From: an uncultured Bacillota bacterium
GTDB lineage: Bacteria > Bacillota_I > Bacilli_A > RFN20 > CAG-288
Reading direction: 5' to 3'
Length of the DNA: 64,000 nucleotides
Assembly (NCBI GenBank): GCA_949284445.1
Contig: CASDVP010000003.1
Span: 1 to 64,000, forward strand
Part shown: positions 1 through 64,000 of the stretch, one piece after another
Numbering within the stretch: position 1 is the first letter of the stretch
Layout: each line of letters begins with the position of its first letter
Notes under the pieces: generated by a model
Told to the model about the DNA's origin: nothing
Seen by the model: only the letters and a program-made list of their open reading frames with translations
The model's database searches: none
Position numbers and translations under genes: made by a program

Positions 1-432
1 CATATCAAAGATATCAAGTGGTATTCAGCGTATTATTTCAGAGACTTGCTACCTAATATTCCAAGCTTACCTACCAACACTTAACTGGAATAACATTAAT
101 CAGTTATAAATCTTTTTAAATATAAGTCTTCGGTTAAAGCTTTGATATTGTTGACAAAAAACAAAATGTCAACTAATTTAAATATCAGTCATGCCTGATG
201 AATTAGAAGATTTCTTCATCGGTCTTATCCTAGTGATAGTTGATGAAATCCCATGTGTAAAATCTCTACCTAGATGGTATTGCTAAAAAGAAGGAAAATA
301 ATAGCCGTTTAGTCATGGAAACTTAGCATACTCGATACCTTATGATGAGCATCCCTATCATCAATCATCAAGAACACTCAGGTCCTACCTTCAAAGAATT
401 AAGATAACTTCATAAAAGAAAATATGAATTAA
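1..432 (+). pseudogene. degenerate DDE transposase remnant
   Basis: No intact gene lies here. Short stretches in shifting + frames resemble a DDE transposase. Near bases 13-110 the translation reads FRDLLPNIPSLPTYQ across one frameshift, similar to the early part of IS4/IS982-type transposases. Around 196-290 one frame reads FFIGLILVIVDEIP, resembling the strand that carries the first catalytic Asp. Several stops interrupt it and the left end is cut by the window. The assignment rests on pattern memory only, so the family is uncertain. Confidence 0.3.
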
Positions 433-459
433 ATGAACATTCTGAAAGGATTAAAACAG

Positions 460-1008
460 ATGAATAAAAAAAGATGCTCATGGTGCAATTTAAATAATCC
501 AAAATATGTAAAATACCATGACGAAGAATGGTGTAAACTGAATTTAGATGAAGACTACTTATATGAAATGCTCTTGTTAGAATGTTTTCAAGCTGGTTTA
601 TCATGGGAATGTATCTTAAATAAAAGAGAGCATTTCAAAAAAGCCTTTGATAATTTTGATCCTAATAAAGTGTCGAAATATGATGAGACTAAAATAAATG
701 AACTCTTAACCGATAAAAATATAATCCGAAACAGATTAAAAATTAAAACTGCGATCACTAATGCCATAATATTTTTAGAGATTGAAAAAGAATACAAGAG
801 TTTTAAAAACTATCTATTGAGTTTTACTGATGAAAATATTATTTATGAGACTGGTAAAACAACGAATGAGTTATCAGATAAAATTTCGGCTGATTTATAT
901 AAAAGAGGGATGAGATTTGTCGGTAGCACAACCATATATTCATATTTACAAGCTATCGGCTTGATAAGCTCACATGATAAAGAGTGTTTTCTTCATATTT
1001 CAAAATAG
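460..1008 (+). CDS. tag: DNA-3-methyladenine glycosylase I
   Basis: This enzyme excises 3-methyladenine from alkylated DNA in base excision repair in the cytoplasm. The 182-residue product has the usual family length. The zinc-binding residues of Tag are all present: Cys6 and His20 near the N-terminus (RCSWC, YHDEEW) and His172 and Cys176 in an H-x3-C at the C-terminus. The AGLSW motif followed by ILNKREHFKKAF matches the family core. The start is placed at ATG 460 because GAAAGGA at 444-450 sits 9 bases upstream. A longer reading from 433 has no such site. It stands alone, with transposon debris upstream and a 270-base gap downstream. Confidence 0.93.
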   Translation: MNKKRCSWCNLNNPKYVKYHDEEWCKLNLDEDYLYEMLLLECFQAGLSWECILNKREHFKKAFDNFDPNKVSKYDETKINELLTDKNIIRNRLKIKTAITNAIIFLEIEKEYKSFKNYLLSFTDENIIYETGKTTNELSDKISADLYKRGMRFVGSTTIYSYLQAIGLISSHDKECFLHISK

Positions 1009-1095
1009 TTTTTCATTTACCAACTTATATTAAGCTATATCACGTCTATATTTTACTGAGGCTTTAAGCCATTAAAAATGTATTTTTTGTGTATC

Positions 1096-1111
1096 GGCAC
1101 TATAAAGTGCC
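1096..1111 (+). terminator. weak hairpin after tag
   Basis: GGCACT ATAA AGTGCC forms a six-base stem, followed by an interrupted T-rich run. It lies about 90 bases after the tag stop and is the best terminator candidate before the GH3 operon. The rest of 1009-1281 is AT-rich; I see no gene there. Confidence 0.4.
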
Positions 1112-1281
1112 AATATTATTTTGTTTTTATAAAAAATACCGCTTACATATTAAGAAAATAGTGACAGTTCACGGGACTTTCTTGTTTATTCCCGTATTAT
1201 CAATTGATTAAAAAAACTCAATAGTAAAAAATAAAAACACCGAAGCTGATGTTTTAACTTTTAGGACGAAAGGAGATTCTT

Positions 1282-4200
1282 ATGAAACTGAAATCGTTTT
1301 GGAAAACCAAAGGCTTCAAAAGTTGGTTTTTTACTACTATTCCTATCACAATCATCGCTTTGACTGTCGGGTCTGTGATGACTGCAAACGACTTCCTCTA
1401 TAACACTGTCGTCCAAGTGTTCGGCGGTGAGAGAAGAAAAGTCAAAAGCGGTGATCCATCTAAATACCAATATTTTGAAGGCGATTATGATTCTAAAAAA
1501 GATGTTTTAAAAGCCGCAAATGAATTGAATGAAGAGATCGTATCAGAAGGTATCACGCTATTAAAGAATGATGACTCTTTACCATTAGCCTCCACATCAA
1601 AAGTAACTGTCTTTGGAAAGAACTCTTCTGATTTAGTCTTAGGCGGTTCCGGTTCTAATGCCACTGGTTCTTCCAACGATGTCAGAACGATCTATAACAG
1701 TTTAGAAGAAGCTGGTTTCACTTATAACCCGGTGATGAAAAGCTTCTATGACGGTTCTAGTTCAGGTGGTGGACGTCCGTCCTCTCCTGATATGAATGCT
1801 ACTACCACTGGTTTGACCGGTTTTCCGACTGGTGAAACACCGCTCAGTTCATATACTGATAAGGTCAAAAATAGTTTTGCTGAATATAGTGATGCCGCTA
1901 TCGTCGTCTTATCCCGTATCGGCGGTGAAGGCTTTGATTTACCTCGCTCAATGTTCTATGACGGAAGCGGATATCAAAATTGGAGCGGTGACAAACTCAT
2001 CCCTGGTGCTAGAAGCAAAGATGATCACTACCTGCAATTAGATCAGAATGAAACTGACATGTTAAATTTAGCATGTGAAAATTTTGATAACGTCATCGTC
2101 GTTTTAAATTCGCCAACTCCATTAGAATTAGGCTTTTTAGATGATCCTTCTCATTATGCTTATCACGAAAATATCAAAGGTGCTGTATGGTTGGGATTAC
2201 CTGGCAATTCGGGTGTTATGGCGCTCGGCAAAGTTTTAAACGGTGAAGTTAATCCATCAGGTAGAACCGTTGATATTTATCCTCGCAATTTTAAAAACGA
2301 TCCGACTTGGAATAACTTCAGCAACAATTTAGTCGCCGATGGCAATCGTTATCAAGATGAAGGAGGCAAGAAAAGAAACGCCTATTTCGTTGATTATGAT
2401 GAAGGTATCTATATCGGTTATCGCTATTATGAAACTAGAGGATATACGGATGGTGAAGATTGGTATGATGATAATGTCATTTATCCGTTCGGATATGGTT
2501 TAAGCTATTCAGATTTCACTTGGGAGATAACTGATGTGTCTCCAGCCACTATCGAAGATCTGCAAGCCGACGATGAGATTCAAATAACTGTCGAAGTCTA
2601 TAATGAAAGCGATAGGCCAGGTAAAGATGTTGTCGAACTCTATTATTCTGCTCCATATACGGATGGTGAAATTGAAAAATCGCATGTCGTTTTAGGTGAT
2701 TTTGCTAAAACTGAGTTGATTCCTGCTCATGATAGCAGAACTGTGACTCTATCTTTAAAAGCTAGAGATATGGCATCATACGATTATAATGATGCTAACA
2801 AAAATGGTTTCAAAGGATACGAATTAGAAGCCGGTGATTACAATCTGTATATCGCCAAAAACTCACATGATTATTCAAACTCTTTAACTTATCACATCGC
2901 TGATGATATCCGTTATGAAACTGATGATGCGACTGGTGAAGAAATCACTAATCTCTTCGATGATGTCAGCTCTAGAATAAACCAATACCTTTCAAGAAGT
3001 GATTGGGAAGGCACTTGGCCTAGCAAACCGACAGCTGAAGAGATGACTTTATCAAAAGCTGATTTAGAGCAACTTGGTTCTTATAAGATCGAAGATGATG
3101 AGAATGATCCTTGGTTTTCATTTGAAACTCCTACTCAAAGTCAAAACGTTTTGTCATATGAAGAGACGGAGATCAAATTATGGAACCTGATCGGTAAAAA
3201 TTACGATGATCCGTTATGGGATCAGTTATTAGATCAATTGACAGTCGGCCAAATGGCTCGTCTCATCCAAATCGGAAACTATCACACAGAAGCTATCGAA
3301 AACATCGACAAACCTTTAACCACTGATCCTGATGGTCCGATGGGATATTCAGTCTTCATGGGTAACCCTTCCGTTTATGACACTTGTTATTATGCTTGTG
3401 AATCTTTAGCTGGTTCTACATGGAACGAGGAATTGATGAAACGCTTTGGTCAGATGATCGGTAATGAATCTATCATCGGTAATGAAAAAGGCGATCAAGT
3501 TCCTTATTCTGGTTGGTATGCACCAGCTGCTAATTTGCATCGTTCACAATTCTCAGGAAGAAACTTCGAATATTATTCTGAAGATCCTGTTCTCTCAGGA
3601 AAATTAGCTTCCGCTGTTATTCAAGGCGCTAAAGAAAAAGGTGTTTACACCTACATGAAGCATTTTGCCTTAAATGAACAAGAGACTAATCGTGATACCT
3701 CTGGCTTAGTCGTCTGGGCTAATGAGCAAGCGATGAGAGAGATGTATTTTGTCCCGTTTGAAGAAGCTGTTAAAGTCGGTGGAACCACAGCTATGATGTC
3801 TTCTTTCACCCGTGTAGGCTTCACTTGGGCTGGTGGAAATTATAATCTTTTGACTAGACTATTAAGAAAAGAATGGGGATTTAAAGGTATGGTCGTCACC
3901 GACTATAACTTAAAAACCTATATGAATCTCGATCAGATGATCAGAGCAGGCGGTGATTTAAACTTATCGCAAAGTAAATATTTGACTGATACGAGTTCTT
4001 CAACCGCCATCACTTGCATCCGTAAATCTTGTAAGAACATCTTATATACAGTCGCTAATTCCAATGCTATGAACGGCTTTGGTGAAGGCGTCAGATATTA
4101 TTATGCACGTCCTATTTGGTTCATCATCATGTGGAGCTGCATAGCTACTATCATCGGTGGTCTTCTAGTTTGGGGTGTCTTCATCTTCATCAGAGTGAAC

Positions 4201-6195
4201 AAGACTAACAGAGCAGCAAGGCTCAGCGGTTTCTATCCAGATGGAAGTCCATATACCAAAGAAAGAGCTAAAAAACTCATCACCTATCGTTTCACCGTAC
4301 CATCTATCGTTTATGGTTGTTTAGCCATACTCCTATTAGCAGGAACTACTTCATTATCTATTTACATGATGGCATCGCCGGATCTGATACCGAGCATCAA
4401 ACCTGTCGCTGATCAATACTTAGGTAATATTTCTATCCTTTATAACCATGCGCCGATCACCACAGATGTCATCGAATTACGCGTCGGTCAAGAAGATCAG
4501 TTCTTCACAGTATCAATCGATTCTTACAACATGTCAGCTGGTGGTTACACGTTAGAAAGCTCTGATATTTCAATATTAGAAATTTCTGAAAGCGGTGAAG
4601 CTATCGCCAAGAAAGCTGGTGAAGTCATCTTGACTGCGACAGCTAAAAATGACAAATCATTGACCACTTCTATCGCAGTTAGAGTCATCGATGATACCAC
4701 ACCTGAAAAAGAAATGCATTCGATCACGGTCATCGGTGGATACGCTGATTATAGTGAAGCCGAAGAAGGAACCATCGTAACATTAAAAGCTGATGCTCGC
4801 GATGATGCTACCTTCACCAGTTGGTCAACTGATGTTCCTGATGTCTGGTTCAATGGTAATATCTTTAAAATGCCTGATTGTGATATCACTATCACCGCTA
4901 ATTACAAATATAAAGAATTCACTTTAACCTTAGAAGGAGCGACCTTCTCTGATGGTTCTACTTCTAAAGATATCGAAGCATTTACAGAAGTCAGTGATAT
5001 CATCCCCGAGCCGAGCACTAACTATTATGATAGCGACGAATTATTAGGCTATCGTGATCCGGAAGGCAATGTTTACTCATTACCATTAGTCATGCCGACT
5101 GAAGATCTAACTCTAAGCCCATATTATCGCATGGCTGGAACTAATCAAACATTAGCTACTGGAACTAGAAATTATGTCACTGGTGCAGTAGGAGCTAAGA
5201 GAGAAGAATTTAACGGCGTCATCTCAACCAGTTACACCATTCCACAAGGTCAAGCAGGTTACTACTTTGACATCATGAATCTGAAAGAAGGAACAGATGG
5301 TTTCTATCTGAATCCTGGTGATACTAGAAACTTGATCTATACCTTCACTAATAAAGGCGATTATGACATCTCCTTCAATTATTCAGTCGAATATGGTTCA
5401 GTCGATGTCACTGTCAAAGCACACTCCTATGAGATCGTCGAGTTTAAGGCGACATTAGCTGATGATCAAGCAGGTATCAGACCATATCACCATCTCACTT
5501 TGAATGCTGATTTAGCCGGCAAAACCGAATTAGTCATCACCGCCTATGAATATGATTATTATCATCTCAATTTAGTCGATGCGACTTTCGAAGATGGCAC
5601 CACATCCAAAACATTAAAAGCCGGTGAAGAAATTCCTGAAGTCATCTTTGATGAAGATAAATTCGATCTGCAAGATTATGAAACTTTAGTCCTGAGAGAT
5701 GAACAAAATCGTGCTGTCACTACTATGCCATACCGCGATGTCACCTTATCTCCTAATAAGCAGATCAACGGCACCAGCTATTATCTAGCGACTAAGATCA
5801 GAAAATATGATGGCGCTAGTGCTAAACGCGATCTCTTAAACGGTGATCAAGCAGTGAGATATACACTCCCTAGCAACAGTTCTGGTTCACTGTTCGATAT
5901 CCAAAACGAGAAGACATCAACTGATGGTTTCTTCATCAACTATCAAGAGACTTTAAAATTATTCTTCCGCTTCCAAAATGATGGTGATTATGAAATCAGT
6001 TTCACTTATTCGGTCGAATATGGTGAAGTCGATGTGACTTTAGCACCGCATGAGACTAAAGATGTCATTCTTGAGATCACTAACAATACAGATACAGGCG
6101 GTTTAAGACCTTATCACCATGTGACGTTGACTCAAGACTTAGCTGGTCAAACCGATCTAGTCATCGCTTGTTTCATCTTAAACACTAATGCATAA
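1282..6195 (+). CDS. giant membrane-anchored, circularly permuted GH3 glycoside hydrolase with Ig-like and tandem C-terminal modules
   Basis: Predicted to cleave beta-linked sugars outside the cell. The 1637 residues run: N-terminal membrane helix (about 13-35); GH3 alpha/beta-sandwich domain first, with probable acid/base Glu216 in GGEGFD; fibronectin-III-like domain (about 430-545, PGKDVVELYY); then the GH3 TIM barrel (about 640-930) with DGPMGY, KHFALNEQE and nucleophile Asp874 in MVVTDY. This permuted order is known from Butyrivibrio and Ruminococcus beta-glucosidases. Two membrane helices (about 946-970 and 1006-1029) follow, separated by a basic loop. Next come a BIG2-like Ig domain (about 1060-1150) and two copies of a roughly 210-residue module (1213-1425 and 1426-1637). 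AAAGGAG precedes ATG 1282. It heads an operon with the two genes downstream. The substrate is unknown. Confidence 0.88.
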   Translation: MKLKSFWKTKGFKSWFFTTIPITIIALTVGSVMTANDFLYNTVVQVFGGERRKVKSGDPSKYQYFEGDYDSKKDVLKAANELNEEIVSEGITLLKNDDSLPLASTSKVTVFGKNSSDLVLGGSGSNATGSSNDVRTIYNSLEEAGFTYNPVMKSFYDGSSSGGGRPSSPDMNATTTGLTGFPTGETPLSSYTDKVKNSFAEYSDAAIVVLSRIGGEGFDLPRSMFYDGSGYQNWSGDKLIPGARSKDDHYLQLDQNETDMLNLACENFDNVIVVLNSPTPLELGFLDDPSHYAYHENIKGAVWLGLPGNSGVMALGKVLNGEVNPSGRTVDIYPRNFKNDPTWNNFSNNLVADGNRYQDEGGKKRNAYFVDYDEGIYIGYRYYETRGYTDGEDWYDDNVIYPFGYGLSYSDFTWEITDVSPATIEDLQADDEIQITVEVYNESDRPGKDVVELYYSAPYTDGEIEKSHVVLGDFAKTELIPAHDSRTVTLSLKARDMASYDYNDANKNGFKGYELEAGDYNLYIAKNSHDYSNSLTYHIADDIRYETDDATGEEITNLFDDVSSRINQYLSRSDWEGTWPSKPTAEEMTLSKADLEQLGSYKIEDDENDPWFSFETPTQSQNVLSYEETEIKLWNLIGKNYDDPLWDQLLDQLTVGQMARLIQIGNYHTEAIENIDKPLTTDPDGPMGYSVFMGNPSVYDTCYYACESLAGSTWNEELMKRFGQMIGNESIIGNEKGDQVPYSGWYAPAANLHRSQFSGRNFEYYSEDPVLSGKLASAVIQGAKEKGVYTYMKHFALNEQETNRDTSGLVVWANEQAMREMYFVPFEEAVKVGGTTAMMSSFTRVGFTWAGGNYNLLTRLLRKEWGFKGMVVTDYNLKTYMNLDQMIRAGGDLNLSQSKYLTDTSSSTAITCIRKSCKNILYTVANSNAMNGFGEGVRYYYARPIWFIIMWSCIATIIGGLLVWGVFIFIRVNKTNRAARLSGFYPDGSPYTKERAKKLITYRFTVPSIVYGCLAILLLAGTTSLSIYMMASPDLIPSIKPVADQYLGNISILYNHAPITTDVIELRVGQEDQFFTVSIDSYNMSAGGYTLESSDISILEISESGEAIAKKAGEVILTATAKNDKSLTTSIAVRVIDDTTPEKEMHSITVIGGYADYSEAEEGTIVTLKADARDDATFTSWSTDVPDVWFNGNIFKMPDCDITITANYKYKEFTLTLEGATFSDGSTSKDIEAFTEVSDIIPEPSTNYYDSDELLGYRDPEGNVYSLPLVMPTEDLTLSPYYRMAGTNQTLATGTRNYVTGAVGAKREEFNGVISTSYTIPQGQAGYYFDIMNLKEGTDGFYLNPGDTRNLIYTFTNKGDYDISFNYSVEYGSVDVTVKAHSYEIVEFKATLADDQAGIRPYHHLTLNADLAGKTELVITAYEYDYYHLNLVDATFEDGTTSKTLKAGEEIPEVIFDEDKFDLQDYETLVLRDEQNRAVTTMPYRDVTLSPNKQINGTSYYLATKIRKYDGASAKRDLLNGDQAVRYTLPSNSSGSLFDIQNEKTSTDGFFINYQETLKLFFRFQNDGDYEISFTYSVEYGEVDVTLAPHETKDVILEITNNTDTGGLRPYHHVTLTQDLAGQTDLVIACFILNTNA

Positions 6196-6206
6196 GGAGG
6201 TGGGAT

Positions 6207-9200
6207 ATGAGTGTACTAAAATCATTATTAGTTCTTTCCTTAGCTGGTCTCTTACCCGGTGGAATGAGATATGCGCCTTCAAGAGAAGGAGCCAAAGAAA
6301 ATTATTATTTCACAAACTATGACACCAAAGCTGAATCCTTAGAAGCAGGTGAAGCTTTAAACAATCAGATCTTAGAAGAAGGTATCACCCTCTTAAAGAA
6401 TGAGGATAACGCTTTACCTATCGTTAGCGGTTCGAAAGTTTCGATATTCGGTAATTTCTCCACTGATCTGATCTATAACGGCGCTGGATCAGGTTCTGGT
6501 TCAGCTGGTACCCAGATCCCTCTTCAAGATGTCTTCGCTAATGCGGGTTTAGAAGTGAATCCCGCCTTAACTTCCTTCTACTCGAATGATAGTTTGTCTC
6601 CGAAACCAGGCAGTTTGACTGGTTACACGATCAATGCTGGTTATAATTTAAAAGAAACACCAGTTTCAACATTAGAGCAAAACGTTTCAACTAGCACTTA
6701 TAACGAATATAACGATGCTGCGTTCATCGTCATCTCTCGTTCCGGTATGGAAGCTGCTGATCTTCCTAAGGGTATGTCAACCGGCTTCACAGGTTCTGGT
6801 TTAAACGGTACTAAAGTCGATGGTGCAAGATATTTTGATGACCACAGTCTTCAACCGACTCAAGCTGAAGCTGATCTCATCCATTATGTCGAGCAATATT
6901 TCGATAAAATAGTAATTCTCTTAAATACCGGTTCTTCGTTTGAAGCCGGATTCTTAGATGATCCTGGTCACTACGCCTACTCACCAAACATAAAAGCTGC
7001 TTTATGGTTCGGCTTCCCTGGAAAAGGTGAAGGCTTAAACGCTTTAGGTAAAATCATCACCGGTGAAGTTAATCCATCCGGTCACACCGTCGATACTTAT
7101 GCCCGTGATTTTAAAAACGATCCGACCTGGCACAACATGCCGACTTATAGTAATAGCCTTGTTAAATACACCAATCTCAACAAGAGCTTAGTCAACTATA
7201 AAGAAGGCATTTATGTCGGTTATAGATATTATGAAACCAGAGGATTCACTGAAGGAGATTCTCCTTATAACAGTGAATCAGATAACGGTCAAAATTCGCT
7301 TCATAACACCACTACTACTTCTTGGGAAAATTGGTATGAGTCCGCAGTCGTTTACCCGCTCGGATATGGTTTAAGCTATACGACTTTTGATTGGAAATTA
7401 GTCAGCACTAGCTTAGAAGAAGATGCTGTCCTAGGGCAGGAAGATGAAGTCACTCTCAATGTAAAAGTCACTAACACCGGCGAAAAAGCTGGTAAAGATG
7501 TCGTTCAACTTTATTACACGGCTCCTTATACAAAAGGTGAGATCGCTAAGGCTCATGTCAATCTAGCCGATTATGTAAAGACTAAAACCTTAGCACCTGG
7601 TGAAAGTCAGACCTTATCTCTTTCCATCAAAGTTCGCGACATGGCATCATACGACTATAACGATGCCAATAACAACGAGTTCATAGGTTATGAATTGGAT
7701 GGTGGGAATTACGTCTTAAAACTTTCTAAAAACGCACATGAACCTGTATTAACAGTCAACTATTCAATACCAGAAGAAGGTTATCAATATAAGACTAGTT
7801 CGACTGGTAAAGAGATTAACAACCTTTTCTCTGACGCTGAAATGCCTAACACCGTCTATCTTTCAAGAGATGATTGGGAAAACACTTTCCCTAAGCAGAT
7901 CACCGCTGAAGAAAGAGTGGCTCCTCAATCAGTCATCGATGAAGTCAATGCTACTTCTAATTCCAATCAGATCCTCGCTAATGATGATCCTAGCGATCCT
8001 TGGTATAGTGAAACTATGCCGACGACCGGTGATAACACCGGCTCAGTCCAACTGACTGATCTATACGGATTAGATTATGATGATCCTTTATGGGAGACCT
8101 ACTTAGATCAATTCGCCGTCGGTGATAAAACGCATTCCGGTATGGCATATACCATTTGGAATGCAGGTTGGTATATCTATGGCATCGACGCTTTAGGATT
8201 TAAAACCACTCACCAAGAGGATGGCCCTTCCGGATTAGATGGTCGTCATGAAGGCGGCACTTATACTAACTTCGCTTCTGAAACTGTTTTAGCTTCCACG
8301 TATAATAAAGATTTAGCCTATCAAAAAGGTCTCATCATCGGTAACCAAGGCCTCTTCGGTAATAACATGAGTGTCTCTGGTTTATACGCTCCTAGTGTCA
8401 ACTTACACCGTTCTCAATTCGGCGGTAGAAACTTTGAATACTATTCCGAAGATCCTTATATCTCAGGTGAGATGGCTGGTCATATCATCAAAGGCTGCAA
8501 TGAGAAAGGTATGATCACTTTCTTGAAACACTTCGCAGTCAACGAACAGGAATCCAATCGTGAAAACTTACTGACCTGGGCTAACGAACAATCCATCCGT
8601 GAACTCTATCTAAAACCATTCCAAATCTGCGTTGAAGAATATAACACCCATGGCATCATGTCCGCTCTTAACAACTTAGGAGCTACATGGGTCGGCGGTA
8701 ATTATAACTTGTTAACGACTCTCTTACGTGAAGAATGGGGCTTTGAAGGTATGGTCATCACTGACTATATCCAAGGCCGTGCACAATTAAACGGCAACTT
8801 AGCTATCAGAGCCGGTGGAGATATCCTCTTAGCTACTAGCGGCAGTCAACAAAACCCAGTCGGTTTAGATTCTGCTACTACTGTCGCTTCCTTGAGAAGA
8901 GCGATGCATAACATCTGTTACACCACGGTGAATTACACCGCTATCTACAATAACAGCATTGAAAATATCTTAGGTCAATATCAAGGCACTAACCTCACAC
9001 CTGCTATCGCTGGTTATGATTATGAAGCTGAGATCAACACTTGCTTGACTAATGATGGGAGCGATAGCAAACGAGTTGTCAAATACGAACTCAAAGATGG
9101 TGAACAATTACCAGAAGGTTTAAAACTGAGCTCCGATGGTATCATCACCGGTGTCCCAGCAGCTAATTATCAGAGCTACACTTTCACGGTCGTCGCTTCT

Positions 9201-10952
9201 TATGAGCATTCTAAACGAGAAGCAGAATTCACCCTACCTGTCGTCAACAAAGAATTGTCGGTCATCTATACCAAACCTGTCGATGTGAATATAAACACCG
9301 GTTATGTCGGTGAAGCTTATCGCCAAGACGTCAACTGGGCATCGATCGCTAGCGGTGAAAGCTTAGAAATCAGTTATGGTTTAGCAGATGGCAGTTTATT
9401 ACCTGAAGGTTTGTCCTTATCACAAGAAGGTGTTATCAGCGGTACTCCGACTAAGACTTGTTTCAACTATGAAGTCACGATCGAAGCTAGTGCTGAAGGC
9501 AAACTTCCGATGTCAGTGACTTTACAGATCACGATCGGTAATCGTATCATACCGAACGATAAAGTCTTAAAAACCGGCAAAGTCAATCAACAATATGCGG
9601 AATCGATCGCTAATGGTCAGAATGGTCTTTCTTATCAGCTAGACGAGAATAGCACCTTGCCTGATGGCTTACGACTGACTGAATCTGGAACCATAGTCGG
9701 TACACCGACTGCGGCAGTCAGTGAACATTCCTTCACAATCATCATCAGCGGTGACGACTATATCACCACCACTAAGACCTATACCATCAGCATCGCTATC
9801 AGTTATCCGGACTTTTCTTTAGATGAGATGACAGTCAACACCTCTGTCGAAGTCCCAGTCAATTTCGCTATCGGTGGAAACAATATCATCTATGAGATCA
9901 GCGATGGCAGATTGCCTGATGGTCTTGAGCTCACCTCGGACGGTGTTTTAAAAGGCACACCGACGAGAGCTGGCAATTTCACTTTCACCATCAGAGCTAA
10001 ACTAGGCGAAAACATCCAAGACGAAGTGACTGTTTCCTTAACAGTCAATCCTAGCCAAACTAACAACAATTACATCATCGGTATGTCTATCGGTATCGGA
10101 ACTATCGTGCTTGGTGCTCTAGCGATTCTCATCTTCTTCCTCTATTTCGATAAGAGGAATCGCATCGATGATTCAGATGAGGATAAAGATGATTCAGATG
10201 AAAACAAAGTCAATCCTGACGACTATTACGGATTAGATGAAAAGGTGAAGAAAGAACAAAAAGCTATAGAAGAAAAGAAGACTAAAAAGAAAAGAAAAGT
10301 CAATTTTAAAGTGATGATCCCTACTCTCACCGGTTTCTTAGCTTTAGGAACAGGCATCGTCTTATGCATCCACTTTTTAACCCCTTCTTCTTTAGCAGGA
10401 GGTGGAAGTCAGACTTTCACCTTCGAAGCTGAATACGTCTATCTGGATGATTTTAATGGAGCTGGCCTCTCTAACTCCGCTGATGGGGTTGATAACATCT
10501 ATGGTGATGGAACTGAAGCCGATATTGCAAACGGTTATTCCAATGGTTATTTCTTAGGAAATACTTATGCCGAAAATCAGATCGATTTCAATTTTGAAGC
10601 CGATAAGGCTTCAAATGCTAAACTGACTCTTCGCTTAGCATCTGAACTCGGTAATATCACTTTGAACAATGATGTTTTCGGAGTTGAATTAAACGGACAG
10701 GCGATCGATTATTCGATAGTCGTCAGCAATTCCACCTCTTCAGGAAAATACGATTTTGCTGATTATCCTATCAATACCACATTGAATTTGAGCGCAGGTG
10801 AAAACACCGTGTCATTGATCATCAAAAACAATAAATTGTTAAATGGTAATAGAACTGGTGCTCCATTTATCGATTGCATCAAAATAACGACAGAAGCCGA
10901 TCTGACTTGGGAACCTCTCACCGACAATCCATCTAGACGCGGTTCTATCTGA
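6207..10952 (+). CDS. second giant permuted GH3 glycoside hydrolase with four putative-Ig domains and a C-terminal CBM-like domain
   Basis: A 1581-residue paralogue of the preceding gene, starting 11 bases after its stop behind a strong AGGAGGTG. A short hydrophobic N-terminus (about 4-18) is followed by the permuted GH3 order. The equivalent of the acid/base Glu is Glu182, but its context is GMEAAD instead of GGEGFD. The FnIII-like domain lies near 425 and the TIM barrel spans about 628-930 with EDGPSG, KHFAVNEQE and nucleophile Asp853 in MVITDY. Four He_PIG-type domains span about 937-1288, each with an LPxGLxLxxxGxIxGxP signature. Then come a membrane helix (about 1289-1311), an acidic then lysine-rich cytoplasmic stretch, a second helix (about 1370-1390), and a carbohydrate-binding-like beta domain (about 1403-1581). 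Substrate specificity may differ from its neighbour. Confidence 0.87.
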   Translation: MSVLKSLLVLSLAGLLPGGMRYAPSREGAKENYYFTNYDTKAESLEAGEALNNQILEEGITLLKNEDNALPIVSGSKVSIFGNFSTDLIYNGAGSGSGSAGTQIPLQDVFANAGLEVNPALTSFYSNDSLSPKPGSLTGYTINAGYNLKETPVSTLEQNVSTSTYNEYNDAAFIVISRSGMEAADLPKGMSTGFTGSGLNGTKVDGARYFDDHSLQPTQAEADLIHYVEQYFDKIVILLNTGSSFEAGFLDDPGHYAYSPNIKAALWFGFPGKGEGLNALGKIITGEVNPSGHTVDTYARDFKNDPTWHNMPTYSNSLVKYTNLNKSLVNYKEGIYVGYRYYETRGFTEGDSPYNSESDNGQNSLHNTTTTSWENWYESAVVYPLGYGLSYTTFDWKLVSTSLEEDAVLGQEDEVTLNVKVTNTGEKAGKDVVQLYYTAPYTKGEIAKAHVNLADYVKTKTLAPGESQTLSLSIKVRDMASYDYNDANNNEFIGYELDGGNYVLKLSKNAHEPVLTVNYSIPEEGYQYKTSSTGKEINNLFSDAEMPNTVYLSRDDWENTFPKQITAEERVAPQSVIDEVNATSNSNQILANDDPSDPWYSETMPTTGDNTGSVQLTDLYGLDYDDPLWETYLDQFAVGDKTHSGMAYTIWNAGWYIYGIDALGFKTTHQEDGPSGLDGRHEGGTYTNFASETVLASTYNKDLAYQKGLIIGNQGLFGNNMSVSGLYAPSVNLHRSQFGGRNFEYYSEDPYISGEMAGHIIKGCNEKGMITFLKHFAVNEQESNRENLLTWANEQSIRELYLKPFQICVEEYNTHGIMSALNNLGATWVGGNYNLLTTLLREEWGFEGMVITDYIQGRAQLNGNLAIRAGGDILLATSGSQQNPVGLDSATTVASLRRAMHNICYTTVNYTAIYNNSIENILGQYQGTNLTPAIAGYDYEAEINTCLTNDGSDSKRVVKYELKDGEQLPEGLKLSSDGIITGVPAANYQSYTFTVVASYEHSKREAEFTLPVVNKELSVIYTKPVDVNINTGYVGEAYRQDVNWASIASGESLEISYGLADGSLLPEGLSLSQEGVISGTPTKTCFNYEVTIEASAEGKLPMSVTLQITIGNRIIPNDKVLKTGKVNQQYAESIANGQNGLSYQLDENSTLPDGLRLTESGTIVGTPTAAVSEHSFTIIISGDDYITTTKTYTISIAISYPDFSLDEMTVNTSVEVPVNFAIGGNNIIYEISDGRLPDGLELTSDGVLKGTPTRAGNFTFTIRAKLGENIQDEVTVSLTVNPSQTNNNYIIGMSIGIGTIVLGALAILIFFLYFDKRNRIDDSDEDKDDSDENKVNPDDYYGLDEKVKKEQKAIEEKKTKKKRKVNFKVMIPTLTGFLALGTGIVLCIHFLTPSSLAGGGSQTFTFEAEYVYLDDFNGAGLSNSADGVDNIYGDGTEADIANGYSNGYFLGNTYAENQIDFNFEADKASNAKLTLRLASELGNITLNNDVFGVELNGQAIDYSIVVSNSTSSGKYDFADYPINTTLNLSAGENTVSLIIKNNKLLNGNRTGAPFIDCIKITTEADLTWEPLTDNPSRRGSI

Positions 10953-10963
10953 GGAGGTGTCAT

Positions 10964-12475
10964 ATGAAAAAGAATAAAGTTTTAAGCATTTTCACCTCAT
11001 TATTATGCCTAACATCATTAGCCTCTTGTGCTAACGCTGGTAAACACATCATCTCTATCGCTGTTTATAACGGTGATAACAGCTATGTCGTAGGTGAAGA
11101 ATTCGCAGATACCCAACTAGCTGTGACCTATGATAACGGCGATAAGGAATTAGTCGATATCACCTTGAATATGGTCGAAGGATTCGACACTTCAGTAGCG
11201 GGAACAAAAACGCTCATCATCTCATACGGTGGCTTGACAACCGAGTTTGAAATCACTGTCAGCAATCTTTACATCACTGAATTAGTGATGAAAGATGGTT
11301 ATAAAGATCAATATTTCAAAAACGACGACTATCAAGCAAATGATGCGACTATCATCGCTAGATATACTGATGAACATGAAGAAGAAGTCAGCGTGACTAT
11401 AGATATGATCAGAGCGTTTGATACCAGCAAAGTAGGAACGAGCAATGTCATCGTCTATTATGAGGGTTTGACTATCAGCTATCCCATCACGATCACTAAT
11501 CCTAAAGTTGTTGATTATTCCTTATCCGCAGATACTTCAACCGTTTACTTCATGCATGATGAATTCAAAGGCATCACTGTGAATGTCACTTATGAAAACG
11601 GTGTATCAGAAGTGCTCACTTTTGATGATGCGAATGAGATCGAAGGCTTTGATACCAGCACTTATGGTATTAAAACTATCTACTTACCCATCAATGATGA
11701 AAAGATTGAGGTTGAGATCGAAGTCAAGAAAGAAGTCAAATCTTTATCACTCAAACCAGGTCAAAATCTGATCTTTGAAAGAGACGAAGAATTAGAATCC
11801 TTAGTCATCGTAGTCACCAATTATGATGATACAACTGAAGAGATCACTTTAAATAGTGATGATATCACTGACTTTGATACTTCAAAAGCTGGTGTGACCA
11901 CCATCAATTATTCTTATGGTGGTAAATCATTGAGCTTTGATATCATAGTTCCTCTGATAAATCTTAAAGATTATGAAGAAAGCACTGATAAACGTTTTGT
12001 CGTCCAAGCCGAAGACGAAGATTATGTCGACTTATCAGAAGTCAGCACTTATTCACCTGGTTTAGAAAAATATGAAGATGCTAATGGTGAAGGATCTACT
12101 GGAAAGTGCACTGCTAATTTCGGTCAAGTAGCTAATCAAACCTTCTATCTCAGATTCTATTCCAGTTATGAAGGTACATATTCCTTAGAGATGAACAGTC
12201 AATCCGCAAGTAATAAAGGCGGATCTGATCAAGTCCTAAAGGATGTCTTGAGCGTTGAAGTCGATGGTGTTGATACACCAGCACAAGGCACTTCTTTGAA
12301 AGCTGGCACTGGAAATTGGGCTAATATGACCAATTGGAACTGGGCTACTATCGCTACTGACTTAACACTTCATAAAGGCTTAAATACGATCACCCTTCAT
12401 TCTTTAAATGTTGACAGCAATAAACGTCTTCCTAATATCGATGCGTTTGCTATCACTATTAACAGTGTGAAGTGA
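10964..12475 (+). CDS. surface lipoprotein with four Ig-like repeats and a CBM6/35-like domain
   Basis: A 503-residue protein with a lipoprotein signal: lipobox LASC with the lipid-anchored Cys at residue 22. Residues about 28-340 form four repeats of an Ig-like fold, each ending in a recognisable FDTSxxGxxxI stretch, similar to bacterial Ig-like group 3/4 domains. Residues about 345-503 form a carbohydrate-binding-like module that begins with VQAEDEDYV and ends LPNIDAFAIT, resembling CBM6/CBM35 folds and the end of the preceding GH3 protein. No catalytic motif is visible. It starts 11 bases after the second GH3 gene behind AGGAGGTG, so it is co-transcribed and probably holds glycan near the anchored enzymes. 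Binding is inferred, not shown. Confidence 0.8.
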   Translation: MKKNKVLSIFTSLLCLTSLASCANAGKHIISIAVYNGDNSYVVGEEFADTQLAVTYDNGDKELVDITLNMVEGFDTSVAGTKTLIISYGGLTTEFEITVSNLYITELVMKDGYKDQYFKNDDYQANDATIIARYTDEHEEEVSVTIDMIRAFDTSKVGTSNVIVYYEGLTISYPITITNPKVVDYSLSADTSTVYFMHDEFKGITVNVTYENGVSEVLTFDDANEIEGFDTSTYGIKTIYLPINDEKIEVEIEVKKEVKSLSLKPGQNLIFERDEELESLVIVVTNYDDTTEEITLNSDDITDFDTSKAGVTTINYSYGGKSLSFDIIVPLINLKDYEESTDKRFVVQAEDEDYVDLSEVSTYSPGLEKYEDANGEGSTGKCTANFGQVANQTFYLRFYSSYEGTYSLEMNSQSASNKGGSDQVLKDVLSVEVDGVDTPAQGTSLKAGTGNWANMTNWNWATIATDLTLHKGLNTITLHSLNVDSNKRLPNIDAFAITINSVK

Positions 12476-12497
12476 GTTTGTATCTTTCATCGATATC

Positions 12498-12533
12498 AAG
12501 CTTCTAAAGTTATTTGAACTTTAGAAGCTTTTT
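12498..12533 (+). terminator. terminator of the GH3 operon
   Basis: A perfect 13-base stem (12498-12510 with 12518-12530) around a seven-base loop, followed by a T run, lies 22 bases after the lipoprotein stop. It closes the three-gene operon. Confidence 0.85.
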
Positions 12534-12558
12534 GTAAGAAGCTACAACTATAGTTTTA

Positions 12559-12790
12559 GATGCCGTTAAATGTGTCTTTCAAACCTACGTTGAGGTCTTA
12601 AGAAAGAAGGAAGCTTCAATAAAGATGCTCAACTTATAGCTCTTAACAAGGCAAAGATATTGTTCTTGCTCAGCTTAGTGATGACATCAAAGACTACATC
12701 AATAAGAACTTTGGCGATGTCGATACCTGGATTACCACTCAGATAGAAGCAAGTATAAATACACTTAAGAACTTATCTACCAAAGCATAA
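12559..12790 (+). pseudogene. frameshifted small gene remnant, possibly a phage holin-like protein
   Basis: Three consecutive + frames give a continuous protein when joined. Frame one from 12559 reads DAVKCVFQTYVEVL. Frame two from 12606 reads EGSFNKDAQLIALNKA. Frame three from 12653 reads KDIVLAQLSDDIKDYINK and continues through GDVDTWITTQIEASI to a TAA at 12788-12790. Two single-base shifts near 12601-12605 and 12653-12656 therefore break what was one gene. The pattern (QTYVxxL, DAQ, ALxKAK, GDVDxWIxxxIE) resembles C-terminal parts of small phage holin-type proteins. The family call is tentative, but the decay by frameshift is visible directly. No start was found. Confidence 0.5.
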
Positions 12791-12915
12791 TAAAAGATCG
12801 TTTGATCCTATTAGTGATGGTGGGGTTGGGCGGTCATTTTTATGATGAATATATTGGAAAATGAGGTGTTTTCGGTTATAAAATTTACACAGCTAAGAAA
12901 GTAGGTGTTTTAATA

Positions 12916-13955
12916 ATGAAAGAACTTAAGAAAGTAGATAATTATTCCGATGATATTTTTTAGTTGATTCAAAATATTTCAAAAATCATTGTCGAGTCTA
13001 AAAAGAAAGTAATAACTACTGTTAATACAACGCTTCTTGATGCTTATTGGAATATTGGTAAATTGATAGTCGAGCAGGAGCAAAACGGTAATAACAAGTC
13101 TCAATACGGGTCAAACACGCTAGGGACAATATCCAAAGAACTTTCAAAAAGTTATGGCAAAGGATTTTCCGTGTCTAATCTTCAAATGATGAGAAGATTT
13201 TATTTGGTTTATCGAAATCAACAGACAGTGTCTGTTAAATTGAGTTGGTCGCATTATATCGAAATTCTTTCAGTAGCTGATGACAAAGCTAGAAGCTTTT
13301 ATCAACATGAATGCGAGAATTCTAATTGGTCCGTTAGGGAGTTGCGAAGACAAATAGCATCATCATTTTACGAAAGACTTTTATTATCTAAAGGTGATGT
13401 GAACAAAGAGAAGTTAATTGAGTTATCGAAAAAAGGTATCACTTATTCTTCGCCTAATGATTTTGTGAAGGATCCGATGGTCCTTGAATTCTTGGGATTG
13501 CCAGAGGAAAAACCGCTGTTGGAAAGCGACTTGGAGCGCTCTTTGATAGAACATATAGAAAATTTTTTGCTTGAATTAGGCAGAGGATTCATGTTCGTTG
13601 GCTCTCAATACCGCATATCAATTGATGGCGTCAACTACTATGTGGACATGGTCTTCTATAACAAAATTTTGCATGCATATCTTTTAATCGATTTAAAATG
13701 GGTAAATTGCGACCTGAGAATTATGGACAAATGAATATGTATCTGAACTATTTTAAAAATGAGATAAATGATGATGGAGACAAAGATCCCGTCGGCATTA
13801 TTCTTTGCGCCGAGAAAAACAATATCGTTGCCCAATATTCTATGGAAGTATTAAAAACAAACATTTATGCCTCAAAATATACTTATGTGATTCCAAATAA
13901 GGAACAACTTGAGATGGAATTGCAAAAAGTATTAGAAAGCAAAAAATCTGATTAG
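12916..13955 (+). pseudogene. broken DUF1016/YhcG-family PD-(D/E)XK nuclease
   Basis: The family is a putative PD-(D/E)XK nuclease often found with restriction or mobile genes. ATG 12916 opens a frame that meets an amber codon at 12961 after 15 codons, then continues unbroken from 12964. The N-terminal DUF1016 domain shows LLDAYWNIGKLIVE, YGKGFSVSNLQMMRRFY and LSWSHYIEIL. The nuclease core YYVDMVFYNKIL and LLIDLK follows. At an A run near 13695 the frame is lost. The correct continuation (GKLRPENYGQMNMYLNYF) is in another frame from 13698 to 13955, consistent with one missing A. An intact copy would be about 345 residues. The homopolymer shift could be a sequencing error, but the separate stop argues for real decay. 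Confidence 0.85.
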
Positions 13956-13996
13956 GCAATAAGAAGATTATAGTTTAAAAATAGATATCTATTCAC

Positions 13997-14027
13997 GCCC
14001 TACTGGAGAAATCTGGTGGGGCTTTTT
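13997..14027 (+). terminator. terminator after the broken nuclease
   Basis: GCCCTAC (13997-14003) pairs with GTGGGGC (14016-14022), with one G-T pair, and is followed by TTTTT. It lies 42 bases after the nuclease stop. Confidence 0.7.
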
Positions 14028-14230
14028 ATGTTGCTATTTAAAAGTTTATGAGAAAAACGTAAGCGTCAAAGAATCAGTGCATTGAGATTTGATATCTTTT
14101 GAAGTTAAGTTTAAAAAAGGGCTGCAACAAAACCTCAAGATTACAATTAAGGATTGATTTAGCTCTTTTTTCTTCTAAGCATTTTTCATCTTATTATGAT
14201 AAGATTATTAAGATTGTTTTAGGAGGTTAT

Positions 14231-16000
14231 ATGAATTACAATTGGGACTTATCGACGTTATATAAAAACGAAGAAGATTATCAGAAAGATCTAGCCGAAT
14301 TTAAATCTCTAATACCACAATTCAGTGAATTTAAAGGTCAACTGCACGATGATGAAAAAATGATGGCTTATTTTGATTTACAGATCAAGTTAGAGCTATT
14401 AGTGAACAGATTATATAGTTATGCTTCTTCAATCGCTGATTTAGATAGAAGAAATGTGGAAGCCGTAGCAAAAGAAAATGAATTACAGAATCTTTTAAGA
14501 GAGTTATCCTCAATCACTTCATATGCTGATCCAGAAATCTTATCTTTAGGTGAAGAAAGAATGAAAAAGTTCTTCTCTTCTCATCCTGAATATGAGCAAT
14601 TTGATTTCATCATCGCTAAATTATTCGCTAGTCAAAAACACGTTCTCTCCTCTGATAAAGAAAAGATTATCGCTGATTTCAGCGCTTTTGGTTCAGTCGG
14701 AAGAAATCTCTATTCAACATTGAGTGTCGGCGATTATGCACCTAAGAAATGCACCTTAACAGATGGTAGAGAAATAACTGTCTCAACTGCTAATTGGACT
14801 AATCTCATCGCTAAAGAGAAAAATACTGAAGACCGCAAGAGAATCTTTGATTCACTTTATTCTTATTTTGATAAACACAAGAATACTTATGCAGAAATCT
14901 ATAACCTTTCCATGCAAGAACAATTAGGTGAGATGAAAGCACGCGGATACTCATCTATCTTAGAAGAACACTTAGATAACAATAAAATTCCAACTGCCGT
15001 CTTTTTAAATCTCATCAAAGTCGCTCATGAAGGAAGCGCACCGTTAAAGAAATACTATGAAATCCGCAGAAAATATCTAGGTCTTGAAAAGCATCGCTCT
15101 TATGATCGCTTCTTACAATTAGCAAATAGCGAAACCAAAGTCGAATATGATGAAGCTAGAGAGATGTTCTTTGATTCCATCAAAAAATTCCCTCAAGATT
15201 TCCAGGATAAAGCCCATGAAGTTTCTGCTAGCGGCATGGTTGATGTCTATCCTAAGGATGGCAAAAGAACAGGTGCATATTCAAGAGGTGGTGGTAACCT
15301 CAAACCGATGATCCTTCTAAACTATCAAAACACCTTAGAAGATGTCTTCACCCTCGCTCACGAATCCGGTCACTCTATCCACACCTTGTATTCTGAAGAA
15401 ACACAACCTTTGATGAAGCAAGATTATACGATTTTCGTCGCTGAAATCGCCTCGACTTTCAACGAACACAATCTATTAGATTATCTTTTAAACAAAGGTG
15501 AGCTCAGCAAAGAAGATAAGATCTCATTATTACAGAAAGCTATCGATGAAATAGCAGCGACTTTCTATCGTCAAACTCTCTTTGGAGAATACGAATATCG
15601 CGCTAGCCAAATCGTTGAAAAAGGTGGAAATCTCGACTATCAAGTCTTATCTGATATCATGTCTACCTTATACTTTGATTACTATGGAATCGATATCAAA
15701 GAAGAGGTCTATAAACCATTAGTCTGGTGTTATATACCTCATCTTTTCTACACTCCTTTCTATGTCTATCAATATGCGACCAGTTTCTCAGCTTCCTTAG
15801 AGCTCTATAGAAAGGTGAAAGAAAACGAACCACAAGCTTTTGAAAATTATGTGTCTTTACTGAAGATGGGCGGAAGCGATTATCCGATCAATGAAGTGAA
15901 AAAAGCTGGTGTTGATCTCACTAGCACCGAACCATTTGAAGCCGTCGTCAAGAGAATGACTACCTTAGTCGATGAATTAGAAAAATTGTTGAACGAGTAA
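14231..16000 (+). CDS. pepF: oligoendopeptidase F (M3 family zinc peptidase)
   Basis: A cytoplasmic metallopeptidase that degrades medium-length peptides. The 589-residue length fits PepF. The zinc motif HESGH has His377, Glu378 and His381, with the third ligand Glu405 in FVAEIASTFNEH. The N-terminal helical domain opens with the family-like NWDLSTLYKNEEDY. The start is ATG 14231, preceded directly by AGGAGGT at 14221-14227. A longer reading upstream to 14099 in the same frame lacks both a binding site and homology. It is transcribed alone, convergent with the sigma-like gene, and shares a bidirectional terminator with it. Confidence 0.93.
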   Translation: MNYNWDLSTLYKNEEDYQKDLAEFKSLIPQFSEFKGQLHDDEKMMAYFDLQIKLELLVNRLYSYASSIADLDRRNVEAVAKENELQNLLRELSSITSYADPEILSLGEERMKKFFSSHPEYEQFDFIIAKLFASQKHVLSSDKEKIIADFSAFGSVGRNLYSTLSVGDYAPKKCTLTDGREITVSTANWTNLIAKEKNTEDRKRIFDSLYSYFDKHKNTYAEIYNLSMQEQLGEMKARGYSSILEEHLDNNKIPTAVFLNLIKVAHEGSAPLKKYYEIRRKYLGLEKHRSYDRFLQLANSETKVEYDEAREMFFDSIKKFPQDFQDKAHEVSASGMVDVYPKDGKRTGAYSRGGGNLKPMILLNYQNTLEDVFTLAHESGHSIHTLYSEETQPLMKQDYTIFVAEIASTFNEHNLLDYLLNKGELSKEDKISLLQKAIDEIAATFYRQTLFGEYEYRASQIVEKGGNLDYQVLSDIMSTLYFDYYGIDIKEEVYKPLVWCYIPHLFYTPFYVYQYATSFSASLELYRKVKENEPQAFENYVSLLKMGGSDYPINEVKKAGVDLTSTEPFEAVVKRMTTLVDELEKLLNE

Positions 16001-16014
16001 TCATTCAAAATAAG

Positions 16015-16066
16015 AAAAGTTGTAACTGTTTCACTAAAAGAGAAGGCGAAGATAGTTACAACTTTT
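16015..16066. terminator. bidirectional terminator between pepF and the sigma-like gene
   Basis: AAAAGTTGTAACT (16015-16027) pairs perfectly with AGTTACAACTTTT (16054-16066) around a 26-base loop. A T run lies on each strand, serving the two convergent genes. Confidence 0.8.
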
Positions 16067-16073
16067 TTTGATG

Positions 16074-18437
16074 TTATTTTCTCTTTATAAGATAATCAGT
16101 ACTAAAATACTCGCTGAGAGTATTGCTGACTTGGAAGTCATCAGATAAGAGAGTCCTAGCTATTCCAGCTAGTAAATACGGGTTATATTTATAGTCTAAT
16201 TTAGGTAGACTATCAAAATTATGTATTGTAGATACATATAAACCATCATCTTTAACTTTATTTAATAAGAATTCTTTGATCTGTGCTAATTGCTCGTCTG
16301 TAATAGCGAAAACATCTTTTCTCACAAATTTAAATTTATCAACTTGAATATAATCTTCATAACACTTGCTGACCAGCTGCAAATAATTGATGATCTTCAC
16401 ACCTGTTTGTTCAGAATAGTGATTCAAATCTTTTTTATCAAAGCTTTCTTTGGAATAGATGTAGTCAAGCATATGATCGCCATGAGCGTTATCATTGAGA
16501 CAGATATACGGTCTTCTGAAATATAATTTATCACTGAAGAACTGCTCAGCCAGTGAAAATAGAACATAACCGTCTTTGACGATTTTAAATGTTTCTAACA
16601 GTGAAGGCTTTTCAGCTTTCAAACATCTGTACACTTTACTAGAAGTCAAAAGTTCGACGTTATAACGCTTGAATAAAGAGAGTAAATACTGATGATATTC
16701 ATCTATAGCCTGTTGAGGTATTTGTAACTTATCGATATATAAAAATTGATAGCTAGGCAAGAATAAAAGACCTTTTTTTCTTTCCATATAAGCGTATTGC
16801 ATAAACGTATAGGTCTTAACGCCTTTATAGGCCGATTGTAAATCACTCAAAGAGAAGACACCATCAAAATGTCTCATAAAGTTGACGACATCATCGATAG
16901 CAGTCACTTTTTCATCACCGACCTGGATGTAATTACGTCGGCTGTGGAAATCGCTCGGTAAATGCAAGTCGATCAAACCTTTCAAGTAGAAATAATTGTT
17001 GATCCCTAAAGCTTTAAGTCGATCTTCAAAATGTGTAAAAATGGAGATGTAATAAACGATTTGACCTTGAGATCTGATATATTCTAATATTTCGTTTAAC
17101 AGATCAGATGGAATAACCGCACATCTCTTTTTTAATTGATATATGCCTTTATCAATTGGAATGCAGCTATCATTTCTTTCAAAGAGTGCAGAGACATTTC
17201 TCGGAGTCCACATCGACTTCATACTTCCAAAATCTTCTTTCAGATGGTCCATCAATTGAATGAAATCTTGATTAACATTCAATTGATTGATGTGATATCC
17301 ATCTGGAAAATATCTTTCAACTAACACGTTTAAAATATCGATTGAAGTCAATCCTTTTTTTAGATAACTGGTTCCATTTTTTGTAGTATAAAAATTCTGT
17401 AATACAGCCTTTTCAAACATGTTCACCTTCCTTTTTTCCAGGTTCACTAGCGGAGAAAGACTATCAATTGTTCTAGCTACTAAAGTATCGATATCGACCA
17501 GAGTGGCATCATAGATAATACCGAATTGACTAGAGATCTTATACTCAGAATCTGGAGCATAGCAACCTAACAAAAGAATCGTTGCATAATCATCACAATT
17601 GATCAATTTATAAAAATTATCGATAAAAGCATAAGTGAAATTATCCAGAACGATTTCATTAAAACAGAAATCAAAAATAATTTTATCTAAAGATTCCTGC
17701 TGGAAAAATTTGCAAATTTTCTTAATAGCAAGTTTTTCGATCTGTCTGATTCTCTCTCTAGTAACATTGTACTTTGATCCTAATTCATCCAAAGTTACCT
17801 TCTGTGATTCATAGATATAACCACGTCCCTTTAAGGTATCCAGATAATTAGGTTTAAGTTTGATACGGGTTAAAAGATAACTGATATGTTTTTGATTAGC
17901 AAAAGACTTTAAAGCTTCAGGAATAAAATCTTTTTTAACAGGCGTCCCTGAATATTTAAAAAGATAAGGTAAAGCAATCTTTGCATCTTTTAAAACTAAA
18001 AGACGTTTAGCTTCTGCTGATAGGTGCAAGTACTGATTGAATGTAGTGATATTAGCATCTTTAGCTATCTTTAACATCATCTTATCCTGAATGAGGTTTT
18101 CGATTGGAAAATCATCATCGATCACTTCAGGTAATGAAGAAAAAAGACGGGGATAATGCGTGAAAAGATTCGCATAAAAAATGAAATATTCAAACATTGA
18201 TTCATGATATATCTTTTCATTTAAAGCTTGTATAACTAAGCAGCAATCACGAAAGTTAAATTTGAATTCAGTGATATATTTTTGTATTAATTTATACAGT
18301 TCATCAGCACTTAAATTTGAGAGATTCTCCGTATAATACCTGGAATTTAAATCCCTCACCAACTCTCTCCTTTTAGTAGAAATTTCATCTGTTCTCATCA
18401 AGACTTTTTCTAATGAAGGATTAAACCACTCAAACAT
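16074..18437 (-). CDS. large protein with sigma-70 region-4-like helix-turn-helix, function unknown
   Basis: A 787-residue, probably cytoplasmic protein. The only clear motif is TLDELGSKYNVTRERIRQIE near residues 212-235, which matches the -35-recognising helix-turn-helix of sigma-70 region 4. No core-binding region 2 is seen, so it is not an ordinary sigma factor. The N-terminal 200 residues look helical. The C-terminal half seems to hold several small winged-helix-like units (for example EILEYIRSQGQIVYYISIF and VVNFMRHFDGVFSLSDLQ), an impression from pattern only. No signal peptide or membrane helix is evident. AGGTGGTGAA precedes the ATG. It is transcribed alone. Likely a DNA-binding regulator or an RNA-polymerase-associated factor, but the role is open. 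Confidence 0.6.
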   Translation of the reverse strand: MFEWFNPSLEKVLMRTDEISTKRRELVRDLNSRYYTENLSNLSADELYKLIQKYITEFKFNFRDCCLVIQALNEKIYHESMFEYFIFYANLFTHYPRLFSSLPEVIDDDFPIENLIQDKMMLKIAKDANITTFNQYLHLSAEAKRLLVLKDAKIALPYLFKYSGTPVKKDFIPEALKSFANQKHISYLLTRIKLKPNYLDTLKGRGYIYESQKVTLDELGSKYNVTRERIRQIEKLAIKKICKFFQQESLDKIIFDFCFNEIVLDNFTYAFIDNFYKLINCDDYATILLLGCYAPDSEYKISSQFGIIYDATLVDIDTLVARTIDSLSPLVNLEKRKVNMFEKAVLQNFYTTKNGTSYLKKGLTSIDILNVLVERYFPDGYHINQLNVNQDFIQLMDHLKEDFGSMKSMWTPRNVSALFERNDSCIPIDKGIYQLKKRCAVIPSDLLNEILEYIRSQGQIVYYISIFTHFEDRLKALGINNYFYLKGLIDLHLPSDFHSRRNYIQVGDEKVTAIDDVVNFMRHFDGVFSLSDLQSAYKGVKTYTFMQYAYMERKKGLLFLPSYQFLYIDKLQIPQQAIDEYHQYLLSLFKRYNVELLTSSKVYRCLKAEKPSLLETFKIVKDGYVLFSLAEQFFSDKLYFRRPYICLNDNAHGDHMLDYIYSKESFDKKDLNHYSEQTGVKIINYLQLVSKCYEDYIQVDKFKFVRKDVFAITDEQLAQIKEFLLNKVKDDGLYVSTIHNFDSLPKLDYKYNPYLLAGIARTLLSDDFQVSNTLSEYFSTDYLIKRK

Positions 18438-18760
18438 TTCACCACCTCGTTTTTAAAATAATACTATCACTTTAGCAATAATATTTCAATCATGTCTATA
18501 AATCTAATTAGATAGCTTAACAATAATGTAAAAAGAAACTGCAAATTAAGCGCAATTAAGTATAATCCATTTGTCTTCTGCGCAATTAATCCGTTGGTTA
18601 AAGAAATTCAAAAGTGTAAAAGTTTCAATAATTAACGCTCACTTTTTCTTAAGCTTACAAAACAACTGATAAATCAATTCCTATTTTTATAATATTCTTC
18701 CCCTGATTTCTTGATCATCATCTAATAATCTATTCAAGAAACTCACTTTAATCTAAAAAT
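18438..18760. other. AT-rich intergenic region with a 10-base direct repeat
   Basis: No gene is supported in this 320-base gap between the divergent-looking start of the sigma-like gene and the end of the ABC operon. GCGCAATTAA occurs at 18550-18559 and again at 18580-18589, exactly 30 bases apart, a spacing close to three helical turns that could be an operator upstream of the sigma-like gene. Confidence 0.4.
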
Positions 18761-18780
18761 CCCACCCTGAACAGGGTGGG
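18761..18780 (-). terminator. terminator of the sugar ABC operon
   Basis: CCCACCCTGAACAGGGTGGG forms an eight-base GC-rich stem. On the minus strand a T-rich run follows it, 24 bases after the solute-binding protein stop. Confidence 0.85.
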
Positions 18781-18804
18781 AGATAAGACTTTTTTGATTA
18801 AATA

Positions 18805-20421
18805 TTAACTATTAGCAGCTTGTGAGAAAGCAGAAGCGACAGCTTGATCAACTAAAGTTTTGATCTGTTCATCAGTTTTAGCGCTGTGATCATTTAAGAT
18901 TGTATTGACCAAGGCGCCAACAGCATCTCTACAACCAGCTGAAGAACCAGTTTTATTATCAAATACAGGAGCAGAGAAATAACAACCTTCTGTTAAATAT
19001 TCCTGGTTCAATTTATATGATTGACCAAGATATGTATCTTTCTTAGCTTGTTGAGTTTCAGCAGTAGTAGAAGTTTCACTGACTTCATTATCAGCAGCTT
19101 TGATCAGATTTTGAACTGCAGGTGTGCTATTAGAGGATTGACGGATTGGGAAGTAACCAGTAGTAGCAGCTAAACCAGCGCTGTTATCAGTGTTGGTCAA
19201 GAATTTATAGAAATCAAATGTATATTTCTCAACTTCAGTTTTAGCATTTCTGAATAAAACTAAGGAAGGTCCTTGAGCGATGGCTTGATGAGTACCAGCA
19301 TCAGTAGAATTGAAAATCGGGAAGTCTTTCTTGCCAGCAGTAGCAGTAGGATGGACTGACGCTTTATAACCATCAGCAAATAAATACATACCAGATGTAG
19401 AAGAAGAGATGAGCATGAACACTGAGCCATAGTTGACCATGGAAGTTGAATAGGCGTGATATTCTGGACTAGTTTTACTCCAAGTCAATTGATTTTTTGT
19501 GCAAATCAAGCCCTCATTATTCCATTTCTTCAATTGGATAAGCATGTTTTTAACATCATCATTATTAAAAGTAGGAGCAGTTAATGAGGTGTAGTCGATA
19601 TTCATCATCTTACATAAGGAGATGAAAAGATTATCAGCAGAATCATAACAGATCGGAACTGCCTTAAAATTACCATCTTCATCATATCTGTTTTCTTCAG
19701 AAAAAGTATCAGGGAAGTCGACCATCATCTGTCTAGCTAAGTCGATCATCTCTGTCCAATCAGTAGGAACTTCATAAGCGGATTTGCTACTAGCAGCAAC
19801 AGGGGCGATATATTGTTCACCGCCGTTTAATGCAGGATCTTCACTAGCTGTATGACCAGCGGCACCTTCACCAACTTTTTCAAAGACACTGTCATTGATG
19901 AATAAACCTTCAGTCGAACGTGAATAAGGTAAGGTTAAAAAGTCTTTTTCATCACCATAAGAGGTTTTTTCAGAATTGAAATCGATATCGGATTTCAAGC
20001 TCTTTTCATCATCGATAATCTTGCCACTAGCATCAACGGTTTTACCGAATCCGACTTCAGCATCATCAAAATATTTAGAAGCATGTAAAACAGCATCGCC
20101 AAACGTGACAGCATCATCAGGATAAACAGAAGCGATGTTAGGGAGAACGTGGCTGCTTAATCCATTTCTGACTTGTTCAGCAATTGCATCATAATCGTCA
20201 TATGCTTGTTGAACAATTTTGACATTTGGATGTAGTGCTTCATAATCTTCAATAACACCTTCGACATACTCATAACGACTGAAATCACCAGTTGGATTTT
20301 TTTCTGTCGGTTGAGCATAATCGTTCCACCAAACAATTTCAATTTTGTCTGTTTTAGTACAGCTGTTTAAGACTAATACACCTGTAGCTAAGGCTAATAA
20401 CGAACAAAGAGTCTTTTTCAT
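18805..20421 (-). CDS. sugar ABC transporter solute-binding lipoprotein
   Basis: The extracellular sugar-capturing subunit of the importer encoded just upstream. The 538-residue product has a lipoprotein signal with lipobox LNSC and anchor Cys21. The mature start IEIVWWNDYAQP and the later VIEDYEALHPNVKIVQQAYDDYD are typical of family 1 (UgpB/MalE-like) binding proteins. FYKFLTNTDNSAGLAATTGYFPIRQS is a characteristic late segment of the family. It is longer than the usual 420-450 residues. GGGGGAGA lies just before the ATG. It is the last gene of the operon ATPase-permease-permease-binding protein. The transported sugar cannot be told from the sequence. Confidence 0.88.
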   Translation of the reverse strand: MKKTLCSLLALATGVLVLNSCTKTDKIEIVWWNDYAQPTEKNPTGDFSRYEYVEGVIEDYEALHPNVKIVQQAYDDYDAIAEQVRNGLSSHVLPNIASVYPDDAVTFGDAVLHASKYFDDAEVGFGKTVDASGKIIDDEKSLKSDIDFNSEKTSYGDEKDFLTLPYSRSTEGLFINDSVFEKVGEGAAGHTASEDPALNGGEQYIAPVAASSKSAYEVPTDWTEMIDLARQMMVDFPDTFSEENRYDEDGNFKAVPICYDSADNLFISLCKMMNIDYTSLTAPTFNNDDVKNMLIQLKKWNNEGLICTKNQLTWSKTSPEYHAYSTSMVNYGSVFMLISSSTSGMYLFADGYKASVHPTATAGKKDFPIFNSTDAGTHQAIAQGPSLVLFRNAKTEVEKYTFDFYKFLTNTDNSAGLAATTGYFPIRQSSNSTPAVQNLIKAADNEVSETSTTAETQQAKKDTYLGQSYKLNQEYLTEGCYFSAPVFDNKTGSSAGCRDAVGALVNTILNDHSAKTDEQIKTLVDQAVASAFSQAANS

Positions 20422-20446
20422 AACTCTCCCCCTTTTTTGATATTTA

Positions 20447-20466
20447 AAGTAACTATAAAGTTGCTT
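20447..20466 (-). promoter_or_regulatory. intercistronic stem-loop before the binding-protein gene
   Basis: AAGTAACT (20447-20454) and AGTTGCTT (20459-20466) pair over eight bases with one mismatch, between the last permease and the binding-protein gene. Such hairpins often stabilise or separately dose binding-protein mRNA. This is inference from position. Confidence 0.35.
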
Positions 20467-20479
20467 TAACCTATTTAGT

Positions 20480-21445
20480 TTACCCTTTTATTCCTGCTCT
20501 AGCAACACCATGCATGATATATTTTCTAAAGAGTATGAAAAGAACTAGTAAAGGAAGTGTTGTTAAAAAGGTTGCAGCCATTTGCCAAGTGTATTGTGGT
20601 CTCCAAACTTCGTGCTCAAACACTTGGAAGGTTGTGCTTCTTAAAGCCACCGAAATGACATCAAAATCAGGATTGAGAATGACTAAGCTCGGCCAGACAT
20701 ATGAATTCCAGGAATCGATCAGGTTCATGATAAAGATAGTGATCAATGTTGGCATAGCTAAAGGAACCATCACTTTCCATAAGAATTGCCAGTCGCTTTT
20801 GCCATCGACTCGGCTAGCTAAGTACAATTCATCAGGTATCTGTTTAAAATTCTGTCTCAACAAGTAAATGTAAAACACATTAGCTAAAAACGGAAGGATC
20901 AAAATCAGATAAGCTTGCCAAGCGTCCTGATTTAAAGATATAAGACCGAGATTAGCCATGGTCGAAAAATTGGTGATGACCATCGTTTCGCCCGGTATCA
21001 TCATCGTCGCTAAAAGGATTGTGAACAAAACTTCACGGCCCTTAAAATGAAGCTTAGAAAAGGCAAAGGCCGCTAAAATGGTCACTAAAAGACTTCCACA
21101 AGTCGTCGATAAACCGACTATGAGAGTATTGGTGATCAGAGCTGGAAAATCAAAGCCATCCGAAGCGATAGTGTGAGAATAATTATAAATGATATTATCG
21201 ATGATATTTCCTTCAGTCGGGAAGAAGTCACCTCTACCTAATTGAGATTCAGTCATACAGGAAGCAGCTAACATATAATAAAAAGGTAAAAAGAGAACTA
21301 AAACAGCGGCTATCAAAATCAGATAGGTCACAACTAAACCTATGATATGAAGGATTTTGCTAGTTTTTTCGGTGTCTTTGATACTGCGCTTTTTATTAGG
21401 AATGACCAGAACTAAGCGCGTCGTAGTTTTCACTGTCTTTTCCAT
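20480..21445 (-). CDS. sugar ABC transporter permease (MalG/UgpE type)
   Basis: One of two membrane subunits of the sugar importer. The 321 residues include an N-terminal cytoplasmic stretch, about six membrane helices, and the EAA-type loop that docks the ATPase (ELYLASRVDGKSDWQFLWKVMVPLAMPT). The C-terminal GVARAGIKG ending is typical of the MalG/UgpE branch. Start ATG 21445 overlaps the stop of the partner permease as TGATG, implying translational coupling. An upstream in-frame TTG at 21448 is less likely. A 58-base gap with a stem-loop separates it from the binding-protein gene. Confidence 0.92.
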   Translation of the reverse strand: MEKTVKTTTRLVLVIPNKKRSIKDTEKTSKILHIIGLVVTYLILIAAVLVLFLPFYYMLAASCMTESQLGRGDFFPTEGNIIDNIIYNYSHTIASDGFDFPALITNTLIVGLSTTCGSLLVTILAAFAFSKLHFKGREVLFTILLATMMIPGETMVITNFSTMANLGLISLNQDAWQAYLILILPFLANVFYIYLLRQNFKQIPDELYLASRVDGKSDWQFLWKVMVPLAMPTLITIFIMNLIDSWNSYVWPSLVILNPDFDVISVALRSTTFQVFEHEVWRPQYTWQMAATFLTTLPLLVLFILFRKYIMHGVARAGIKG

Positions 21446-22380
21446 CAATAATAAACCCTCTTCTTAGAAATTTGTAATTGGATGATCGTAAACACAAGGA
21501 TGATGGCGAATAAGACCACGCATCCAGCAGCGGCATATTCAAGATGAGGAGTGCCGTTAGTACCTTTTAATTGATCATAGATATAGTAGACGACAGTGTA
21601 GAGATTATGAGTGTTGCCATCGCTTGTAAAAGAGCGGTTGAACAGACCGACCACTGCAGAATATTCCTTAAAACCTGAAATAAAAGAAGTGATAGAAATA
21701 TACAGTATTTGAGGAGATAATAGAGGTAAAACAACTTTTAAATCAGTTTTAAATTTAGAAGCACCATCAACCTTGGCAGCATCATAATATTGCTGGTCGA
21801 TATTCTGTAGACCGGATGAAAAGATCAAGATCTTAAACGGCAAAGCAGTCCAGATCACATATAGACATAAAACAAACATGCTCTTAGCATAATCAGCACC
21901 GGGTTCCACCCAATTCACCTCTCCTAAGCCAAGGATGTGATTGAATATGCCTGTTTTATCAAAAATGATAGCAAAGACCATACCGACCGCGATGACATTA
22001 GTCACATAAGGTAAAAAGAAAATAGTTTGGAAAAAATGATGTAAAAATTTGACTCTGTTCAGTAACAAAGAGATGACAAGAGCAATTATGACTGAGATAG
22101 GAACGGTGATAAAAGTGATGATCAATGTGTTAGGTAAAGCATAACGGATAAAATCCGTCATACGAGAAGCCGGCTCACCAGGTATTTTTTCTGTGATGCC
22201 TAAGACAGTCCCGTAATTATCAAAAGTGAATCCGGAATTCGAACCAGTCACATAATTGTAATCATCAAGAAAGGAGATGACAAAAGTATTGATGATAGGA
22301 AAGAAAGTAAATACCGCTAATAAGATTAAAACCGGCGCTAGATAAAGCCAGGCTTTATAATTATTCTTTGTCTCTTCCAT
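21445..22380 (-). CDS. sugar ABC transporter permease (MalF/UgpA type)
   Basis: The other membrane subunit of the importer. It has 311 residues and about six helices, beginning KAWLYLAPVLILLAVFTFFP as in UgpA/LacF-type permeases. The EAA loop reads DAAKVDGASKFKTDLKVVLP. It overlaps the end of the ATPase gene by 20 bases and the next permease by one base, so translation of the set is coupled. Confidence 0.92.
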   Translation of the reverse strand: MEETKNNYKAWLYLAPVLILLAVFTFFPIINTFVISFLDDYNYVTGSNSGFTFDNYGTVLGITEKIPGEPASRMTDFIRYALPNTLIITFITVPISVIIALVISLLLNRVKFLHHFFQTIFFLPYVTNVIAVGMVFAIIFDKTGIFNHILGLGEVNWVEPGADYAKSMFVLCLYVIWTALPFKILIFSSGLQNIDQQYYDAAKVDGASKFKTDLKVVLPLLSPQILYISITSFISGFKEYSAVVGLFNRSFTSDGNTHNLYTVVYYIYDQLKGTNGTPHLEYAAAGCVVLFAIILVFTIIQLQISKKRVYY

Positions 22381-23887
22381 CTAGATAGATTCTCTTTTCA
22401 GTTTTGATATCAAACAGGTATACTTTGCTCTTTTTGATCGCAAACGTGACTGGACCTTCTTTAACTTCAGCATCGCTATCTAATAGCACTTTAAACTGTT
22501 CTTCACCGACAAAATCAGGATGTGAACAAGTTAAAGAGATATCTTTACCGCTCGGTTGAATCAGTTCTACATCTGCATGGAACAATAAAGAATCAGAAGA
22601 GATTTCAGAACCATATAAGAAACCTTCAGGTCGGATAGCGATATAGACTTCTCGCTTCTCTTTTTCAGGAGATAGCAAACCATCTGTCAAGTCATCTTCT
22701 ATTGTTTGATGTTTTTGATCAACTTCTAAGATAGGTTCATCGCCGATATATACAAACCCACCTTGAATATATCCTTTAAAAACATTGATAGGCGGATTAC
22801 CTAAAAATTTAGCAACAAAAAGATCATGCGGATCTTTATAAACGCTCTGAGGAGCACCTATCTGTCTGACACATCCTTCGTTCATAACGACGATGCGATC
22901 ACAGATAGCCATCGCCTCATCCTGATCGTGAGTGACAAAAACAGTAGTGATTCCAACTTCTCTTTGTATCCTCTTGATCTCTTCTCTGGTCTGTAATCTT
23001 AAACGGGCATCCAAGTTGGATAAAGGCTCATCTAATAATAAGACTTTCGGTTTCTTAACAAGAGCTCTAGCGATGGCGACACGCTGTTGTTGACCACCTG
23101 ATAATTCAGCCGGCTTTCTATCTAAATACTGACTGATTTGAACAAGCTTACTCGCTTCAGTCACAAGGCAATCAATCTCATCCTTAGTCAGATTGCGTGT
23201 CACTTTGACGACATTATTGTTCTCATCTAAAATCTCGTAATCTTCATTGATACGAATATTTTTAGCTTGGAGCTTTTCTTTTTCTTTATCGAGTTTTTGA
23301 CGATATTTATCAATGACTTTGTCTTTGACCTGTTTTAAATCTTTATATGTATGCAGATTTAAAGAAAACACTTCAGCAGCGACTGAAGAAGCTACGTTAT
23401 AAACATCCTGTATCTTTCTCATAGCAGCCGCTTTCTTGATGCGATCATTGACTGCACTATCGTTGATGACAGCGATCAATTTATCAGTGTCTTTTAAGAT
23501 ATCTAAAATGGTTTGATATCTTAAAGCTTTATAGGCTTTCTTTGAAGAATACACTTTCATATTAGTTAATGGGAAAGCGATGTTTTTATAAACATTCATA
23601 TGCGGATATAAAGCATAGTTTTGGAAAACCAAACCAATCCCGCGCTTTTGAGGTTCTAATTGTGTGACTTCTTCATCATCAAACCAAATTTCACCTTCAG
23701 TCGGTTCTTTCAAGCCAGCTAGCATATAAAGCGTAGTTGATTTACCACAGCCAGAAGGTCCTAAAAGACCTAATAATTCACCATCTTGGATATCGATGTT
23801 CAGGTGATCTACTGCAACGGTGTCCGGAATGTTTTTTTTAGCATCACCTGGAAAGGACTTAGTCAAGTTTACTAATTTAATTTGCAT
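22361..23887 (-). CDS. sugar ABC transporter ATP-binding protein (MalK/UgpC type) with large insertion
   Basis: Energises the sugar importer at the cytoplasmic membrane face. The 508 residues show Walker A GPSGCGKST (about 43-51), Q-loop Gln89 in VFQNYALYP, signature LSGGQQ (about 262), Walker B LLLDEP with SNLDARL, and a C-terminal TOBE-type regulatory domain (IRPEGF). Q-loop to signature normally spans about 50 residues. Here it is about 170, because a lysine-rich, probably coiled-coil insertion (about 112-240) sits in the helical subdomain. Comparable insertions are known in mycoplasma sugar-transport ATPases such as MG187. It is the first gene of the operon. Confidence 0.92.
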   Translation of the reverse strand: MQIKLVNLTKSFPGDAKKNIPDTVAVDHLNIDIQDGELLGLLGPSGCGKSTTLYMLAGLKEPTEGEIWFDDEEVTQLEPQKRGIGLVFQNYALYPHMNVYKNIAFPLTNMKVYSSKKAYKALRYQTILDILKDTDKLIAVINDSAVNDRIKKAAAMRKIQDVYNVASSVAAEVFSLNLHTYKDLKQVKDKVIDKYRQKLDKEKEKLQAKNIRINEDYEILDENNNVVKVTRNLTKDEIDCLVTEASKLVQISQYLDRKPAELSGGQQQRVAIARALVKKPKVLLLDEPLSNLDARLRLQTREEIKRIQREVGITTVFVTHDQDEAMAICDRIVVMNEGCVRQIGAPQSVYKDPHDLFVAKFLGNPPINVFKGYIQGGFVYIGDEPILEVDQKHQTIEDDLTDGLLSPEKEKREVYIAIRPEGFLYGSEISSDSLLFHADVELIQPSGKDISLTCSHPDFVGEEQFKVLLDSDAEVKEGPVTFAIKKSKVYLFDIKTEKRIYLDGRDKE

Positions 23888-23935
23888 AATCTATTAAAAC
23901 CACTTTAATTATATAAAAACAATTGAAAATTATTA

Positions 23936-24925
23936 TCATTTTTTGATGGCTGGTTGATAATTTTTATCTTCGATGCGTATCATCTGACGCTTTTTCTCTT
24001 CTGAAAGATACTCATCATAATCAAAAAAGATTTTATCATTAGAAGTATCTACTGAATAAGTATTAAAAACATAATCCACAAATGTCTGATGGCTCTTGCT
24101 GATGACTAAAAAACCGATGTTCAGCATCAGCGGCAAAAGAAAAGCAAAGATGCTTAAAACAATTATGATCAAATAAAAGAAAAACATTCTCCCGACATAT
24201 TTTCCAGTTTTGACTGCAAAGCCGTCCACATTTATCAATGATATTTTGACTAATTTCATACCAAAAGTTTGCCTTGTTCTTTTGAAAAATAGCGGTATTA
24301 TGCAGTAAAAAATAAATAGTGGAATCAAAAAAGTGATGACGATAGCTAAAATATAGGTCAACATGATTTCCCGACTTGCTAATGAATACTCCAGATCATT
24401 AGCAAGATGACTCAGAGCGGAATCATATATATCAAGATAAAAATTATAATACTCGTCATCATAATCATCATTGTTCAAAGCTCGGTTATGGTAGATATCA
24501 AACATATTTTTACCATCACTAGAAAGAGCATCATTCTTAAATTGTAAATATTTATTTAAACCATCCAGAACAAAATCATCGTCACTATAAAAATAGAATA
24601 AAACTTCATCCAGTTTCAATGATTTTTCATCAACAGTCAGACTTTCTCCATCTAAATAATCCGTATAACGGACTAAATCATCACCATCTTTTACATACAA
24701 ACCAGATCTCAAAGAAACAGTCTCCCTGACCATATAGTCGTGTTGGATAAATGAAAAATTAGGCACCAAATAAAAAGTCAAAATCAATATCAAAAGCCCT
24801 ACGACTAAAGAGACAAATAAATCGAAAAGAGCAGCTGAAATCCTTTTAAAAATACCGACTCTCTCATAGTGAATATCGATAGTCTGTTGATCACTACTTT
24901 CCATTTTTAAAGTGCCTGACTTCAT
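23936..24925 (-). CDS. RDD-family membrane protein (second of pair)
   Basis: A 329-residue membrane protein of unknown function. FKRISAALFDLFVSLVVG is the first RDD helix with its Arg and Asp, and RQTFGMKLVKISLI matches the conserved loop between helices. A roughly 110-residue, tyrosine- and aspartate-rich extracytoplasmic stretch lies between the first two helices, much longer than in ordinary RDD proteins. ATG 24925 is chosen because AAAGGAG lies 10 bases upstream. It overlaps the previous RDD gene by 32 bases. Functions proposed for the family (ion exchange, osmotic stress) cannot be tested here. Confidence 0.75.
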   Translation of the reverse strand: MKSGTLKMESSDQQTIDIHYERVGIFKRISAALFDLFVSLVVGLLILILTFYLVPNFSFIQHDYMVRETVSLRSGLYVKDGDDLVRYTDYLDGESLTVDEKSLKLDEVLFYFYSDDDFVLDGLNKYLQFKNDALSSDGKNMFDIYHNRALNNDDYDDEYYNFYLDIYDSALSHLANDLEYSLASREIMLTYILAIVITFLIPLFIFYCIIPLFFKRTRQTFGMKLVKISLINVDGFAVKTGKYVGRMFFFYLIIIVLSIFAFLLPLMLNIGFLVISKSHQTFVDYVFNTYSVDTSNDKIFFDYDEYLSEEKKRQMIRIEDKNYQPAIKK

Positions 24926-26075
24926 CACTATAGAACTCCTTTGCATTCTTCAAATATGTAATAGATAAAATATCTGTTAAGGATTGTTTCTGGACTTTTC
25001 GAGGTATCAATGAAACGATACCTGAGGAAAACAGATAAACGATCGATATGATAAAAGCAGTAAAAAGATTAAAGAATCCTAAAACGTTTATCTGCATAAA
25101 ATAGGTTCCTTCGGTACCGAATGCTAATAACATGATCAAAAATAAAGAAAAGCAGTTTGCGATAAAGGAAAACAATGTTCTTAAACAAATATTCACCCAC
25201 GAAACCTCATAGCCTCTGACATCACAATAAGCTAATCCTAAAACTTTCATCGAAATGGTCTTCCCATCTCTAAAGATGAAAGGTAAAACCAGATATAGGA
25301 TCAAAACAGATAGTAAAAAAGTGACTAAAACCACGATAACATGAAGGTTCAATTGCTTTTTTGTACAATCTTCAAAATGTGAATTGGTTTCTATATACGG
25401 TTTATAACTGGTGGTAAACTCATCGATACTATCGTTCAAAACGCTGAGATAATCAGTGTGAATAGTATCATAAATCTTTTTGCCTTCAGAAGAATTGTTT
25501 ACTAAATAATCATCTAATAATAAAGCGCTATTATCATTTAAAATAGGAAATTCATCACTTTTAACATAATACATATTAACATCTTCTGTCACAAAAAAAT
25601 CAAAATAGGAATCAACATCTTTATAGCTGGAATTTATAAAATTATCGCTTTCAGCTTTTTTAAATATGACATGATAATAATAGAGTCTATCAGTATCAGA
25701 TGTTAAAGGTTTAATATTTTTATAAGTATTCTCAGAGATCTCATCTATAGGCTTGATTTTTTGTAATGACAGAAGTGTTAAAGAATAAATATAGTCATCA
25801 CAGATATCATCCAAATGTTTTAAAGAACCATTTTCTCTTGTTGATAAATGACTATCTTCCACTAATTCATATAGTTTTTCTTGATATGTACTGCTCTCTT
25901 CAGCATTCGCCTTAAATGTCGAAGTATTAGTCAAGATCAGATCACCGATTGAAAATAGCGATAAAGAAAGAATAAAAGCTATTAAAATATCAAAAAAAGT
26001 CGCCAAAAAGCGTTTGGAATTACTTGCAGAAACTGCAGTTCGATATCGACTTAGTTCAGCATTATTTCTTCGCAT
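24894..26075 (-). CDS. RDD-family membrane protein (first of pair)
   Basis: A 393-residue paralogue of the gene downstream. SKRFLATFFDILIAFILSLS is the first RDD helix and GKTISMKVLGLAYCDVRGYE the conserved loop. The extracytoplasmic segment between the first two helices is about 190 residues and contains no motif I know. A cluster of helices follows. It overlaps the zinc-ribbon gene upstream by 14 bases and the second RDD gene by 32, so the three are one translational unit. Confidence 0.75.
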   Translation of the reverse strand: MRRNNAELSRYRTAVSASNSKRFLATFFDILIAFILSLSLFSIGDLILTNTSTFKANAEESSTYQEKLYELVEDSHLSTRENGSLKHLDDICDDYIYSLTLLSLQKIKPIDEISENTYKNIKPLTSDTDRLYYYHVIFKKAESDNFINSSYKDVDSYFDFFVTEDVNMYYVKSDEFPILNDNSALLLDDYLVNNSSEGKKIYDTIHTDYLSVLNDSIDEFTTSYKPYIETNSHFEDCTKKQLNLHVIVVLVTFLLSVLILYLVLPFIFRDGKTISMKVLGLAYCDVRGYEVSWVNICLRTLFSFIANCFSLFLIMLLAFGTEGTYFMQINVLGFFNLFTAFIISIVYLFSSGIVSLIPRKVQKQSLTDILSITYLKNAKEFYSDEVRHFKNGK

Positions 26076-26481
26076 TATTTTTGATTTTATCTAATATTTC
26101 TTCGTTAAACTTTTTACGACTTCTGTTATAAAAAAATTTGATGCAAAATAAAGTCAATAGACCAAGAGAAACCGCTAAAGTAATCATAGAAACAATAAAT
26201 TCCATCGATGTAGGAGTAAAGACTCTAAGACCGATGACATCAAATCTGAAAGACAATCCTAGAAAAACACTGCCGATGACTAATAAGATTAATCCGACGA
26301 TTAAAAATGAATAAGCATAATTCAAATCAGACTTGATCTGCTTCAATTGAAGATAGCAAAGACGTTTGATCTCATGCTCAGAAAGAGAATCTAAATTTTC
26401 TTTAGAATTATCAAAAGAACATTTTTCACAGATATCTGTTTTCAACCGATGCTGACAATTTAAACAATAATGCTTTTTCAT
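26062..26481 (-). CDS. small zinc-ribbon membrane protein
   Basis: A 139-residue protein. Residues 6-21 hold two CxxC pairs (CLNC, CEKC), a zinc ribbon. A helical linker leads to two membrane helices (about 59-82 and 93-115) and a basic tail. It is the first of three overlapping genes with the RDD pair, which suggests a membrane complex. Partner and function are unknown. Confidence 0.7.
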   Translation of the reverse strand: MKKHYCLNCQHRLKTDICEKCSFDNSKENLDSLSEHEIKRLCYLQLKQIKSDLNYAYSFLIVGLILLVIGSVFLGLSFRFDVIGLRVFTPTSMEFIVSMITLAVSLGLLTLFCIKFFYNRSRKKFNEEILDKIKNNAKK

Positions 26482-26537
26482 AAGACATTAAAATTATATC
26501 AAAAACGCATCGCTGATAGACTATCAGAAAAGACGAA

Positions 26538-27566
26538 TCACAAATACTTATTCAAAAAGTCAAAAGCGGTTGAAAAATAAGTCTGAGGATCTCTTAAATA
26601 GGCTTCTGCATGTCCAGCGTCTTTAATGACTAATTTTTCTTTTTCCCCTTGAGTTTTAGCAGCATAGACTTTATCTAACATTTCAAAAGGCACAAAGGAA
26701 TCGTTCTCGCCATGAATAAATAACATAGGTTCTGTTGATTTTGCTAATCTTTTTAAGGAAGAAGCTTCTTTAAATGAATAAGAAGCCTTCATATCACAGA
26801 CAGTGCTAGCAACATCTAACACTGGGAAAGTCGGTAATCCGAATAAGAAATCTAATTCATGGGCAAAGATGTCCCAAACTGAAGTATATCCGCAATCTTC
26901 GATGAAGCATTTAACATTGTCTTTTAGTTCTAGTCCGCTGACCATCATCGTCGTGGCACCGCCCATAGAAACACCTGAGATAAAAATGTTAGCTTCGGGA
27001 TCTTTTTCAACGATCAAGTCTACCCATTTGACCACATCTAAGCTATCTAAATATCCCATGCCGAGATATGTTCCTTCACTCTCACCACAAGCGCGCATGT
27101 CGGGTAATAAACAATTAATATTTAATTCTTGATTATAAACGGCAGCAAAATTTCTCATCGAGGCTGATGAATCACGATAGCCGTGTAATAAAAGTGCCCA
27201 ATCATGACTGGTCTCATCAGAATAATAGATATTACCTTTCAGTTTTAAGTCATCATTAGTGATAGAGACCTGTTCAGTATCTACTTTTTCTAGCCATGAA
27301 TCTGTATAAGCTTTGAAAGCTTCTCGATTTTCTTCGATGATCTTTTCTCCTTCAGTCTGAGTATGTTCACCATCATTAGAAGGATCAAGATTGACATTAA
27401 AGTCATCGTTTCTTTTGACTGCAAAATCCACCAAATAATTTCCGACCCCAAACAAAACACCGATAAAAGCGATTATCAAAATCAGCACAACAGTTAAGAC
27501 TATAATGATTATTTTCTTAACTTTTTTCTTTCTTTTATCATCGTTTATAACTTGTTCTTTAGCCAT
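26538..27566 (-). CDS. membrane-anchored alpha/beta hydrolase
   Basis: A serine hydrolase of 342 residues facing outward from the membrane. The N-terminus is lysine-rich, followed by one membrane helix (about 17-43). The catalytic domain shows the oxyanion region LLLHGYRDSS, the nucleophile elbow GVSMGG with Ser200, an acidic residue in HGENDSFVP and the His in DAGHAEAY. The arrangement resembles the YqkD/YfhR-type hydrolases annotated as BAAT-like or dienelactone-hydrolase-like. It lies 56 bases upstream of the zinc-ribbon/RDD genes on the same strand and may be co-transcribed with them. The substrate is unknown. Confidence 0.85.
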   Translation of the reverse strand: MAKEQVINDDKRKKKVKKIIIIVLTVVLILIIAFIGVLFGVGNYLVDFAVKRNDDFNVNLDPSNDGEHTQTEGEKIIEENREAFKAYTDSWLEKVDTEQVSITNDDLKLKGNIYYSDETSHDWALLLHGYRDSSASMRNFAAVYNQELNINCLLPDMRACGESEGTYLGMGYLDSLDVVKWVDLIVEKDPEANIFISGVSMGGATTMMVSGLELKDNVKCFIEDCGYTSVWDIFAHELDFLFGLPTFPVLDVASTVCDMKASYSFKEASSLKRLAKSTEPMLFIHGENDSFVPFEMLDKVYAAKTQGEKEKLVIKDAGHAEAYLRDPQTYFSTAFDFLNKYL

Positions 27567-27770
27567 TTTCGATACCTCTATTTGATAAAAAGTAAAATCA
27601 ACAATAAAAAAGTATATTCACTAAAGATAATGATGTCGATTGTTTTTTTATAAGATAGTTAATACAAAAGTTTTTGATTAGACGATTGATGTAAAAAGTA
27701 TAAAATTCTTATACATTTGTTCATTTATTGTGCTTTTTTTGTCAAATATTTTTATTTCAACTATCAATTT

Positions 27771-27798
27771 TTGTTACATATTTTATTTACATTATAAG
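27771..27798 (+). promoter_or_regulatory. probable promoter of degV
   Basis: TTGTTA (27771-27776) and TATAAG (27793-27798) are 16 bases apart and 66 bases upstream of the degV start. They lie in the AT-rich gap 27567-27863 between two divergent genes. Confidence 0.4.
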
Positions 27799-27863
27799 TT
27801 CAAATACTTATGATAAAACAAGAAGCAAAGTGGCTTTGTGTTTACTTATTGAAAGGATAAATC

Positions 27864-28748
27864 ATGCAGAATTTTACATTATTTGCTGATACCGATTGCG
27901 ATATCACACCAGTACTAGCCGAAAAATTAGGTTTCAAACTGATTTCTATGCCTTATCTATTAGATGACAAAGAAGTTTTTCCTTATGAATCATTTCAAGA
28001 ATTTGATTCTCATTCTTTCTATGAAATTTTAAGACATGGAACTATTCCTAAAACCTTTGGTCTATCACCTGAAAAATATATTTCTTATTTCGAGCCAGAA
28101 TTACAAGCTGGAAAAGACATTCTCTATGCTCATTTTTCTAGTGCATTAAGCGGCACTTTTAACAGTATGAAGATAGCTATTGATATGCTTGAAGAAAAAT
28201 ATCCAGAAAGAAGAATTCATATTCTAGATACCAAAGCTATCACTGGTTTAGCCTACATCATATTATTAGATATCTCTAAATTATATAAAGAGGGTAAATC
28301 ACCAGAAGAAATAATAGCTTATGTAAACGAAGAGTCGCTCAAGCACTATGCTTTCTTCGGCTTTGCAGATGATTTACAGTTCTTTAAAAAGTCTGGTCGT
28401 GTTTCCGGACTATCAGCAACTTTAGGTTCTATTTTAAATATCAAGCCGATCATTTCCATCGATGATGATGGCAAAATGGGAGCGATTGCTAAAGCGCAAG
28501 GCAGAAACGGTGCTACCAATACTTTATTCAAATATATGGAAAAAATCGGTTCTGATATTCAGAATCACCCGATCATCATCGTTCATTCAGATGCGCCAAA
28601 ATTAGTCAATAATTTGCTCACATCTATCAAGAAAAAATACGGTGAGAATTTAGACATCACTATTTTGGATATCAATCCGACTGCTGGTGTTCATTGTGGA
28701 CCTAATTGTTTAGGTATCTCCTTCCATTCAAAAGGTCGCTGCTTATGA
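27864..28748 (+). CDS. DegV-family fatty-acid-binding protein
   Basis: A 294-residue DegV protein. In Gram-positive bacteria these (FakB) present fatty acids to the kinase FakA for phospholipid synthesis. The N-terminal FADTDCDIT and the SSALSGTFNS motif mark the fatty-acid-head pocket, and FFKKSGRVSGL is a further family signature. GAAAGGA precedes ATG 27864. The stop overlaps the next start as ATGA, so the two genes are translationally coupled. No fakA gene is in the window. Confidence 0.92.
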   Translation: MQNFTLFADTDCDITPVLAEKLGFKLISMPYLLDDKEVFPYESFQEFDSHSFYEILRHGTIPKTFGLSPEKYISYFEPELQAGKDILYAHFSSALSGTFNSMKIAIDMLEEKYPERRIHILDTKAITGLAYIILLDISKLYKEGKSPEEIIAYVNEESLKHYAFFGFADDLQFFKKSGRVSGLSATLGSILNIKPIISIDDDGKMGAIAKAQGRNGATNTLFKYMEKIGSDIQNHPIIIVHSDAPKLVNNLLTSIKKKYGENLDITILDINPTAGVHCGPNCLGISFHSKGRCL

Positions 28749-29866
28749 TTGAAGTAAGAGAAGTTAAAACCAAAAAAGAGCAAAAAGATTTTTTAAATTT
28801 TCCTTTACGATTGTATAAGAACAATCAATATTTTGTTCCACCATTATATATGGATGAGAAAAAAATATTTGATAAAAATTATTTTTACTATCAAACATCA
28901 AAGGCGATTTATTTTAACGCCTATAAAGATGGAAAAATGGTCGGTAGAATATCTGCTATTCTACAAATGGCTAGCAATGAGAAATGGAATAAGAAACAAG
29001 TCCGTTTCACCAGATTTGATTCTATCGATGATCAAGAAGTAGCTGATCTATTGTTTAAACATGCTGAAGATTGGGCTCGAAAACAAGGGATGGAAGAGAT
29101 CATTGGCCCATTAGGCTTTTCTGATTTTGAAAGAGAAGGGCTTCTGATCGAAGGCTTCAACGAATTATCAACCTTTGAAGAACAATACAATTATGATTAT
29201 TACCAGAGATTGATCGAGAATAACGGTTATCAAAAAGAAGTCGATTGGGTTGAAAGAAAGATCTATTCCGCTAGTGAAGAAGATGAGAAAAGAGTCGAAA
29301 GAATCGTCAATATCATCATGAAAAGAGATGGCTTTAAGCTTCTCACTTTCAAAAATACAGATGAGATCATTAAAAATTATGGTGATCAATTCTTCGATTT
29401 AGTCGATAAAACCTATACTAAGCTTTTCGGTACTGTTCCTTTTATCGAAGATCAAAGAAAAGATATCATCAAAGGTTTCAAGCTTCTTCTTTCTCCATTC
29501 TATATTCGTTTGATCGTGGATAAAAATAACGAACTAGCGGCTTTTGGTTTATGTTTTCCTTCTATCAGCAAAGCGGTTCAAAAAAGCGGTGGTCATCTGA
29601 CTATCCCGACAATAATCAAAATTTTAAAAGCCAAAAAGCATCCTGAAATTATTGATTTAGGCTTAATCGGTGTGAGTGAGAAGTATCTTCATAGCGGTGT
29701 CGCTTGGGGAATCTTCTTAGAAATCATGCGATATTTACACACTGGAAATATTAAATATTGTGAGACAAATCTCAACTTAGAGGATAATGAAGCTATCCAA
29801 AACAATTGGGGTAGATTTAAAAACGTCTTACACAAGAGAAGAAGATGCTATATTAAAAAATTGTGA
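28745..29866 (+). CDS. GNAT-like acyltransferase-family protein
   Basis: A 373-residue cytoplasmic protein. The N-terminus (IEVREVKTKKEQKDFLNFP) and FVPPLYMDEKKIFDKN match a group often annotated as GNAT-family acetyltransferases in anaerobic Firmicutes and Bacteroidetes. KMVGRISAIL and GPLGFSDFEREGLLIEGF are other conserved parts. ATG 28745 overlaps the degV stop (ATGA). A longer reading from 28706 runs through the degV coding end and is unlikely. Pairing with a fatty-acid-binding DegV protein hints at an acyl substrate, but that is speculation. Confidence 0.7.
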   Translation: MIEVREVKTKKEQKDFLNFPLRLYKNNQYFVPPLYMDEKKIFDKNYFYYQTSKAIYFNAYKDGKMVGRISAILQMASNEKWNKKQVRFTRFDSIDDQEVADLLFKHAEDWARKQGMEEIIGPLGFSDFEREGLLIEGFNELSTFEEQYNYDYYQRLIENNGYQKEVDWVERKIYSASEEDEKRVERIVNIIMKRDGFKLLTFKNTDEIIKNYGDQFFDLVDKTYTKLFGTVPFIEDQRKDIIKGFKLLLSPFYIRLIVDKNNELAAFGLCFPSISKAVQKSGGHLTIPTIIKILKAKKHPEIIDLGLIGVSEKYLHSGVAWGIFLEIMRYLHTGNIKYCETNLNLEDNEAIQNNWGRFKNVLHKRRRCYIKKL

Positions 29867-29926
29867 TATATCAAATGGTTTTTAAAATAATATTATCAAT
29901 GATTGTCAACTAAAGTATAAATGAAA

Positions 29927-29952
29927 AACTTGCTACCTAGCGGTAGCAAGTT
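29927..29952. terminator. terminator between the GNAT-like gene and tRNA-Ile
   Basis: AACTTGCTACC (29927-29937) pairs perfectly with GGTAGCAAGTT (29942-29952) around a four-base loop. T-rich tails are present on both strands, so it may serve both the + gene and the minus-strand tRNA. Confidence 0.8.
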
Positions 29953-29968
29953 ATTTTATTTATAACAA

Positions 29969-30042
29969 TGGGCCTTAGTAGGATCGAACTACCGACCTTG
30001 CGCTTATCAAGCGCACGCTCTAACCAGCTGAGCTAAAGGCCC
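29969..30042 (-). tRNA. tRNA-Ile (GAT)
   Basis: A full cloverleaf on the minus strand: acceptor GGGCCTT with AAGGCCC, D arm GCTC/GAGC, anticodon stem TGCGC/GCGCA around TTGATAA (anticodon GAT), and T loop TTCGATC. The length is 74 bases and no CCA is encoded. Confidence 0.96.
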
Positions 30043-30182
30043 AAATCAACGGCGAAAGATATATTAACTCTTTATGTATTTTGTGTCAATAGTTTTTTCT
30101 AATAAATTCTATATGATATATATTTAACCTTGATAATAAGTCTATAAAGCACTAAAATAATTTTTGTTGGAGGTAACCACAT

Positions 30183-30374
30183 ATGGCAAAGAAAGTTACT
30201 GTTGATAAGGATTTATGCATCGGTTGCGGCGCTTGCACTGGCATTTGCAGCAACATCTTCGCTATCGGAGATGACGGCAAAGCTGAAGTTGTCGCTGAAG
30301 TCACTGATGCCGATCAAGAGTCTGTTCAGGCTGCCGCTGATAGCTGCCCTGTTCAAGCTATCAAAATCGACTAA
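30183..30374 (+). CDS. single-cluster [4Fe-4S] ferredoxin
   Basis: A 63-residue electron carrier. CIGCGAC places cysteines at 12, 15 and 18, and a fourth lies in SCPVQAI near residue 54. The spacing and the acidic composition fit the one-cluster ferredoxins of anaerobic Firmicutes. GGAGGT precedes the ATG. Transcribed alone, with a strong terminator after it. Partners are not adjacent, but a flavodiiron protein begins at the right edge of the window. Confidence 0.95.
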   Translation: MAKKVTVDKDLCIGCGACTGICSNIFAIGDDGKAEVVAEVTDADQESVQAAADSCPVQAIKID

Positions 30375-30389
30375 TAACTTATTGACTTG

Positions 30390-30414
30390 CCTGGCTTGGT
30401 CAGCCAGGTTTTTT
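30390..30414 (+). terminator. terminator of the ferredoxin gene
   Basis: CCTGGCT (30390-30396) pairs with AGCCAGG (30402-30408), followed by TTTTTT. Confidence 0.85.
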
Positions 30415-30464
30415 ATTTGCTTATTTTTTTGAATTATAACGATTTTAGGCTATTTTCCTGTTGT

Positions 30465-31253
30465 TCACATGTTAGCCTGATAAATAGGATTTTTAGTCAG
30501 CTTGCTTTTTGAAAGCTTTTTAATTTTATGAAAAGGAAACAAATAGCCGACTGATAATCGTGACTTTAATTGACCAAGCTTTATAAGCGGTGTTAGTGCC
30601 CTAAAACAAAGCACTTCATATAGAGTTAAAATCAAAGCTGCTTTTAAAAGATTAAACGGAATGTAGATGGCAAATATCGCACCTGCATAACTGGTTTTAA
30701 GTGCTCCAAAATACTGATTAAAAGCACCGATGATTCCTGAATCATTAGAAGCATTAAAGATATCAAAACAGGTTAAGAATTCTGAACCGAATGTTAAAAA
30801 GGTTGGAGTTATAAATAAAAAATTCAATATAGATAAAACAAAGCTATCAAAAATACCTATAAAGATATAAATAATTATTCGACCAATAGTTCTTTTACTA
30901 GCTAAATAAAAGAATTTATCTGCTATAAATAAAAGGCTCAAAGCAAGAAAAGAAGATATCAAAGCAGTTATTTGACCGATAGGTATCGGAACACCGACAA
31001 AGCCAAAGGTCAAAGCTGCTAGAAGAGTTTTGATGATAGCCACTAATAAACTGGGAAAATATCCGACAAAGGTATAGGCCATCAAAACTGTCAGATCTGA
31101 TATCTCGACTTCTAAGAAGGAAAAAGGTCCGAAAGGAATGACTTTTCCTAAAATCATTAAGACATATCCACAAGCAGAGAAAATAGCCATCAAAACAACT
31201 TGATAGATATGTTGTTTTACTTTTGCTCTACTGTTAATTTTTATTGAATTCAT
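30465..31253 (-). CDS. ECF transporter S-component, riboflavin (RibU)-like
   Basis: The substrate-binding membrane subunit of an energy-coupling-factor vitamin transporter. The 262 residues hold about six helices. FSFLEVEISDLTVLMAYTF near residue 43 resembles the FxKxDxSD-type motif of riboflavin-specific S-components, and KTLLAALTFGFVGVPIPIGQ the following helix. The ECF ATPases and the T-component are not in the window, as is usual for shared-module systems. It overlaps the end of the pseudouridine synthase gene by 20 bases and has no clear binding site, so it is probably translated by coupling. No FMN riboswitch was recognised. Riboflavin is the likeliest substrate but is not certain. Confidence 0.7.
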   Translation of the reverse strand: MNSIKINSRAKVKQHIYQVVLMAIFSACGYVLMILGKVIPFGPFSFLEVEISDLTVLMAYTFVGYFPSLLVAIIKTLLAALTFGFVGVPIPIGQITALISSFLALSLLFIADKFFYLASKRTIGRIIIYIFIGIFDSFVLSILNFLFITPTFLTFGSEFLTCFDIFNASNDSGIIGAFNQYFGALKTSYAGAIFAIYIPFNLLKAALILTLYEVLCFRALTPLIKLGQLKSRLSVGYLFPFHKIKKLSKSKLTKNPIYQANM

Positions 31254-31995
31254 TATGCTTTTTTCTGTTCAGACACTCGGATTTTATTTTTTGAATCAGC
31301 GATTCATCGATCACACGAAATTCACCTCTTTTTAATTGACCGAGTTCAAGAGAAGCTATTCGCACTCTGACAAGTGAATAAACAGGATGGTCTAAGGTTT
31401 CCATCATATGACGGACTTCTCTTTTTTTGCCTTCATGAATGATGATAGACATCACGATGCTATCCGCATCAGATTTTAAGACTTTTGCTTTTGCTGGACA
31501 GGCTTTATAGCCTTCGCTTTTGATATAGATGCCTTTTTCTAATTTTTCAACCTCATCACCTCTTAAAGGATTTTTGCAAGTAACGATATATTCTTTTTCA
31601 GGAGCCGATGAAGGATGTGAAACCAGATTAGCGAATTCACCATCATCAGTCATGATGATCAGACCTGCAGAATTAAAATCCAATCTGCCGACTGGAAAAA
31701 GACGTCCATATTTTGCAGGGATCAACTCCTTCACTGTCTTTCGTCCTTGCGGATCCGATAGGGTTGAAACATAACCTAAAGGTTTATTTAAAGCTAGATA
31801 AGTGAAATGCGCTTTTTCCTGAGGTAAAGGCTTATCATCAATAGTGATTTCATCAGTTGAAAAACATTTAAATCCGAGCTCGGAAACGATTCTTCCATAG
31901 AACTTAACACGACCTTCTTGAATCAATTCTTCAGCTTTACGCCTTGAACAATATCCGCTATCAGCGATAATTTTTTGAATTCTCAATTTTTCCAT
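31234..31995 (-). CDS. 16S/23S rRNA pseudouridine synthase (RsuA/RluB family)
   Basis: Converts a uridine in ribosomal RNA to pseudouridine. The N-terminal S4 RNA-binding domain (about 1-50) shows LRIQKIIADSGYCSRRKAEE. The catalytic domain contains the Asp of GRLDFNSAGLIIMTDDGEFA and the late GKKREVRHMMETL. Its length of 253 residues fits RluB/RsuA. ATG 31995 starts the S4 domain. There is no Shine-Dalgarno site, but TGCTATAAAA lies 10 bases upstream, so the mRNA may be nearly leaderless. It precedes the ECF gene in an operon. Confidence 0.9.
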   Translation of the reverse strand: MEKLRIQKIIADSGYCSRRKAEELIQEGRVKFYGRIVSELGFKCFSTDEITIDDKPLPQEKAHFTYLALNKPLGYVSTLSDPQGRKTVKELIPAKYGRLFPVGRLDFNSAGLIIMTDDGEFANLVSHPSSAPEKEYIVTCKNPLRGDEVEKLEKGIYIKSEGYKACPAKAKVLKSDADSIVMSIIIHEGKKREVRHMMETLDHPVYSLVRVRIASLELGQLKRGEFRVIDESLIQKIKSECLNRKKHNEFNKN

Positions 31996-32005
31996 ACACC
32001 ATAAT

Positions 32006-32014
32006 TTTATAGCA
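32006..32014 (-). promoter_or_regulatory. extended -10 promoter close to the pseudouridine synthase start
   Basis: On the minus strand TGC TATAAA occupies 32014-32006 and the ATG is at 31995, only 10 bases on. The transcript would begin within about four bases of the start codon. Confidence 0.5.
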
Positions 32015-32122
32015 TATCGAGTCATTTTAAGGAGATATTTTTAAAATAACCATTTCTTATTATTAGAACTGGATATTTTTAAAGCCTTCAACTGCTAATT
32101 CATATCTTATATTATTCAGTTT

Positions 32123-32131
32123 TGCTATAAT
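32123..32131 (+). promoter_or_regulatory. extended -10 promoter of the ABC exporter operon
   Basis: TGC TATAAT at 32123-32131 is a consensus extended -10 element, 17 bases before ATG 32149, with AGCGAGG as the binding site between them. Confidence 0.65.
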
Positions 32132-32148
32132 TAAGCGAGGTTCAAAAC

Positions 32149-32871
32149 ATGATTAAAATCGAACATCTTTCAAAAAAATTCGGTGATTTCGTCGCTGTTG
32201 ATGATATCGACTTAACTATACCTAATGGAAAGATTTACGGCCTTTTAGGTCCTAATGGAGCTGGCAAATCAACAACGCTTAAAATGATGACAGGTATATT
32301 GAATCCGACTTCCGGAGATGTCTATTACGATTCTTTCTCGATCAAATCTCAGCCTCTTGAAGCTAAGAAACACTTTGCCTTCGTACCTGATTCACCAGAT
32401 ATGTTCTTAGGTATGAAAGGAGTCGATTATCTCATCTTTATCGGATCATTGTTTGATATGAATAAAGAAAAAGCCTTAAAATCGGCTGAATATTTTGCTA
32501 AAGAACTGAATATTTATGATGCACTAAATGACTATATTCTTAATTATTCACATGGTATGCGTCAAAAAATATTCTTAACTGGTGCTTTGATGCATAATCC
32601 AGATGCTTGGATATTAGATGAACCATTGACTGGTTTAGATCCAGAATCAGCATTTAAGATCAAAAATCTGATGCGCGAGCATGCTAATCGCGGACATGTG
32701 GTCTTATTATCAACACATATTTTGGAAGTCGCTGAAAAACTCGTCGATGAGATCGGAATCATCAATAAAGGCAAATTGATTTTCTCAGGAACTATCCAAG
32801 AATTGAAGGATAAGAGAAATGAGAATGATTCTACTTTAGAAGAACTATTCTTAGAATTGACCAAAAAATGA
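32149..32871 (+). CDS. ABC transporter ATP-binding protein (ABC-2 type exporter)
   Basis: The 240-residue ATPase of a two-gene transporter. Walker A is LLGPNGAGKSTTLK (about 35-45). The signature position reads NYSHGMRQKI, a variant lacking the first Gly of LSGGQ, as in many ABC-2 exporter ATPases. Walker B is AWILDEPLTGLDPE and the switch His is in LLSTHIL. The stop overlaps the permease start as ATGA. The exported molecule is unknown. Confidence 0.92.
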   Translation: MIKIEHLSKKFGDFVAVDDIDLTIPNGKIYGLLGPNGAGKSTTLKMMTGILNPTSGDVYYDSFSIKSQPLEAKKHFAFVPDSPDMFLGMKGVDYLIFIGSLFDMNKEKALKSAEYFAKELNIYDALNDYILNYSHGMRQKIFLTGALMHNPDAWILDEPLTGLDPESAFKIKNLMREHANRGHVVLLSTHILEVAEKLVDEIGIINKGKLIFSGTIQELKDKRNENDSTLEELFLELTKK

Positions 32872-34541
32872 AAAACTATTTCTTATTAGTCAAAGCAGTT
32901 TTTGCTTCATCAGTCACCGCAAGGAAAAATCGCAAAAACAAGTTAAAAAAAGGTTCACGCATCCCTCAACTTCTCGCTGCTCTTTTGATCACTGTGATTT
33001 TTAGCATCAATTTCTATTTCAACATCTTTCAATATGCTTCATTAGGTTTATCGATCAATGATATCAGCAATTATCTCATACCGGCTATTTCTTTCGGTAT
33101 CCTTTACTCTTTCTTTTTCTCTCTCACTCTTTCTTTCAATGTGTTCTTCTTATCAAATAATGAAGCTTTTCTCTCTTTACCGATATCTGGAAACCGCTTG
33201 TTGAGCGCCAGATTCATCTTACATTTCTTCAACTCTTTTTGTTACGGATCCGCTTTGATTTTAGTAGAACTAATGATGATACCCATCATGTTCAATTTAG
33301 GAGCATTAGCGATCTTTTATAGCATCGTAATAGGGATTTTGATGGCTTTAGGTATCTGCTTTACTAGCTTCATAATTGCCTGTGCTCTATTTTATTTATT
33401 AAACTTAAAGAACAATAACTTACTTTATACAGTCTTGTCGATCGTCCTATCATTATTAGGCGCTCTCTGTTTAGCTAGCACATCTTCTTTTGCACCAAGT
33501 TTAGACTTATCTATTCCGATAAATGATGGTATTTTAAAATTACAAAATGATTTGACATCTTTTTACAGTTATACTAAGTTTTGTAACTTCCTAGGATATC
33601 TACCAACACGTGGAACGCTGTTAGAAAATACAAATGATCATCTTTCTTTACTATACTTGTTTTTGATCATTTCAGCATTATTTGCTCTGACATATCTTTT
33701 CTCTAAGCGCCTATATTTAAAAGCGATTTCTAAAAACAAAGGCAAAAAGAAAAAGAAGATTAAGGATGAGAGTTCCCTTTCAAAGAAATTCAATCTTTTA
33801 AACAAAGGAACTTTCTATATTTATCTCAAACGAGAATTGAATCTTTTAAAATCACATCCGAGTCTGATAATCAGTTCTTTAATCTCAACCATATCTATCG
33901 CGGTATCTTTGATCATCACCGGTATCTTTACTGCTGAAGGGCTGAATCAAACCGGAAGCAACTTAGAACAACAAAACCTGTTTTATTTAATAATACATAT
34001 TATTGCCCTTGAAACTATCTTCAACCCTTTTATCGGTTTTGCGTCTATTTCGTTAGAAGGTAGGAATTTCTTGATCTTAAAAACAGTACCATTAAAAAAG
34101 AATCAATATTTAGCTGCTAAAGAATTACCATCACTGACATTATCAACATTCTTGAGTTTGCTGGTTTCAACAGTATTCAGCATCTCTTATAACTTAAGCG
34201 CACCATATATCATTGCTTTATTTTTATCAACTATCGCCTCTAGTCTTATAAACACTCTCTTTTCACTTCTTTATGGGATTCTCTTTGCACGTTTTAGCTA
34301 TGATAATTCCTTAGAGCTTTTAAATCGTGGACTCGGTCCTTTTTTATCGACGTTGACCACTTTCTTGTCCCCTATCATTTATGTAGCTATAAATCTCATC
34401 TTCTTCTATTTTACCAATGGTTTGATGTGGGTCAGCATGTTGATAGGCGCTATCATATATTTGCTCAGTGCTATACCACTTTTCCTTCTCATCAAAAAAA
34501 GATTCAATAAGCTTCTAGTATCAGATTTAAATATTTTCTAA
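32868..34541 (+). CDS. ABC-2-type exporter permease
   Basis: A 557-residue membrane protein with roughly 12 predicted helices in two groups, split by a lysine-rich cytoplasmic stretch (SKNKGKKKKKIKDESSLSKK, about 285-305). The lysine run and the arrangement resemble the large YbhS/YthQ-type permeases of Bacilli, with a possible drug, antimicrobial peptide or lipid substrate. It partners the ATPase upstream (ATGA overlap). No immunity or peptide gene is adjacent. Confidence 0.8.
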   Translation: MKNYFLLVKAVFASSVTARKNRKNKLKKGSRIPQLLAALLITVIFSINFYFNIFQYASLGLSINDISNYLIPAISFGILYSFFFSLTLSFNVFFLSNNEAFLSLPISGNRLLSARFILHFFNSFCYGSALILVELMMIPIMFNLGALAIFYSIVIGILMALGICFTSFIIACALFYLLNLKNNNLLYTVLSIVLSLLGALCLASTSSFAPSLDLSIPINDGILKLQNDLTSFYSYTKFCNFLGYLPTRGTLLENTNDHLSLLYLFLIISALFALTYLFSKRLYLKAISKNKGKKKKKIKDESSLSKKFNLLNKGTFYIYLKRELNLLKSHPSLIISSLISTISIAVSLIITGIFTAEGLNQTGSNLEQQNLFYLIIHIIALETIFNPFIGFASISLEGRNFLILKTVPLKKNQYLAAKELPSLTLSTFLSLLVSTVFSISYNLSAPYIIALFLSTIASSLINTLFSLLYGILFARFSYDNSLELLNRGLGPFLSTLTTFLSPIIYVAINLIFFYFTNGLMWVSMLIGAIIYLLSAIPLFLLIKKRFNKLLVSDLNIF

Positions 34542-34604
34542 TCTTGATAAGTTCTTTATTAAAGAGTTAAATTTTAGTAAGCTATTTCAGTGTGAGGTGT
34601 GATT

Positions 34605-35309
34605 ATGCCAAGAATCATTTTAGTAGGTGGAGGTTCTTCTTCTGGTAAAAGTTATGTGACGAGAGCAGTCATCAACAATATCGGGCAAGAATATATCACT
34701 AGAATAACCATTGACGATTATTATAAAGACCAATCCGATATACCATTTGAAGAAAGAGTTAAGGTCAATTATGATCATCCTAAAGCCTTTGATTGGCCTT
34801 TGATCAGAAGTCAAATCTCAGCTCTTAAAGAAGGAAAGACTATCGAAAAACCGATTTATGATTTCACTATTCACAATCGAAAAAAAGAGACTGAAACTAT
34901 CGTCCCTAAAAAGATTGTTGTCGTTGAAGGAATCATGGCACTTGTCGACAAGAGGTTAAGAGATTTAGGCGATTTAAAAGTGTTCATTTACGCATCACAT
35001 GAACGAAGATTTTTAAGAAGAATCATCCGTGATCACAAAGAAAGAAAAAGAACTTTTGAAAATATCGTTAATCAATATTTCACCACTGTTCAACCGATGT
35101 TTGATGAAATAGTCTCCCCGAGTTCAAACTACGCGGATGTCATCGTCAATAATGATGGCGTTAAAAATTTAGCCATCGATGTTCTGACTTGCACATTCAA
35201 AGAAGAATTAGAAAAAGCTATGTCTACTGACACACAAGAACCCCAACTCGAAGAAGAATTCACTGAAGAAATTTTAGAAAAAGTCTTTATCGACAGTAAT
35301 AAACATTAA
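34605..35309 (+). CDS. udk: uridine kinase family protein
   Basis: Phosphorylates uridine and cytidine to their monophosphates in pyrimidine salvage. Walker A is GGSSSGKS (about 8-16), and TIDDYYKD, DHPKAFDW and VVEGIMAL are family motifs. The length of 234 residues exceeds the usual 210 because of an acidic C-terminal tail. ATG 34605 has GAGGTG five bases upstream. A GTG at 34599 lies inside that site and is not used. A pyrimidine nucleoside phosphorylase elsewhere in the window acts in the same salvage pathway. Confidence 0.88.
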   Translation: MPRIILVGGGSSSGKSYVTRAVINNIGQEYITRITIDDYYKDQSDIPFEERVKVNYDHPKAFDWPLIRSQISALKEGKTIEKPIYDFTIHNRKKETETIVPKKIVVVEGIMALVDKRLRDLGDLKVFIYASHERRFLRRIIRDHKERKRTFENIVNQYFTTVQPMFDEIVSPSSNYADVIVNNDGVKNLAIDVLTCTFKEELEKAMSTDTQEPQLEEEFTEEILEKVFIDSNKH

Positions 35310-35374
35310 TTTTTTGTTGACTATTTAACTTCCTTAATTTAAAATATCCTTTGCTTGTAAACAGACAAGCAATT

Positions 35375-35447
35375 GGGGCTGTAGCTCAACTGGGAGAGCG
35401 CATCCATGGCATGGATGAGGTCGCGAGTTCGATCCTCGTCAGCTCCA
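35375..35447 (+). tRNA. tRNA-Ala (GGC)
   Basis: A cloverleaf on the + strand: acceptor GGGGCTG with CAGCTCC (one G-T pair), D arm GCTC/GAGC, anticodon stem CATCC/GGATG around ATGGCAT (anticodon GGC), and T loop TTCGATC. The length is 73 bases with no encoded CCA. It marks the left edge of the small accessory island. Confidence 0.95.
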
Positions 35448-35461
35448 CAAGAATGAATTAT

Positions 35462-35502
35462 AGTCTGATATTCCTTAAAAATAGGATTAATCAGACTTTT
35501 TT
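35462..35502 (+). terminator. terminator of tRNA-Ala
   Basis: AGTCTGAT (35462-35469) pairs with ATCAGACT (35490-35497), with an inner TCCT/AGGA pairing, and a T run follows. Confidence 0.75.
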
Positions 35503-35503
35503 A

Positions 35504-36073
35504 TTACTCATGAGAAATAGTCAGTGGATTAAAAATAATCTTGCTACCAACAATATTTTTAGCAATTTTTAAATCAACAGAATTTTCTATCTTTTGAATG
35601 AAGGCGATGTCAACAGATTCCCAGATGAAAACCCATGCCACAACATCGATGACTTCTTTCCACATACCTAATGTATCTGAAAAGTAAAAGTCTAAAATAA
35701 ACATCAAGCAGAATATCAAAACACCTATGATAAATAAAATAATAGATAACAGATAATTGCTCTTTTGCTTTCCTCTTTGATGAGTTAATGAATGCTGAAA
35801 ATAGCTTTTGATCGCATTTTGAAAAATCGGCTTTTCTTTTTCATCTATGACATCACTTATCAAGTTGATAGTAACACCATATTTCCACAAAAGAATGCGT
35901 TTATTAATCGTTATATATTCAGCCACATCATTACTAATGACTGGTTCATCATAGTAAAAAGGAGATAAGAAATTACTGTCGTCAGTTATTTTCAAATTCA
36001 ACACAGCTCGATTGTTTTCGTCTAAAACAATCTTCATTTTCTTTGCTAATTTATTAATTTTTTCTTGTTCCAT
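35504..36073 (-). CDS. hypothetical membrane protein with two helices
   Basis: A 189-residue protein that I do not recognise. The first 105 residues are soluble and charged. Two membrane helices follow (about 106-127 and 138-155), then a 35-residue cytoplasmic tail. No Shine-Dalgarno site precedes ATG 36073, but TATAAT (36085-36080) ends six bases upstream, the distance expected for a transcript starting at the ATG itself. It is in the accessory island and transcribed alone. Confidence 0.5.
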   Translation of the reverse strand: MEQEKINKLAKKMKIVLDENNRAVLNLKITDDSNFLSPFYYDEPVISNDVAEYITINKRILLWKYGVTINLISDVIDEKEKPIFQNAIKSYFQHSLTHQRGKQKSNYLLSIILFIIGVLIFCLMFILDFYFSDTLGMWKEVIDVVAWVFIWESVDIAFIQKIENSVDLKIAKNIVGSKIIFNPLTISHE

Positions 36074-36079
36074 AATTAA

Positions 36080-36085
36080 ATTATA
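36080..36085 (-). promoter_or_regulatory. -10 element giving an apparently leaderless start
   Basis: Minus-strand TATAAT is separated from ATG 36073 by six bases (TTAATT). Transcription should therefore begin at or next to the A of the start codon. Confidence 0.5.
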
Positions 36086-36197
36086 TACTAGTTATTAATA
36101 AAAAAACTATACTTGCCTCCTTTAACTTACCAAATCGTTTGGTCAATTAATACGAAGAACGTCATGCTAAAAATGAACATTTACGAATGTAACATAA

Positions 36198-36615
36198 TTA
36201 ATAATCTTGTAGAGTCGAATCTTTAACTTTATAAACCATCTCATTGCTACGATCATCGAAAATACCAAAGCATTTAAACATGTCTTCAATCAAGCCAAGC
36301 TAATTCTATTTCTACTTCCCAAAAACTTTTTCCATCCCAAATCTTCGATTTTAGAAACTTCTCTCTTAGAGCTCCCTCGCTTGGGCCTTCCATCTCGATT
36401 TGGCTAAAGTCTATTTTTCTTCCTTTTTCATCAAGAACGTCTTCATAATATTTGTTGTCGATATTTCTAGCTTTCCACTTCATGATTCTTAGATGCATTG
36501 TGTGGTCATCGTCAAAGTAACTATCAAAGAAATAAATATACCCATTATAATAGATAGTTGCATCAGCATTCCACCATCCAGTATCCAAAAATTGACTGAG
36601 ATTACCATTGATCAT
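36198..36615 (-). pseudogene. hypothetical protein with a probable 3'-end frameshift
   Basis: From ATG 36615, with GGAGG in front, the reading frame gives 109 residues (MINGNLSQFLDTGWWNADAT and onward) and stops at 36286. One base further the neighbouring frame continues naturally from AWL with IEDMFKCFGIFDDRSNEM to a TAA at 36198, so a one-base insertion near 36287 has probably cut about 30 residues. The protein is rich in aromatic and acidic residues and I do not recognise it. It overlaps the end of the upstream gene by 14 bases, as toxin-immunity pairs often do, but nothing else supports that role. Confidence 0.5.
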
Positions 36616-36997
36616 ATCCTATATCCTCCAAATAATCTTTATATTTCTTCTTCACTTCATCACTAATAAACATGGCAGCTTTATGTTCTAGATTATCCTT
36701 TTCATAGACATGCATGTGCCAAATACTATGATCTCTATCCCCATGATTTAGTTTCGGCTCAGGATGATAAGCAATTTCGATGATTGGCATGTGATCAGCA
36801 CCATAAATTCGCATAGCATGGAAAACACCTTTTTTGTAGATAACATAGATGGTATCTGGCGAGTGGGAATAATCTGGCATTGAATGATTTCTACCTATGC
36901 CCTCTATCACTTTTTCGCCATGTGAAAGAATGTATTTGGTCTCATATTCGTCGTCCATATAATGACCATTTTTAGCAACAGATCCTCGTGATGACAT
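36602..36997 (-). CDS. hypothetical histidine-rich protein of the accessory island
   Basis: 131 residues starting MSSRGSVAKNGHYMDDE. ATG 36997 is chosen because AGGAGGAG lies a few bases upstream, directly at the end of the recombinase-fusion gene. The middle is rich in His and Asp (AYHPEPKLNHGDRDHSIWHM), which could bind metal. The family is not recognised. It overlaps the next small gene by 14 bases. Earlier starts up to 37114 run through the fusion gene and lack a binding site. Confidence 0.55.
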   Translation of the reverse strand: MSSRGSVAKNGHYMDDEYETKYILSHGEKVIEGIGRNHSMPDYSHSPDTIYVIYKKGVFHAMRIYGADHMPIIEIAYHPEPKLNHGDRDHSIWHMHVYEKDNLEHKAAMFISDEVKKKYKDYLEDIGYDQW

Positions 36998-36998
36998 G

Positions 36999-38279
36999 TC
37001 AGTTCTCCTCCTTTGATATCGTACCATCCCAGTTGAATAATCGTATCTGATTTCGTTGAGACAATTGCATCTTACCACCAAAAGTATTTTCATATGGTAT
37101 AACACATACATCATCCGGAATACCTTCTATTTTTTGACCCACACATATTTGTTTTGAGTTAGGAAATCTTGTTCTCAACTTTTGAAGACCTTTTAAGAAT
37201 AGTGGTTTGCATTGTTCATTATTAACGCCGAGTGTAGATATAAATAAAATGGAACCATCTCGAAGACCAGCAAAACAGATATTATAGGTATCCTCATCTA
37301 CCCATCCTACAGTCGGGTAGACTTTTATCCCATAACTTTGAAGATATCTTTCAAACCAACGAGATTTTGCTATTTTAATATCTTTTTCGGCAATTAACTT
37401 ATTGTATTCTTCTTCCTTATTTTTATATTTTTCCTCGAGTTCTGCGTACTTTTTCTTCCAAATGTCCTGGTCTTGGATGGTTTTGGTATTTGCATCGATC
37501 AATAGCCTGAACTCCTTTGCGTATTCTTCTAAAGTTTCTTTAGTACTGTTGATTTTAGCTTCCAATTTCGATGTATCAGTAAGAAGAGTTTTGACGTTTT
37601 CAAGATTCATCAATATCTCTTCTTTATTCGAATACATCCTGTTATAAGCGATGAGGAACCTTCTTTTTACATCATCTTCCATCAAATGAGGCGTCTTGCA
37701 ATGGTGCTTAAACTTATTGTTGCATTGAAATATCTCTTTTCTATTCGTTGTCGAATGCCATATCTTCTTTCCGTATGAAGAACCACAATCTTCGCATACC
37801 AGTTTCGCGCAGAATGGATTCTTATACGAATACGAATATTTGAGCTCTTTCCTTCTTCTTAGCTCGATTTGAACCAGTTCCCACTCCTCTTCGCTTATTA
37901 TCCAAGGATGGGAATTCTTGACGTAGTATTGGGGAATCTCTCCTTCGTTCTTTTTCTTCTTATGGTCGAGGAAATTGACTACGAAGGTCTTTTGAAGAAG
38001 AGCATCGCCTTTGTATTTCTCGTTGCTTAAAATAGCAAGAACGGATGCCTTTCCCCATTTGTCTTTGCCTGCTGGCGTCTTGATACCGTCCCTAGTGAGT
38101 TCCCTAGCAATGTTCTCTGCGCTTTTACCAATCATGAAATCGAAGTATATTCTTTTTACAACCTTCGCCTCTTCTTCATCAATTGCGATTTCGCCATTAG
38201 GTCCTTTCTTATATCCAAGAAACTGAATATCTAATATTATGAAAAGAATTCTAGTTGAGATAATGCAGTTTGTTACCAC
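36999..38279 (-). pseudogene. N-terminally truncated serine recombinase fused in frame to a DUF4417-like domain
   Basis: A 426-codon open frame made of two unrelated parts. Residues about 21-285 are the recombinase domain (FLGYKKGPNGEIAIDEEEAK), the zinc-beta-ribbon (CAKLVCEDCGSSYGKK) and the coiled coil of a large serine recombinase. The catalytic N-terminal resolvase domain is absent. Residues about 305-426 (RYLQSYGIKVYPTVGW, CFAGLRDGSILFISTLGV) match the C-terminal half of DUF4417, a domain seen on mobile elements and phages. The GTG start has no binding site and lies in tRNA-flanking sequence, so the 5' part looks lost by deletion. Whether the fusion is expressed is unknown. Confidence 0.75.
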
Positions 38280-38301
38280 AATTTATTATCTATTATCTCA
38301 A
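38255..38301. repeat. 10-base inverted repeat beside tRNA-Trp
   Basis: TTGAGATAAT (38255-38264) and ATTATCTCAA (38292-38301) are exact reverse complements 27 bases apart, between the recombinase remnant and tRNA-Trp. It could terminate the tRNA transcript or be a relic of an integration site. Confidence 0.5.
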
Positions 38302-38317
38302 AATGAGCATAAAAAAA

Positions 38318-38388
38318 CGGGGGAAGAAAGAATCGAACTCTCAATAACGGTTTTGGAGACCGCTGTTATGCCATTTAACTATTCCCCC
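38318..38388 (-). tRNA. tRNA-Trp (CCA)
   Basis: A minus-strand cloverleaf: acceptor GGGGGAA with TTCCCCC, anticodon loop CTCCAAA (anticodon CCA), T loop TTCGATT and discriminator G. The length is 71 bases and no 3' CCA is encoded. Reading UGG only is consistent with UGA being a stop in this genome. Confidence 0.94.
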
Positions 38389-38444
38389 AAAAACAGCGCT
38401 TATTAGTTTAAGAAAAGCGCCATTAAAAGTCAAATATCTAAAGA

Positions 38445-38876
38445 TTATTTTTGAAATTCTTTAGCGATTCTGTTGACTAAAGACATGTCGGCTTTGCCAG
38501 CATACTTAGTTTTGAATTCGATCATGACTGCTTTGATAGATTTATCAGCTAAAGAATTGATGACATTACGGATTTCATCTTCAGACATCATTTGAGGCAA
38601 ATAACCTTTGATGATATCGATCTGAATCTGAGAATTCTCAGCTTCAACAGGTTTACCACCGTTAGCATACATCTCTTTTTCATCTTCTAATTCTTTTAAA
38701 GCTTTATTCAATAAAGAAACGATATCAGCATCAGTCAGTTCTTGACATTTTGCCTTCTTTTCAATCTCAGCTTTCTGGAAATTAGCGATGAGAACACCTA
38801 GAACATTTTGTTTGTTGACATCATGTTCTTTTAAAGCAGCCATTTTGGCTTTTTTCAATTCTAATAATGTGACCAT
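38445..38876 (-). CDS. YqeY/GatB-like domain protein
   Basis: A 143-residue cytoplasmic protein homologous to the tRNA-binding tail of the amidotransferase subunit GatB. LTDADIVSLLNKALKELEDE, GYLPQMMSEDEI and the C-terminal GKADMSLVNRIAKEF are typical. Its exact role is not established in general. ATG 38876 is chosen because GAGG lies nine bases upstream, whereas ATG 38882 is only three bases from it. It follows mreB by 11 bases and is co-transcribed. Confidence 0.88.
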   Translation of the reverse strand: MVTLLELKKAKMAALKEHDVNKQNVLGVLIANFQKAEIEKKAKCQELTDADIVSLLNKALKELEDEKEMYANGGKPVEAENSQIQIDIIKGYLPQMMSEDEIRNVINSLADKSIKAVMIEFKTKYAGKADMSLVNRIAKEFQK

Positions 38877-38887
38877 AATCATTGACC

Positions 38888-39874
38888 TCACTTTTTCTCT
38901 AACATATGTGCAAAAACTTTTAAACCTCTACCGATAGCTTCAGCAGGTTTATCAATAACTTGAACAGGAATCGATAATTGGGCTTGGAAGTATTCTTTGA
39001 TACCGCCTAATAAAGCACCACCACCTGATAAGAGCAATCCATTTTTGGTGATATCAGCGACTAATTCTGGCTGACACATCGAAATGACATCCGTGATCTT
39101 TAAGATGATAAAATCTAACAAAGGTTTTATCACATTTTTTAGTTCATAAGAAGAAACAACGATCGAAGATGGTAAAGAGGTGATGGTATCTCTGCCTTTC
39201 ACTTCCACCAATTGATTTTCCGCTAGTGCTGAGACATTACCTAAACGCTGTTTGATATACTCAGCGCTTTTCAATCCGATCGCTAAGTGCTGTTTCTGTA
39301 ATAAGTAACGGCGTATCGCTTCATCTAATGACGAAGAAGATATAAAGGTATTAGCAGCATGAACGATCTCTCCCATCGATAGAAGAGCGATATCAGTGAT
39401 ACCAGAACCTAAATCACAAATCAAAGTGGCCGATGGTGAGAAGACAGTGTCACTAGCGCCTAAAGCTGCTAATTTTGCTTGGCTTTCAACATATATTTCT
39501 TTAGCAGATAGTGACTTGCCTAAGCTTATCAAAGCGTCAGTATTGACTTGCGTCGAGAGACTCGGATTAGAAAAAATATAAGTCGCACCTCTATAACTAC
39601 GGCTGAGATTGACGCTTTCTAAAGCATGAGTCAAAAAGAGATTACAAGCATCTAAATCTGCGATATAGCCGTTAGAAACAGGCGAGATGACTTGATAATT
39701 ATACGGTGATTTATCTTTGATACGATTCGCTAAAAAACCGATTTCTTTAACCTGTCTAGTGCTCTTATCTAAAGCGATGACAGATGGTTCGTAAAAAACG
39801 ATTTCATCATTGATAGAAGAATAGATAGAAGTATTTGAACTACCTAAATCAATTCCTATGACAACTTTTTTCAT
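38888..39874 (-). CDS. mreB: MreB-family actin-like cell-shape protein
   Basis: Forms membrane-associated filaments that guide lateral wall synthesis. The 328-residue product has the actin-fold phosphate loops GIDLGSSNTSIY and LICDLGSGITDIALL, and the adenosine motif GLLLSGGGALLGGI. It may be one of several MreB/Mbl paralogues; mreC and mreD are not nearby. No Shine-Dalgarno site precedes the ATG. TAAAAT nine bases upstream suggests a near-leaderless transcript, although co-transcription with typA is also possible. Confidence 0.88.
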   Translation of the reverse strand: MKKVVIGIDLGSSNTSIYSSINDEIVFYEPSVIALDKSTRQVKEIGFLANRIKDKSPYNYQVISPVSNGYIADLDACNLFLTHALESVNLSRSYRGATYIFSNPSLSTQVNTDALISLGKSLSAKEIYVESQAKLAALGASDTVFSPSATLICDLGSGITDIALLSMGEIVHAANTFISSSSLDEAIRRYLLQKQHLAIGLKSAEYIKQRLGNVSALAENQLVEVKGRDTITSLPSSIVVSSYELKNVIKPLLDFIILKITDVISMCQPELVADITKNGLLLSGGGALLGGIKEYFQAQLSIPVQVIDKPAEAIGRGLKVFAHMLEKK

Positions 39875-39883
39875 AACTGCTAT

Positions 39884-39889
39884 ATTTTA
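39884..39889 (-). promoter_or_regulatory. possible -10 element close to the mreB start
   Basis: Minus-strand TAAAAT ends nine bases before ATG 39874, and no good -35 element is visible. With no ribosome binding site it is one of several starts here that look leaderless. Confidence 0.3.
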
Positions 39890-39910
39890 CAACATTTCAT
39901 ATCAGACTTA

Positions 39911-41746
39911 CTAACGTTTATATTCTTCTGGATGATGAGCCTCATATTTCTTTCTTTCTTCAGTGTTGAGGATTCTCTTTCTCATACGAATAGACTTAGG
40001 AGTGACTTCCACCAATTCATCACTGTTGACATAATCAAGACAGTCTTCCAAAGACATACGTCGAGGAGATTTCAAAACGACAGTGACATCTTTATTAGAA
40101 CTTCTTTGGTTACCTAAAGACTTAGCTTTTATCACATTGACGGCTAAATCCATTTGATATTTATTTTCGCCGACGATCATACCTTCATAAACATCGACGC
40201 CTGGACCGATGAACATCGTTCCTCTCTCTTCAGCAGATTTTAAAGCATATGCTGTCGACATACCGGTATCAGTTGCGACTAAAACACCTAATGATCTCTG
40301 ACCGATAGCCCTATCGATCTTCGGTCTGAATTCTCTAAAAGAGTGGTTGATGATACCGTATCCTTTAGTCAAGGTCATAAACGGATTCATGAAGGAGATA
40401 AGTCCTCGAGAAGGGATGATATAGACTAACCTGGTCTGACCATTTTCACTGGTCATATTGACAGTCTCTGCCTGTCTACCACCGACTAATTGCATAACGT
40501 TACCAGCGAATTCATCAGGGACATCGATCTGTAAATCTTCAAAAGGTTCACACTCAACACCATCGATGACTTTAGTGATAACCATCGGCTTAGAGACTTG
40601 TAACTCAAAGCCTTCACGGCGCATAGTTTCGATCAAAACTGAAAGATGTAATTCACCACGACCGGTGACCATGAATGATTCGTTAGCGGATTGAACTTCA
40701 AAACGCATAGAAACATCTTTTTGACTTTCTTCATATAGACGATCACGTATCTTTTGAGCAGTCAATAATTTACCTTCTTTTCCAGCAAAAGGAGAGGTGT
40801 TGGCTGAAAAAGACATCTTCATCGTCGGCTCATCGATTCTCAGAGGAGGTAAAGCCTCTAAGCAATCATTAGAACAGACAGTCTCACCGACCATGATGTC
40901 AGGTAAGCCAGCGATACCACAGATATCACCAGCTTCGACTTCTTCAGCTTCGATTCTGCTCAAGCCATGGAAGGTGAAGAGCTTTGCAACCTTGAATTTA
41001 GATGTTGAACCATCTAAACGGATACAAGTGACATCCTGACCGATTTTAATGGTTCCTCGATCCACTCTACCGATACCGATTCTTCCGACATAACGATTGT
41101 AATCGAGTAAGGAAGGCTGAAATTGAAGCGGCTTAGTGCGGTCAGCATTAGGTGCAGGAATAGTTTTGATGATGGTATCAAATAATGCATCCATATCTGG
41201 CTTTTGAGTAGAGATATCTTTGTCCAAAGAAGAAGTCATATTCAAAGCTGATGTATAAACAACAGGGAATTCTAACTGTTCATCATCAGCGCCTAAATCC
41301 ATAAACAATTCTAAAACTTCATTGAGAGCTCTCTCTGGATCAGCACCAGGTCTATCGACTTTATTGATGACGACCACTGTCTTTAAATGATAAGAAATAG
41401 CTTGCTTTAAGACAAAACGTGTTTGAGGCATCGGTCCATCAAAAGCATCGACTAAAAGACAGACACCATCGACCATATTCATGATTCTTTCGACTTCACC
41501 AGAGAAATCAGCGTGTCCAGGAGTATCGACGATATTGATCTTATAGCCCTTATAGTTGACACCAGTAGTCTTGGCTAAAATAGTGATGCCTCTTTCATGC
41601 TCGAGAGGATTCGAATCCATGCAACAGGTATCGACATGTTCATTATCTCTAAACGTTCCACTCTTCTTCAAAAGAGCATCGACAAGAGTAGTTTTGCCGT
41701 GATCGACGTGAGCGATAATAGCAACGTTTCTGATCTTTTCGTTCAT
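39911..41746 (-). CDS. typA: translational GTPase TypA/BipA
   Basis: A ribosome-associated GTPase used in stress and in 50S assembly. The 611 residues match the family length. G1 is AHVDHGKTT, the switch region carries HERGITI, G3 is [14 protein letters not shown] and G4 is NKVDRPGA. The EF-G-like domains and the C-terminal [13 protein letters not shown] follow. ATG 41746 is chosen for the GGAGGT nearby. The start seven codons earlier has none. Confidence 0.96.
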
Positions 41747-41824
41747 ATAAAAACCTCCAACGAGCATAATTAATGCAAAAAGTATTATATATATACTTAA
41801 GTTATAAGAAAATATTTTTTTATA

Positions 41825-41838
41825 TGTAAACGTTTCCG
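41825..41838. promoter_or_regulatory. cre-like palindrome upstream of typA
   Basis: TGTAAACGTTTCCG matches the CcpA/LacI-family operator consensus at all but two positions. It lies about 80 bases upstream of the typA start in the 41747-41969 gap. No regulator gene is nearby, so this is only a candidate. Confidence 0.25.
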
Positions 41839-41969
41839 CAGAATAAAAATTGATGTTTTAAATATTAAAACACATTCAACTGAATTGATGATACTTTGAA
41901 TAATAGATAAGCAACTTTAACTGCTTTTAAAGCGTTGTTTATCAATTAAATACAGTAAAGAATAAACAA

Positions 41970-43859
41970 TTATAACGATTTTTCTAATTCTTCGTACAAT
42001 AATTTAAGCTTATCGTTATTCTTTTGCTTCTCTTCATCGATCATTTTCATCTTTTCTTTATCGGTATAGTTTTCTTCCAGATAGCAAGATTCATCTAATT
42101 CTTGATTTCTCTTTTCTAATCTATCGATCTTTTCCATTATTTTTTCAGGGGGTTCACGTGTTGTTCTAGTTTTCTTAACAGGATTAGAAATAGTTGATTT
42201 GGTTTTAGGAGTCTTAGTTTCTAACGCTATTTTAGCCTTTTCTTCATCCATGATTTCTTTCAAACGTTTTAAGCGGAACTCTGAATAAGGACCGTCAAAA
42301 TAATACCCGATATTGTTGTATAGATATAATAGTTTATTACACGTTTTATCAATGAAATCACGATCGTGAGAGATGATGAGCAAAGTTCCTTCATATTGGT
42401 TTAAAGCATCGACCAAAACTGATGTCGATAAGATATCTAAATGATTGGTCGGCTCATCTAACACGAGGAGATCATAGTCCTCAAGCGATAATTGTAGAAG
42501 CTCAATACGCATCAATTCACCGCCTGATAAATCACATAATTGCTTTTCATTCGCTTCATTATAAGCGAAGCCATATCTTCCTAGACCATTATAGATGTCC
42601 TGATTTTCTAATCTAGGATAAAGATTTCTAAAATGTTGAAATAAAGTCTCATCTGATTGATATGATCTGATATCTTGTCTAAGAACACCAGCATGGACGT
42701 GAAAATACTTACGGATATTTCCATCTAAAGGTTTCAGTTCTCCTAAAATCGTTTTACAAAAAGTCGACTTTCCTGTGCCGTTAGCACCCATGATAGCAAG
42801 ATGATCTCTTCCGAATAAAGTAAAATTTATATCTTTGACAAGAGGCTTATCATAGCCGATAGAAAGATTATTGAAATCGAATAGCTTCTTACCTTCTCTC
42901 ACTTCACCTTTTAACCCGATCGATAATTTTTTATCTTTATGTCTAGGATCAGAAATGCTGTTCTGTTCTAGCCTTGCTAATTTTTTAACACGATCTTGCG
43001 CACGAGATGAGAAGCGAGGTTTAGGCATATAAAAAGTGATGAATTTTTGATATTTTTCTTTTAAAGCTTCTTGTGCTTGATATTGAGCTAAAAGATTTTC
43101 ATAATGATTTTTCTTCTCTTTAGAAAAATTATCATAATCGCAATTATACATGGTCCACTGTTTATCTTCGATATCTAATATGCGATTAGCTAGACTTTTG
43201 ACAAATGCGATATCATGAGAGACAAACAAGACAGCACCTTGGTATTGAGATAGGAATTCTTCTAGCCACTCTATTGAAATAATATCAAGATGGTTAGTAG
43301 GTTCATCAAGTATTAACAAATCAGGATTCAAAAGTAAAAGCTTAGCAAAGGCAACACGGACTTTTTCTCCACCAGAAAAAGTAGTTATCTTTCTTTGATA
43401 ATCTTTAGAAGAAAAAGAAAACATGTTTAAAATCATGGCGATCTTATATTGATAATCATAACCGCCATGGCTTTCAAACATCATCTCTTTAGTAGAATAG
43501 TCATTTAATAATTCACTATCTTCAGGATGAAGTGCGATCTGATTCGCAAGTTCATGAATTTTCTTTTCTTCATCAATCAATGGTTTAAAAACTGTTAAAG
43601 CTTCTTCATATAAGGTGTTATTCGGATCTTCGATGACATCTTGAGATAAATAACCGACAGTCACATTTTTAGAAATGATAACTTGGCCTGAAGTGATCTC
43701 TTCTTGTCCTAAAATCATTTTGATAAGGGTGGATTTACCAGCACCATTAGGACCTAAAATAGCGACACGGTCATGATCTTTAACCATAAATGAAACAGGT
43801 GAAAACAAGCGCTCACCCGAAAATTCTTTAGTGAGATTTACAACAGATAAGAGAGTCAT
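41970..43859 (-). CDS. ABC-F family ATPase (ribosome-associated)
   Basis: A soluble protein of 629 residues with two ATPase domains and no membrane helices. The first Walker A is LGPNGAGKSTLIK and the first signature FSGGEKVRVAFAK. The second Walker A is MGANGTGKSTFC and the second signature LSGGELMRIELLQ. The linker between the domains holds the ribosome-interacting arm. The C-terminal 90 residues are a charged coiled coil as in Uup. ABC-F proteins act on stalled ribosomes, and some protect against antibiotics. It lies two bases after the nucleoside phosphorylase stop, in the same operon. Confidence 0.92.
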   Translation of the reverse strand: MTLLSVVNLTKEFSGERLFSPVSFMVKDHDRVAILGPNGAGKSTLIKMILGQEEITSGQVIISKNVTVGYLSQDVIEDPNNTLYEEALTVFKPLIDEEKKIHELANQIALHPEDSELLNDYSTKEMMFESHGGYDYQYKIAMILNMFSFSSKDYQRKITTFSGGEKVRVAFAKLLLLNPDLLILDEPTNHLDIISIEWLEEFLSQYQGAVLFVSHDIAFVKSLANRILDIEDKQWTMYNCDYDNFSKEKKNHYENLLAQYQAQEALKEKYQKFITFYMPKPRFSSRAQDRVKKLARLEQNSISDPRHKDKKLSIGLKGEVREGKKLFDFNNLSIGYDKPLVKDINFTLFGRDHLAIMGANGTGKSTFCKTILGELKPLDGNIRKYFHVHAGVLRQDIRSYQSDETLFQHFRNLYPRLENQDIYNGLGRYGFAYNEANEKQLCDLSGGELMRIELLQLSLEDYDLLVLDEPTNHLDILSTSVLVDALNQYEGTLLIISHDRDFIDKTCNKLLYLYNNIGYYFDGPYSEFRLKRLKEIMDEEKAKIALETKTPKTKSTISNPVKKTRTTREPPEKIMEKIDRLEKRNQELDESCYLEENYTDKEKMKMIDEEKQKNNDKLKLLYEELEKSL

Positions 43860-43861
43860 AG

Positions 43862-45202
43862 TTATTCTTCAGTGATTATGAATTCTTTCGTGTTTCGATC
43901 ATAACTGACTAAAGCTTCAACAACTTTAGGAACAGTCACTTCATCATTGGAAAAATCAAAAGCATTCAAAGATTCAGATATGAGTTCAGAAGTGTTCGGA
44001 TGCTCGGTATAAATCGTCAATAAAACATCACCTTTAGCGACTTTATCACCTAACTTTTTAGATAAAACGATGCCAGCAGTCGGATCGATCAGATCGCTTT
44101 TCTTTTCTCTTCCAGCACCTAATTGCATAGAAATCATTCCTAATCCCATCGTATCGATGTGTGAGATATAACCAGATTTCAAAGATTTGACTTCATGGAT
44201 ATACATCGCCTGTGGGAATTTGTCTAAGTCATCGATGTAAGAGACATCACCGCCTTGAGCGATGACAAATTGACGGAAAGTAGCTAAGGCTTTACCATTT
44301 GCGATGGTCTCTTTTAATTTCTCAATCGCTTCTTCTCTCGTCTTACTAATGCGTGCTTGTAATAGCATCGTAGCTCCAGAAGAAAGGCAGAGATCGACAA
44401 AGTCTTTAGGACCATTACCTCTTAAAGTGTTCACTGCTTCTTTCACTTCCAAGATATTACCGATCGCATATCCTAAAGGCTGATTCATCGAAGTGATCTC
44501 AGCACGCACATCCTTATCAAAGCGTTCGCCGATGCGCACCATGGTTTCAGCTAATCTTATCGCAGCTTCTTTAGTATGCATAAAGGCACCATTACCGTAC
44601 TTGACATCTAATAAGATACAATCCGAACCAGCAGCTAATTTTTTAGACATGATCGAAGAGGCGATCAAAGGTATCGAATCAACCGTACCAGTCACATCTC
44701 TTAGAGCATAAAGCTTTTTATCGGCGACGACTAATTCATCGCTTTGACCGATGATAGCCATCCCTATCTCATTGACATTATTGATAAACTGCTCAGGAGT
44801 CAAGACGACGCGCATTCCTGGTATAGATTCTAATTTATCGATAGTACCACCAGTGAATCCTAATCCTCTACCAGACATTTTGGCAACTTTCACACCTAAT
44901 GATGCCACCATCGGACAAAGGGCTAAACTAGTCTTATCTCCGACACCACCGGTTGAATGCTTATCGCATTTGACACCGATTATTTTTGATAAATCTAAAA
45001 TTTTGCCGGAGTGAAGCATGGCATCGGTCAGATTGAATATCTCTTCATCATTCATTCCATTCAAGACGATCGCCATCAAAAGAGAAGAGACTTGATAGTC
45101 AGGGATGAGATCATGACAATAATCATCAATCCATTGATCGATTTCTTCTTTTGTCAAGGCTTGCTTGTTTTTCTTTTTTTCAATCAGTTCAACCATGTTC
45201 AT
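43862..45202 (-). CDS. pdp: pyrimidine-nucleoside phosphorylase
   Basis: Splits thymidine or uridine with phosphate to base and (deoxy)ribose 1-phosphate. The 446 residues show the family signature MSGRGLGFTGGTIDKLES, the phosphate-site KHSTGGVGDKTS and the late VALSYDRNT-like VEALVSYDRNT. The length is close to the 433-440 residues of Bacillus Pdp and DeoA. ATG 45202 is six bases after GAGGTG. A GTG at 45211 overlaps that site and is not used. Uridine kinase at 34605 serves the same salvage pathway. Confidence 0.95.
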   Translation of the reverse strand: MNMVELIEKKKNKQALTKEEIDQWIDDYCHDLIPDYQVSSLLMAIVLNGMNDEEIFNLTDAMLHSGKILDLSKIIGVKCDKHSTGGVGDKTSLALCPMVASLGVKVAKMSGRGLGFTGGTIDKLESIPGMRVVLTPEQFINNVNEIGMAIIGQSDELVVADKKLYALRDVTGTVDSIPLIASSIMSKKLAAGSDCILLDVKYGNGAFMHTKEAAIRLAETMVRIGERFDKDVRAEITSMNQPLGYAIGNILEVKEAVNTLRGNGPKDFVDLCLSSGATMLLQARISKTREEAIEKLKETIANGKALATFRQFVIAQGGDVSYIDDLDKFPQAMYIHEVKSLKSGYISHIDTMGLGMISMQLGAGREKKSDLIDPTAGIVLSKKLGDKVAKGDVLLTIYTEHPNTSELISESLNAFDFSNDEVTVPKVVEALVSYDRNTKEFIITEE

Positions 45203-45253
45203 AGTTATCACCTCATATGAGATAGATTATATCAAAATATATTAAATTGAAAA

Positions 45254-45273
45254 AGGCGCCTGAGCTGGCGCCT
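45254..45273 (-). terminator. terminator of the lysine-rich protein gene
   Basis: AGGCGCC (45254-45260) pairs with GGCGCCT (45267-45273), and on the minus strand a TTTTT run follows. Confidence 0.8.
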
Positions 45274-45280
45274 GATTTTA

Positions 45281-45751
45281 TTAATCTAAATATAAGACAA
45301 CCCAGCGATCATTATTCACGCCAGTGAGATTATCATAGATTCTTACATAGAGAGTGTGAACGCCTGTTTCACCGACGTAAGTCAATACTGAATGTTCATT
45401 TATATAAACATATTCTTGATCATCACTCGCTTCACCATTAGCGCATAAAGCTTTAGTGGCTTTAAAATATTGCTGAGCTTTACCGATCAGTGTATAACCG
45501 CAATTAGCCGCATGATGAACAGGAACTTCTTTGCCGTTGCCTCTGACAAATTTGACCTGTGAATCTTTTGTTAGAACACCGCGATAGAAATATTCTTTCA
45601 CATCATAAATAGCAGATTTTTGCGAGCTGAATTGATGTTTTTCACCTGCCATCAACAAATAAAAATCTTCGCCAGTATCGGCTTCGACTGCAGGCTTAAC
45701 AGCTTTTTTCGGACTGCGAACTTTCTTAAGAGACTTTTTTTCAGTTGCCAT
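45281..45751 (-). CDS. hypothetical small protein with lysine-rich N-terminus
   Basis: 156 residues, no signal peptide or membrane helix. The first 20 residues are strongly basic (KKSLKKVRSPKKAVK), as in nucleic-acid-binding tails. The rest looks like a compact alpha/beta or beta domain (DFYLLMAGEKHQFSS, ending in NNDRWVVLYLD). I do not recognise the family. It has its own terminator and is separated from its neighbours by about 80 bases on each side. Confidence 0.6.
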   Translation of the reverse strand: MATEKKSLKKVRSPKKAVKPAVEADTGEDFYLLMAGEKHQFSSQKSAIYDVKEYFYRGVLTKDSQVKFVRGNGKEVPVHHAANCGYTLIGKAQQYFKATKALCANGEASDDQEYVYINEHSVLTYVGETGVHTLYVRIYDNLTGVNNDRWVVLYLD

Positions 45752-45833
45752 AAACTTTTCCTCGTTTTATTTTTCCCTTCCACACAATTATAATAAATTA
45801 GAAATTAATTTCTATATCTTTGAGGAAAGAAAA

Positions 45834-47120
45834 GTGGATAAATCGCTTCAATTATCGAATATTTCTAGCTTATTGACAAAATATTGCAAAAAAGATGAAA
45901 TTTTAACATTTAAAAGCAATTGTAATTCTGCTCCAGTCTATGGTTTCCTTTTGAATCCTAAATATAACTTGAAAGAACAATTATTATCTTCTTATTCTTC
46001 TGTCGTTCAAAGCGAGACTGATAAACTGCAATTTTATTTTGATAAAGAAAGAGATCAATTAGGAAAATCGATCTATCACCAAGGCGGCGCATTTTATATT
46101 ATGGATCCTTCTAGCAGCATCATTTCTTTATACTTGGATAGGTTATTGAACGATGATGCTTTTGTTTTTGATATGTGTGCGGCACCCGGTGGAAAAAGCA
46201 TATCTTTAAGCTTTAGAAATCCTGATCGTTTAATCCTAGCTAATGACATCTCTTTCACAAGAGCAAAAGAGATCTATCGAAATGTGGAAAGGCTTGGTTT
46301 AACAAACATTCTCACCACTTCTTATGATCCAGTAAAAATGCCTTATTTCCTAGCAGATTGCATAATACTAGATGCTCCGTGTTCTTCAAGCGGGATGTTT
46401 AGAAAAGAACCGAAGATGTTAGATGATTGGTCAGAGGAAAAAGTGCAAAGGCTTTTACCGATTCAAGAGCAATTATTAGACACTGCTTATGAACATTTAA
46501 GAAAAGGAGGTGTTTTAGCTTATTCGACTTGCTCATTATCGATTGAAGAAGATGAAAAACAAGTTCAGAAATTCTTAAATAAACATAAAGATTGTGAACT
46601 CATCGAAATCGATCTCACCGATAAAATGGTCCCAGGAAAAAATCACATCGGGATCCATCTCATCCCAGCAATTTATAAAGGCGAAGGTATCTATTTTGCA
46701 TTGATAAAGAAAAAAGGTGAAGAAATCATAGATAAATCGGAAATCAAATATTCAAAATCAAAAATTAAAAGCCCATATAAAACATTCACGTACAAATCCA
46801 AGGAATATCTATTGACAAAGATGTATGAAAGCATCAAAAATTTGAATTACCTAGCACCTGGATTAAAAATCTATGATGACTCTGAATATGCTAAGTGCCC
46901 CTTTGATCACGCCTATAGCAAAGTGAGTCAAGACATCGAACAAATCGAGATAAATGAGGAACAGGCAAAAGCTTATTTCAATGGTGAAGAGATCCATGTC
47001 AAATCAGATAAACATGGATTAATAATAGTGACTTATCAATCTCTTCGATTGGGCTTTGGAAAATTAGTCAATGGTAGAATCAAGAATTATCTACCAAAAG
47101 GTTTAAGAATGTCGTTATAA
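45834..47120 (+). CDS. 16S rRNA (cytosine-C5) methyltransferase, RsmF/NOP2-Sun family
   Basis: Methylates a cytosine of ribosomal RNA with S-adenosylmethionine. The 428 residues carry CAAPGGKS (SAM loop), the catalytic-site LDAPCSSSGMFRKEP and YSTCSLSIEEDE with the two family cysteines. The C-terminal 120 residues form the RsmF-type extension. It starts with GTG at 45834 behind GAGGAAAG. Divergent from the lysine-rich protein gene. Confidence 0.92.
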   Translation: MDKSLQLSNISSLLTKYCKKDEILTFKSNCNSAPVYGFLLNPKYNLKEQLLSSYSSVVQSETDKLQFYFDKERDQLGKSIYHQGGAFYIMDPSSSIISLYLDRLLNDDAFVFDMCAAPGGKSISLSFRNPDRLILANDISFTRAKEIYRNVERLGLTNILTTSYDPVKMPYFLADCIILDAPCSSSGMFRKEPKMLDDWSEEKVQRLLPIQEQLLDTAYEHLRKGGVLAYSTCSLSIEEDEKQVQKFLNKHKDCELIEIDLTDKMVPGKNHIGIHLIPAIYKGEGIYFALIKKKGEEIIDKSEIKYSKSKIKSPYKTFTYKSKEYLLTKMYESIKNLNYLAPGLKIYDDSEYAKCPFDHAYSKVSQDIEQIEINEEQAKAYFNGEEIHVKSDKHGLIIVTYQSLRLGFGKLVNGRIKNYLPKGLRMSL

Positions 47121-47231
47121 GTTGGTTATAATAAAAAATATTGTAATAATATTATTTTTTGATTATATTTTGAATTCAAATCAGAAATGTAATATTAAAT
47201 ATAAAGAGTGAAATATAAATCATAAGTCGCG

Positions 47232-47257
47232 AAAAAAGACCCAATAACGCATGGGCC
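47232..47257 (-). terminator. terminator of tRNA-Thr
   Basis: On the minus strand GGCCCA pairs with TGGGTC (one G-T pair) and is followed by TTTTTT, about 60 bases after the tRNA. Confidence 0.6.
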
Positions 47258-47317
47258 CAAATATGATTAAGCTTATATTATGGAGGCAAACACAAGCTTA
47301 TGTACTAAAATCAACAA

Positions 47318-47390
47318 TGCCAACTATAGGAGTCGAACCTACAACCTACTGATTACAAATCAGTTGCTCTACCAGCTGAGCTAAGTTGGC
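47318..47390 (-). tRNA. tRNA-Thr (TGT)
   Basis: A minus-strand cloverleaf: acceptor GCCAACT with AGTTGGC, D arm GCTC/GAGC, anticodon loop TTTGTAA (anticodon TGT) and T loop TTCGACT. The length is 73 bases with no encoded CCA. Confidence 0.95.
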
Positions 47391-47457
47391 ATAACGAAAA
47401 GTATTTTATCAAAAGCACTGTCTATTGTAAATATCCGATTTGCAATCTCTGATCGAT

Positions 47458-48384
47458 TTATAAAGTGATTATCTGATCTGAATTGATCTGTTTTTCTTCT
47501 GGCTTAATAGTAGTGATACTTCTATCATATAATCGTTTATACGAATATGTAAAATCATTTAAATCCATACACGAGCTATAGATTGTCAGTTCATCTTTTC
47601 CTATTTTATCCTGTGTCAAGCCTGGTAAAAAGCTTATCTGATTTAAAGCATTGATAAAAGTCACTATATTTTTATCAACATCATGAGATAATTTTAAGAA
47701 TTTATTGAGGTAAAACGCCTTGATAAATCTTGAGGCTGAAGAATAATCGCCGGGAAGTCCAATAGATCCGAATCCGACAGAATCTGGAACTAAATCGATC
47801 ATAGGAATCTTATTCTGAGGATATTTAGAAGTTAAAGATAAATAACGTTTAGCATTAGAGATATGAAACGGAAACGGTGGGTTATTAGTCAATACATCAT
47901 ATGGATTATCATATATGCTCAGACCAGAGGCAGTTGATTCAACCACGATAGATTCAGCTTTATCAGCAAAAATATAATGAAGTGGTGCTAAAGGTAATTG
48001 TTCACTGAAAGGAATATTAAGAAGATTAGAATCTCTAAAAAAGTCTTTTACTTCTTTGACCGATGAGAAATGAGATAAAACATACGGAAGCAATTCAAAC
48101 GGAGACACATTTCTTTTGCCTTCTTTATATGGGAAAAATACCGCATTATTCGGAAAGTTTAAACCAGCTCCAGCTAAGCCATTTTCATTCATAGCATCTG
48201 ATAATAGCGGATAGCCATTCACCACCATACCCATGCCTAAAATCGCCGGATGTTTTGTAACTTCAGGTTCCTTAATGAATTCAAGCAGATGATCACGACC
48301 TATCAAGATCACCTCTTGATGAATATCATAATCGAGATCTAAGTTTCGACCGAACAGATGTTCTTTTCTAATCGCAGTGCACAT
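47458..48384 (-). CDS. choloylglycine hydrolase-family amidase (bile salt hydrolase/penicillin V acylase type)
   Basis: An Ntn-type linear amide hydrolase. ATG 48384 is chosen because it puts the nucleophile Cys at position 2 (MCTAIR), exposed after removal of Met, and GAGGAA lies just upstream. A start 10 codons earlier would bury it. The other active-site residues known from bile salt hydrolases are in place: Arg13 and Asp16 in FGRNLD, the Asn of GLNFPNNA, the Asn of LTNNPPF and the Arg of SSASRF. The length of 308 residues is a little below the usual 316-330. No signal peptide, so probably cytoplasmic. Whether it acts on bile salts, penicillin V or acyl-homoserine-type amides cannot be told. 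Confidence 0.88.
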   Translation of the reverse strand: MCTAIRKEHLFGRNLDLDYDIHQEVILIGRDHLLEFIKEPEVTKHPAILGMGMVVNGYPLLSDAMNENGLAGAGLNFPNNAVFFPYKEGKRNVSPFELLPYVLSHFSSVKEVKDFFRDSNLLNIPFSEQLPLAPLHYIFADKAESIVVESTASGLSIYDNPYDVLTNNPPFPFHISNAKRYLSLTSKYPQNKIPMIDLVPDSVGFGSIGLPGDYSSASRFIKAFYLNKFLKLSHDVDKNIVTFINALNQISFLPGLTQDKIGKDELTIYSSCMDLNDFTYSYKRLYDRSITTIKPEEKQINSDQIITL

Positions 48385-48421
48385 AATAAATTCCTCTTTG
48401 ATATATTTTACCACTAAAAAA

Positions 48422-48494
48422 TGGGATTAAGCGGGTTCGAACCACTGACCTCTTCCGTGTGAAGGAAGCGCTCTCCCAACTGAGCTATAATCCC
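48422..48494 (-). tRNA. tRNA-Val (CAC)
   Basis: A minus-strand cloverleaf: acceptor GGGATTA with TAATCCC, D arm GCTC/GAGC, anticodon stem CTTCC/GGAAG around TTCACAC (anticodon CAC), and T loop TTCGAAC. The length is 73 bases, no CCA encoded. Confidence 0.94.
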
Positions 48495-48560
48495 ATCTAA
48501 ATAGCGCATTAAAGTTTATCAAAAAAACAACAGTTCTTCAAGAATGAAATATCAGTGAAA

Positions 48561-48592
48561 GGAAAAGTCACTTGAATAGAAGTGACTTTTCC
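48561..48592 (-). terminator. terminator of the ATPase-RCK operon
   Basis: GGAAAAGTCACTT (48561-48573) pairs perfectly with AAGTGACTTTTCC (48580-48592) around a six-base loop. It lies just after the last gene of the operon. Confidence 0.75.
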
Positions 48593-48603
48593 AAATCTGA
48601 ATT

Positions 48604-49275
48604 TTATTTATGAGTGGCTCCGAAGAGATCATTCAGTTCATTATGAACTTTAGCATCGGAGAATAGCATGATTTTATCACCAGGATAGATCATTGTATTG
48701 CCGTGCGGAATGATCAGATCTTCACCATGATAAATCGCGATCATAATACAAGATTCAGGCAATTTGATCTCTTTGATAGTTTTACCAACGGTGCTCGATT
48801 TTTCAGAGACTAAAATTTGAATGATCGAATAACCGCCTCTGGATAACTGCATCAGTGTCATCAAAGATTTCATCGACATCTCTTCCACAACCATGTGAGA
48901 GATGATATCAGCTTGATTGATGCTAGCATCAACACCCATGCCGATATTATAAAGCCAAGCATTAGTCGGATTGTTGACTCTTGCGATGACACGAGGGACC
49001 TGGAACTCGAATTTAGCGATAGTGGAAGCGACAAGATTCACCTCATCATGACCAGTGACACAAGTGACGACATCCGCTTTTTCAGCTTCCGCTGAAGCTA
49101 AAGTGATCGGAGAAGTTCCGCTTCCGAAAAGGACACAGTTTTTACCATATCTGCTAGCCAGTGCGGAAACCTTTTTAGGATCTTTCTCAATGATGATAAA
49201 GGAGACATTATTTTTCACTAACAAGTCAGCCATATAAGAACCGACTTGACCACCGCCGATAATAATAACTTTCAT
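48604..49275 (-). CDS. TrkA-family RCK protein (second of pair)
   Basis: A 223-residue cytoplasmic regulator of cation transport. The RCK-N Rossmann domain starts with VIIIGGGQVGSYMA and has the acidic residue IIEKDPKKV that selects NAD(H) or a nucleotide. The RCK-C ligand domain spans about 135-223 (SSTVGKTIKEIKLPE, GDKIMLFSDAK). It follows the first RCK gene by 16 bases. TrkA/KtrA proteins normally gate a TrkH/KtrB pore, but no pore gene is adjacent, and the operon begins with a P-type ATPase instead. Confidence 0.88.
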   Translation of the reverse strand: MKVIIIGGGQVGSYMADLLVKNNVSFIIIEKDPKKVSALASRYGKNCVLFGSGTSPITLASAEAEKADVVTCVTGHDEVNLVASTIAKFEFQVPRVIARVNNPTNAWLYNIGMGVDASINQADIISHMVVEEMSMKSLMTLMQLSRGGYSIIQILVSEKSSTVGKTIKEIKLPESCIMIAIYHGEDLIIPHGNTMIYPGDKIMLFSDAKVHNELNDLFGATHK

Positions 49276-49291
49276 AGTTTAATCCTCCTGA

Positions 49292-49942
49292 TCAAAGGCC
49301 TAAAAGACGTTTTAACTTGCTCTTATAAGCGACTGAAACCGCAAAATAGAGAATATCACCGGTTCTGATCAAATCGTCTTCTTTTGGAAGGAATGAACGT
49401 TTTCCTCTGACGATTGCGATCAAGCGATATTCATCATCACAAGATAATTCTTTAGCGGTAGCACCATCGACATTGGGAGTGGACATGATACGGATAAATT
49501 CTGTATCACCTTGTTCACCTAATAAAGAAATGCTATCCATCTTTTCAAAGCTTAACAATTCTAAAGCTCTATCGACACCATAACCAGTTGTTGAGACTGT
49601 CTTGATTCCTAATGTAGCATATACCTTCGCTTTTTTAGGATCATAAAGACGAGCGACAACATTTGGGATCATATAGAAATCTTTAGCGATTTTACCGACT
49701 AGAGCATTGATTTCATCAGAACCAGTCGAACAGATCACCGCATTTTGAAATTGAATGCCAGCCTCTTCTAAAACATCTTTATCGAAACCGACACCGACGA
49801 CTGTATTACCGGTGAATTCATTGCCTAAAAGATAAAAACTATCCGGGTTTTTATCGATGATAGTCACTTCGTTTCCTTTGCTGAAAAGTTCACGAGCAAT
49901 TGCGGAACCCAAGCGACCGCATCCTACGATCAACGCTTTCAT
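49292..49942 (-). CDS. TrkA-family RCK protein (first of pair)
   Basis: A 216-residue RCK protein homologous to its downstream neighbour, with the Rossmann loop LIVGCGRLGSAIA and the acidic residue in IIDKNPDSF. The C-terminal RCK-C domain spans about 130-216 (GATAKELSC, LIRTGDILYFAVS). ATG 49942 overlaps the end of the P-type ATPase gene by four bases (ATGA), so the two are translationally coupled. The two RCK proteins may form a hetero-oligomeric ring. Confidence 0.88.
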   Translation of the reverse strand: MKALIVGCGRLGSAIARELFSKGNEVTIIDKNPDSFYLLGNEFTGNTVVGVGFDKDVLEEAGIQFQNAVICSTGSDEINALVGKIAKDFYMIPNVVARLYDPKKAKVYATLGIKTVSTTGYGVDRALELLSFEKMDSISLLGEQGDTEFIRIMSTPNVDGATAKELSCDDEYRLIAIVRGKRSFLPKEDDLIRTGDILYFAVSVAYKSKLKRLLGL

Positions 49943-52881
49943 AAAACTGTCTCCTCCTTTTTCTTCAACTTAATTTTATCAGTATCTTTCTTTCGCAAGA
50001 AATACTTTCTTAATTCTTCGACGAAGAAGATGATGAACGGGAAGGTCAACATGACTAACCAGATGCGATAATCAGTGATGTTATATGATTGGAAGACGTT
50101 TTCATTCACCCATGGTAAGAAGATGACAAGCATGATGAGAATGAGTTCTGAAATGATACCGAGATTGATGGTTTTATTAGAGAAAATACCGATCTTGAAC
50201 ACTGAATCTTTTTCAGTTCGACAGTTCATGCTCATACCTATTTGACAGAAGATGATCGATGTTAACACGACAGCTGTCGAAGACATCCATAAATGATTAT
50301 TAAATATGTTATTAGGATCTTGGAAGAAGAATTGATATGAGACTCCTTGATCCATAGATAAGAAGAGGGTGTATAAAAAGAAAGCAGCCATCGATAATAT
50401 AGTGGTCTGTATGCCGTATAATCCCGCTTTTCCTAATAATTTCTTATCTATCAAATGAGAGTTTCGAGAACGCGGCTTTTGATCCATAACTGTATTTGAA
50501 GGAGCTTCCGCACCTAAGCCGAGAGCTGGGACTAAATCCGTTCCTAAATCGATGAAGAGAACCTCTAAGATCGTTAGTGGTTGTGGAACTAAATTATATG
50601 TTAATAGCGGTAAAAGGAAAGGTATCGCTTCTGGCACATTGGAATTGAAAATGTAGGTGATGAATTTCTTGATATTGTTATAGACAGTTCGACCTTCTTT
50701 GATGGCTTTGACAATCGAAGCGAAGTTATCATCAGTGATGATCATATCCGCAGCATCTTTAGCGACGTCAGTACCGGTGATACCCATAGCGACACCGATA
50801 TCGGCTTTTTTCAAAGCCGGAGCATCGTTAACACCATCACCAGTCACTGCGACTATTTCACCTAATTCCTGCAAGTTAGTGACAACACGATATTTCTGAT
50901 CAGGAGCTAATCTCGCAAAAATGACTTCGCCTTTTAAAACTTCTTTGAGTTCATCATCGCTCATCTGCGCCAATTTGCTACCAGTGATCACTTGAGGATC
51001 AGAGCTAGTCACAATGTTGATCTTCTTAGCGATAGCTAGAGCTGTGAGTTCATAATCACCAGTGACCATGATGATCTTAATACCTGCGCGATGACATTCA
51101 TCAATAGCTTGCTTGATCTCATCCCTAGGAGGATCTTGCATCGCTTCTAATCCTAAGAATATCAAATCGGTTTCAATATTATCAGGAGTGTAGTCCGATA
51201 ACGCGATAGGGATAGATCCATCTCTAGGAAGATATCTCATCGCCATGCCTAAAACTCTTAAGCCATCGCGAGCATAAGCATCGTTTTGTTTCATAGCTTG
51301 CTTGATATCATCGCTGGTGATATCTCTGACTTGACCATCGACAAAGATCTTAGTGCATTTATCCAGAACCTCTTTAGGAGCGCCTTTAGTATAGGCGACT
51401 CTTTGACAATCATTGATCGGTTCTTCTAATTGGTGGATAGTCGTCATCATTTTTCTGACTGAATCGAATGGTAATTTTCTGATTCTCGGTGTGAGATTCA
51501 ATTGATTAGCGGGACTTAATAGCCCTTTTTCAGCAGCGACTCCTAAACAGGCTTCGGTGGGATCACCTAAAACCGTATAGTGAGGATTCTCACTTTTCTC
51601 ATCCGGTGGAACCAATTTAGCATCTGAACAGAGAGCGCCCGCGGTCAATAAAAGCTTCAATCCGTAGTCATCAACAACGGTCAGTTTTTTACCGCTAGCA
51701 TCTCTGATGTCACCTTTAGGCGCATAGCCGTTTCCAGAAACTGTCAAGACGCCTTTTGGCAGATAGAGACTTTTGACTGTCATTTCATTTTTGGTCAAAG
51801 TTCCAGTCTTATCTGAACAGATGACAGTTGTTGAACCCAATGTTTCAACAGCCGTCAGAGATTTCATCAAGCTGCCTTCTTTAGCCATCCTTTGAACAGC
51901 TTTGGCTAGTGAAAGGGTGACAGTCGGAGAGAGACCTTCAGGAATGAAAGCGACGATCATACCTAAGGCGAAAACGAATTGGGTCAAATAAAGATTAGGG
52001 CTTCCAAACGAACTATTTTTTAAGCCGTTGATGATGAGTCCTAAAATGAAAACTAAAGCACCGACAGATAAAGCGATGATCGTGATGATCTTTGTCGCAT
52101 GATCAATGTCCTTTTGTAATGGTGATTTCTTAGGCTTGATATCTTGAGTCAATTTGGCAATTTTACCAAATTCCGTATTCATACCGGTGGCATAAACAAC
52201 TGCTCTAGCGCTTCCAGTAGAAACGGAAGTTCCAGCAAAAACAAAGTTTTTAACACCGACGATCGTCTCGATCTTTTTATAAGGTTCTAACGTTTTTCTG
52301 ACAGGAGTAGCTTCACCATCTAACGCTGATTGTGAAACTGTGAAATCATCGCACATAAGGATACGACCATCAGCAGAGATCTTATCCCCTTCTTCTAAAA
52401 TCATGATATCACCGACAACTAAGTCTTTAGCTTCGATTTTATTCTCTTTGCCATCGCGGATGACTCTGACGAATTGCGGTAACATTTTAGCTAGAGCACC
52501 AGTCACTTTGCCAGCTTTGTACTGCTGCATGAAAGAAAAGATACCATTGATGATATTGACTAACCAAACAGCGACGCCTAAGTAGAGCATCGAAGGATCT
52601 TTTAAAACACCGATGCTGTTCACGGTGTCTTCAGCGATAAAGCAAGAGAGAATTGCTAAAGCACCAGCTACCCAAAGAAGGATAGCCATCGGGGATATAA
52701 AATTTTCTAAAAAAATCTTATAAGTAGGAACCTTTTTTCCTTTTTCAATGATATTGGGTCCATCCTTGCTCAGTCTATCTTTGGCCTCTGATTGACTCAA
52801 ACCAGTCGCTCTGGTATTTAATAAACCATAAACTTGTCTCGGATAAGCTTCGGCAATCTTTTTCTTTTCTTCGTCCGTCAT
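49939..52881 (-). CDS. P-type cation-transporting ATPase (P2 type, Na+/K+- or Ca2+-ATPase-like)
   Basis: A membrane pump of 980 residues with about ten helices. The phosphorylated Asp357 is in SDKTGTLT, preceded by helix-4 motif PEGLSPTVTLSLA, whose PTVTLSLA tail recalls Na+/K+-type (P2C) pumps more than SERCA. The A-domain loop reads SALDGEATPVRK where TGES is usual, the nucleotide domain carries KGAPKEVLDKC, and the hinge TGDGVNDAPALKKADIG is intact. It leads an operon with two RCK proteins. The ion cannot be decided: the second-cytoplasmic-loop and helix motifs are mixed. The A-domain DGEA in place of TGES is a known conservative variant in some P2 pumps. Confidence 0.9.
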   Translation of the reverse strand: MTDEEKKKIAEAYPRQVYGLLNTRATGLSQSEAKDRLSKDGPNIIEKGKKVPTYKIFLENFISPMAILLWVAGALAILSCFIAEDTVNSIGVLKDPSMLYLGVAVWLVNIINGIFSFMQQYKAGKVTGALAKMLPQFVRVIRDGKENKIEAKDLVVGDIMILEEGDKISADGRILMCDDFTVSQSALDGEATPVRKTLEPYKKIETIVGVKNFVFAGTSVSTGSARAVVYATGMNTEFGKIAKLTQDIKPKKSPLQKDIDHATKIITIIALSVGALVFILGLIINGLKNSSFGSPNLYLTQFVFALGMIVAFIPEGLSPTVTLSLAKAVQRMAKEGSLMKSLTAVETLGSTTVICSDKTGTLTKNEMTVKSLYLPKGVLTVSGNGYAPKGDIRDASGKKLTVVDDYGLKLLLTAGALCSDAKLVPPDEKSENPHYTVLGDPTEACLGVAAEKGLLSPANQLNLTPRIRKLPFDSVRKMMTTIHQLEEPINDCQRVAYTKGAPKEVLDKCTKIFVDGQVRDITSDDIKQAMKQNDAYARDGLRVLGMAMRYLPRDGSIPIALSDYTPDNIETDLIFLGLEAMQDPPRDEIKQAIDECHRAGIKIIMVTGDYELTALAIAKKINIVTSSDPQVITGSKLAQMSDDELKEVLKGEVIFARLAPDQKYRVVTNLQELGEIVAVTGDGVNDAPALKKADIGVAMGITGTDVAKDAADMIITDDNFASIVKAIKEGRTVYNNIKKFITYIFNSNVPEAIPFLLPLLTYNLVPQPLTILEVLFIDLGTDLVPALGLGAEAPSNTVMDQKPRSRNSHLIDKKLLGKAGLYGIQTTILSMAAFFLYTLFLSMDQGVSYQFFFQDPNNIFNNHLWMSSTAVVLTSIIFCQIGMSMNCRTEKDSVFKIGIFSNKTINLGIISELILIMLVIFLPWVNENVFQSYNITDYRIWLVMLTFPFIIFFVEELRKYFLRKKDTDKIKLKKKEETVL

Positions 52882-53006
52882 AGTTTCCTCCTAACGAACT
52901 AAACTCTTAGAGATTATAAAAAGAAATTAAAAAGAGGTCAATTGACCAAAACATTATTAAGATGATTAAAAAGTGGTGAAAATCTTTAGTTTTTCGTTTT
53001 TTCAAC

Positions 53007-53035
53007 TTAACAACTGCCCGTTTTTTTGCTATAAT
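53007..53035 (+). promoter_or_regulatory. promoter of the CarD-like gene
   Basis: TTAACA (53007-53012), a 17-base spacer and TATAAT (53030-53035) with TG at 53027-53028 form a near-consensus extended promoter 52 bases before the start. Confidence 0.75.
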
Positions 53036-53086
53036 AATAGAGAATTTTGAAGCCGCTTGAGATTGATTGTTGGAGGTTAAAATTCT

Positions 53087-53605
53087 GTGCTCAGCTTGAA
53101 TGATAAAGTTCTGGATAAATCAGGAAGGATTTTTATTATTTTCGGCACCAAAACAATGAATTTTGGAAGCGGTGAAAGCAAATATTACATTCTTAAACCT
53201 TGCTTTCAATACGATTTCAGCCCTGGCTATCAATGCTTCATTCCTTTTGATAAAGCCGAGGAATTATTAAGAAAAATAATGAGCAAAGAAGAAGCTCTCA
53301 AATTGATAGATAATTATAATGATTTAGATGTTTTCATCTCGCATAATCCGCGCGAGAAAAAACTCTTTTTCCAACAGATCATCTCCTCAGGTGAAAGGCT
53401 TAACATTCTAAAAGTTTATAAAACTTTACTCCATTCCAGAAATGAGCGCATCAAAAACAACAAACCTTTCTCAGATTATGACACACGGCTTTTAAAAACT
53501 TTAAAAACTTTGATAGTCGAAGAATTATCGGTATCTCTAAATATCTCTACTGATAAGATCCCTCAATTTGTCAACGATCGCATCGGCGAAGCTATCTTCG
53601 CATGA
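53087..53605 (+). CDS. CarD/CdnL-family RNA-polymerase-binding regulator
   Basis: A 172-residue protein. The N-terminal RNA-polymerase-interaction (Tudor-like) domain opens with LSLNDKVLDKSGRIFIIF and includes SKYYILKP; the helical C-terminal part has KIMSKEEALKLIDNYNDL. CarD proteins stabilise open promoter complexes in many bacteria. GTG 53087 is nine bases after TGGAGGT. It converges with an XRE repressor nine bases away. Confidence 0.8.
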   Translation: MLSLNDKVLDKSGRIFIIFGTKTMNFGSGESKYYILKPCFQYDFSPGYQCFIPFDKAEELLRKIMSKEEALKLIDNYNDLDVFISHNPREKKLFFQQIISSGERLNILKVYKTLLHSRNERIKNNKPFSDYDTRLLKTLKTLIVEELSVSLNISTDKIPQFVNDRIGEAIFA

Positions 53606-53613
53606 TTCATATT

Positions 53614-53976
53614 TTATAGATAAGTCTTTTTGATAAATTTGATCGCTTCTAAAAGCTTTCTCTTTTCATCATCTGATAAATCTTTGATCTCATCATAAAA
53701 AGCTAATAAGTTTTTATCTATTTGCACTTCTTGAATATAATCGGTGACTTTTCCTTCGTTATAAGTGTTCTTTCTTTTTCTGCCTAATAAAAAATCCACC
53801 GATACATGAAAATAATCAGCTATATTTGAAACAACCTGTAATGTCGGTTCCACTCTTCCTAATTCATAATCGGAAATCGCATATTGCTTCATGTGAAGCT
53901 TTTTAGCTAATTCCGCTTGTGTGAGACCCGCTTGTTTTCTCAATAATCTCAAATTCTCTCTCAAATGCATTTTCAC
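53614..53976 (-). CDS. XRE-family transcriptional repressor
   Basis: A 120-residue regulator with a Cro/CI-type helix-turn-helix at residues 5-60 (LRLLRKQAGLTQAELAKKLH, VSNIADYFHVSVDFLLGR). The C-terminal 55 residues look helical and probably dimerise. GAGGTG precedes the ATG. The upstream region holds a 15-base palindrome overlapping its likely promoter, consistent with autoregulation. Confidence 0.9.
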   Translation of the reverse strand: MKMHLRENLRLLRKQAGLTQAELAKKLHMKQYAISDYELGRVEPTLQVVSNIADYFHVSVDFLLGRKRKNTYNEGKVTDYIQEVQIDKNLLAFYDEIKDLSDDEKRKLLEAIKFIKKTYL

Positions 53977-54003
53977 ACCTCAGACAACATAATAATATAT
54001 AAC

Positions 54004-54018
54004 TTGTTAAAATAACAA
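54004..54018. promoter_or_regulatory. palindromic operator candidate of the XRE repressor
   Basis: TTGTTA AAA TAACAA is a perfect 15-base palindrome, 28 bases upstream of the repressor start. On the minus strand its TTGTTA half can serve as a -35, with TATTAT about 18 bases on. Repressor binding would therefore block the promoter. Confidence 0.5.
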
Positions 54019-54095
54019 ATTATTTTTATTCGTAATTTCAACGCCAAAGTTTCTCAGCCAAAAGATTGCTTTTTTTAAATAGAATAAGTAATCTA

Positions 54096-54947
54096 ATGGA
54101 TATGAACACATTAAATGAGATCAACTGGTTTCCAGGTCATATGAAAAAAGCTCTCGACCACATCAAAGAGAGGCTCAAAACATGCGATGGTGTCATCGAA
54201 ATAGGAGATAGTCGAGCTCCGATATCTTCTTTTCCGACATATTTAGATAAACTGGTCGCTGACAAAGCAAAATTCTATCTTTTTTCTAAAGCAGATTTAG
54301 CTGATAAAACTGCTTTACAAAAACATCTGGATAAATATACTTCTTCTGGGATAAAGGCCTTAGCGCTGAATCTGACAGATCGAAGAGCAGTTCAAACTTT
54401 GATCAGTCAATTGAGCTTAGTCAGAACAAAACAAGAAGAACGATTTTTAAAACTAGGCTTTCCTTCTCCTAGCAAACGCTTTTTAGTATTGGGCATTCCG
54501 AATGTCGGCAAATCGACTCTGATCAACAGTTTAGCTAAAAAGAAAAAAGCAGCTGTCGAAAATAAACCAGGCAAAACCAGAAGTGAAAGCTTGATAAAGG
54601 TGAGCGATAAAGTTTTCATCATCGATGCACCTGGCATATTAGAACCGAATTATGAAGATAAAAACATCGTTATCAGATTAGCCCTCTTAGGTTCGATCAG
54701 AAATGACATCTTACCTCTCATACCTCTGACTGATTATCTTTTAGATTATTTATTAAAACATTATCCGCAAAGGATCATCGAACGATACCAGGTGTCTTTA
54801 GAAGGTGATCATGAGGAGATATTCTTGAATATCGCTAAAAAAAGAAATTTTATCAACAAGAATCAAGCGGATAGCGAGCGCGCTAGAAACACCCTGTTAA
54901 CCGAATTTCGCAATGGCCTATTAGGGGGTATTTCATTAGATGAGTAA
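54096..54947 (+). CDS. rbgA: ribosome-biogenesis GTPase RbgA/YlqF
   Basis: Needed for late 50S subunit assembly. The 283 residues open with NWFPGHMKKAL, a family hallmark, and show the circularly permuted GTPase order: G4 (FSKADL) first, then G1 GIPNVGKSTLINSL, then G3 DAPGI. The C-terminal helical domain follows. ATG 54096 is preferred. No Shine-Dalgarno site is seen, but TAGAAT at 54080-54085 ends 10 bases upstream, so a near-leaderless start is possible; ATG 54102 is an alternative. It overlaps rnhB by eight bases. Confidence 0.93.
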   Translation: MDMNTLNEINWFPGHMKKALDHIKERLKTCDGVIEIGDSRAPISSFPTYLDKLVADKAKFYLFSKADLADKTALQKHLDKYTSSGIKALALNLTDRRAVQTLISQLSLVRTKQEERFLKLGFPSPSKRFLVLGIPNVGKSTLINSLAKKKKAAVENKPGKTRSESLIKVSDKVFIIDAPGILEPNYEDKNIVIRLALLGSIRNDILPLIPLTDYLLDYLLKHYPQRIIERYQVSLEGDHEEIFLNIAKKRNFINKNQADSERARNTLLTEFRNGLLGGISLDE

Positions 54948-55581
54948 ATTATTTGAGTTTGATCAAAACATCCGCATAAAAGAAAACATAACTAATATCG
55001 TCGGTCTCGATGAAGCGGGAAGAGGACCTCTAGCCGGACCAGTAGCAACTGCAGCTGTCGTCTTACCTAAAGATTACCAGAATGAAATGATCAACGATTC
55101 TAAGAAGCTCACCGATAAAGAGCGTCGACTGTTGTTTGAAGAGATCAAAAAAATGGCATTAGCCTATAAAGTCATTTTGGTCCCTGTCGAAACAATCGAT
55201 AGCATCAACATTTTAGAAGCCGATAGAAAAGGGATGCAAGAATGTTTAGAAGACGTCGAAAGCCAAGTTGAGGTCGACTATGTCATCACCGATTATATGA
55301 GATTAAAAACTGCGCATCCTTTGCTGAGCATCCCTAAAGGTGATGCGACTAGTCTAGCTGTAGCTGCTGCTTCGATCGTAGCTAAAGTCACTAGAGATGA
55401 CTATATGATCGAATTAGATAAGAAATATCCTCAGTATGATTTAGCTAAAAATAAAGGATATGGAACTAAAAAACATTTAGAGGCTTTAAAACGCTTCGGA
55501 TATGTCAAAGGTCTGCATCGTCTTTCCTTTGAACCGGTCAAAAGCATGTATTTAGGAATCGAACAATTGACACTTTTTTAG
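54940..55581 (+). CDS. rnhB: ribonuclease HII
   Basis: Removes ribonucleotides and RNA primers from DNA. The 213-residue product shows the catalytic acid pair in GLDEAGRGPLAGP, the Asp of DYVITDYMRL, and the KGDATSLAVAAASIVAK helix. ATG 54940 overlaps the end of rbgA. In Bacilli rbgA-rnhB pairing is common. Confidence 0.96.
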   Translation: MSKLFEFDQNIRIKENITNIVGLDEAGRGPLAGPVATAAVVLPKDYQNEMINDSKKLTDKERRLLFEEIKKMALAYKVILVPVETIDSINILEADRKGMQECLEDVESQVEVDYVITDYMRLKTAHPLLSIPKGDATSLAVAAASIVAKVTRDDYMIELDKKYPQYDLAKNKGYGTKKHLEALKRFGYVKGLHRLSFEPVKSMYLGIEQLTLF

Positions 55582-55588
55582 AAAAAAG

Positions 55589-55618
55589 TCCTCCAAACAG
55601 CTAATAATAGTTGGAGGA
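55589..55618 (+). promoter_or_regulatory. hairpin covering the dprA ribosome binding site
   Basis: TCCTCCAA (55589-55596) is the exact complement of TTGGAGGA (55611-55618), which contains the dprA Shine-Dalgarno GGAGGA, with a 14-base loop between. The stem ends seven bases before ATG 55626. In the folded RNA the site would be masked. Confidence 0.65.
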
Positions 55619-55625
55619 TAATAAG

Positions 55626-56411
55626 ATGACTTGGAAGATAGAAGAACTTTTGCTGACAATATCCTATATTTGTAATGGTGAATGGGATGATATGTTTGAT
55701 ATCATCAAAAACAAAAAGAGAGTTGATTCAAAATATCTCACCATAGCTAGAGATCATGTCAAATCTCAATTTGTCCACATTCTCAGCGCTAAATATCCAG
55801 AATGCTATAAACATTCTCATAATCAGCCTATTTGTCTTTACTATTATGGCGATTTAAATCTACTCAGCACACCTTTATTAGCTGTTGTCGGAAGCAGGCA
55901 TCCTACCGCTTATCAAAAAAGGATGACCGAAAAGCTCATCGATGAGTTCTTGAGTAAAACTGATAATAAGTATGGAATCATCTCTGGTATGGCTAAAGGA
56001 ATCGATCAGATAGCGATGGAAGTAGCTATGAAACATCAAGCTAAATTGGTCAGTATCTTAGGCTCAGGAATTGAGTATTGCTATCCTAAAGAGAATCAAC
56101 ATATTTATGACTACTGCAAGAAACAAGGCCTATTGCTTTCAGAATATCCATGTGAGATAAAACCATTACCGAATCATTTTCCATTTCGAAATCGTCTGAT
56201 AGCTAGCGCCTGTAAAGCGATGTTTATTCCAGGCGCCAGTCAGCGCTCAGGAACAAGCACTTCCATCAAATATGCTTTAGAAGCTGGAAAAGATATCTTA
56301 GCCCTACCTTGTGATTTAGAAAACAATGATTTGACGAATCACTTGATCCATGATGGTGCTGATGTGGTTATAAACGCTGATGATTTGATAGATGCTATGG
56401 AGGGAAAATAA
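55626..56411 (+). CDS. dprA: DNA-processing protein DprA
   Basis: Loads RecA on incoming single-stranded DNA in natural transformation. The 261 residues hold the Rossmann-like core: VVGSRHPTAYQ, ISGMAKGIDQIA, LGSGIEYCYPKENQ, the FPFRNRLIASA signature and GKDILALPCD. It lacks the extra C-terminal winged helix of many DprA proteins, so it is shorter than the usual 280-370. ATG 55626 is used since GGAGGA (55613-55618) lies upstream; an in-frame TTG at 55611 is inside the hairpin. Possible competence genes beyond this are not in the window. Confidence 0.92.
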   Translation: MTWKIEELLLTISYICNGEWDDMFDIIKNKKRVDSKYLTIARDHVKSQFVHILSAKYPECYKHSHNQPICLYYYGDLNLLSTPLLAVVGSRHPTAYQKRMTEKLIDEFLSKTDNKYGIISGMAKGIDQIAMEVAMKHQAKLVSILGSGIEYCYPKENQHIYDYCKKQGLLLSEYPCEIKPLPNHFPFRNRLIASACKAMFIPGASQRSGTSTSIKYALEAGKDILALPCDLENNDLTNHLIHDGADVVINADDLIDAMEGK

Positions 56412-56443
56412 TTTTTTTAGCTATGCTAAGTCAGTTCTCTTTC

Positions 56444-56472
56444 TTGACAAGCAAGGTATTTGTTAATAATAA
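56444..56472 (+). promoter_or_regulatory. promoter of topA
   Basis: Consensus TTGACA (56444-56449), a 17-base spacer and TAATAA (56467-56472). The start codon is 27 bases on, behind AAGGAGGG. Confidence 0.7.
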
Positions 56473-56498
56473 TATTGTGCATTTTAAGGAGGGACCAA

Positions 56499-58628
56499 AT
56501 GAAACTGATCATAGTTGAATCACCTCACAAGAGTGATACTATCTCTCGCTTTTTAGGAAAAGATTATAAAATTGTCGCTAGTAAAGGTCATATCCGTGAT
56601 TTAGCTAGCAATGGTAAGATGGGTTTAGGAGTCGATGTTGCCCATGATTTTAAACCGACCTATGTCATCTCTAAGGATAAAGTCAACGTTGTCAAAGAAT
56701 TAAAAGCAGATGTTAAAAAAGCGGATACAGTTTATTTGGCTACCGACCCTGATAGAGAAGGAGAAGCTATCTCTTGGCATCTAGCTGAAGTATTAGGACT
56801 TGATCCTAAGACCACACCTCGTCTTGAATTCCATGAGATCACTAAACATGCCATCTTGAAGGCTTTAGATAACCCTCGAACCATCAATTTGAAATTGGTC
56901 GAATCACAAGAGACCAGAAGAATCATCGACCGCTTGATGGGTTACCGCCTTTCAAACATTCTTCAGAAAAAAATCAAATCGCGTTCTGCCGGCCGTGTTC
57001 AATCAGTCGTCTTGAAATTCATCGTCACACGTGAAAAAGAGATCCAAGCATTTGTCCCAGTCGAATATTGGACTATCGATGGTGATTTTGAAGCTGATTC
57101 AAAATCATTACATGCTGAGTTGACTTCATATAAGGATAAGCCATTAAAGATCAATAGCGCGGAAGAAGCTGAAAAAATAACTGGTGAATTACCGAAAGAA
57201 TTCGTGATCAAATCCATCAAACGCGAAAACAAATTCAAAGAACCCAAACCACCATTCATCACTTCCACTATGCAACAAGAAGCTTTTAATCAGTTCCATT
57301 TCTCCACTAAAAAGACAGCCGCCATCGCTCAAAAATTATATGAAGGTGAAGAGATCAACGGTCAATTGACCGGTCTTATAACCTATATGAGAACCGATTC
57401 TACAAGATTGTCAGACGAATTCATCTCATCGGCGAAAGCTTTCATTACTAATAGCTATGGTGCAAAGTATTTAGGTAAGGTCCATATGCAAAAGCAAACA
57501 AAGAATGTTCAAGATGCACATGAAGCTATCAGACCTACCGACTTGTCTTTAACTCCTGAGGTTGTTAAACCTTTCTTAGAGAAAGATGAATATCAGCTCT
57601 ACTCTTTGATCTATAATCGTGCTCTCGCTTCATTGATGGCGAGCAGAATCAGTGACTCAACCACTATATCTTTGACAGGCAATGACTATACTTTTTCAAC
57701 AAGCGCTGCTGTTGAAGTCTTCGACGGTTACTATAAAGTCTATGGTAAATATGAAGATAAAGATTCCAAAAAGACTTTACCTGATCTGAAAGAAGGCGAG
57801 AAAGTTTCTATCCGAGAATTACATCAAAATCAGCACTTCACCAAAGCGCCTACTAGATATAACGAAGGTAAAGTGGTCAAACTGATGCAAGAGAATGGCA
57901 TCGGACGTCCTTCCACTTATGCTCCTACTATCACTACGCTCTTAGCTAGAGACTATGTGGAGAATAAAAAAGGTTCCTTAGTCCCGACTGAACAAGGCGA
58001 TTTGACCGTTGATAAACTCGATGAGTATTTTCCTAAATATATGGATGTCTCCTACACTGCAAAAATGGAAAGCGATCTGGATGCTATCGCCGAAGGAAAA
58101 GTTGATAAAAATACTCTCCTCTCTGCTTTCTGGTCCGAATTCCAAAAATATTATGAAGCTGCTGATCATAACATGGAAAAAGTTCAGCCTAAAGAAGTCG
58201 GACGTAATTGTCCTAAATGCGGTGCACCATTAGTCATTCGCAAAGGCAAATATGGAGAGTTTATAGGTTGTTCTAACTATCCGAGTTGTAATTACATTGA
58301 AAAGGAAGAAAACGAAACTATCGATAGAACTTGCCCGATATGCGGTGCACAACTTGTGAAAAGAAAGAGCAAAAAAGGTGAATTCATAGGTTGTTCTAAC
58401 TATCCTAAATGTCATTATATGGAAACATTGGACGGTAAAGTTTTATCCAAAGAAAAAGAAGAAGTGGTCATCCCTGCTGATGCTCCTATCTGCCCGCGTT
58501 GTCATGGGGGTCATCTGATCACCAAAAAGAGCAGGTATGGTAAGACTTTCATCGGCTGTTCTAATTATCCTAAATGCAGATATATCCAAAAAGATGCAGA
58601 TAATGGAAAAGAAACAAAAGAAAACTAA
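56499..58628 (+). CDS. topA: DNA topoisomerase I
   Basis: Relaxes negative supercoils by a transient single-strand break. The 709 residues start with the Toprim domain (IVESPHKSDTI, and DPDREGEAISWHL), continue with SAGRVQS and the active-site Tyr296 in TYMRTDSTR, and end in three C4 zinc ribbons (first CPKCGAP, each followed by GCSNYP). The three fingers are the usual Bacilli number. ATG 56499 follows AAGGAGGG; the longer frame upstream has none. Confidence 0.97.
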   Translation: MKLIIVESPHKSDTISRFLGKDYKIVASKGHIRDLASNGKMGLGVDVAHDFKPTYVISKDKVNVVKELKADVKKADTVYLATDPDREGEAISWHLAEVLGLDPKTTPRLEFHEITKHAILKALDNPRTINLKLVESQETRRIIDRLMGYRLSNILQKKIKSRSAGRVQSVVLKFIVTREKEIQAFVPVEYWTIDGDFEADSKSLHAELTSYKDKPLKINSAEEAEKITGELPKEFVIKSIKRENKFKEPKPPFITSTMQQEAFNQFHFSTKKTAAIAQKLYEGEEINGQLTGLITYMRTDSTRLSDEFISSAKAFITNSYGAKYLGKVHMQKQTKNVQDAHEAIRPTDLSLTPEVVKPFLEKDEYQLYSLIYNRALASLMASRISDSTTISLTGNDYTFSTSAAVEVFDGYYKVYGKYEDKDSKKTLPDLKEGEKVSIRELHQNQHFTKAPTRYNEGKVVKLMQENGIGRPSTYAPTITTLLARDYVENKKGSLVPTEQGDLTVDKLDEYFPKYMDVSYTAKMESDLDAIAEGKVDKNTLLSAFWSEFQKYYEAADHNMEKVQPKEVGRNCPKCGAPLVIRKGKYGEFIGCSNYPSCNYIEKEENETIDRTCPICGAQLVKRKSKKGEFIGCSNYPKCHYMETLDGKVLSKEKEEVVIPADAPICPRCHGGHLITKKSRYGKTFIGCSNYPKCRYIQKDADNGKETKEN

Positions 58629-59553
58629 CCGTATCTCACTGATTGATGATGAGGAGCTTAACGATTTTCTCATCTATTTGAAAGAAGTAAAACAATATTC
58701 TGAAAAGACAAAGATTTCATATGGTGAAGATATCGCCGATTTCTTATTATATCTAAAAAATGCTGAATGCTCTAAAAGTGCTGTTAATAAAGAAATAATT
58801 CAACAATTTATCTTAGAGTTAAATGTGAGAAAGCTCAGTAAAACCAGCATCAAACGCTATTTGGCTTCTCTGAGGCATTTCTACAACTATCTCTATAAAT
58901 TTAAAAGCTATGAAAACAATCCGTTTGATACTATAACTTCACCTAAAAAAGAGAAAAAACTGCCTGACTTTTTAACTGCGAAAGAGATGATCGAGTTTTT
59001 AGATGCTAATGAGACGAGGACTGATTTTTTACAGGCGAGAGATCAAGCAATACTAGAGCTCATGTTTTCTACTGGACTGAGAGCATCGGAGGTGATAAAT
59101 TGTCGAATAGATGATTTTGATTTCACCGAACGCAGTTTAAGAGTGATTGGAAAAGGTGATAAAGAGCGCATCATTCCTTTCGGCTTAAAAGCTAAAGAAT
59201 GTGTGCTTCGTTATTTAAAAGAAAATCGTCATCTTCTTTTACAAGATAAGAAAGATGAAAACTATCTCTTTCTTTCTAAACATGGCGATAAATTGACTGA
59301 ACGAGGATTAGAGCACATCGTTTCTAATTGTGCGTTCAAAGCTGGATTTTCTTTAAAAGTCCATCCCCATATGATCAGACATTCTTTTGCGACTTACATG
59401 TTAAATAATGGTATGGATTTAAGGATGTTACAAGAACTATTAGGTCATTCTTCAATAGCGACGACTGCCATTTATACTCATATTTCTTTAGAGGATTTGA
59501 AGAAGACTTATGATAGATGTTTTCCAAAGATCTTCGATCAAGACAAAAAATGA
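58603..59553 (+). CDS. XerC/XerD-type tyrosine recombinase
   Basis: Likely resolves chromosome dimers at dif. 316 residues: an N-terminal SAM-like DNA-binding domain (FLIYLKEVKQYSEKTKISY) and a catalytic domain with Arg160 in TGLRASEV, the Lys of GKGDKERIIPFG, His256 and Arg259 in HMIRHSFA, His282 in LGHSSI and nucleophile Tyr291 in AIYTHIS. ATG 58603 overlaps topA by 26 bases. The pairing topA-xer fits Bacilli, in which the codV-like gene follows topA. A paralogue may exist elsewhere. Confidence 0.93.
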   Translation: MEKKQKKTNRISLIDDEELNDFLIYLKEVKQYSEKTKISYGEDIADFLLYLKNAECSKSAVNKEIIQQFILELNVRKLSKTSIKRYLASLRHFYNYLYKFKSYENNPFDTITSPKKEKKLPDFLTAKEMIEFLDANETRTDFLQARDQAILELMFSTGLRASEVINCRIDDFDFTERSLRVIGKGDKERIIPFGLKAKECVLRYLKENRHLLLQDKKDENYLFLSKHGDKLTERGLEHIVSNCAFKAGFSLKVHPHMIRHSFATYMLNNGMDLRMLQELLGHSSIATTAIYTHISLEDLKKTYDRCFPKIFDQDKK

Positions 59554-59630
59554 CTTTATCGTATTATTAAATATCTTTCATAGTTTTAGTAAAATAATAA
59601 CGTTATTTTTTTCTATCGGAGACTAATGAT

Positions 59631-60314
59631 ATGCCAGGTGTGATTTTTGATTTTAATGGTACGATGTTTTTTGATGATGATAAACATGTGATTTCCTGGA
59701 AACAATTCGCTGATTATAAATTCCATGTCAATTTGACCGACCAAGAATTCGATAAACATATCCACGGACACAATAATGCTGAAATATTGAGTTACCTTGC
59801 TAGAAAAGACTTCACTAAAGAAGAAGTGTTTCAACTTGCCAAAGAAAAAGAACTCCTTTATCAAAGGCTTTGTGAAGAAGATAAAGAAAATTTACATTTG
59901 ACAGCTGGTTTAGAAAACTTTTTGACAGACTTAAAAGAACATGGTGTGAAATTAGCGATAGCTACTGCTAGTATGAAGCCCAATGTAGATTGGTATATCA
60001 AAACTTTTGGTTTGCTTCGCTATTTTAAGAAAGAAAATATCATCTATGATGATGGTACGCTAGAAAGAGGAAAACCTGATCCGTTGATTTATCAAAAAGC
60101 TTTTCAGGCTTTAGATATCAGCCCAGATGAGGCAGTGATTTTTGAAGATTCTTTATCAGGTCTTCAAAGTGCGATAGCCAGCAAAGCAAAATACGTGATT
60201 TCAATCAGTGATAGAAAAGAAAAGAATTTTGATCTGCCTGGCATCAGTTTAAAACTTACTGATTTTAGAAATATACCTGATGAAGTCTCTTGTTTTTTAG
60301 GACTTAAAAACTGA
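59631..60314 (+). CDS. HAD-family phosphatase (beta-phosphoglucomutase-like subfamily)
   Basis: A 227-residue cytoplasmic hydrolase. Motif I is FDFNGTMFFDD, with the nucleophile Asp and the acid/base Asp replaced in order by Asn: DFNGT (position D-x-N), known in a subset of the family. Motif II is ATASMKP, motif III GKPDP and motif IV IFEDSLSGLQSA. A four-helix cap lies between motifs I and II. Asn at the second motif-I position would weaken phosphoaspartate hydrolysis and favour mutase or other chemistry. The substrate is unknown. Confidence 0.85.
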   Translation: MPGVIFDFNGTMFFDDDKHVISWKQFADYKFHVNLTDQEFDKHIHGHNNAEILSYLARKDFTKEEVFQLAKEKELLYQRLCEEDKENLHLTAGLENFLTDLKEHGVKLAIATASMKPNVDWYIKTFGLLRYFKKENIIYDDGTLERGKPDPLIYQKAFQALDISPDEAVIFEDSLSGLQSAIASKAKYVISISDRKEKNFDLPGISLKLTDFRNIPDEVSCFLGLKN

Positions 60315-60355
60315 TATCCTATCTGACTAACCTATGATCATTCAGGATTTTATTT

Positions 60356-61465
60356 TTAATCACTTTTCTTTTTAGAGAGATATTTAAAAGCTATGAACCC
60401 AACAACTGAAATAAGAAGAGCACCGCTAATCACAAAAATGATCACATAAAAATAAGTGTTATCATCACTGCCATCAGATAATTTGGCAATGGTTTCTGTC
60501 TCTTCAAATCCGCAGCGCTTACAAGTGTGCGTTTTTAAACCTTCCTGTTTAGAAGTGGGCTCTTCTATGATGCTCCAATCACCAAAATCATGACCTAAAG
60601 CAGGAATGACTGCACCGCCAGAAACAGTTTCATGGCAAACAGTGCAATAAGTTTCTTCGGTTTTACCATTATCAACACAAGTGGGAATGATGCCTTCTTT
60701 AGTTTCTAAAACGTGTTCACCTAATTCACCATATTCTTTTCCACATCGGTCACATTTAGCTTTTTCTAAGCAGTTTGCATATCCTCCAGAGTGACTAACA
60801 ACTTCAATTATAGCTGTGAATTTGATAGTTTGAAAATTAGCTTGATCTTCTGGCGTATATATAATATTTACGTACTCATCACCAATTTTTGTAAACAGAA
60901 TATCGCCGCTTTCAAATTCATAATTTTTAGGCAATGAAATCTCACTGAGTCTAGTATCTATACACACAGTGAATTTTGAAAGTAAATCAAATTCAGGTAT
61001 GGCTTTTCTAATTTCAACTCTGGTCGCGAATCCTTTTGCGTGGTATGAAACATTATCAATTATTTTTGAATTTAAGATCACATCTACCCAATACTCGCCA
61101 GCTTCGGCTGGTGGTAAACCATCTGTATATTCTTCTTCGTTCACATTTCTGTGACGAATGGTTAAGTCAGAAACCTCTGCATTTATATCACCATAAGCAG
61201 CTTTTTCAATAATATCAGTGATTTGAATCTGCTTTCCGTCATATACTTTAGAATAATTTTTGAGCTTTAATTCAGATTGACCATAAGTTATTTCTTGCTC
61301 AAAAAGTTCATATTCTAAAGCGACAGCTTCAGTGCAGTTGCTTTTATCAGTGATGTTTATGCATTGAGCATTATCAATATTTGTTATCTGCTGGGAGAAA
61401 GTTAAATCATGAGTCATATTTAAAGAAAAGAAGAAAGATAAAATATAAAATAAGGCTTTAAACAT
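60356..61465 (-). CDS. membrane-anchored surface protein with MBG-like and zinc-ribbon-like repeats
   Basis: A 369-residue secreted protein anchored by a C-terminal membrane helix. A signal peptide (about 3-20) precedes an Ig-fold region with an MBG-type KVYDGKQIQITD near residue 75. Around residues 235-330 are paired-cysteine modules (CDRCGKEYGE, YCTVCHETVSG, HTCKRCGFEE) with the GHDFGDW and LGEH motifs common in surface proteins of gut Firmicutes. One helix (about 340-360) is followed by KKK at the end. ATG 61465 has GGTGGAGG upstream. It is divergent from the lipoprotein gene and may bind glycan or peptide. Confidence 0.7.
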   Translation of the reverse strand: MFKALFYILSFFFSLNMTHDLTFSQQITNIDNAQCINITDKSNCTEAVALEYELFEQEITYGQSELKLKNYSKVYDGKQIQITDIIEKAAYGDINAEVSDLTIRHRNVNEEEYTDGLPPAEAGEYWVDVILNSKIIDNVSYHAKGFATRVEIRKAIPEFDLLSKFTVCIDTRLSEISLPKNYEFESGDILFTKIGDEYVNIIYTPEDQANFQTIKFTAIIEVVSHSGGYANCLEKAKCDRCGKEYGELGEHVLETKEGIIPTCVDNGKTEETYCTVCHETVSGGAVIPALGHDFGDWSIIEEPTSKQEGLKTHTCKRCGFEETETIAKLSDGSDDNTYFYVIIFVISGALLISVVGFIAFKYLSKKKSD

Positions 61466-61616
61466 AATATCCTCCACCCTGCATATGAATCAGCAACAAC
61501 ATTATAATACAATTGTGACAGTGCCGCATTATTGATTATCGATATAACGATTATGCTTTATTTATATATATATTATCTTTTATAATTACAATATTATTTT
61601 TTTGAGGTTCTCACAA

Positions 61617-63788
61617 ATGAATAAAAAAATTATCACTTTAAGCGCATTATTATTCGCATTACCATCTATCACTCTTACCTCTTGTCAAGGCGTAGAGAAA
61701 AAATTAGAAATCGCTGCTATGCCGACCAGAGTCGAGTATTACCGATATGAGACTTTTGATCCCTCCGGTTTAATCGTCAATGCTAGTGAGTATAGAGGCG
61801 ATTCACTTATCAAAAGTGATTCGATCACTGATTACAACATCACCTTTAAAGATAGTGGAAAAGTCGTTGATGAAACCACTGTATTTACAGAAACTGGCAC
61901 TGAAATCCTCTTATCTATCAATAAAGAAGGTTATGATAGCGCTGAGTTTTCGATTAAAGTCGAAAATGTTAGTGGTGTTAGACAAGAGATAGAGATCGTC
62001 TCTCTACCAGAAACTCATTATCAACCTGGTGAAACTTTCTCATCAGAGGGTTTGAGCTTAATTTTAGTCACCACTTTCAGAACGATCAATGATGGTCAAA
62101 AAAAAGTTAGCACTGTTTTAACCGATTATGAATTGACTATCGATTCTGAAGAAGCAGACGGTTATAAATTGCCGATGGATACCTGCAGAATCCCAGTCAC
62201 TATCACAGCTACTGATTATGATGGCGACGAAATAGAAGCCACTTTCGGAGTTTTTGTTTTAAGACAAGAAGTCGATGGTCCTACTATCTATAAAGATGAC
62301 ACCATTCAATTAGCCGATGACAACAATTCCTTAACAGTTTCTATCAACGGATTTAAAGATACAAGCGCAAGTGATAAAGGTTATTATTCACCAGAAGAAG
62401 TCGAATTAGGTTCAACTTTTTACGATTATTCAAAGCACAGCTATGACAACTGGAAATATGCACCTAGCTATTCTGATGAAGGAACACAACAAACACCTCT
62501 TTTAGTCGTTCCTGTGATCGTTCCTGGTTATGAAACCATGGCAACTGATAATAATTGGGATATCATTAAAAAAGTCTTTTTCGGCGATTCTGCTGATATG
62601 AAATTTGAATCACTGCATTCTTATTACTACAAATCAAGCAATGGAAAATTAGATATCACTGGTACTATCACCGACTTCTATTATGCGGATGATGAATCTT
62701 CTTTCTTTCACTCTAGCACTATCAAAGAAACTCAAATCGCTACACTAGCACAAGAATGTGCTGATTGGGCAAAAGACATCTACGATCTAAATCTTCAAGA
62801 TTATGATTCAGATAAAGATGGTCTCATCGACGCTATGTGGCTTGTTTATATCGGTCCTAAGAGCAGCAATTACAACGCATATTGGGCTTTTTCATCGACA
62901 ACGATGGCACAAGGAGATATCAACAATCCTAAAGTCAATAACTACGGTTGGTGCGGTTTCGACTTCTTGACTACACACAGTGAACAATTTGCAAACGAAG
63001 ATTCTCACGTCGTCATTCATGAAACCGGTCATATGTTAGGTTTGAATGACTATTATTCTTACTCATATTCCAGTTATGGACCTCTTGGACGAATCGATAT
63101 GATGGATAATAATGTCGGTGATCAAAACGGATATTCTAAGATGATGTTAGGATGGACAAAGCCATATATCGCTTATGGTAATTGTGAAATAACCATTCCT
63201 ACTTCATTACATGAAAATGCTGTGATCGTCATACCATATGATGGTAAAACATATGAACAGAATAAAGATGGCAAATATATCTTCAATCCATTTGATGAAT
63301 ATCTTTTATTAGAATTTTATGTCCCTGATGATCTCAATGAATTAGATTATGATTATTATGATGTGAAAACCATTAAAGATTTTGGCTTAAGGGTCTATCA
63401 CGTAGATAATCGATTAGCCCATCAAAAAAATGGCAAATGGTCATTCTATGAAAATCCTGATGATGGCATCACCGATGTGAGTGGAAATCGTAACACTATC
63501 ATTTCAAACACTGAAACCAATTCAGGTGATGCTTATGGCTATGGTGAATCATATTATACCGGTATACCAGAAAGCGCAAATCGCTTTGATGAAATCAGAT
63601 GGATCACTCAAAACAACACTTATCTCAATCAATACTATGATATAAATAGGAATCCTGATATCTTGTTTAAAACTGGTGATAATTTCACTTTAAATACCTA
63701 TCGTTCGCAATTCAATAATGACGGTTTTAATTGCGGAAAAGAATTCACATCCAGCTTCACTGTAAAAGAGATCAAATATCAAGCTTGA
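61617..63788 (+). CDS. lipoprotein with zinc-metalloprotease (M6-like) domain
   Basis: 723 residues with lipobox LTSC and anchor Cys23. Two Ig-like domains occupy about 30-215. The catalytic domain (about 225-560) contains HETGHMLGLNDYYS with His468, Glu469 and His472, the D-x-D-x-D calcium-type DYDSDKDGLIDAM, and WGxDFL-like segments typical of M6 (immune inhibitor A-like) peptidases. ATG 61617 has GAGGTTCT in front; an in-frame ATG five codons earlier is not preceded by a site. It probably degrades proteins outside the cell. Family is by motif, not by search. Confidence 0.8.
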   Translation: MNKKIITLSALLFALPSITLTSCQGVEKKLEIAAMPTRVEYYRYETFDPSGLIVNASEYRGDSLIKSDSITDYNITFKDSGKVVDETTVFTETGTEILLSINKEGYDSAEFSIKVENVSGVRQEIEIVSLPETHYQPGETFSSEGLSLILVTTFRTINDGQKKVSTVLTDYELTIDSEEADGYKLPMDTCRIPVTITATDYDGDEIEATFGVFVLRQEVDGPTIYKDDTIQLADDNNSLTVSINGFKDTSASDKGYYSPEEVELGSTFYDYSKHSYDNWKYAPSYSDEGTQQTPLLVVPVIVPGYETMATDNNWDIIKKVFFGDSADMKFESLHSYYYKSSNGKLDITGTITDFYYADDESSFFHSSTIKETQIATLAQECADWAKDIYDLNLQDYDSDKDGLIDAMWLVYIGPKSSNYNAYWAFSSTTMAQGDINNPKVNNYGWCGFDFLTTHSEQFANEDSHVVIHETGHMLGLNDYYSYSYSSYGPLGRIDMMDNNVGDQNGYSKMMLGWTKPYIAYGNCEITIPTSLHENAVIVIPYDGKTYEQNKDGKYIFNPFDEYLLLEFYVPDDLNELDYDYYDVKTIKDFGLRVYHVDNRLAHQKNGKWSFYENPDDGITDVSGNRNTIISNTETNSGDAYGYGESYYTGIPESANRFDEIRWITQNNTYLNQYYDINRNPDILFKTGDNFTLNTYRSQFNNDGFNCGKEFTSSFTVKEIKYQA

Positions 63789-63812
63789 TTTACTCATTCA
63801 TTAAATAAAAAC

Positions 63813-63818
63813 TATAAT
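63813..63818 (+). promoter_or_regulatory. -10 element of the flavodiiron gene
   Basis: TATAAT 20 bases before the start codon, followed by AAGAGGTG as the binding site. Confidence 0.5.
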
Positions 63819-63837
63819 ATTTAAGAGGTGATTTAAA

Positions 63838-64000
63838 ATGTATTGTACACGTAAAATACTTGATGATTTGTTCTATGTCGGTGCTAGTGATAAGAGACTT
63901 GAAAGATTTGAAAATCTTTTTCCTATTCAAGATGGTGTTTCATATAACTCTTATCTGTTCACAGATGAAAAGACTTGCTTGATGGATACTGTTGATACAT
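63838..64000 (+). CDS. flavodiiron protein (partial, cut by window end)
   Basis: The first 54 residues only: TRKILDDLFYVGASDKRLER, then FENLFPIQDGVSYNSYLF and a DTVD motif. This is the start of the beta-lactamase-like diiron domain of flavodiiron proteins, which reduce oxygen or nitric oxide in anaerobes. The iron ligands lie beyond the edge. AAGAGGTG precedes ATG 63838. Confidence 0.85.
   Translation, partial: MYCTRKILDDLFYVGASDKRLERFENLFPIQDGVSYNSYLFTDEKTCLMDTVDT

Follow-up and report, generated by a model that had tools for sequence, protein, structure and literature searches.

Mid-chain membrane hairpins in two surface GH3 enzymes of a Bacilli operon probably arose by fusion of anchored glycosidases with lipoproteins

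INTRODUCTION

The closest described counterparts of the locus analysed here are PUL7, PUL21 and PUL33 of Butyrivibrio proteoclasticus B316, whose GH3 enzymes are reported to be secreted, to bear a C-terminal transmembrane helix and to lie near LytTR response regulators (PMC2914790). The present locus shares the secreted GH3 enzyme, the helix after the catalytic part and the close LytTR regulator with this type, but the published passage on these loci describes neither a mid-chain hairpin nor an exodomain behind it. The genome studied here holds 24 GH3 matches and 14 GH3-associated AgrC-like kinases in 1.5 Mb. Moreover, hydropathy places a helix after the catalytic part of our proteins as well, yet their chains run on for 610 aa (protein 1) and 193 aa (protein 2) beyond the last helix instead of ending at it, so we regard them as a variant rather than as plain members of the Butyrivibrio type.

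Other comparisons concern single traits. The permuted GH3 beta-glucosidases of PDB 5WUG and 5K6L likewise place the GH3-C domain before the TIM barrel, judged by the order of domain matches, but comprise 921–955 aa, whereas our proteins comprise 1581–1637 aa with added domains and membrane helices. The GH3 beta-glucosidase of PDB 2X40/2X42 has the catalytic Asp and the acid/base Glu in common with them, but is non-permuted, 721 aa long and has no membrane helices noted. The sialidase SiaBb2 of Bifidobacterium bifidum, which also has an adhesion role, likewise combines a Sec signal with a C-terminal transmembrane domain, but belongs to another GH family, and its chain stops at the helix where ours continues (PMC5626965). 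In gpPULs, glycosidases are clustered with regulators as they are here, although the AgrC-like/LytTR type is rare among the regulators listed, and our operon has no importer (PMC5320581). The cohesin and dockerin modules of cellulosomes are absent from the three operon proteins in a Pfam scan. Sus-type systems are built on the outer-membrane pair SusC/SusD, and outer-membrane proteins are not to be expected in Bacilli.

Here, we describe an operon encoding a trio of surface proteins, two GH3 enzymes and a lipoprotein, in which the GH3 chains would have acquired mid-chain hairpins by GH3–lipoprotein fusion and which is probably under AgrC-like/LytTR control. We put the probability of this reading as a whole at roughly 0.7.

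RESULTS

Architecture of the operon

The window, the whole 64,000-nucleotide stretch of DNA that was analysed, starts at a contig end (C3) of the host genome (G000; 1.47 Mb, 12 contigs, 24 GH3 matches). Three ORFs of the + strand, spaced by 11 bp each, form the operon (Table 1). In proteins 1 and 2, the Pfam matches exceed the curated cut-offs and follow the permuted order GH3-C, Fn3-like, GH3-N/TIM; the additional repeats of all three proteins (He_PIG, Big_3 and InlB B-repeat-like) are given in the table. Partial NCBIfam matches to arabinopyranosidase and beta-glucosidase are all far under cut-off, so the substrate is not readable from them.

Table 1. Sequence features of the three-gene operon; positions are those of the window, KD is Kyte-Doolittle hydropathy
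Feature	Position	Strand	Remarks
ORF, protein 1	1282–6195	+	1637 aa; permuted GH3 of the GH3-B lineage with a putative hairpin fusion
Protein 1 N-terminal membrane anchor, aa 16–34 (predicted)	1327–1383	+	KD 1.75; second best on GES
Protein 1 GH3 C-domain, aa 91–380, acid/base E216	1552–2421	+	PF01915, 5.9e-25
Protein 1 GH3 N/TIM domain, aa 710–877, nucleophile D874	3409–3912	+	PF00933, 9.5e-22
Protein 1 hairpin helix 1, aa 952–970 (predicted)	4135–4191	+	KD 2.36; at the position of the C-terminal anchor of the L019/L060 paralogues
Protein 1 loop, predicted cytoplasmic, 38 aa	4192–4305	+	9 K/R vs 2 D/E; dN/dS 0.08
Protein 1 hairpin helix 2, aa 1009–1027 (predicted)	4306–4362	+	aligns with a lipoprotein signal peptide
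Protein 1 exodomain, aa 1031–1637	4372–6192	+	InlB B-repeat-like (PF18998 at aa 1157–1211) and two duplicated beta domains
ORF, protein 2	6207–10952	+	1581 aa; permuted GH3, four He_PIG, predicted hairpin, putative CBM35-like domain
Protein 2 GH3 C-domain, aa 60–339, acid/base E182	6384–7223	+	Pfam; alignment columns
Protein 2 GH3 N/TIM domain, aa 676–881, nucleophile D853	8232–8849	+	Pfam; alignment columns
Protein 2 Ig-like repeats (He_PIG), about aa 936–1285	9012–10061	+	PF05345, 4 stretches, 5.6e-34
Protein 2 hairpin helix 1, aa 1294–1312 (predicted)	10086–10142	+	KD 2.55; paralogue L019_5557 ends 11 aa past the helix
Protein 2 loop, predicted cytoplasmic, 57 aa, charged	10143–10313	+	17 K/R vs 17 D/E
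Protein 2 hairpin helix 2, aa 1370–1388 (predicted), putative former lipoprotein signal peptide	10314–10370	+	alignment through the L019_12644 signal peptide
Protein 2 CBM35-like domain (putative), aa 1391–1581	10377–10949	+	42% identity to lipoprotein L019_12644
ORF, protein 3	10964–12475	+	503 aa; lipoprotein-type signal (SLASC), four Big_3 Ig-like domains, CBM-like C-terminal region

In an alignment anchored on PDB 2X40/2X42, the nucleophile Asp and the acid/base Glu are conserved in every hairpin protein. Specifically, E216 of protein 1 falls on position 458 (E) of 2X40, and D874 on D242 of 2X40, a position occupied by Ala in the 2X42 chain. By this alignment, the active-site residues of proteins 1 and 2 are intact. 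A strict nucleophile motif scan missed most paralogues, but the conservation of the residues in the alignment leads us to reject the notion of dead paralogues.

The hairpin-bearing three-gene set was found in three genomes only: a contig scan added two orthologous operons to that of G000, in the MAGs G004 and G007, one recorded as uncultured Bacilli and one as uncultured Firmicutes. A search of related genomes proposed in the initial annotation thus recovers the set with its hairpins, albeit in so few members. The co-occurrence with sugar importers proposed alongside it does not extend to the operon itself, which contains no sugar importer and so differs from gpPULs in lacking a transporter, and the nearest sugar-type ABC importer lies at 18805–23887 on the opposite strand. 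Synteny of this importer is kept in G004, but it was not found around the G007 copy of the operon, and we therefore rejected it as a component of the system.

Both GH3 chains contain a predicted membrane hairpin

Helices were called from hydropathy and charge, using three hydropathy scales (Kyte-Doolittle, Hessa and GES). On all three, the mid-chain helix pair is among the three best segments of each GH3 chain. In particular, the two helices reach Kyte-Doolittle values of 2.36 and 1.98 in protein 1, where the next internal candidate reaches 1.12, and of 2.55 and 1.95 in protein 2, where it reaches 1.04. The loops between the helices are charged and carry basic residues at their membrane-proximal ends; that of protein 2 has no net charge as a whole, but its last 15 aa contain 8 K/R against 2 D/E. 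Both GH3 chains are thus predicted, from hydropathy and charge, to dip into the membrane mid-chain and to return outside. Counting the N-terminal helix, protein 1 has three predicted spans, while protein 2 starts with a weak signal peptide that is probably cleaved. AlphaFold models from three-row alignments are of low confidence (mean pLDDT 54 and 51) and contribute little; the best Foldseek matches for the tail of protein 2 are CBM35 (E 2.4e-5), the input model having a mean pLDDT of only 54.

These results largely bear out the architecture sketched in the initial annotation. The plan that it saw as common to both enzymes, with a permuted GH3 part, a mid-chain helix pair, a charged loop and beta domains, is recovered with Pfam and the three scales; the helices fall within the regions it had marked (about aa 946–1029 and 1289–1390); the crossing and return of the chain agree with our prediction; and the lipoprotein with Ig-like and CBM-like domains is present, with an LASC lipobox, four Big_3 domains and a CBM-like C-terminal region. 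A basic loop holds for protein 1, but in protein 2 applies to one end only. The membrane plan stood as far as the mid-chain pairs go, but had missed the N-terminal helix of protein 1 and the weak signal peptide of protein 2.

The hairpin most likely joins a C-terminal anchor to a lipoprotein signal peptide

Among 98 GH3 ORFs of 17 genomes, 71 are C-anchored only, a hairpin followed by an exodomain is present in 15, 10 lack a C-terminal helix and the other 2 show a hairpin but no tail. Membrane anchoring is thus the rule in this lineage, contrary to the earlier view that permuted GH3 enzymes are usually soluble. A same-strand CBM protein adjoins 39 of the 71 C-anchored GH3s.

The separate state is seen in the paralogous cassette L019, which encodes, in this order, a lipoprotein (634 aa), GH3-A (1372 aa), GH3-B (1001 aa) and a CBM lipoprotein (236 aa). 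GH3-A stops 11 aa after its C-terminal helix, and GH3-B has helices near both ends. L019 lies on contig C7 of G000, and in G004 both cassettes share one contig, on which grounds we take the window operon and L019 to be nearby paralogues. Residues 1346–1581 of protein 2 match the CBM lipoprotein of this cassette, L019_12644 of the same genome, with 42% identity; the match takes in the signal peptide and reaches the last residues. Protein 1 matches the 634-aa lipoprotein L019_3666 from aa 1019 onwards (29% over 242 aa), the match starting inside the signal peptide and being confined to the N-terminal part of the exodomain. In a family-wide search, the CBM module of protein 2 is fused only in G000, G004 and G007, and occurs as separate short frames, mostly of 233–528 aa, at about 20 other places; the module of protein 1 is fused in the same three genomes and separate in G000 and G004.

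Other hairpin proteins are found at L011, L015 and L017, with relatives in G004, G036 and G045, and their tails are CBM-like arrays related to separate lipoproteins beside other GH3 genes. The clearest precursor state of the fusion would be that of L020, which is sister to the L011/L017 fusions: here a CBM lipoprotein with homology to the fused tails is encoded 2 bp behind a C-anchored GH3. Since GH3s are normally C-anchored and the exodomains are found as separate lipoproteins, the hairpin most likely consists of the old C-terminal anchor (helix 1) and the signal peptide of a fused lipoprotein (helix 2).

If helix 2 descends from a signal peptide, it could still work as one, in which case signal peptidase would cut there and yield separate GH3 and CBM proteins. 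Its origin and its orientation are right for such a role, and protein 2 retains the old lipobox Cys in three of three species. The -1 residue of a lipobox is expected to be small, however, and the degenerate lipobox of protein 2 (IVLC) has Leu at -1 in all three; furthermore, the hydrophobic stretch of protein 2 extends past the Cys, and protein 1 has no Cys at the corresponding place. We therefore consider cleavage unlikely and infer that helix 2 remains uncut.

Fusions arose repeatedly and are kept by selection

In a midpoint-rooted FastTree phylogeny of 92 catalytic regions, the hairpin state requires four changes, all four forced by well-supported branches. The tree suggests that the fusion arose about four separate times in the group, although one of the changes might be a loss. 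For both protein 1 and protein 2, L019/L060 supplies an unfused sister, and the tree thereby indicates that their hairpins are separate acquisitions. L132_10779 of G024, which has a hairpin without a tail and clusters with the L015 fusions, may represent either a truncation or an intermediate. Among 395 genomes sampled across the class, GH3s with helices close to both ends are widespread, while GH3s with a hairpin and an exodomain were seen in just two genera of this order.

All three MAGs, which represent three species, keep the fusions intact, with identities of 90% and 63%. Between the window and G004, dN/dS is 0.04–0.10 in the catalytic, hairpin and exodomain parts, rough values given a dS of about 1 or above, which places the hairpin fusions under purifying selection as judged by sequence comparison.

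Regulators adjoin related operons and probably the window operon

Upstream of the operon in G004 come a methyladenine glycosylase gene, which the window has too, and beyond it a divergent LytTR-type regulator and a GHKL kinase; in G007, an AgrC-like kinase/LytTR pair lies directly upstream. The G000 orthologue of the kinase (90% identical) and the regulator form the start of contig C7, so that a contig end separates the pair from the operon. From these orthologues and the synteny of G004 and G007, C3 and C7 very probably adjoin each other at their starts in the genome, and the neighbouring AgrC-like kinase and LytTR regulator probably govern expression of the operon.

This arrangement extends to the genome as a whole. 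Thirteen of 15 GHKL kinases have a GH3 gene no more than 7 kb away on their own contig, a distance within which about 20% of the genome falls (binomial P about 4e-8 if kinases were placed at random). A fourteenth is paired by synteny with the window operon, from which the contig break divides it. A kinase/regulator pair stands beside GH3 in 36 of 53 loci, some of which are cut by contig ends. The wider system is thus an expanded set of surface GH3 and CBM-lipoprotein loci, most of them beside an AgrC-like kinase/LytTR pair. AgrB was not detected, a soft negative given that, of 14 control genomes, a single one gave a match to the AgrB model, and that a weak one; this makes a classic peptide signal unlikely.

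The hairpin and its loop could in principle be a signalling device that reports glycan binding to the neighbouring AgrC-like kinase. That almost all AgrC-like kinases of the genome adjoin GH3 genes, that the loop of protein 1 shows conservation (dN/dS 0.08) and that a classic peptide signal is unlikely would fit such a role. The same kinases, however, stand beside C-anchored GH3s without a hairpin, so that the hairpin is not needed, and the loop of protein 2 is variable and of low complexity. We consider a signalling role improbable. The fuller version, in which hairpin GH3s make up the reporting half of a glycan sensor and outside binding shifts hairpin and loop so as to drive the kinase, is quite improbable; if it were true, enzyme, receptor and trigger would be one unit present in many copies in a very small genome.

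DISCUSSION

The association of LytTR regulators with GH3 genes is already known in outline from the 2010 report of Kelly et al. on Butyrivibrio (PMC2914790); its scale here and the hairpin fusions were not found described, and for a mid-chain hairpin in a GH3 enzyme we found no description in the open-licence literature.

The initial annotation viewed the hairpin as a purpose-built two-point tether, the defining invention of a compact glycan-capture machine. Two hairpin enzymes and a lipoprotein with CBM and Ig-like domains are indeed encoded in one tight operon kept in three species, the active sites are intact and the tail of protein 2 may be CBM35-like. The second tether as a purpose-built device does not follow: most relatives have the same modules as individual proteins, protein 1 and protein 2 apparently gained their hairpins independently, and a hairpin results from such a fusion without further change. 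We regard this explanation as highly improbable. The notion that neighbouring genes were merged through a missing stop codon in assembly or gene calling has a negligible probability and was rejected: separate genes are the usual state, and the halves are separate in homologues as the initial annotation had foreseen for such an artefact, but the frames are intact in three MAGs at 63–90% identity and dN/dS is 0.04–0.10 across the seam.

Fusion of GH3 and lipoprotein genes is the reading that we favour, and it suggests the following course. The ancestral GH3 chain would have ended just after its anchor helix, next to an operon partner that was a lipoprotein bearing a glycan-binding domain, and each GH3 gene would have fused to one such lipoprotein gene. 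On the cytoplasmic side, the tail of the anchored enzyme would thereby have been joined to the start of the signal peptide, which would have turned into the second membrane helix. Because both joined ends lie in the cytoplasm, the fusion would give a hairpin with the catalytic half and the exodomain half both remaining outside; joining on the cytoplasmic side would also account for the recurrence of the hairpin and for exodomains of lipoprotein type. In protein 1, the chain would be held by the N-terminal anchor and by the helix following the catalytic region; in protein 2, the N-terminal signal probably being cleaved, it would be held by the helix following the Ig-like repeats. Since the two genes are fused, each enzyme would carry its binding module beside the membrane at a fixed 1:1 stoichiometry, and this coupling is the likely benefit of the fusion. 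The product of the third gene, with its Ig-like and CBM-like domains, would remain a free lipoprotein, and the three surface proteins, with the GH3 catalytic domains outside, would act jointly on a glycan.

Read in this way, the mid-chain hairpin would be the scar of a GH3–lipoprotein fusion, pointing to a simple and repeatable route by which an anchored exoenzyme and an adjacent lipoprotein may be joined while the location of both halves is kept. Because the separate and fused states exist as paralogous operons in one genome, the gain from a cis-tethered binding module is directly testable. More broadly, the organism would belong to a small-genome Bacilli lineage built around surface GH3 enzymes, most of whose loci have their own AgrC-like/LytTR regulator.

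Variation in the GH3 family

The host genome contains 24 GH3 matches in 1.47 Mb, and a single glycosidase family is strongly expanded in this very small genome. Several genomes of the same genus contain either no match or one match to protein 1, the first GH3 enzyme of the window operon, indicating sharp variation within the genus.

A clade of five enzymes of the GH3-A type lacks the C-terminal helix, and at least some of its members have a lipobox-like N-terminus, suggesting that the helix anchor has been swapped for a lipid anchor. A hairpin-containing GH3 from another genome (G024), with just 14 residues beyond the hairpin, may be either a fusion that has lost its tail or an intermediate stage. 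In three proteins, CBM-like domains are separated by a repeated Cys-rich motif (type C-x-x-K-C-P-x-C-G-x-C-x-D), which resembles zinc-ribbon knuckles and is located in predicted extracellular parts.

Coordinates of the features described
Feature	Location	Strand	Remark
GH3-A without C-terminal helix	L065:6320-9841; L067:10028-13723; L069:10302-13961; L071:11849-15670; L125:10472-14254
Short hairpin GH3	L132:10779-13808
Cys-rich motif proteins	L011:6582-12755; L017:7284-12407; L020:7028-8329
GHKL kinases (examples, host contigs)	C7:918-2276; C1:283829; C3:200038
Sugar-type ABC importer	window 18805-23887	-	synteny with relative G004
Putative lipoprotein, 728 aa	window 61602-63788	+	HETGHMLGLND, metzincin-like zinc protease motif
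DUF1016/YhcG-type nuclease	window 12964-13734	+	between operon and oligopeptidase F gene

Other genes of the window and GHKL kinases

Two stretches of the importer ATPase (508 aa) match the ABC domain, which points to an insertion. The putative lipoprotein has no Pfam match. The nuclease gene is unmatched in the corresponding stretches of G004 and G007, relatives with the same operon, and is therefore perhaps a recent insertion.

Thirteen of the 15 GHKL (AgrC-like) kinases of the host genome have a GH3 gene less than 7 kb away, and a fourteenth is the partner of the window operon on the other side of a contig break. Almost all GHKL kinases in this genome seem to be devoted to GH3 loci.

Follow-up and report, generated by a model that had tools for sequence, protein, structure and literature searches.

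Several described defence systems resemble the protein family presented here in one part or another. ATPases of the paraMORC2 type are characterised by a GHKL fold and an ExxxH motif and occur in restriction-modification operons (Iyer et al. 2008, PMC2292703); the available sections of that paper do not describe the family, and the word sigma is absent from them. Sigma-type parts have been reported in other defence systems, as far as the accessible portions of the respective papers go: mzaA is a sigma factor in the mza defence system (PMC9523054), and a sigma-type helix-turn-helix part is present in the N-terminal domain of BrxL (PMC12839542) and in a variant of DndH (PMC10853773). According to the same excerpts, BrxA, SspB and DndG are DNA-binding defence subunits built of three winged helices (PMC12839542, PMC10853773). 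A literature search combining sigma factor, winged helix, defense system and GHKL led to one paper, on the CapK/CapS regulators (PMC13373217). The search returned no paper joining a sigma-70 region 4 with a defense island, the terms PDC-M33 and DUF6339 were absent from the papers searched, and it is possible that the family has been described earlier in the HARE-HTH literature.

The gene analysed here is located at positions 16074 to 18437 on the minus strand of the window, the whole stretch of 64,000 nucleotides under study, which belongs to a genome of 1.47 Mb that is 91% complete. It starts with ATG and its frame is intact over 787 codons, confirming the 787-residue protein that the earlier note had read from the sequence. 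Open reading frame and Pfam analyses, an AlphaFold2 model and dN/dS values describe a protein with a helical N-terminal part, a sigma-70 region 4 and a tandem array of winged helices. At the thresholds used, no model from Pfam, NCBIfam, PHROGs or PADLOC covers the protein beyond region 4. Three sub-threshold matches were seen in PHROGs. We consider it about as probable as a coin toss (roughly 50%) that the members of this family encoded in operons are promoter- or DNA-binding subunits that scaffold a MORC-type ATPase and that solo copies like the one in the window are DNA-bound regulators or silencers.

Region 4 comprises residues 177-249 (17691..17909, minus strand) and is the most basic part of the protein, with a net charge of +9 (the family mean is +4.1). 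Pfam Sigma70_r4 matched residues 212-241 with an E value of 4.2e-7 and 29.8 bits, above the curated cut-off of 24.1, and since the longer RpoD C-terminal model spans residues 177-251, both regions 4.1 and 4.2 are present. The sequence matches of the protein in the PDB are sigma region 4 as well. In the AlphaFold2 model the helices of region 4 correspond to residues 182-246; Foldseek aligned them to region 4 of sigmaA on -35 DNA (1ku7_A) over 66 columns with a probability of 1.00, an E value of 0.49, 3.6 A and 30% identity, and VIA gave a Z of 6.3 to the same chain over residues 181-256, a value below 8 that may reflect merely a common arrangement. The part upstream of region 4 (residues 1-176; 17910..18437, minus strand) is all-helical and has no family match, and its first ~25 residues are modelled with low confidence.

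The -35 recognition helix region (residues 220-234, GSKYNVTRERIRQIE; 17736..17780, minus strand) ranks with the most conserved segments of a divergent family, whose other members show 23-27% identity to the window protein except for one orthologue with 76%. In the alignment of 25 members R229 is invariant, Q232 is kept in 24, R231 in 23, and R227 and E228 in 22 members each; thus, the match to region 4 is more than a chance similarity. In sigma-70 these residues contact the -35 bases. Pfam found Sigma70_r4 in 24 of the 25 aligned members; region 4 is degenerate in two solo members (L070 and L071), and Pfam detected none in the relatives L077 and L091. The region-4 motif seen earlier is therefore borne out by the Pfam score and by conservation, and the lack of a region 2, also stated earlier, was observed throughout: no further Pfam model, those for regions 2 and 3 included, matched the window protein at E<=10, and region 2 or region 3 models matched 0 of the 25 aligned members at E<=0.01. 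An assignment as alternative sigma factor was rejected, since regions 2 and 3 are absent from the window protein and from all 25 members. An ordinary sigma factor is encoded elsewhere in the same genome, showing that the window protein is an extra protein.

In known sigma factors region 4 binds the beta-flap. It might thus be that the family protein acts on RNA polymerase, with region 4 as a decoy on the beta-flap that blocks or senses a takeover of the polymerase by phages. The presence of both regions 4.1 and 4.2 would be compatible with this, as would the occurrence of a sigma factor, MzaA, in mza defence; the conserved residues, however, are those that contact the -35 bases in sigma-70, and we regard a polymerase decoy as unlikely.

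The AlphaFold2 model, calculated with 25 sequences, has a mean pLDDT of 83.6 and a pTM of 0.53. C-terminal to region 4 it contains, counted by eye, eight helix-strand units of the winged-helix type in residues 250-787 (16077..17690, minus strand), with borders set by eye from the secondary structure of the model at residues 250-310, 316-360, 365-435, 444-506, 513-567, 575-646, 655-706 and 714-786; Foldseek, VIA and a family-specific profile were also used to describe this array. Clear sequence similarity between the units is lacking (the best pair, W6-W8, reached a probability of 15%), so that their number, about eight, is a reading of the model. The structure prediction thus adds an array of winged helices to the region-4 helices. 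A Foldseek search with the model gave no match at E<=1e-3; among the top rows are UFL1/DDRGK1, SelB (rank 6), Dcc1 and ESCRT-II chains as well as cullins and subunits of APC/C and eIF3, and many of these are known winged-helix proteins. VIA aligned residues 513-787 with a chain of the Pol III pre-initiation complex (Z 8.2). A viral structure library gave no match at E<=1e-3, and a search of the PDB with the C-terminal profile gave nothing at E<=10.

The presence of SelB winged-helix domains among the structural matches (1lva with a Z of 7.6 in VIA, besides the Foldseek rank) would be expected if the family bound RNA through SelB-like winged helices and not DNA. A Z below 8, however, may reflect merely a common arrangement, the identity to SelB is ~10% and region 4 argues for DNA, making RNA binding very improbable. 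The average charge of the winged-helix units lies between -2.2 and +1.4, so they are not basic. Because the units are near neutral, the array is more in keeping with a scaffold than with eight heads that each bind DNA, and it would mainly hold DNA and partner proteins together.

The gene appears to be transcribed alone, judging from the hairpin upstream, the inverted repeat downstream and the types of the flanking genes. On one side it is flanked by an operon for a solute-binding protein and ABC transporter, on the other by an M3 peptidase gene. The gene for the solute-binding protein ends with a terminator-like hairpin of the intrinsic type on the same strand (18760..18781, minus strand), which isolates the window gene from this upstream gene. 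Between the window gene and the convergent peptidase gene an inverted repeat with 16-nt arms, also terminator-like, is located (16012..16069). These signals agree with the earlier description of the gene as sitting alone. The case for the repeat-bearing upstream region described at the same time is weak: neither direct nor inverted repeats of at least 12 nt occur in positions 18400-18830 upstream of the gene, and apart from the terminator hairpin there is a 10-nt direct pair, GCGCAATTAA (18550-18559 and 18580-18589, plus strand), which is not above chance, with five matches in the window at up to one mismatch vs 5.4 expected. A ribosome-binding-site-like GAGGTGG is located just 5' of the start codon (18442..18448, minus strand). 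Further upstream a motif scan showed a promoter-like TTGAAA-17-TAGTAT with a TG preceding the second hexamer (18461..18489, minus strand); since the scanned region contains 10 promoter-like matches and shuffled sequences contain 14.4 on average, this match is no evidence of function. A frame-broken gene for a YhcG nuclease is also located near the window gene.

In G004, a genome of the same genus, an orthologue with 76% identity occupies this site and has the corresponding genes for the M3 peptidase and the solute-binding protein as neighbours. At this site one extra lipoprotein-like gene lies in between. Comparison of the two orthologues (NG86) resulted in a dN of 0.152 and a dS of 1.61, which is near saturation, and thus a dN/dS of ~0.09, compared to ~0.11 for the solute-binding protein and ~0.04 for the peptidase. 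The gene in the window is genuine and conserved, and it is under purifying selection. It could in principle be a leftover from a defence operon that has been lost and itself be decaying, as the broken nuclease gene nearby and its weakly placed position near operon-linked members in the family tree would allow, but the intact frame of 787 codons and the orthologue at the same site contradict this. With the dN/dS ratio observed, decay is largely refuted and we assign it a very low probability.

All other full-length relatives share 20-27% identity with the window protein. Searches of the phylum were made with a profile of the C-terminal part alone, which avoids ordinary sigma factors; it matched 11 of 392 genomes. 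Relatives are rare and patchy. About 18 of 279 genomes in the order sample contain family members; a profile of the whole protein matched 256 of the 279, mostly by ordinary sigma factors sharing region 4 only, which were dropped by eye. A scan of GTDB species genomes, based on a C-terminal alignment with an operon-linked relative as its first row, gave 26 loci, according to the record titles from metagenome-assembled or uncultured organisms. Plasmids contained no match to the window protein, phages none to the relative L062, and of three pattern matches in viral contigs none was confirmed. In the family tree, made with a quick method, long branches lead to L076, L077, L075, L091 and L092 and 11 forks are open; the position of the window copy near operon-linked members is weak. 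Homologues with a known and unrelated function did not turn up in these searches.

The neighbourhoods of the relatives were compared in 41 non-redundant loci, after removal of nine repeat loci. In 24 of them (20 with a full-length gene, three with a shortened gene encoding the C-terminal half and one cut by the contig end) the family gene adjoins the PADLOC genes PDC-M33A, B and C, a figure that leans towards this context because an operon-linked relative served as the seed of the locus scan. Representatives were identified by PADLOC with E values of 5.5e-126 (PDC-M33A), 1.1e-46 (PDC-M33B) and 3.8e-35 (PDC-M33C), and the genes at the other loci were assigned by similarity to these; in PADLOC, PDC-M33 has the rank of a candidate defence system. 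The usual order in the operon is a small gene (72-112 amino acids as called), the family gene, A, B and C, usually with a Dam-type methylase on one or other side. The genes are closely coupled: in 19 of 19 loci a 4-nt overlap joins the small gene to the family gene, and in 21 of 21 PDC-M33A follows the family gene at a distance of -11 to +3 nt. Family and PDC-M33A occur together in five of the 392 phylum genomes (0.53 expected, P 6e-5), adjacent in four of the five, and in five of the 279 order genomes (0.77 expected, P 4e-4), with P values that ignore shared descent.

Other loci place family members beside different defence systems. One member is located beside PbeA, a PbeC/DndD-type protein, DndB and DndC (Dnd-Pbe, L092), one beside BrxP-BrxC-PglZ (type-4 BREX, L077) and one beside a Cas9-like gene, recognised by eye from the start of its sequence (L075); a shortened form adjoins SspB, SspC and a BrxP/SspD-type protein (Ssp, L065). 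At 13 of the 41 loci, including the window, none of the tagged defence markers is nearby, the tags covering M33A/B/C, the small gene, BrxP, BrxC, DndB/C/D, Cas9 and Dam relatives; one of these loci (L091) has a cytosine methylase nearby. Among the 11 genomes from the less biased search of the phylum, the family gene adjoins PDC-M33 in four, Ssp in one and Dnd-Pbe in one; one has a cytosine methylase at a distance of a few genes, and four show none of these markers. The genome of the window contains no match to PDC-M33A at E<=1e-10, and the same gene is absent from nine of the ten order genomes with a solo copy, this one included; G006 is the sole solo-copy genome of the order that also carries it. 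Thus, family members do not need the ATPase, as shown by these nine genomes and the 13 marker-free loci.

The PDC-M33A protein has no meaningful Pfam match, and its profile found one chance-like match in the PDB (for the small protein the best E value in the PDB was 0.0033). The model of PDC-M33A has a pLDDT of 68; in Foldseek it matched MutL, TRAP1 and topoisomerase VI with E values from 1.7e-6 (MutL) to 1.3e-5, and in VIA MORC3 (Z 17.2), SMCHD1 (Z 16.9) and Hsp90 (Z 16.8). GHKL-type motifs are conserved, with ENPQH in 18 of 18 proteins. PDC-M33A therefore models as a GHKL ATPase of the paraMORC2 type (MORC/MutL/Hsp90 type), and ENPQH fits the ExxxH motif. In phages one unannotated contig matched PDC-M33A.

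PDC-M33 is more widespread than the family, and most PDC-M33 loci elsewhere do not contain the family gene. Twelve genomes of the order encode PDC-M33A: the full family gene is present in three (among them G006) and the shortened one in two, one has the tail of the family gene alone at a contig end, two contain a protein of 247-250 amino acids related, with E values of 3e-26 and 2e-26, to the shortened form's N-terminal half, and four have no family gene. The shortened form consists of the last winged-helix units and a different N-terminal domain, and Pfam found no region 4 in the three tested. At the 20 places with PDC-M33A in the phylum sample, a full or shortened gene was found four times within the 1.5 kb examined upstream, and a fifth match was weak. 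Plasmid copies of PDC-M33A are present in Lactococcus, Ligilactobacillus, Priestia, Planococcus, Deinococcus and others; in eight records examined of 22 matched, B and C are present and the family gene is absent, and several adjoin restriction-modification genes. Since many PDC-M33 operons lack it, the family gene is an accessory or specificity module of PDC-M33.

Upstream of the PDC-M33 operons a conserved palindrome, AATATTT-n-AAATATT, often overlaps a TTGACA. Its strict form was found in 18 of 19 operons containing both the family gene and the small gene. With the shortened form it occurs in 3 of 3, exclusively in the loose form, and in operons without family gene in one of eight (strict) or four of eight (loose). 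It is missing from the eight M33 loci without a detected small gene, including L062 with a full family gene and L135, and from all 17 solo or other loci, including the window. General palindrome scores exceed those of shuffled sequences in a minority of loci only. Thus, the palindrome tracks the operon of the small gene and not the family protein, and the small gene would be the better candidate for the factor binding it as operator. Autoregulation by the family protein through the palindrome was rejected, since the palindrome occurs without the family gene and is missing at solo loci.

These observations bear on the possibility that the family protein is purely a transcriptional regulator, in which region 4 competes with or replaces sigma at -35 sites and which is not part of an effector complex; its targets would be its own operon, or unlinked genes for solo copies. 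The promoter-reading fold of region 4, the existence of solo copies, the purifying selection and the frequent overlap of operon palindromes with TTGACA could all be explained in this way. The distribution of the palindrome just described speaks against it, however, and a length of ~800 amino acids together with a second position in the operon, coupled to the ATPase gene, would be unusual for such a regulator. We see it as the main rival to our preferred reading, possible but tentative.

Under our preferred reading of a DNA-binding scaffold subunit, region 4 would most likely dock the family protein on -35-like, promoter-type DNA. In the operons the protein may then guide the MORC-type ATPase, together with its methylase module, to the chosen DNA. 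Stand-alone members including the window copy, working without the ATPase, would bind DNA and regulate or silence promoters that are unlinked and probably foreign. The earlier proposal of a -35-reading factor or regulator of mobile genes is retained in part: the -35-type fold without region 2 and the mobile defence loci of the relatives agree with it, and the transcriptional role is a prediction. It might even be that the borrowed region 4 locates -35 elements when unmodified DNA enters the cell and loads the MORC-type ATPase onto these sites, resulting in promoter-directed silencing or restriction, with the solo copies as xenogeneic silencers. This extension is doubtful; if true, it would be a bacterial parallel to the eukaryotic silencing by MORC proteins. 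Should the targeting as such be true, promoter recognition would be linked to bacterial MORC-type ATPases, offering a testable answer to the question how they choose their DNA.

Compared to the known systems, the closest relation is to the PDC-M33/paraMORC2 operons. The neighbours of the relatives match PDC-M33A/B/C, so these are the same operons, whereas the window copy lies outside such an operon. An overlooked component of these predicted defence operons can now be named. The partner in the mza defence system is a GHKL ATPase. MzaA (NF041931 / PDLC02203) is similar in that it has a region 4 and belongs to a defence system that includes such an ATPase; its models, however, match the window protein in region 4 alone (residues 165-241, or 168-246 for the PADLOC model), with 37.5 bits against a cut-off of 800, and cover parts common to ordinary sigma factors that the window protein does not have. 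This is the sole PADLOC match of the window protein, and identity with MzaA was rejected because region 4 is the only common part. With housekeeping sigma-70 (SigA) the protein shares the fold of region 4 and the recognition helix, but it has no region 2 or 3, and region 4, which ends the chain in SigA, is located at residues 177-249 of 787 and followed by winged-helix-like units. BrxL and the DndH variant likewise reuse a sigma-type helix-turn-helix in defence; in those proteins its fusion partners are AAA+/Lon-type or HerA/FtsK engines, whereas in the family it is joined to winged helices and the ATPase is a separate gene. BrxA, SspB and DndG resemble the family as defence proteins of tandem winged helices; they are described with about three units and without region 4, in contrast to ~8 units plus region 4. 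PADLOC models for SspB and BrxA did not match the window protein, and structures of BrxA, SspB and DndG were absent from the 50 rows listed by Foldseek or VIA, a kinship being possible all the same. A family member is not a simple replacement of SspB, since the SspB gene is present beside the member in L065. Because sigma-type parts are already known in defence (MzaA, BrxL, the DndH variant), the novelty is that of a new variant, in which the -35-reading fold of sigma is reused without the rest of the sigma factor beside several DNA-modifying types of defence. The family is undescribed and represents a new accessory component of a predicted type of defence operon with an unusual architecture, and the window copy is a stand-alone member of it.

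In the operons of the PADLOC candidate defence genes PDC-M33A, B and C, an AT-rich palindrome, AATATTT-n-AAATATT, is kept 5´ of the small gene at loci L069, L076, L089 and L094-L118, where it frequently overlaps a TTGACA sequence. At each locus such a palindrome was expected by chance in at most 4% of shuffles. It is a candidate operator of these paraMORC2/PDC-M33 operons.

The small gene encodes a conserved protein of 72-100 amino acids (L095:8478-8777 and equivalents in other loci; sequence beginning NFKRIAENRVNKI...), and it is located before PDC-M33A even in loci without a gene of the sigma-70 region 4 family. A Pfam search with the small protein gave no match, and its profile matched the PDB weakly (E 0.0033). 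Proteins of 247-250 amino acids are encoded before the small gene at L132:9670-10413 and L134:9647-10399, the same position as that of the shortened family members, with which they have a domain in common; a Pfam search of these proteins gave no match.

A YhcG/DUF1016-type nuclease gene in the window (12964-13955, plus strand) is split: 12964-13734 lies in one reading frame and 13698-13955 in another, and the two together contain DUF1016_N and YhcG_C (2-82 and 81-156). The gene is therefore either frame-broken or mis-sequenced. A single in-frame TGA (table 11) interrupts PDC-M33A at L090:10473-12428; the genome, G313, is small and may read TGA as tryptophan, as such lineages do, or, alternatively, the gene may be broken. 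The family gene lies in two frames at two loci, L072 (G161) and L075 (G269), in the latter immediately 5´ of a Cas9-like gene.

G006, which belongs to the genus of the window, carries two family copies, one solo and one divergent and PDC-M33-linked (L064 and L076). At L069:806-4272, 3´ of PDC-M33C, the place where the Dam gene is usual is taken by two other genes, one for a calcineurin-like phosphoesterase and the other, a long one, for a coiled-coil ATPase-like protein; judged by eye, they resemble an SbcD/SbcC-type pair.
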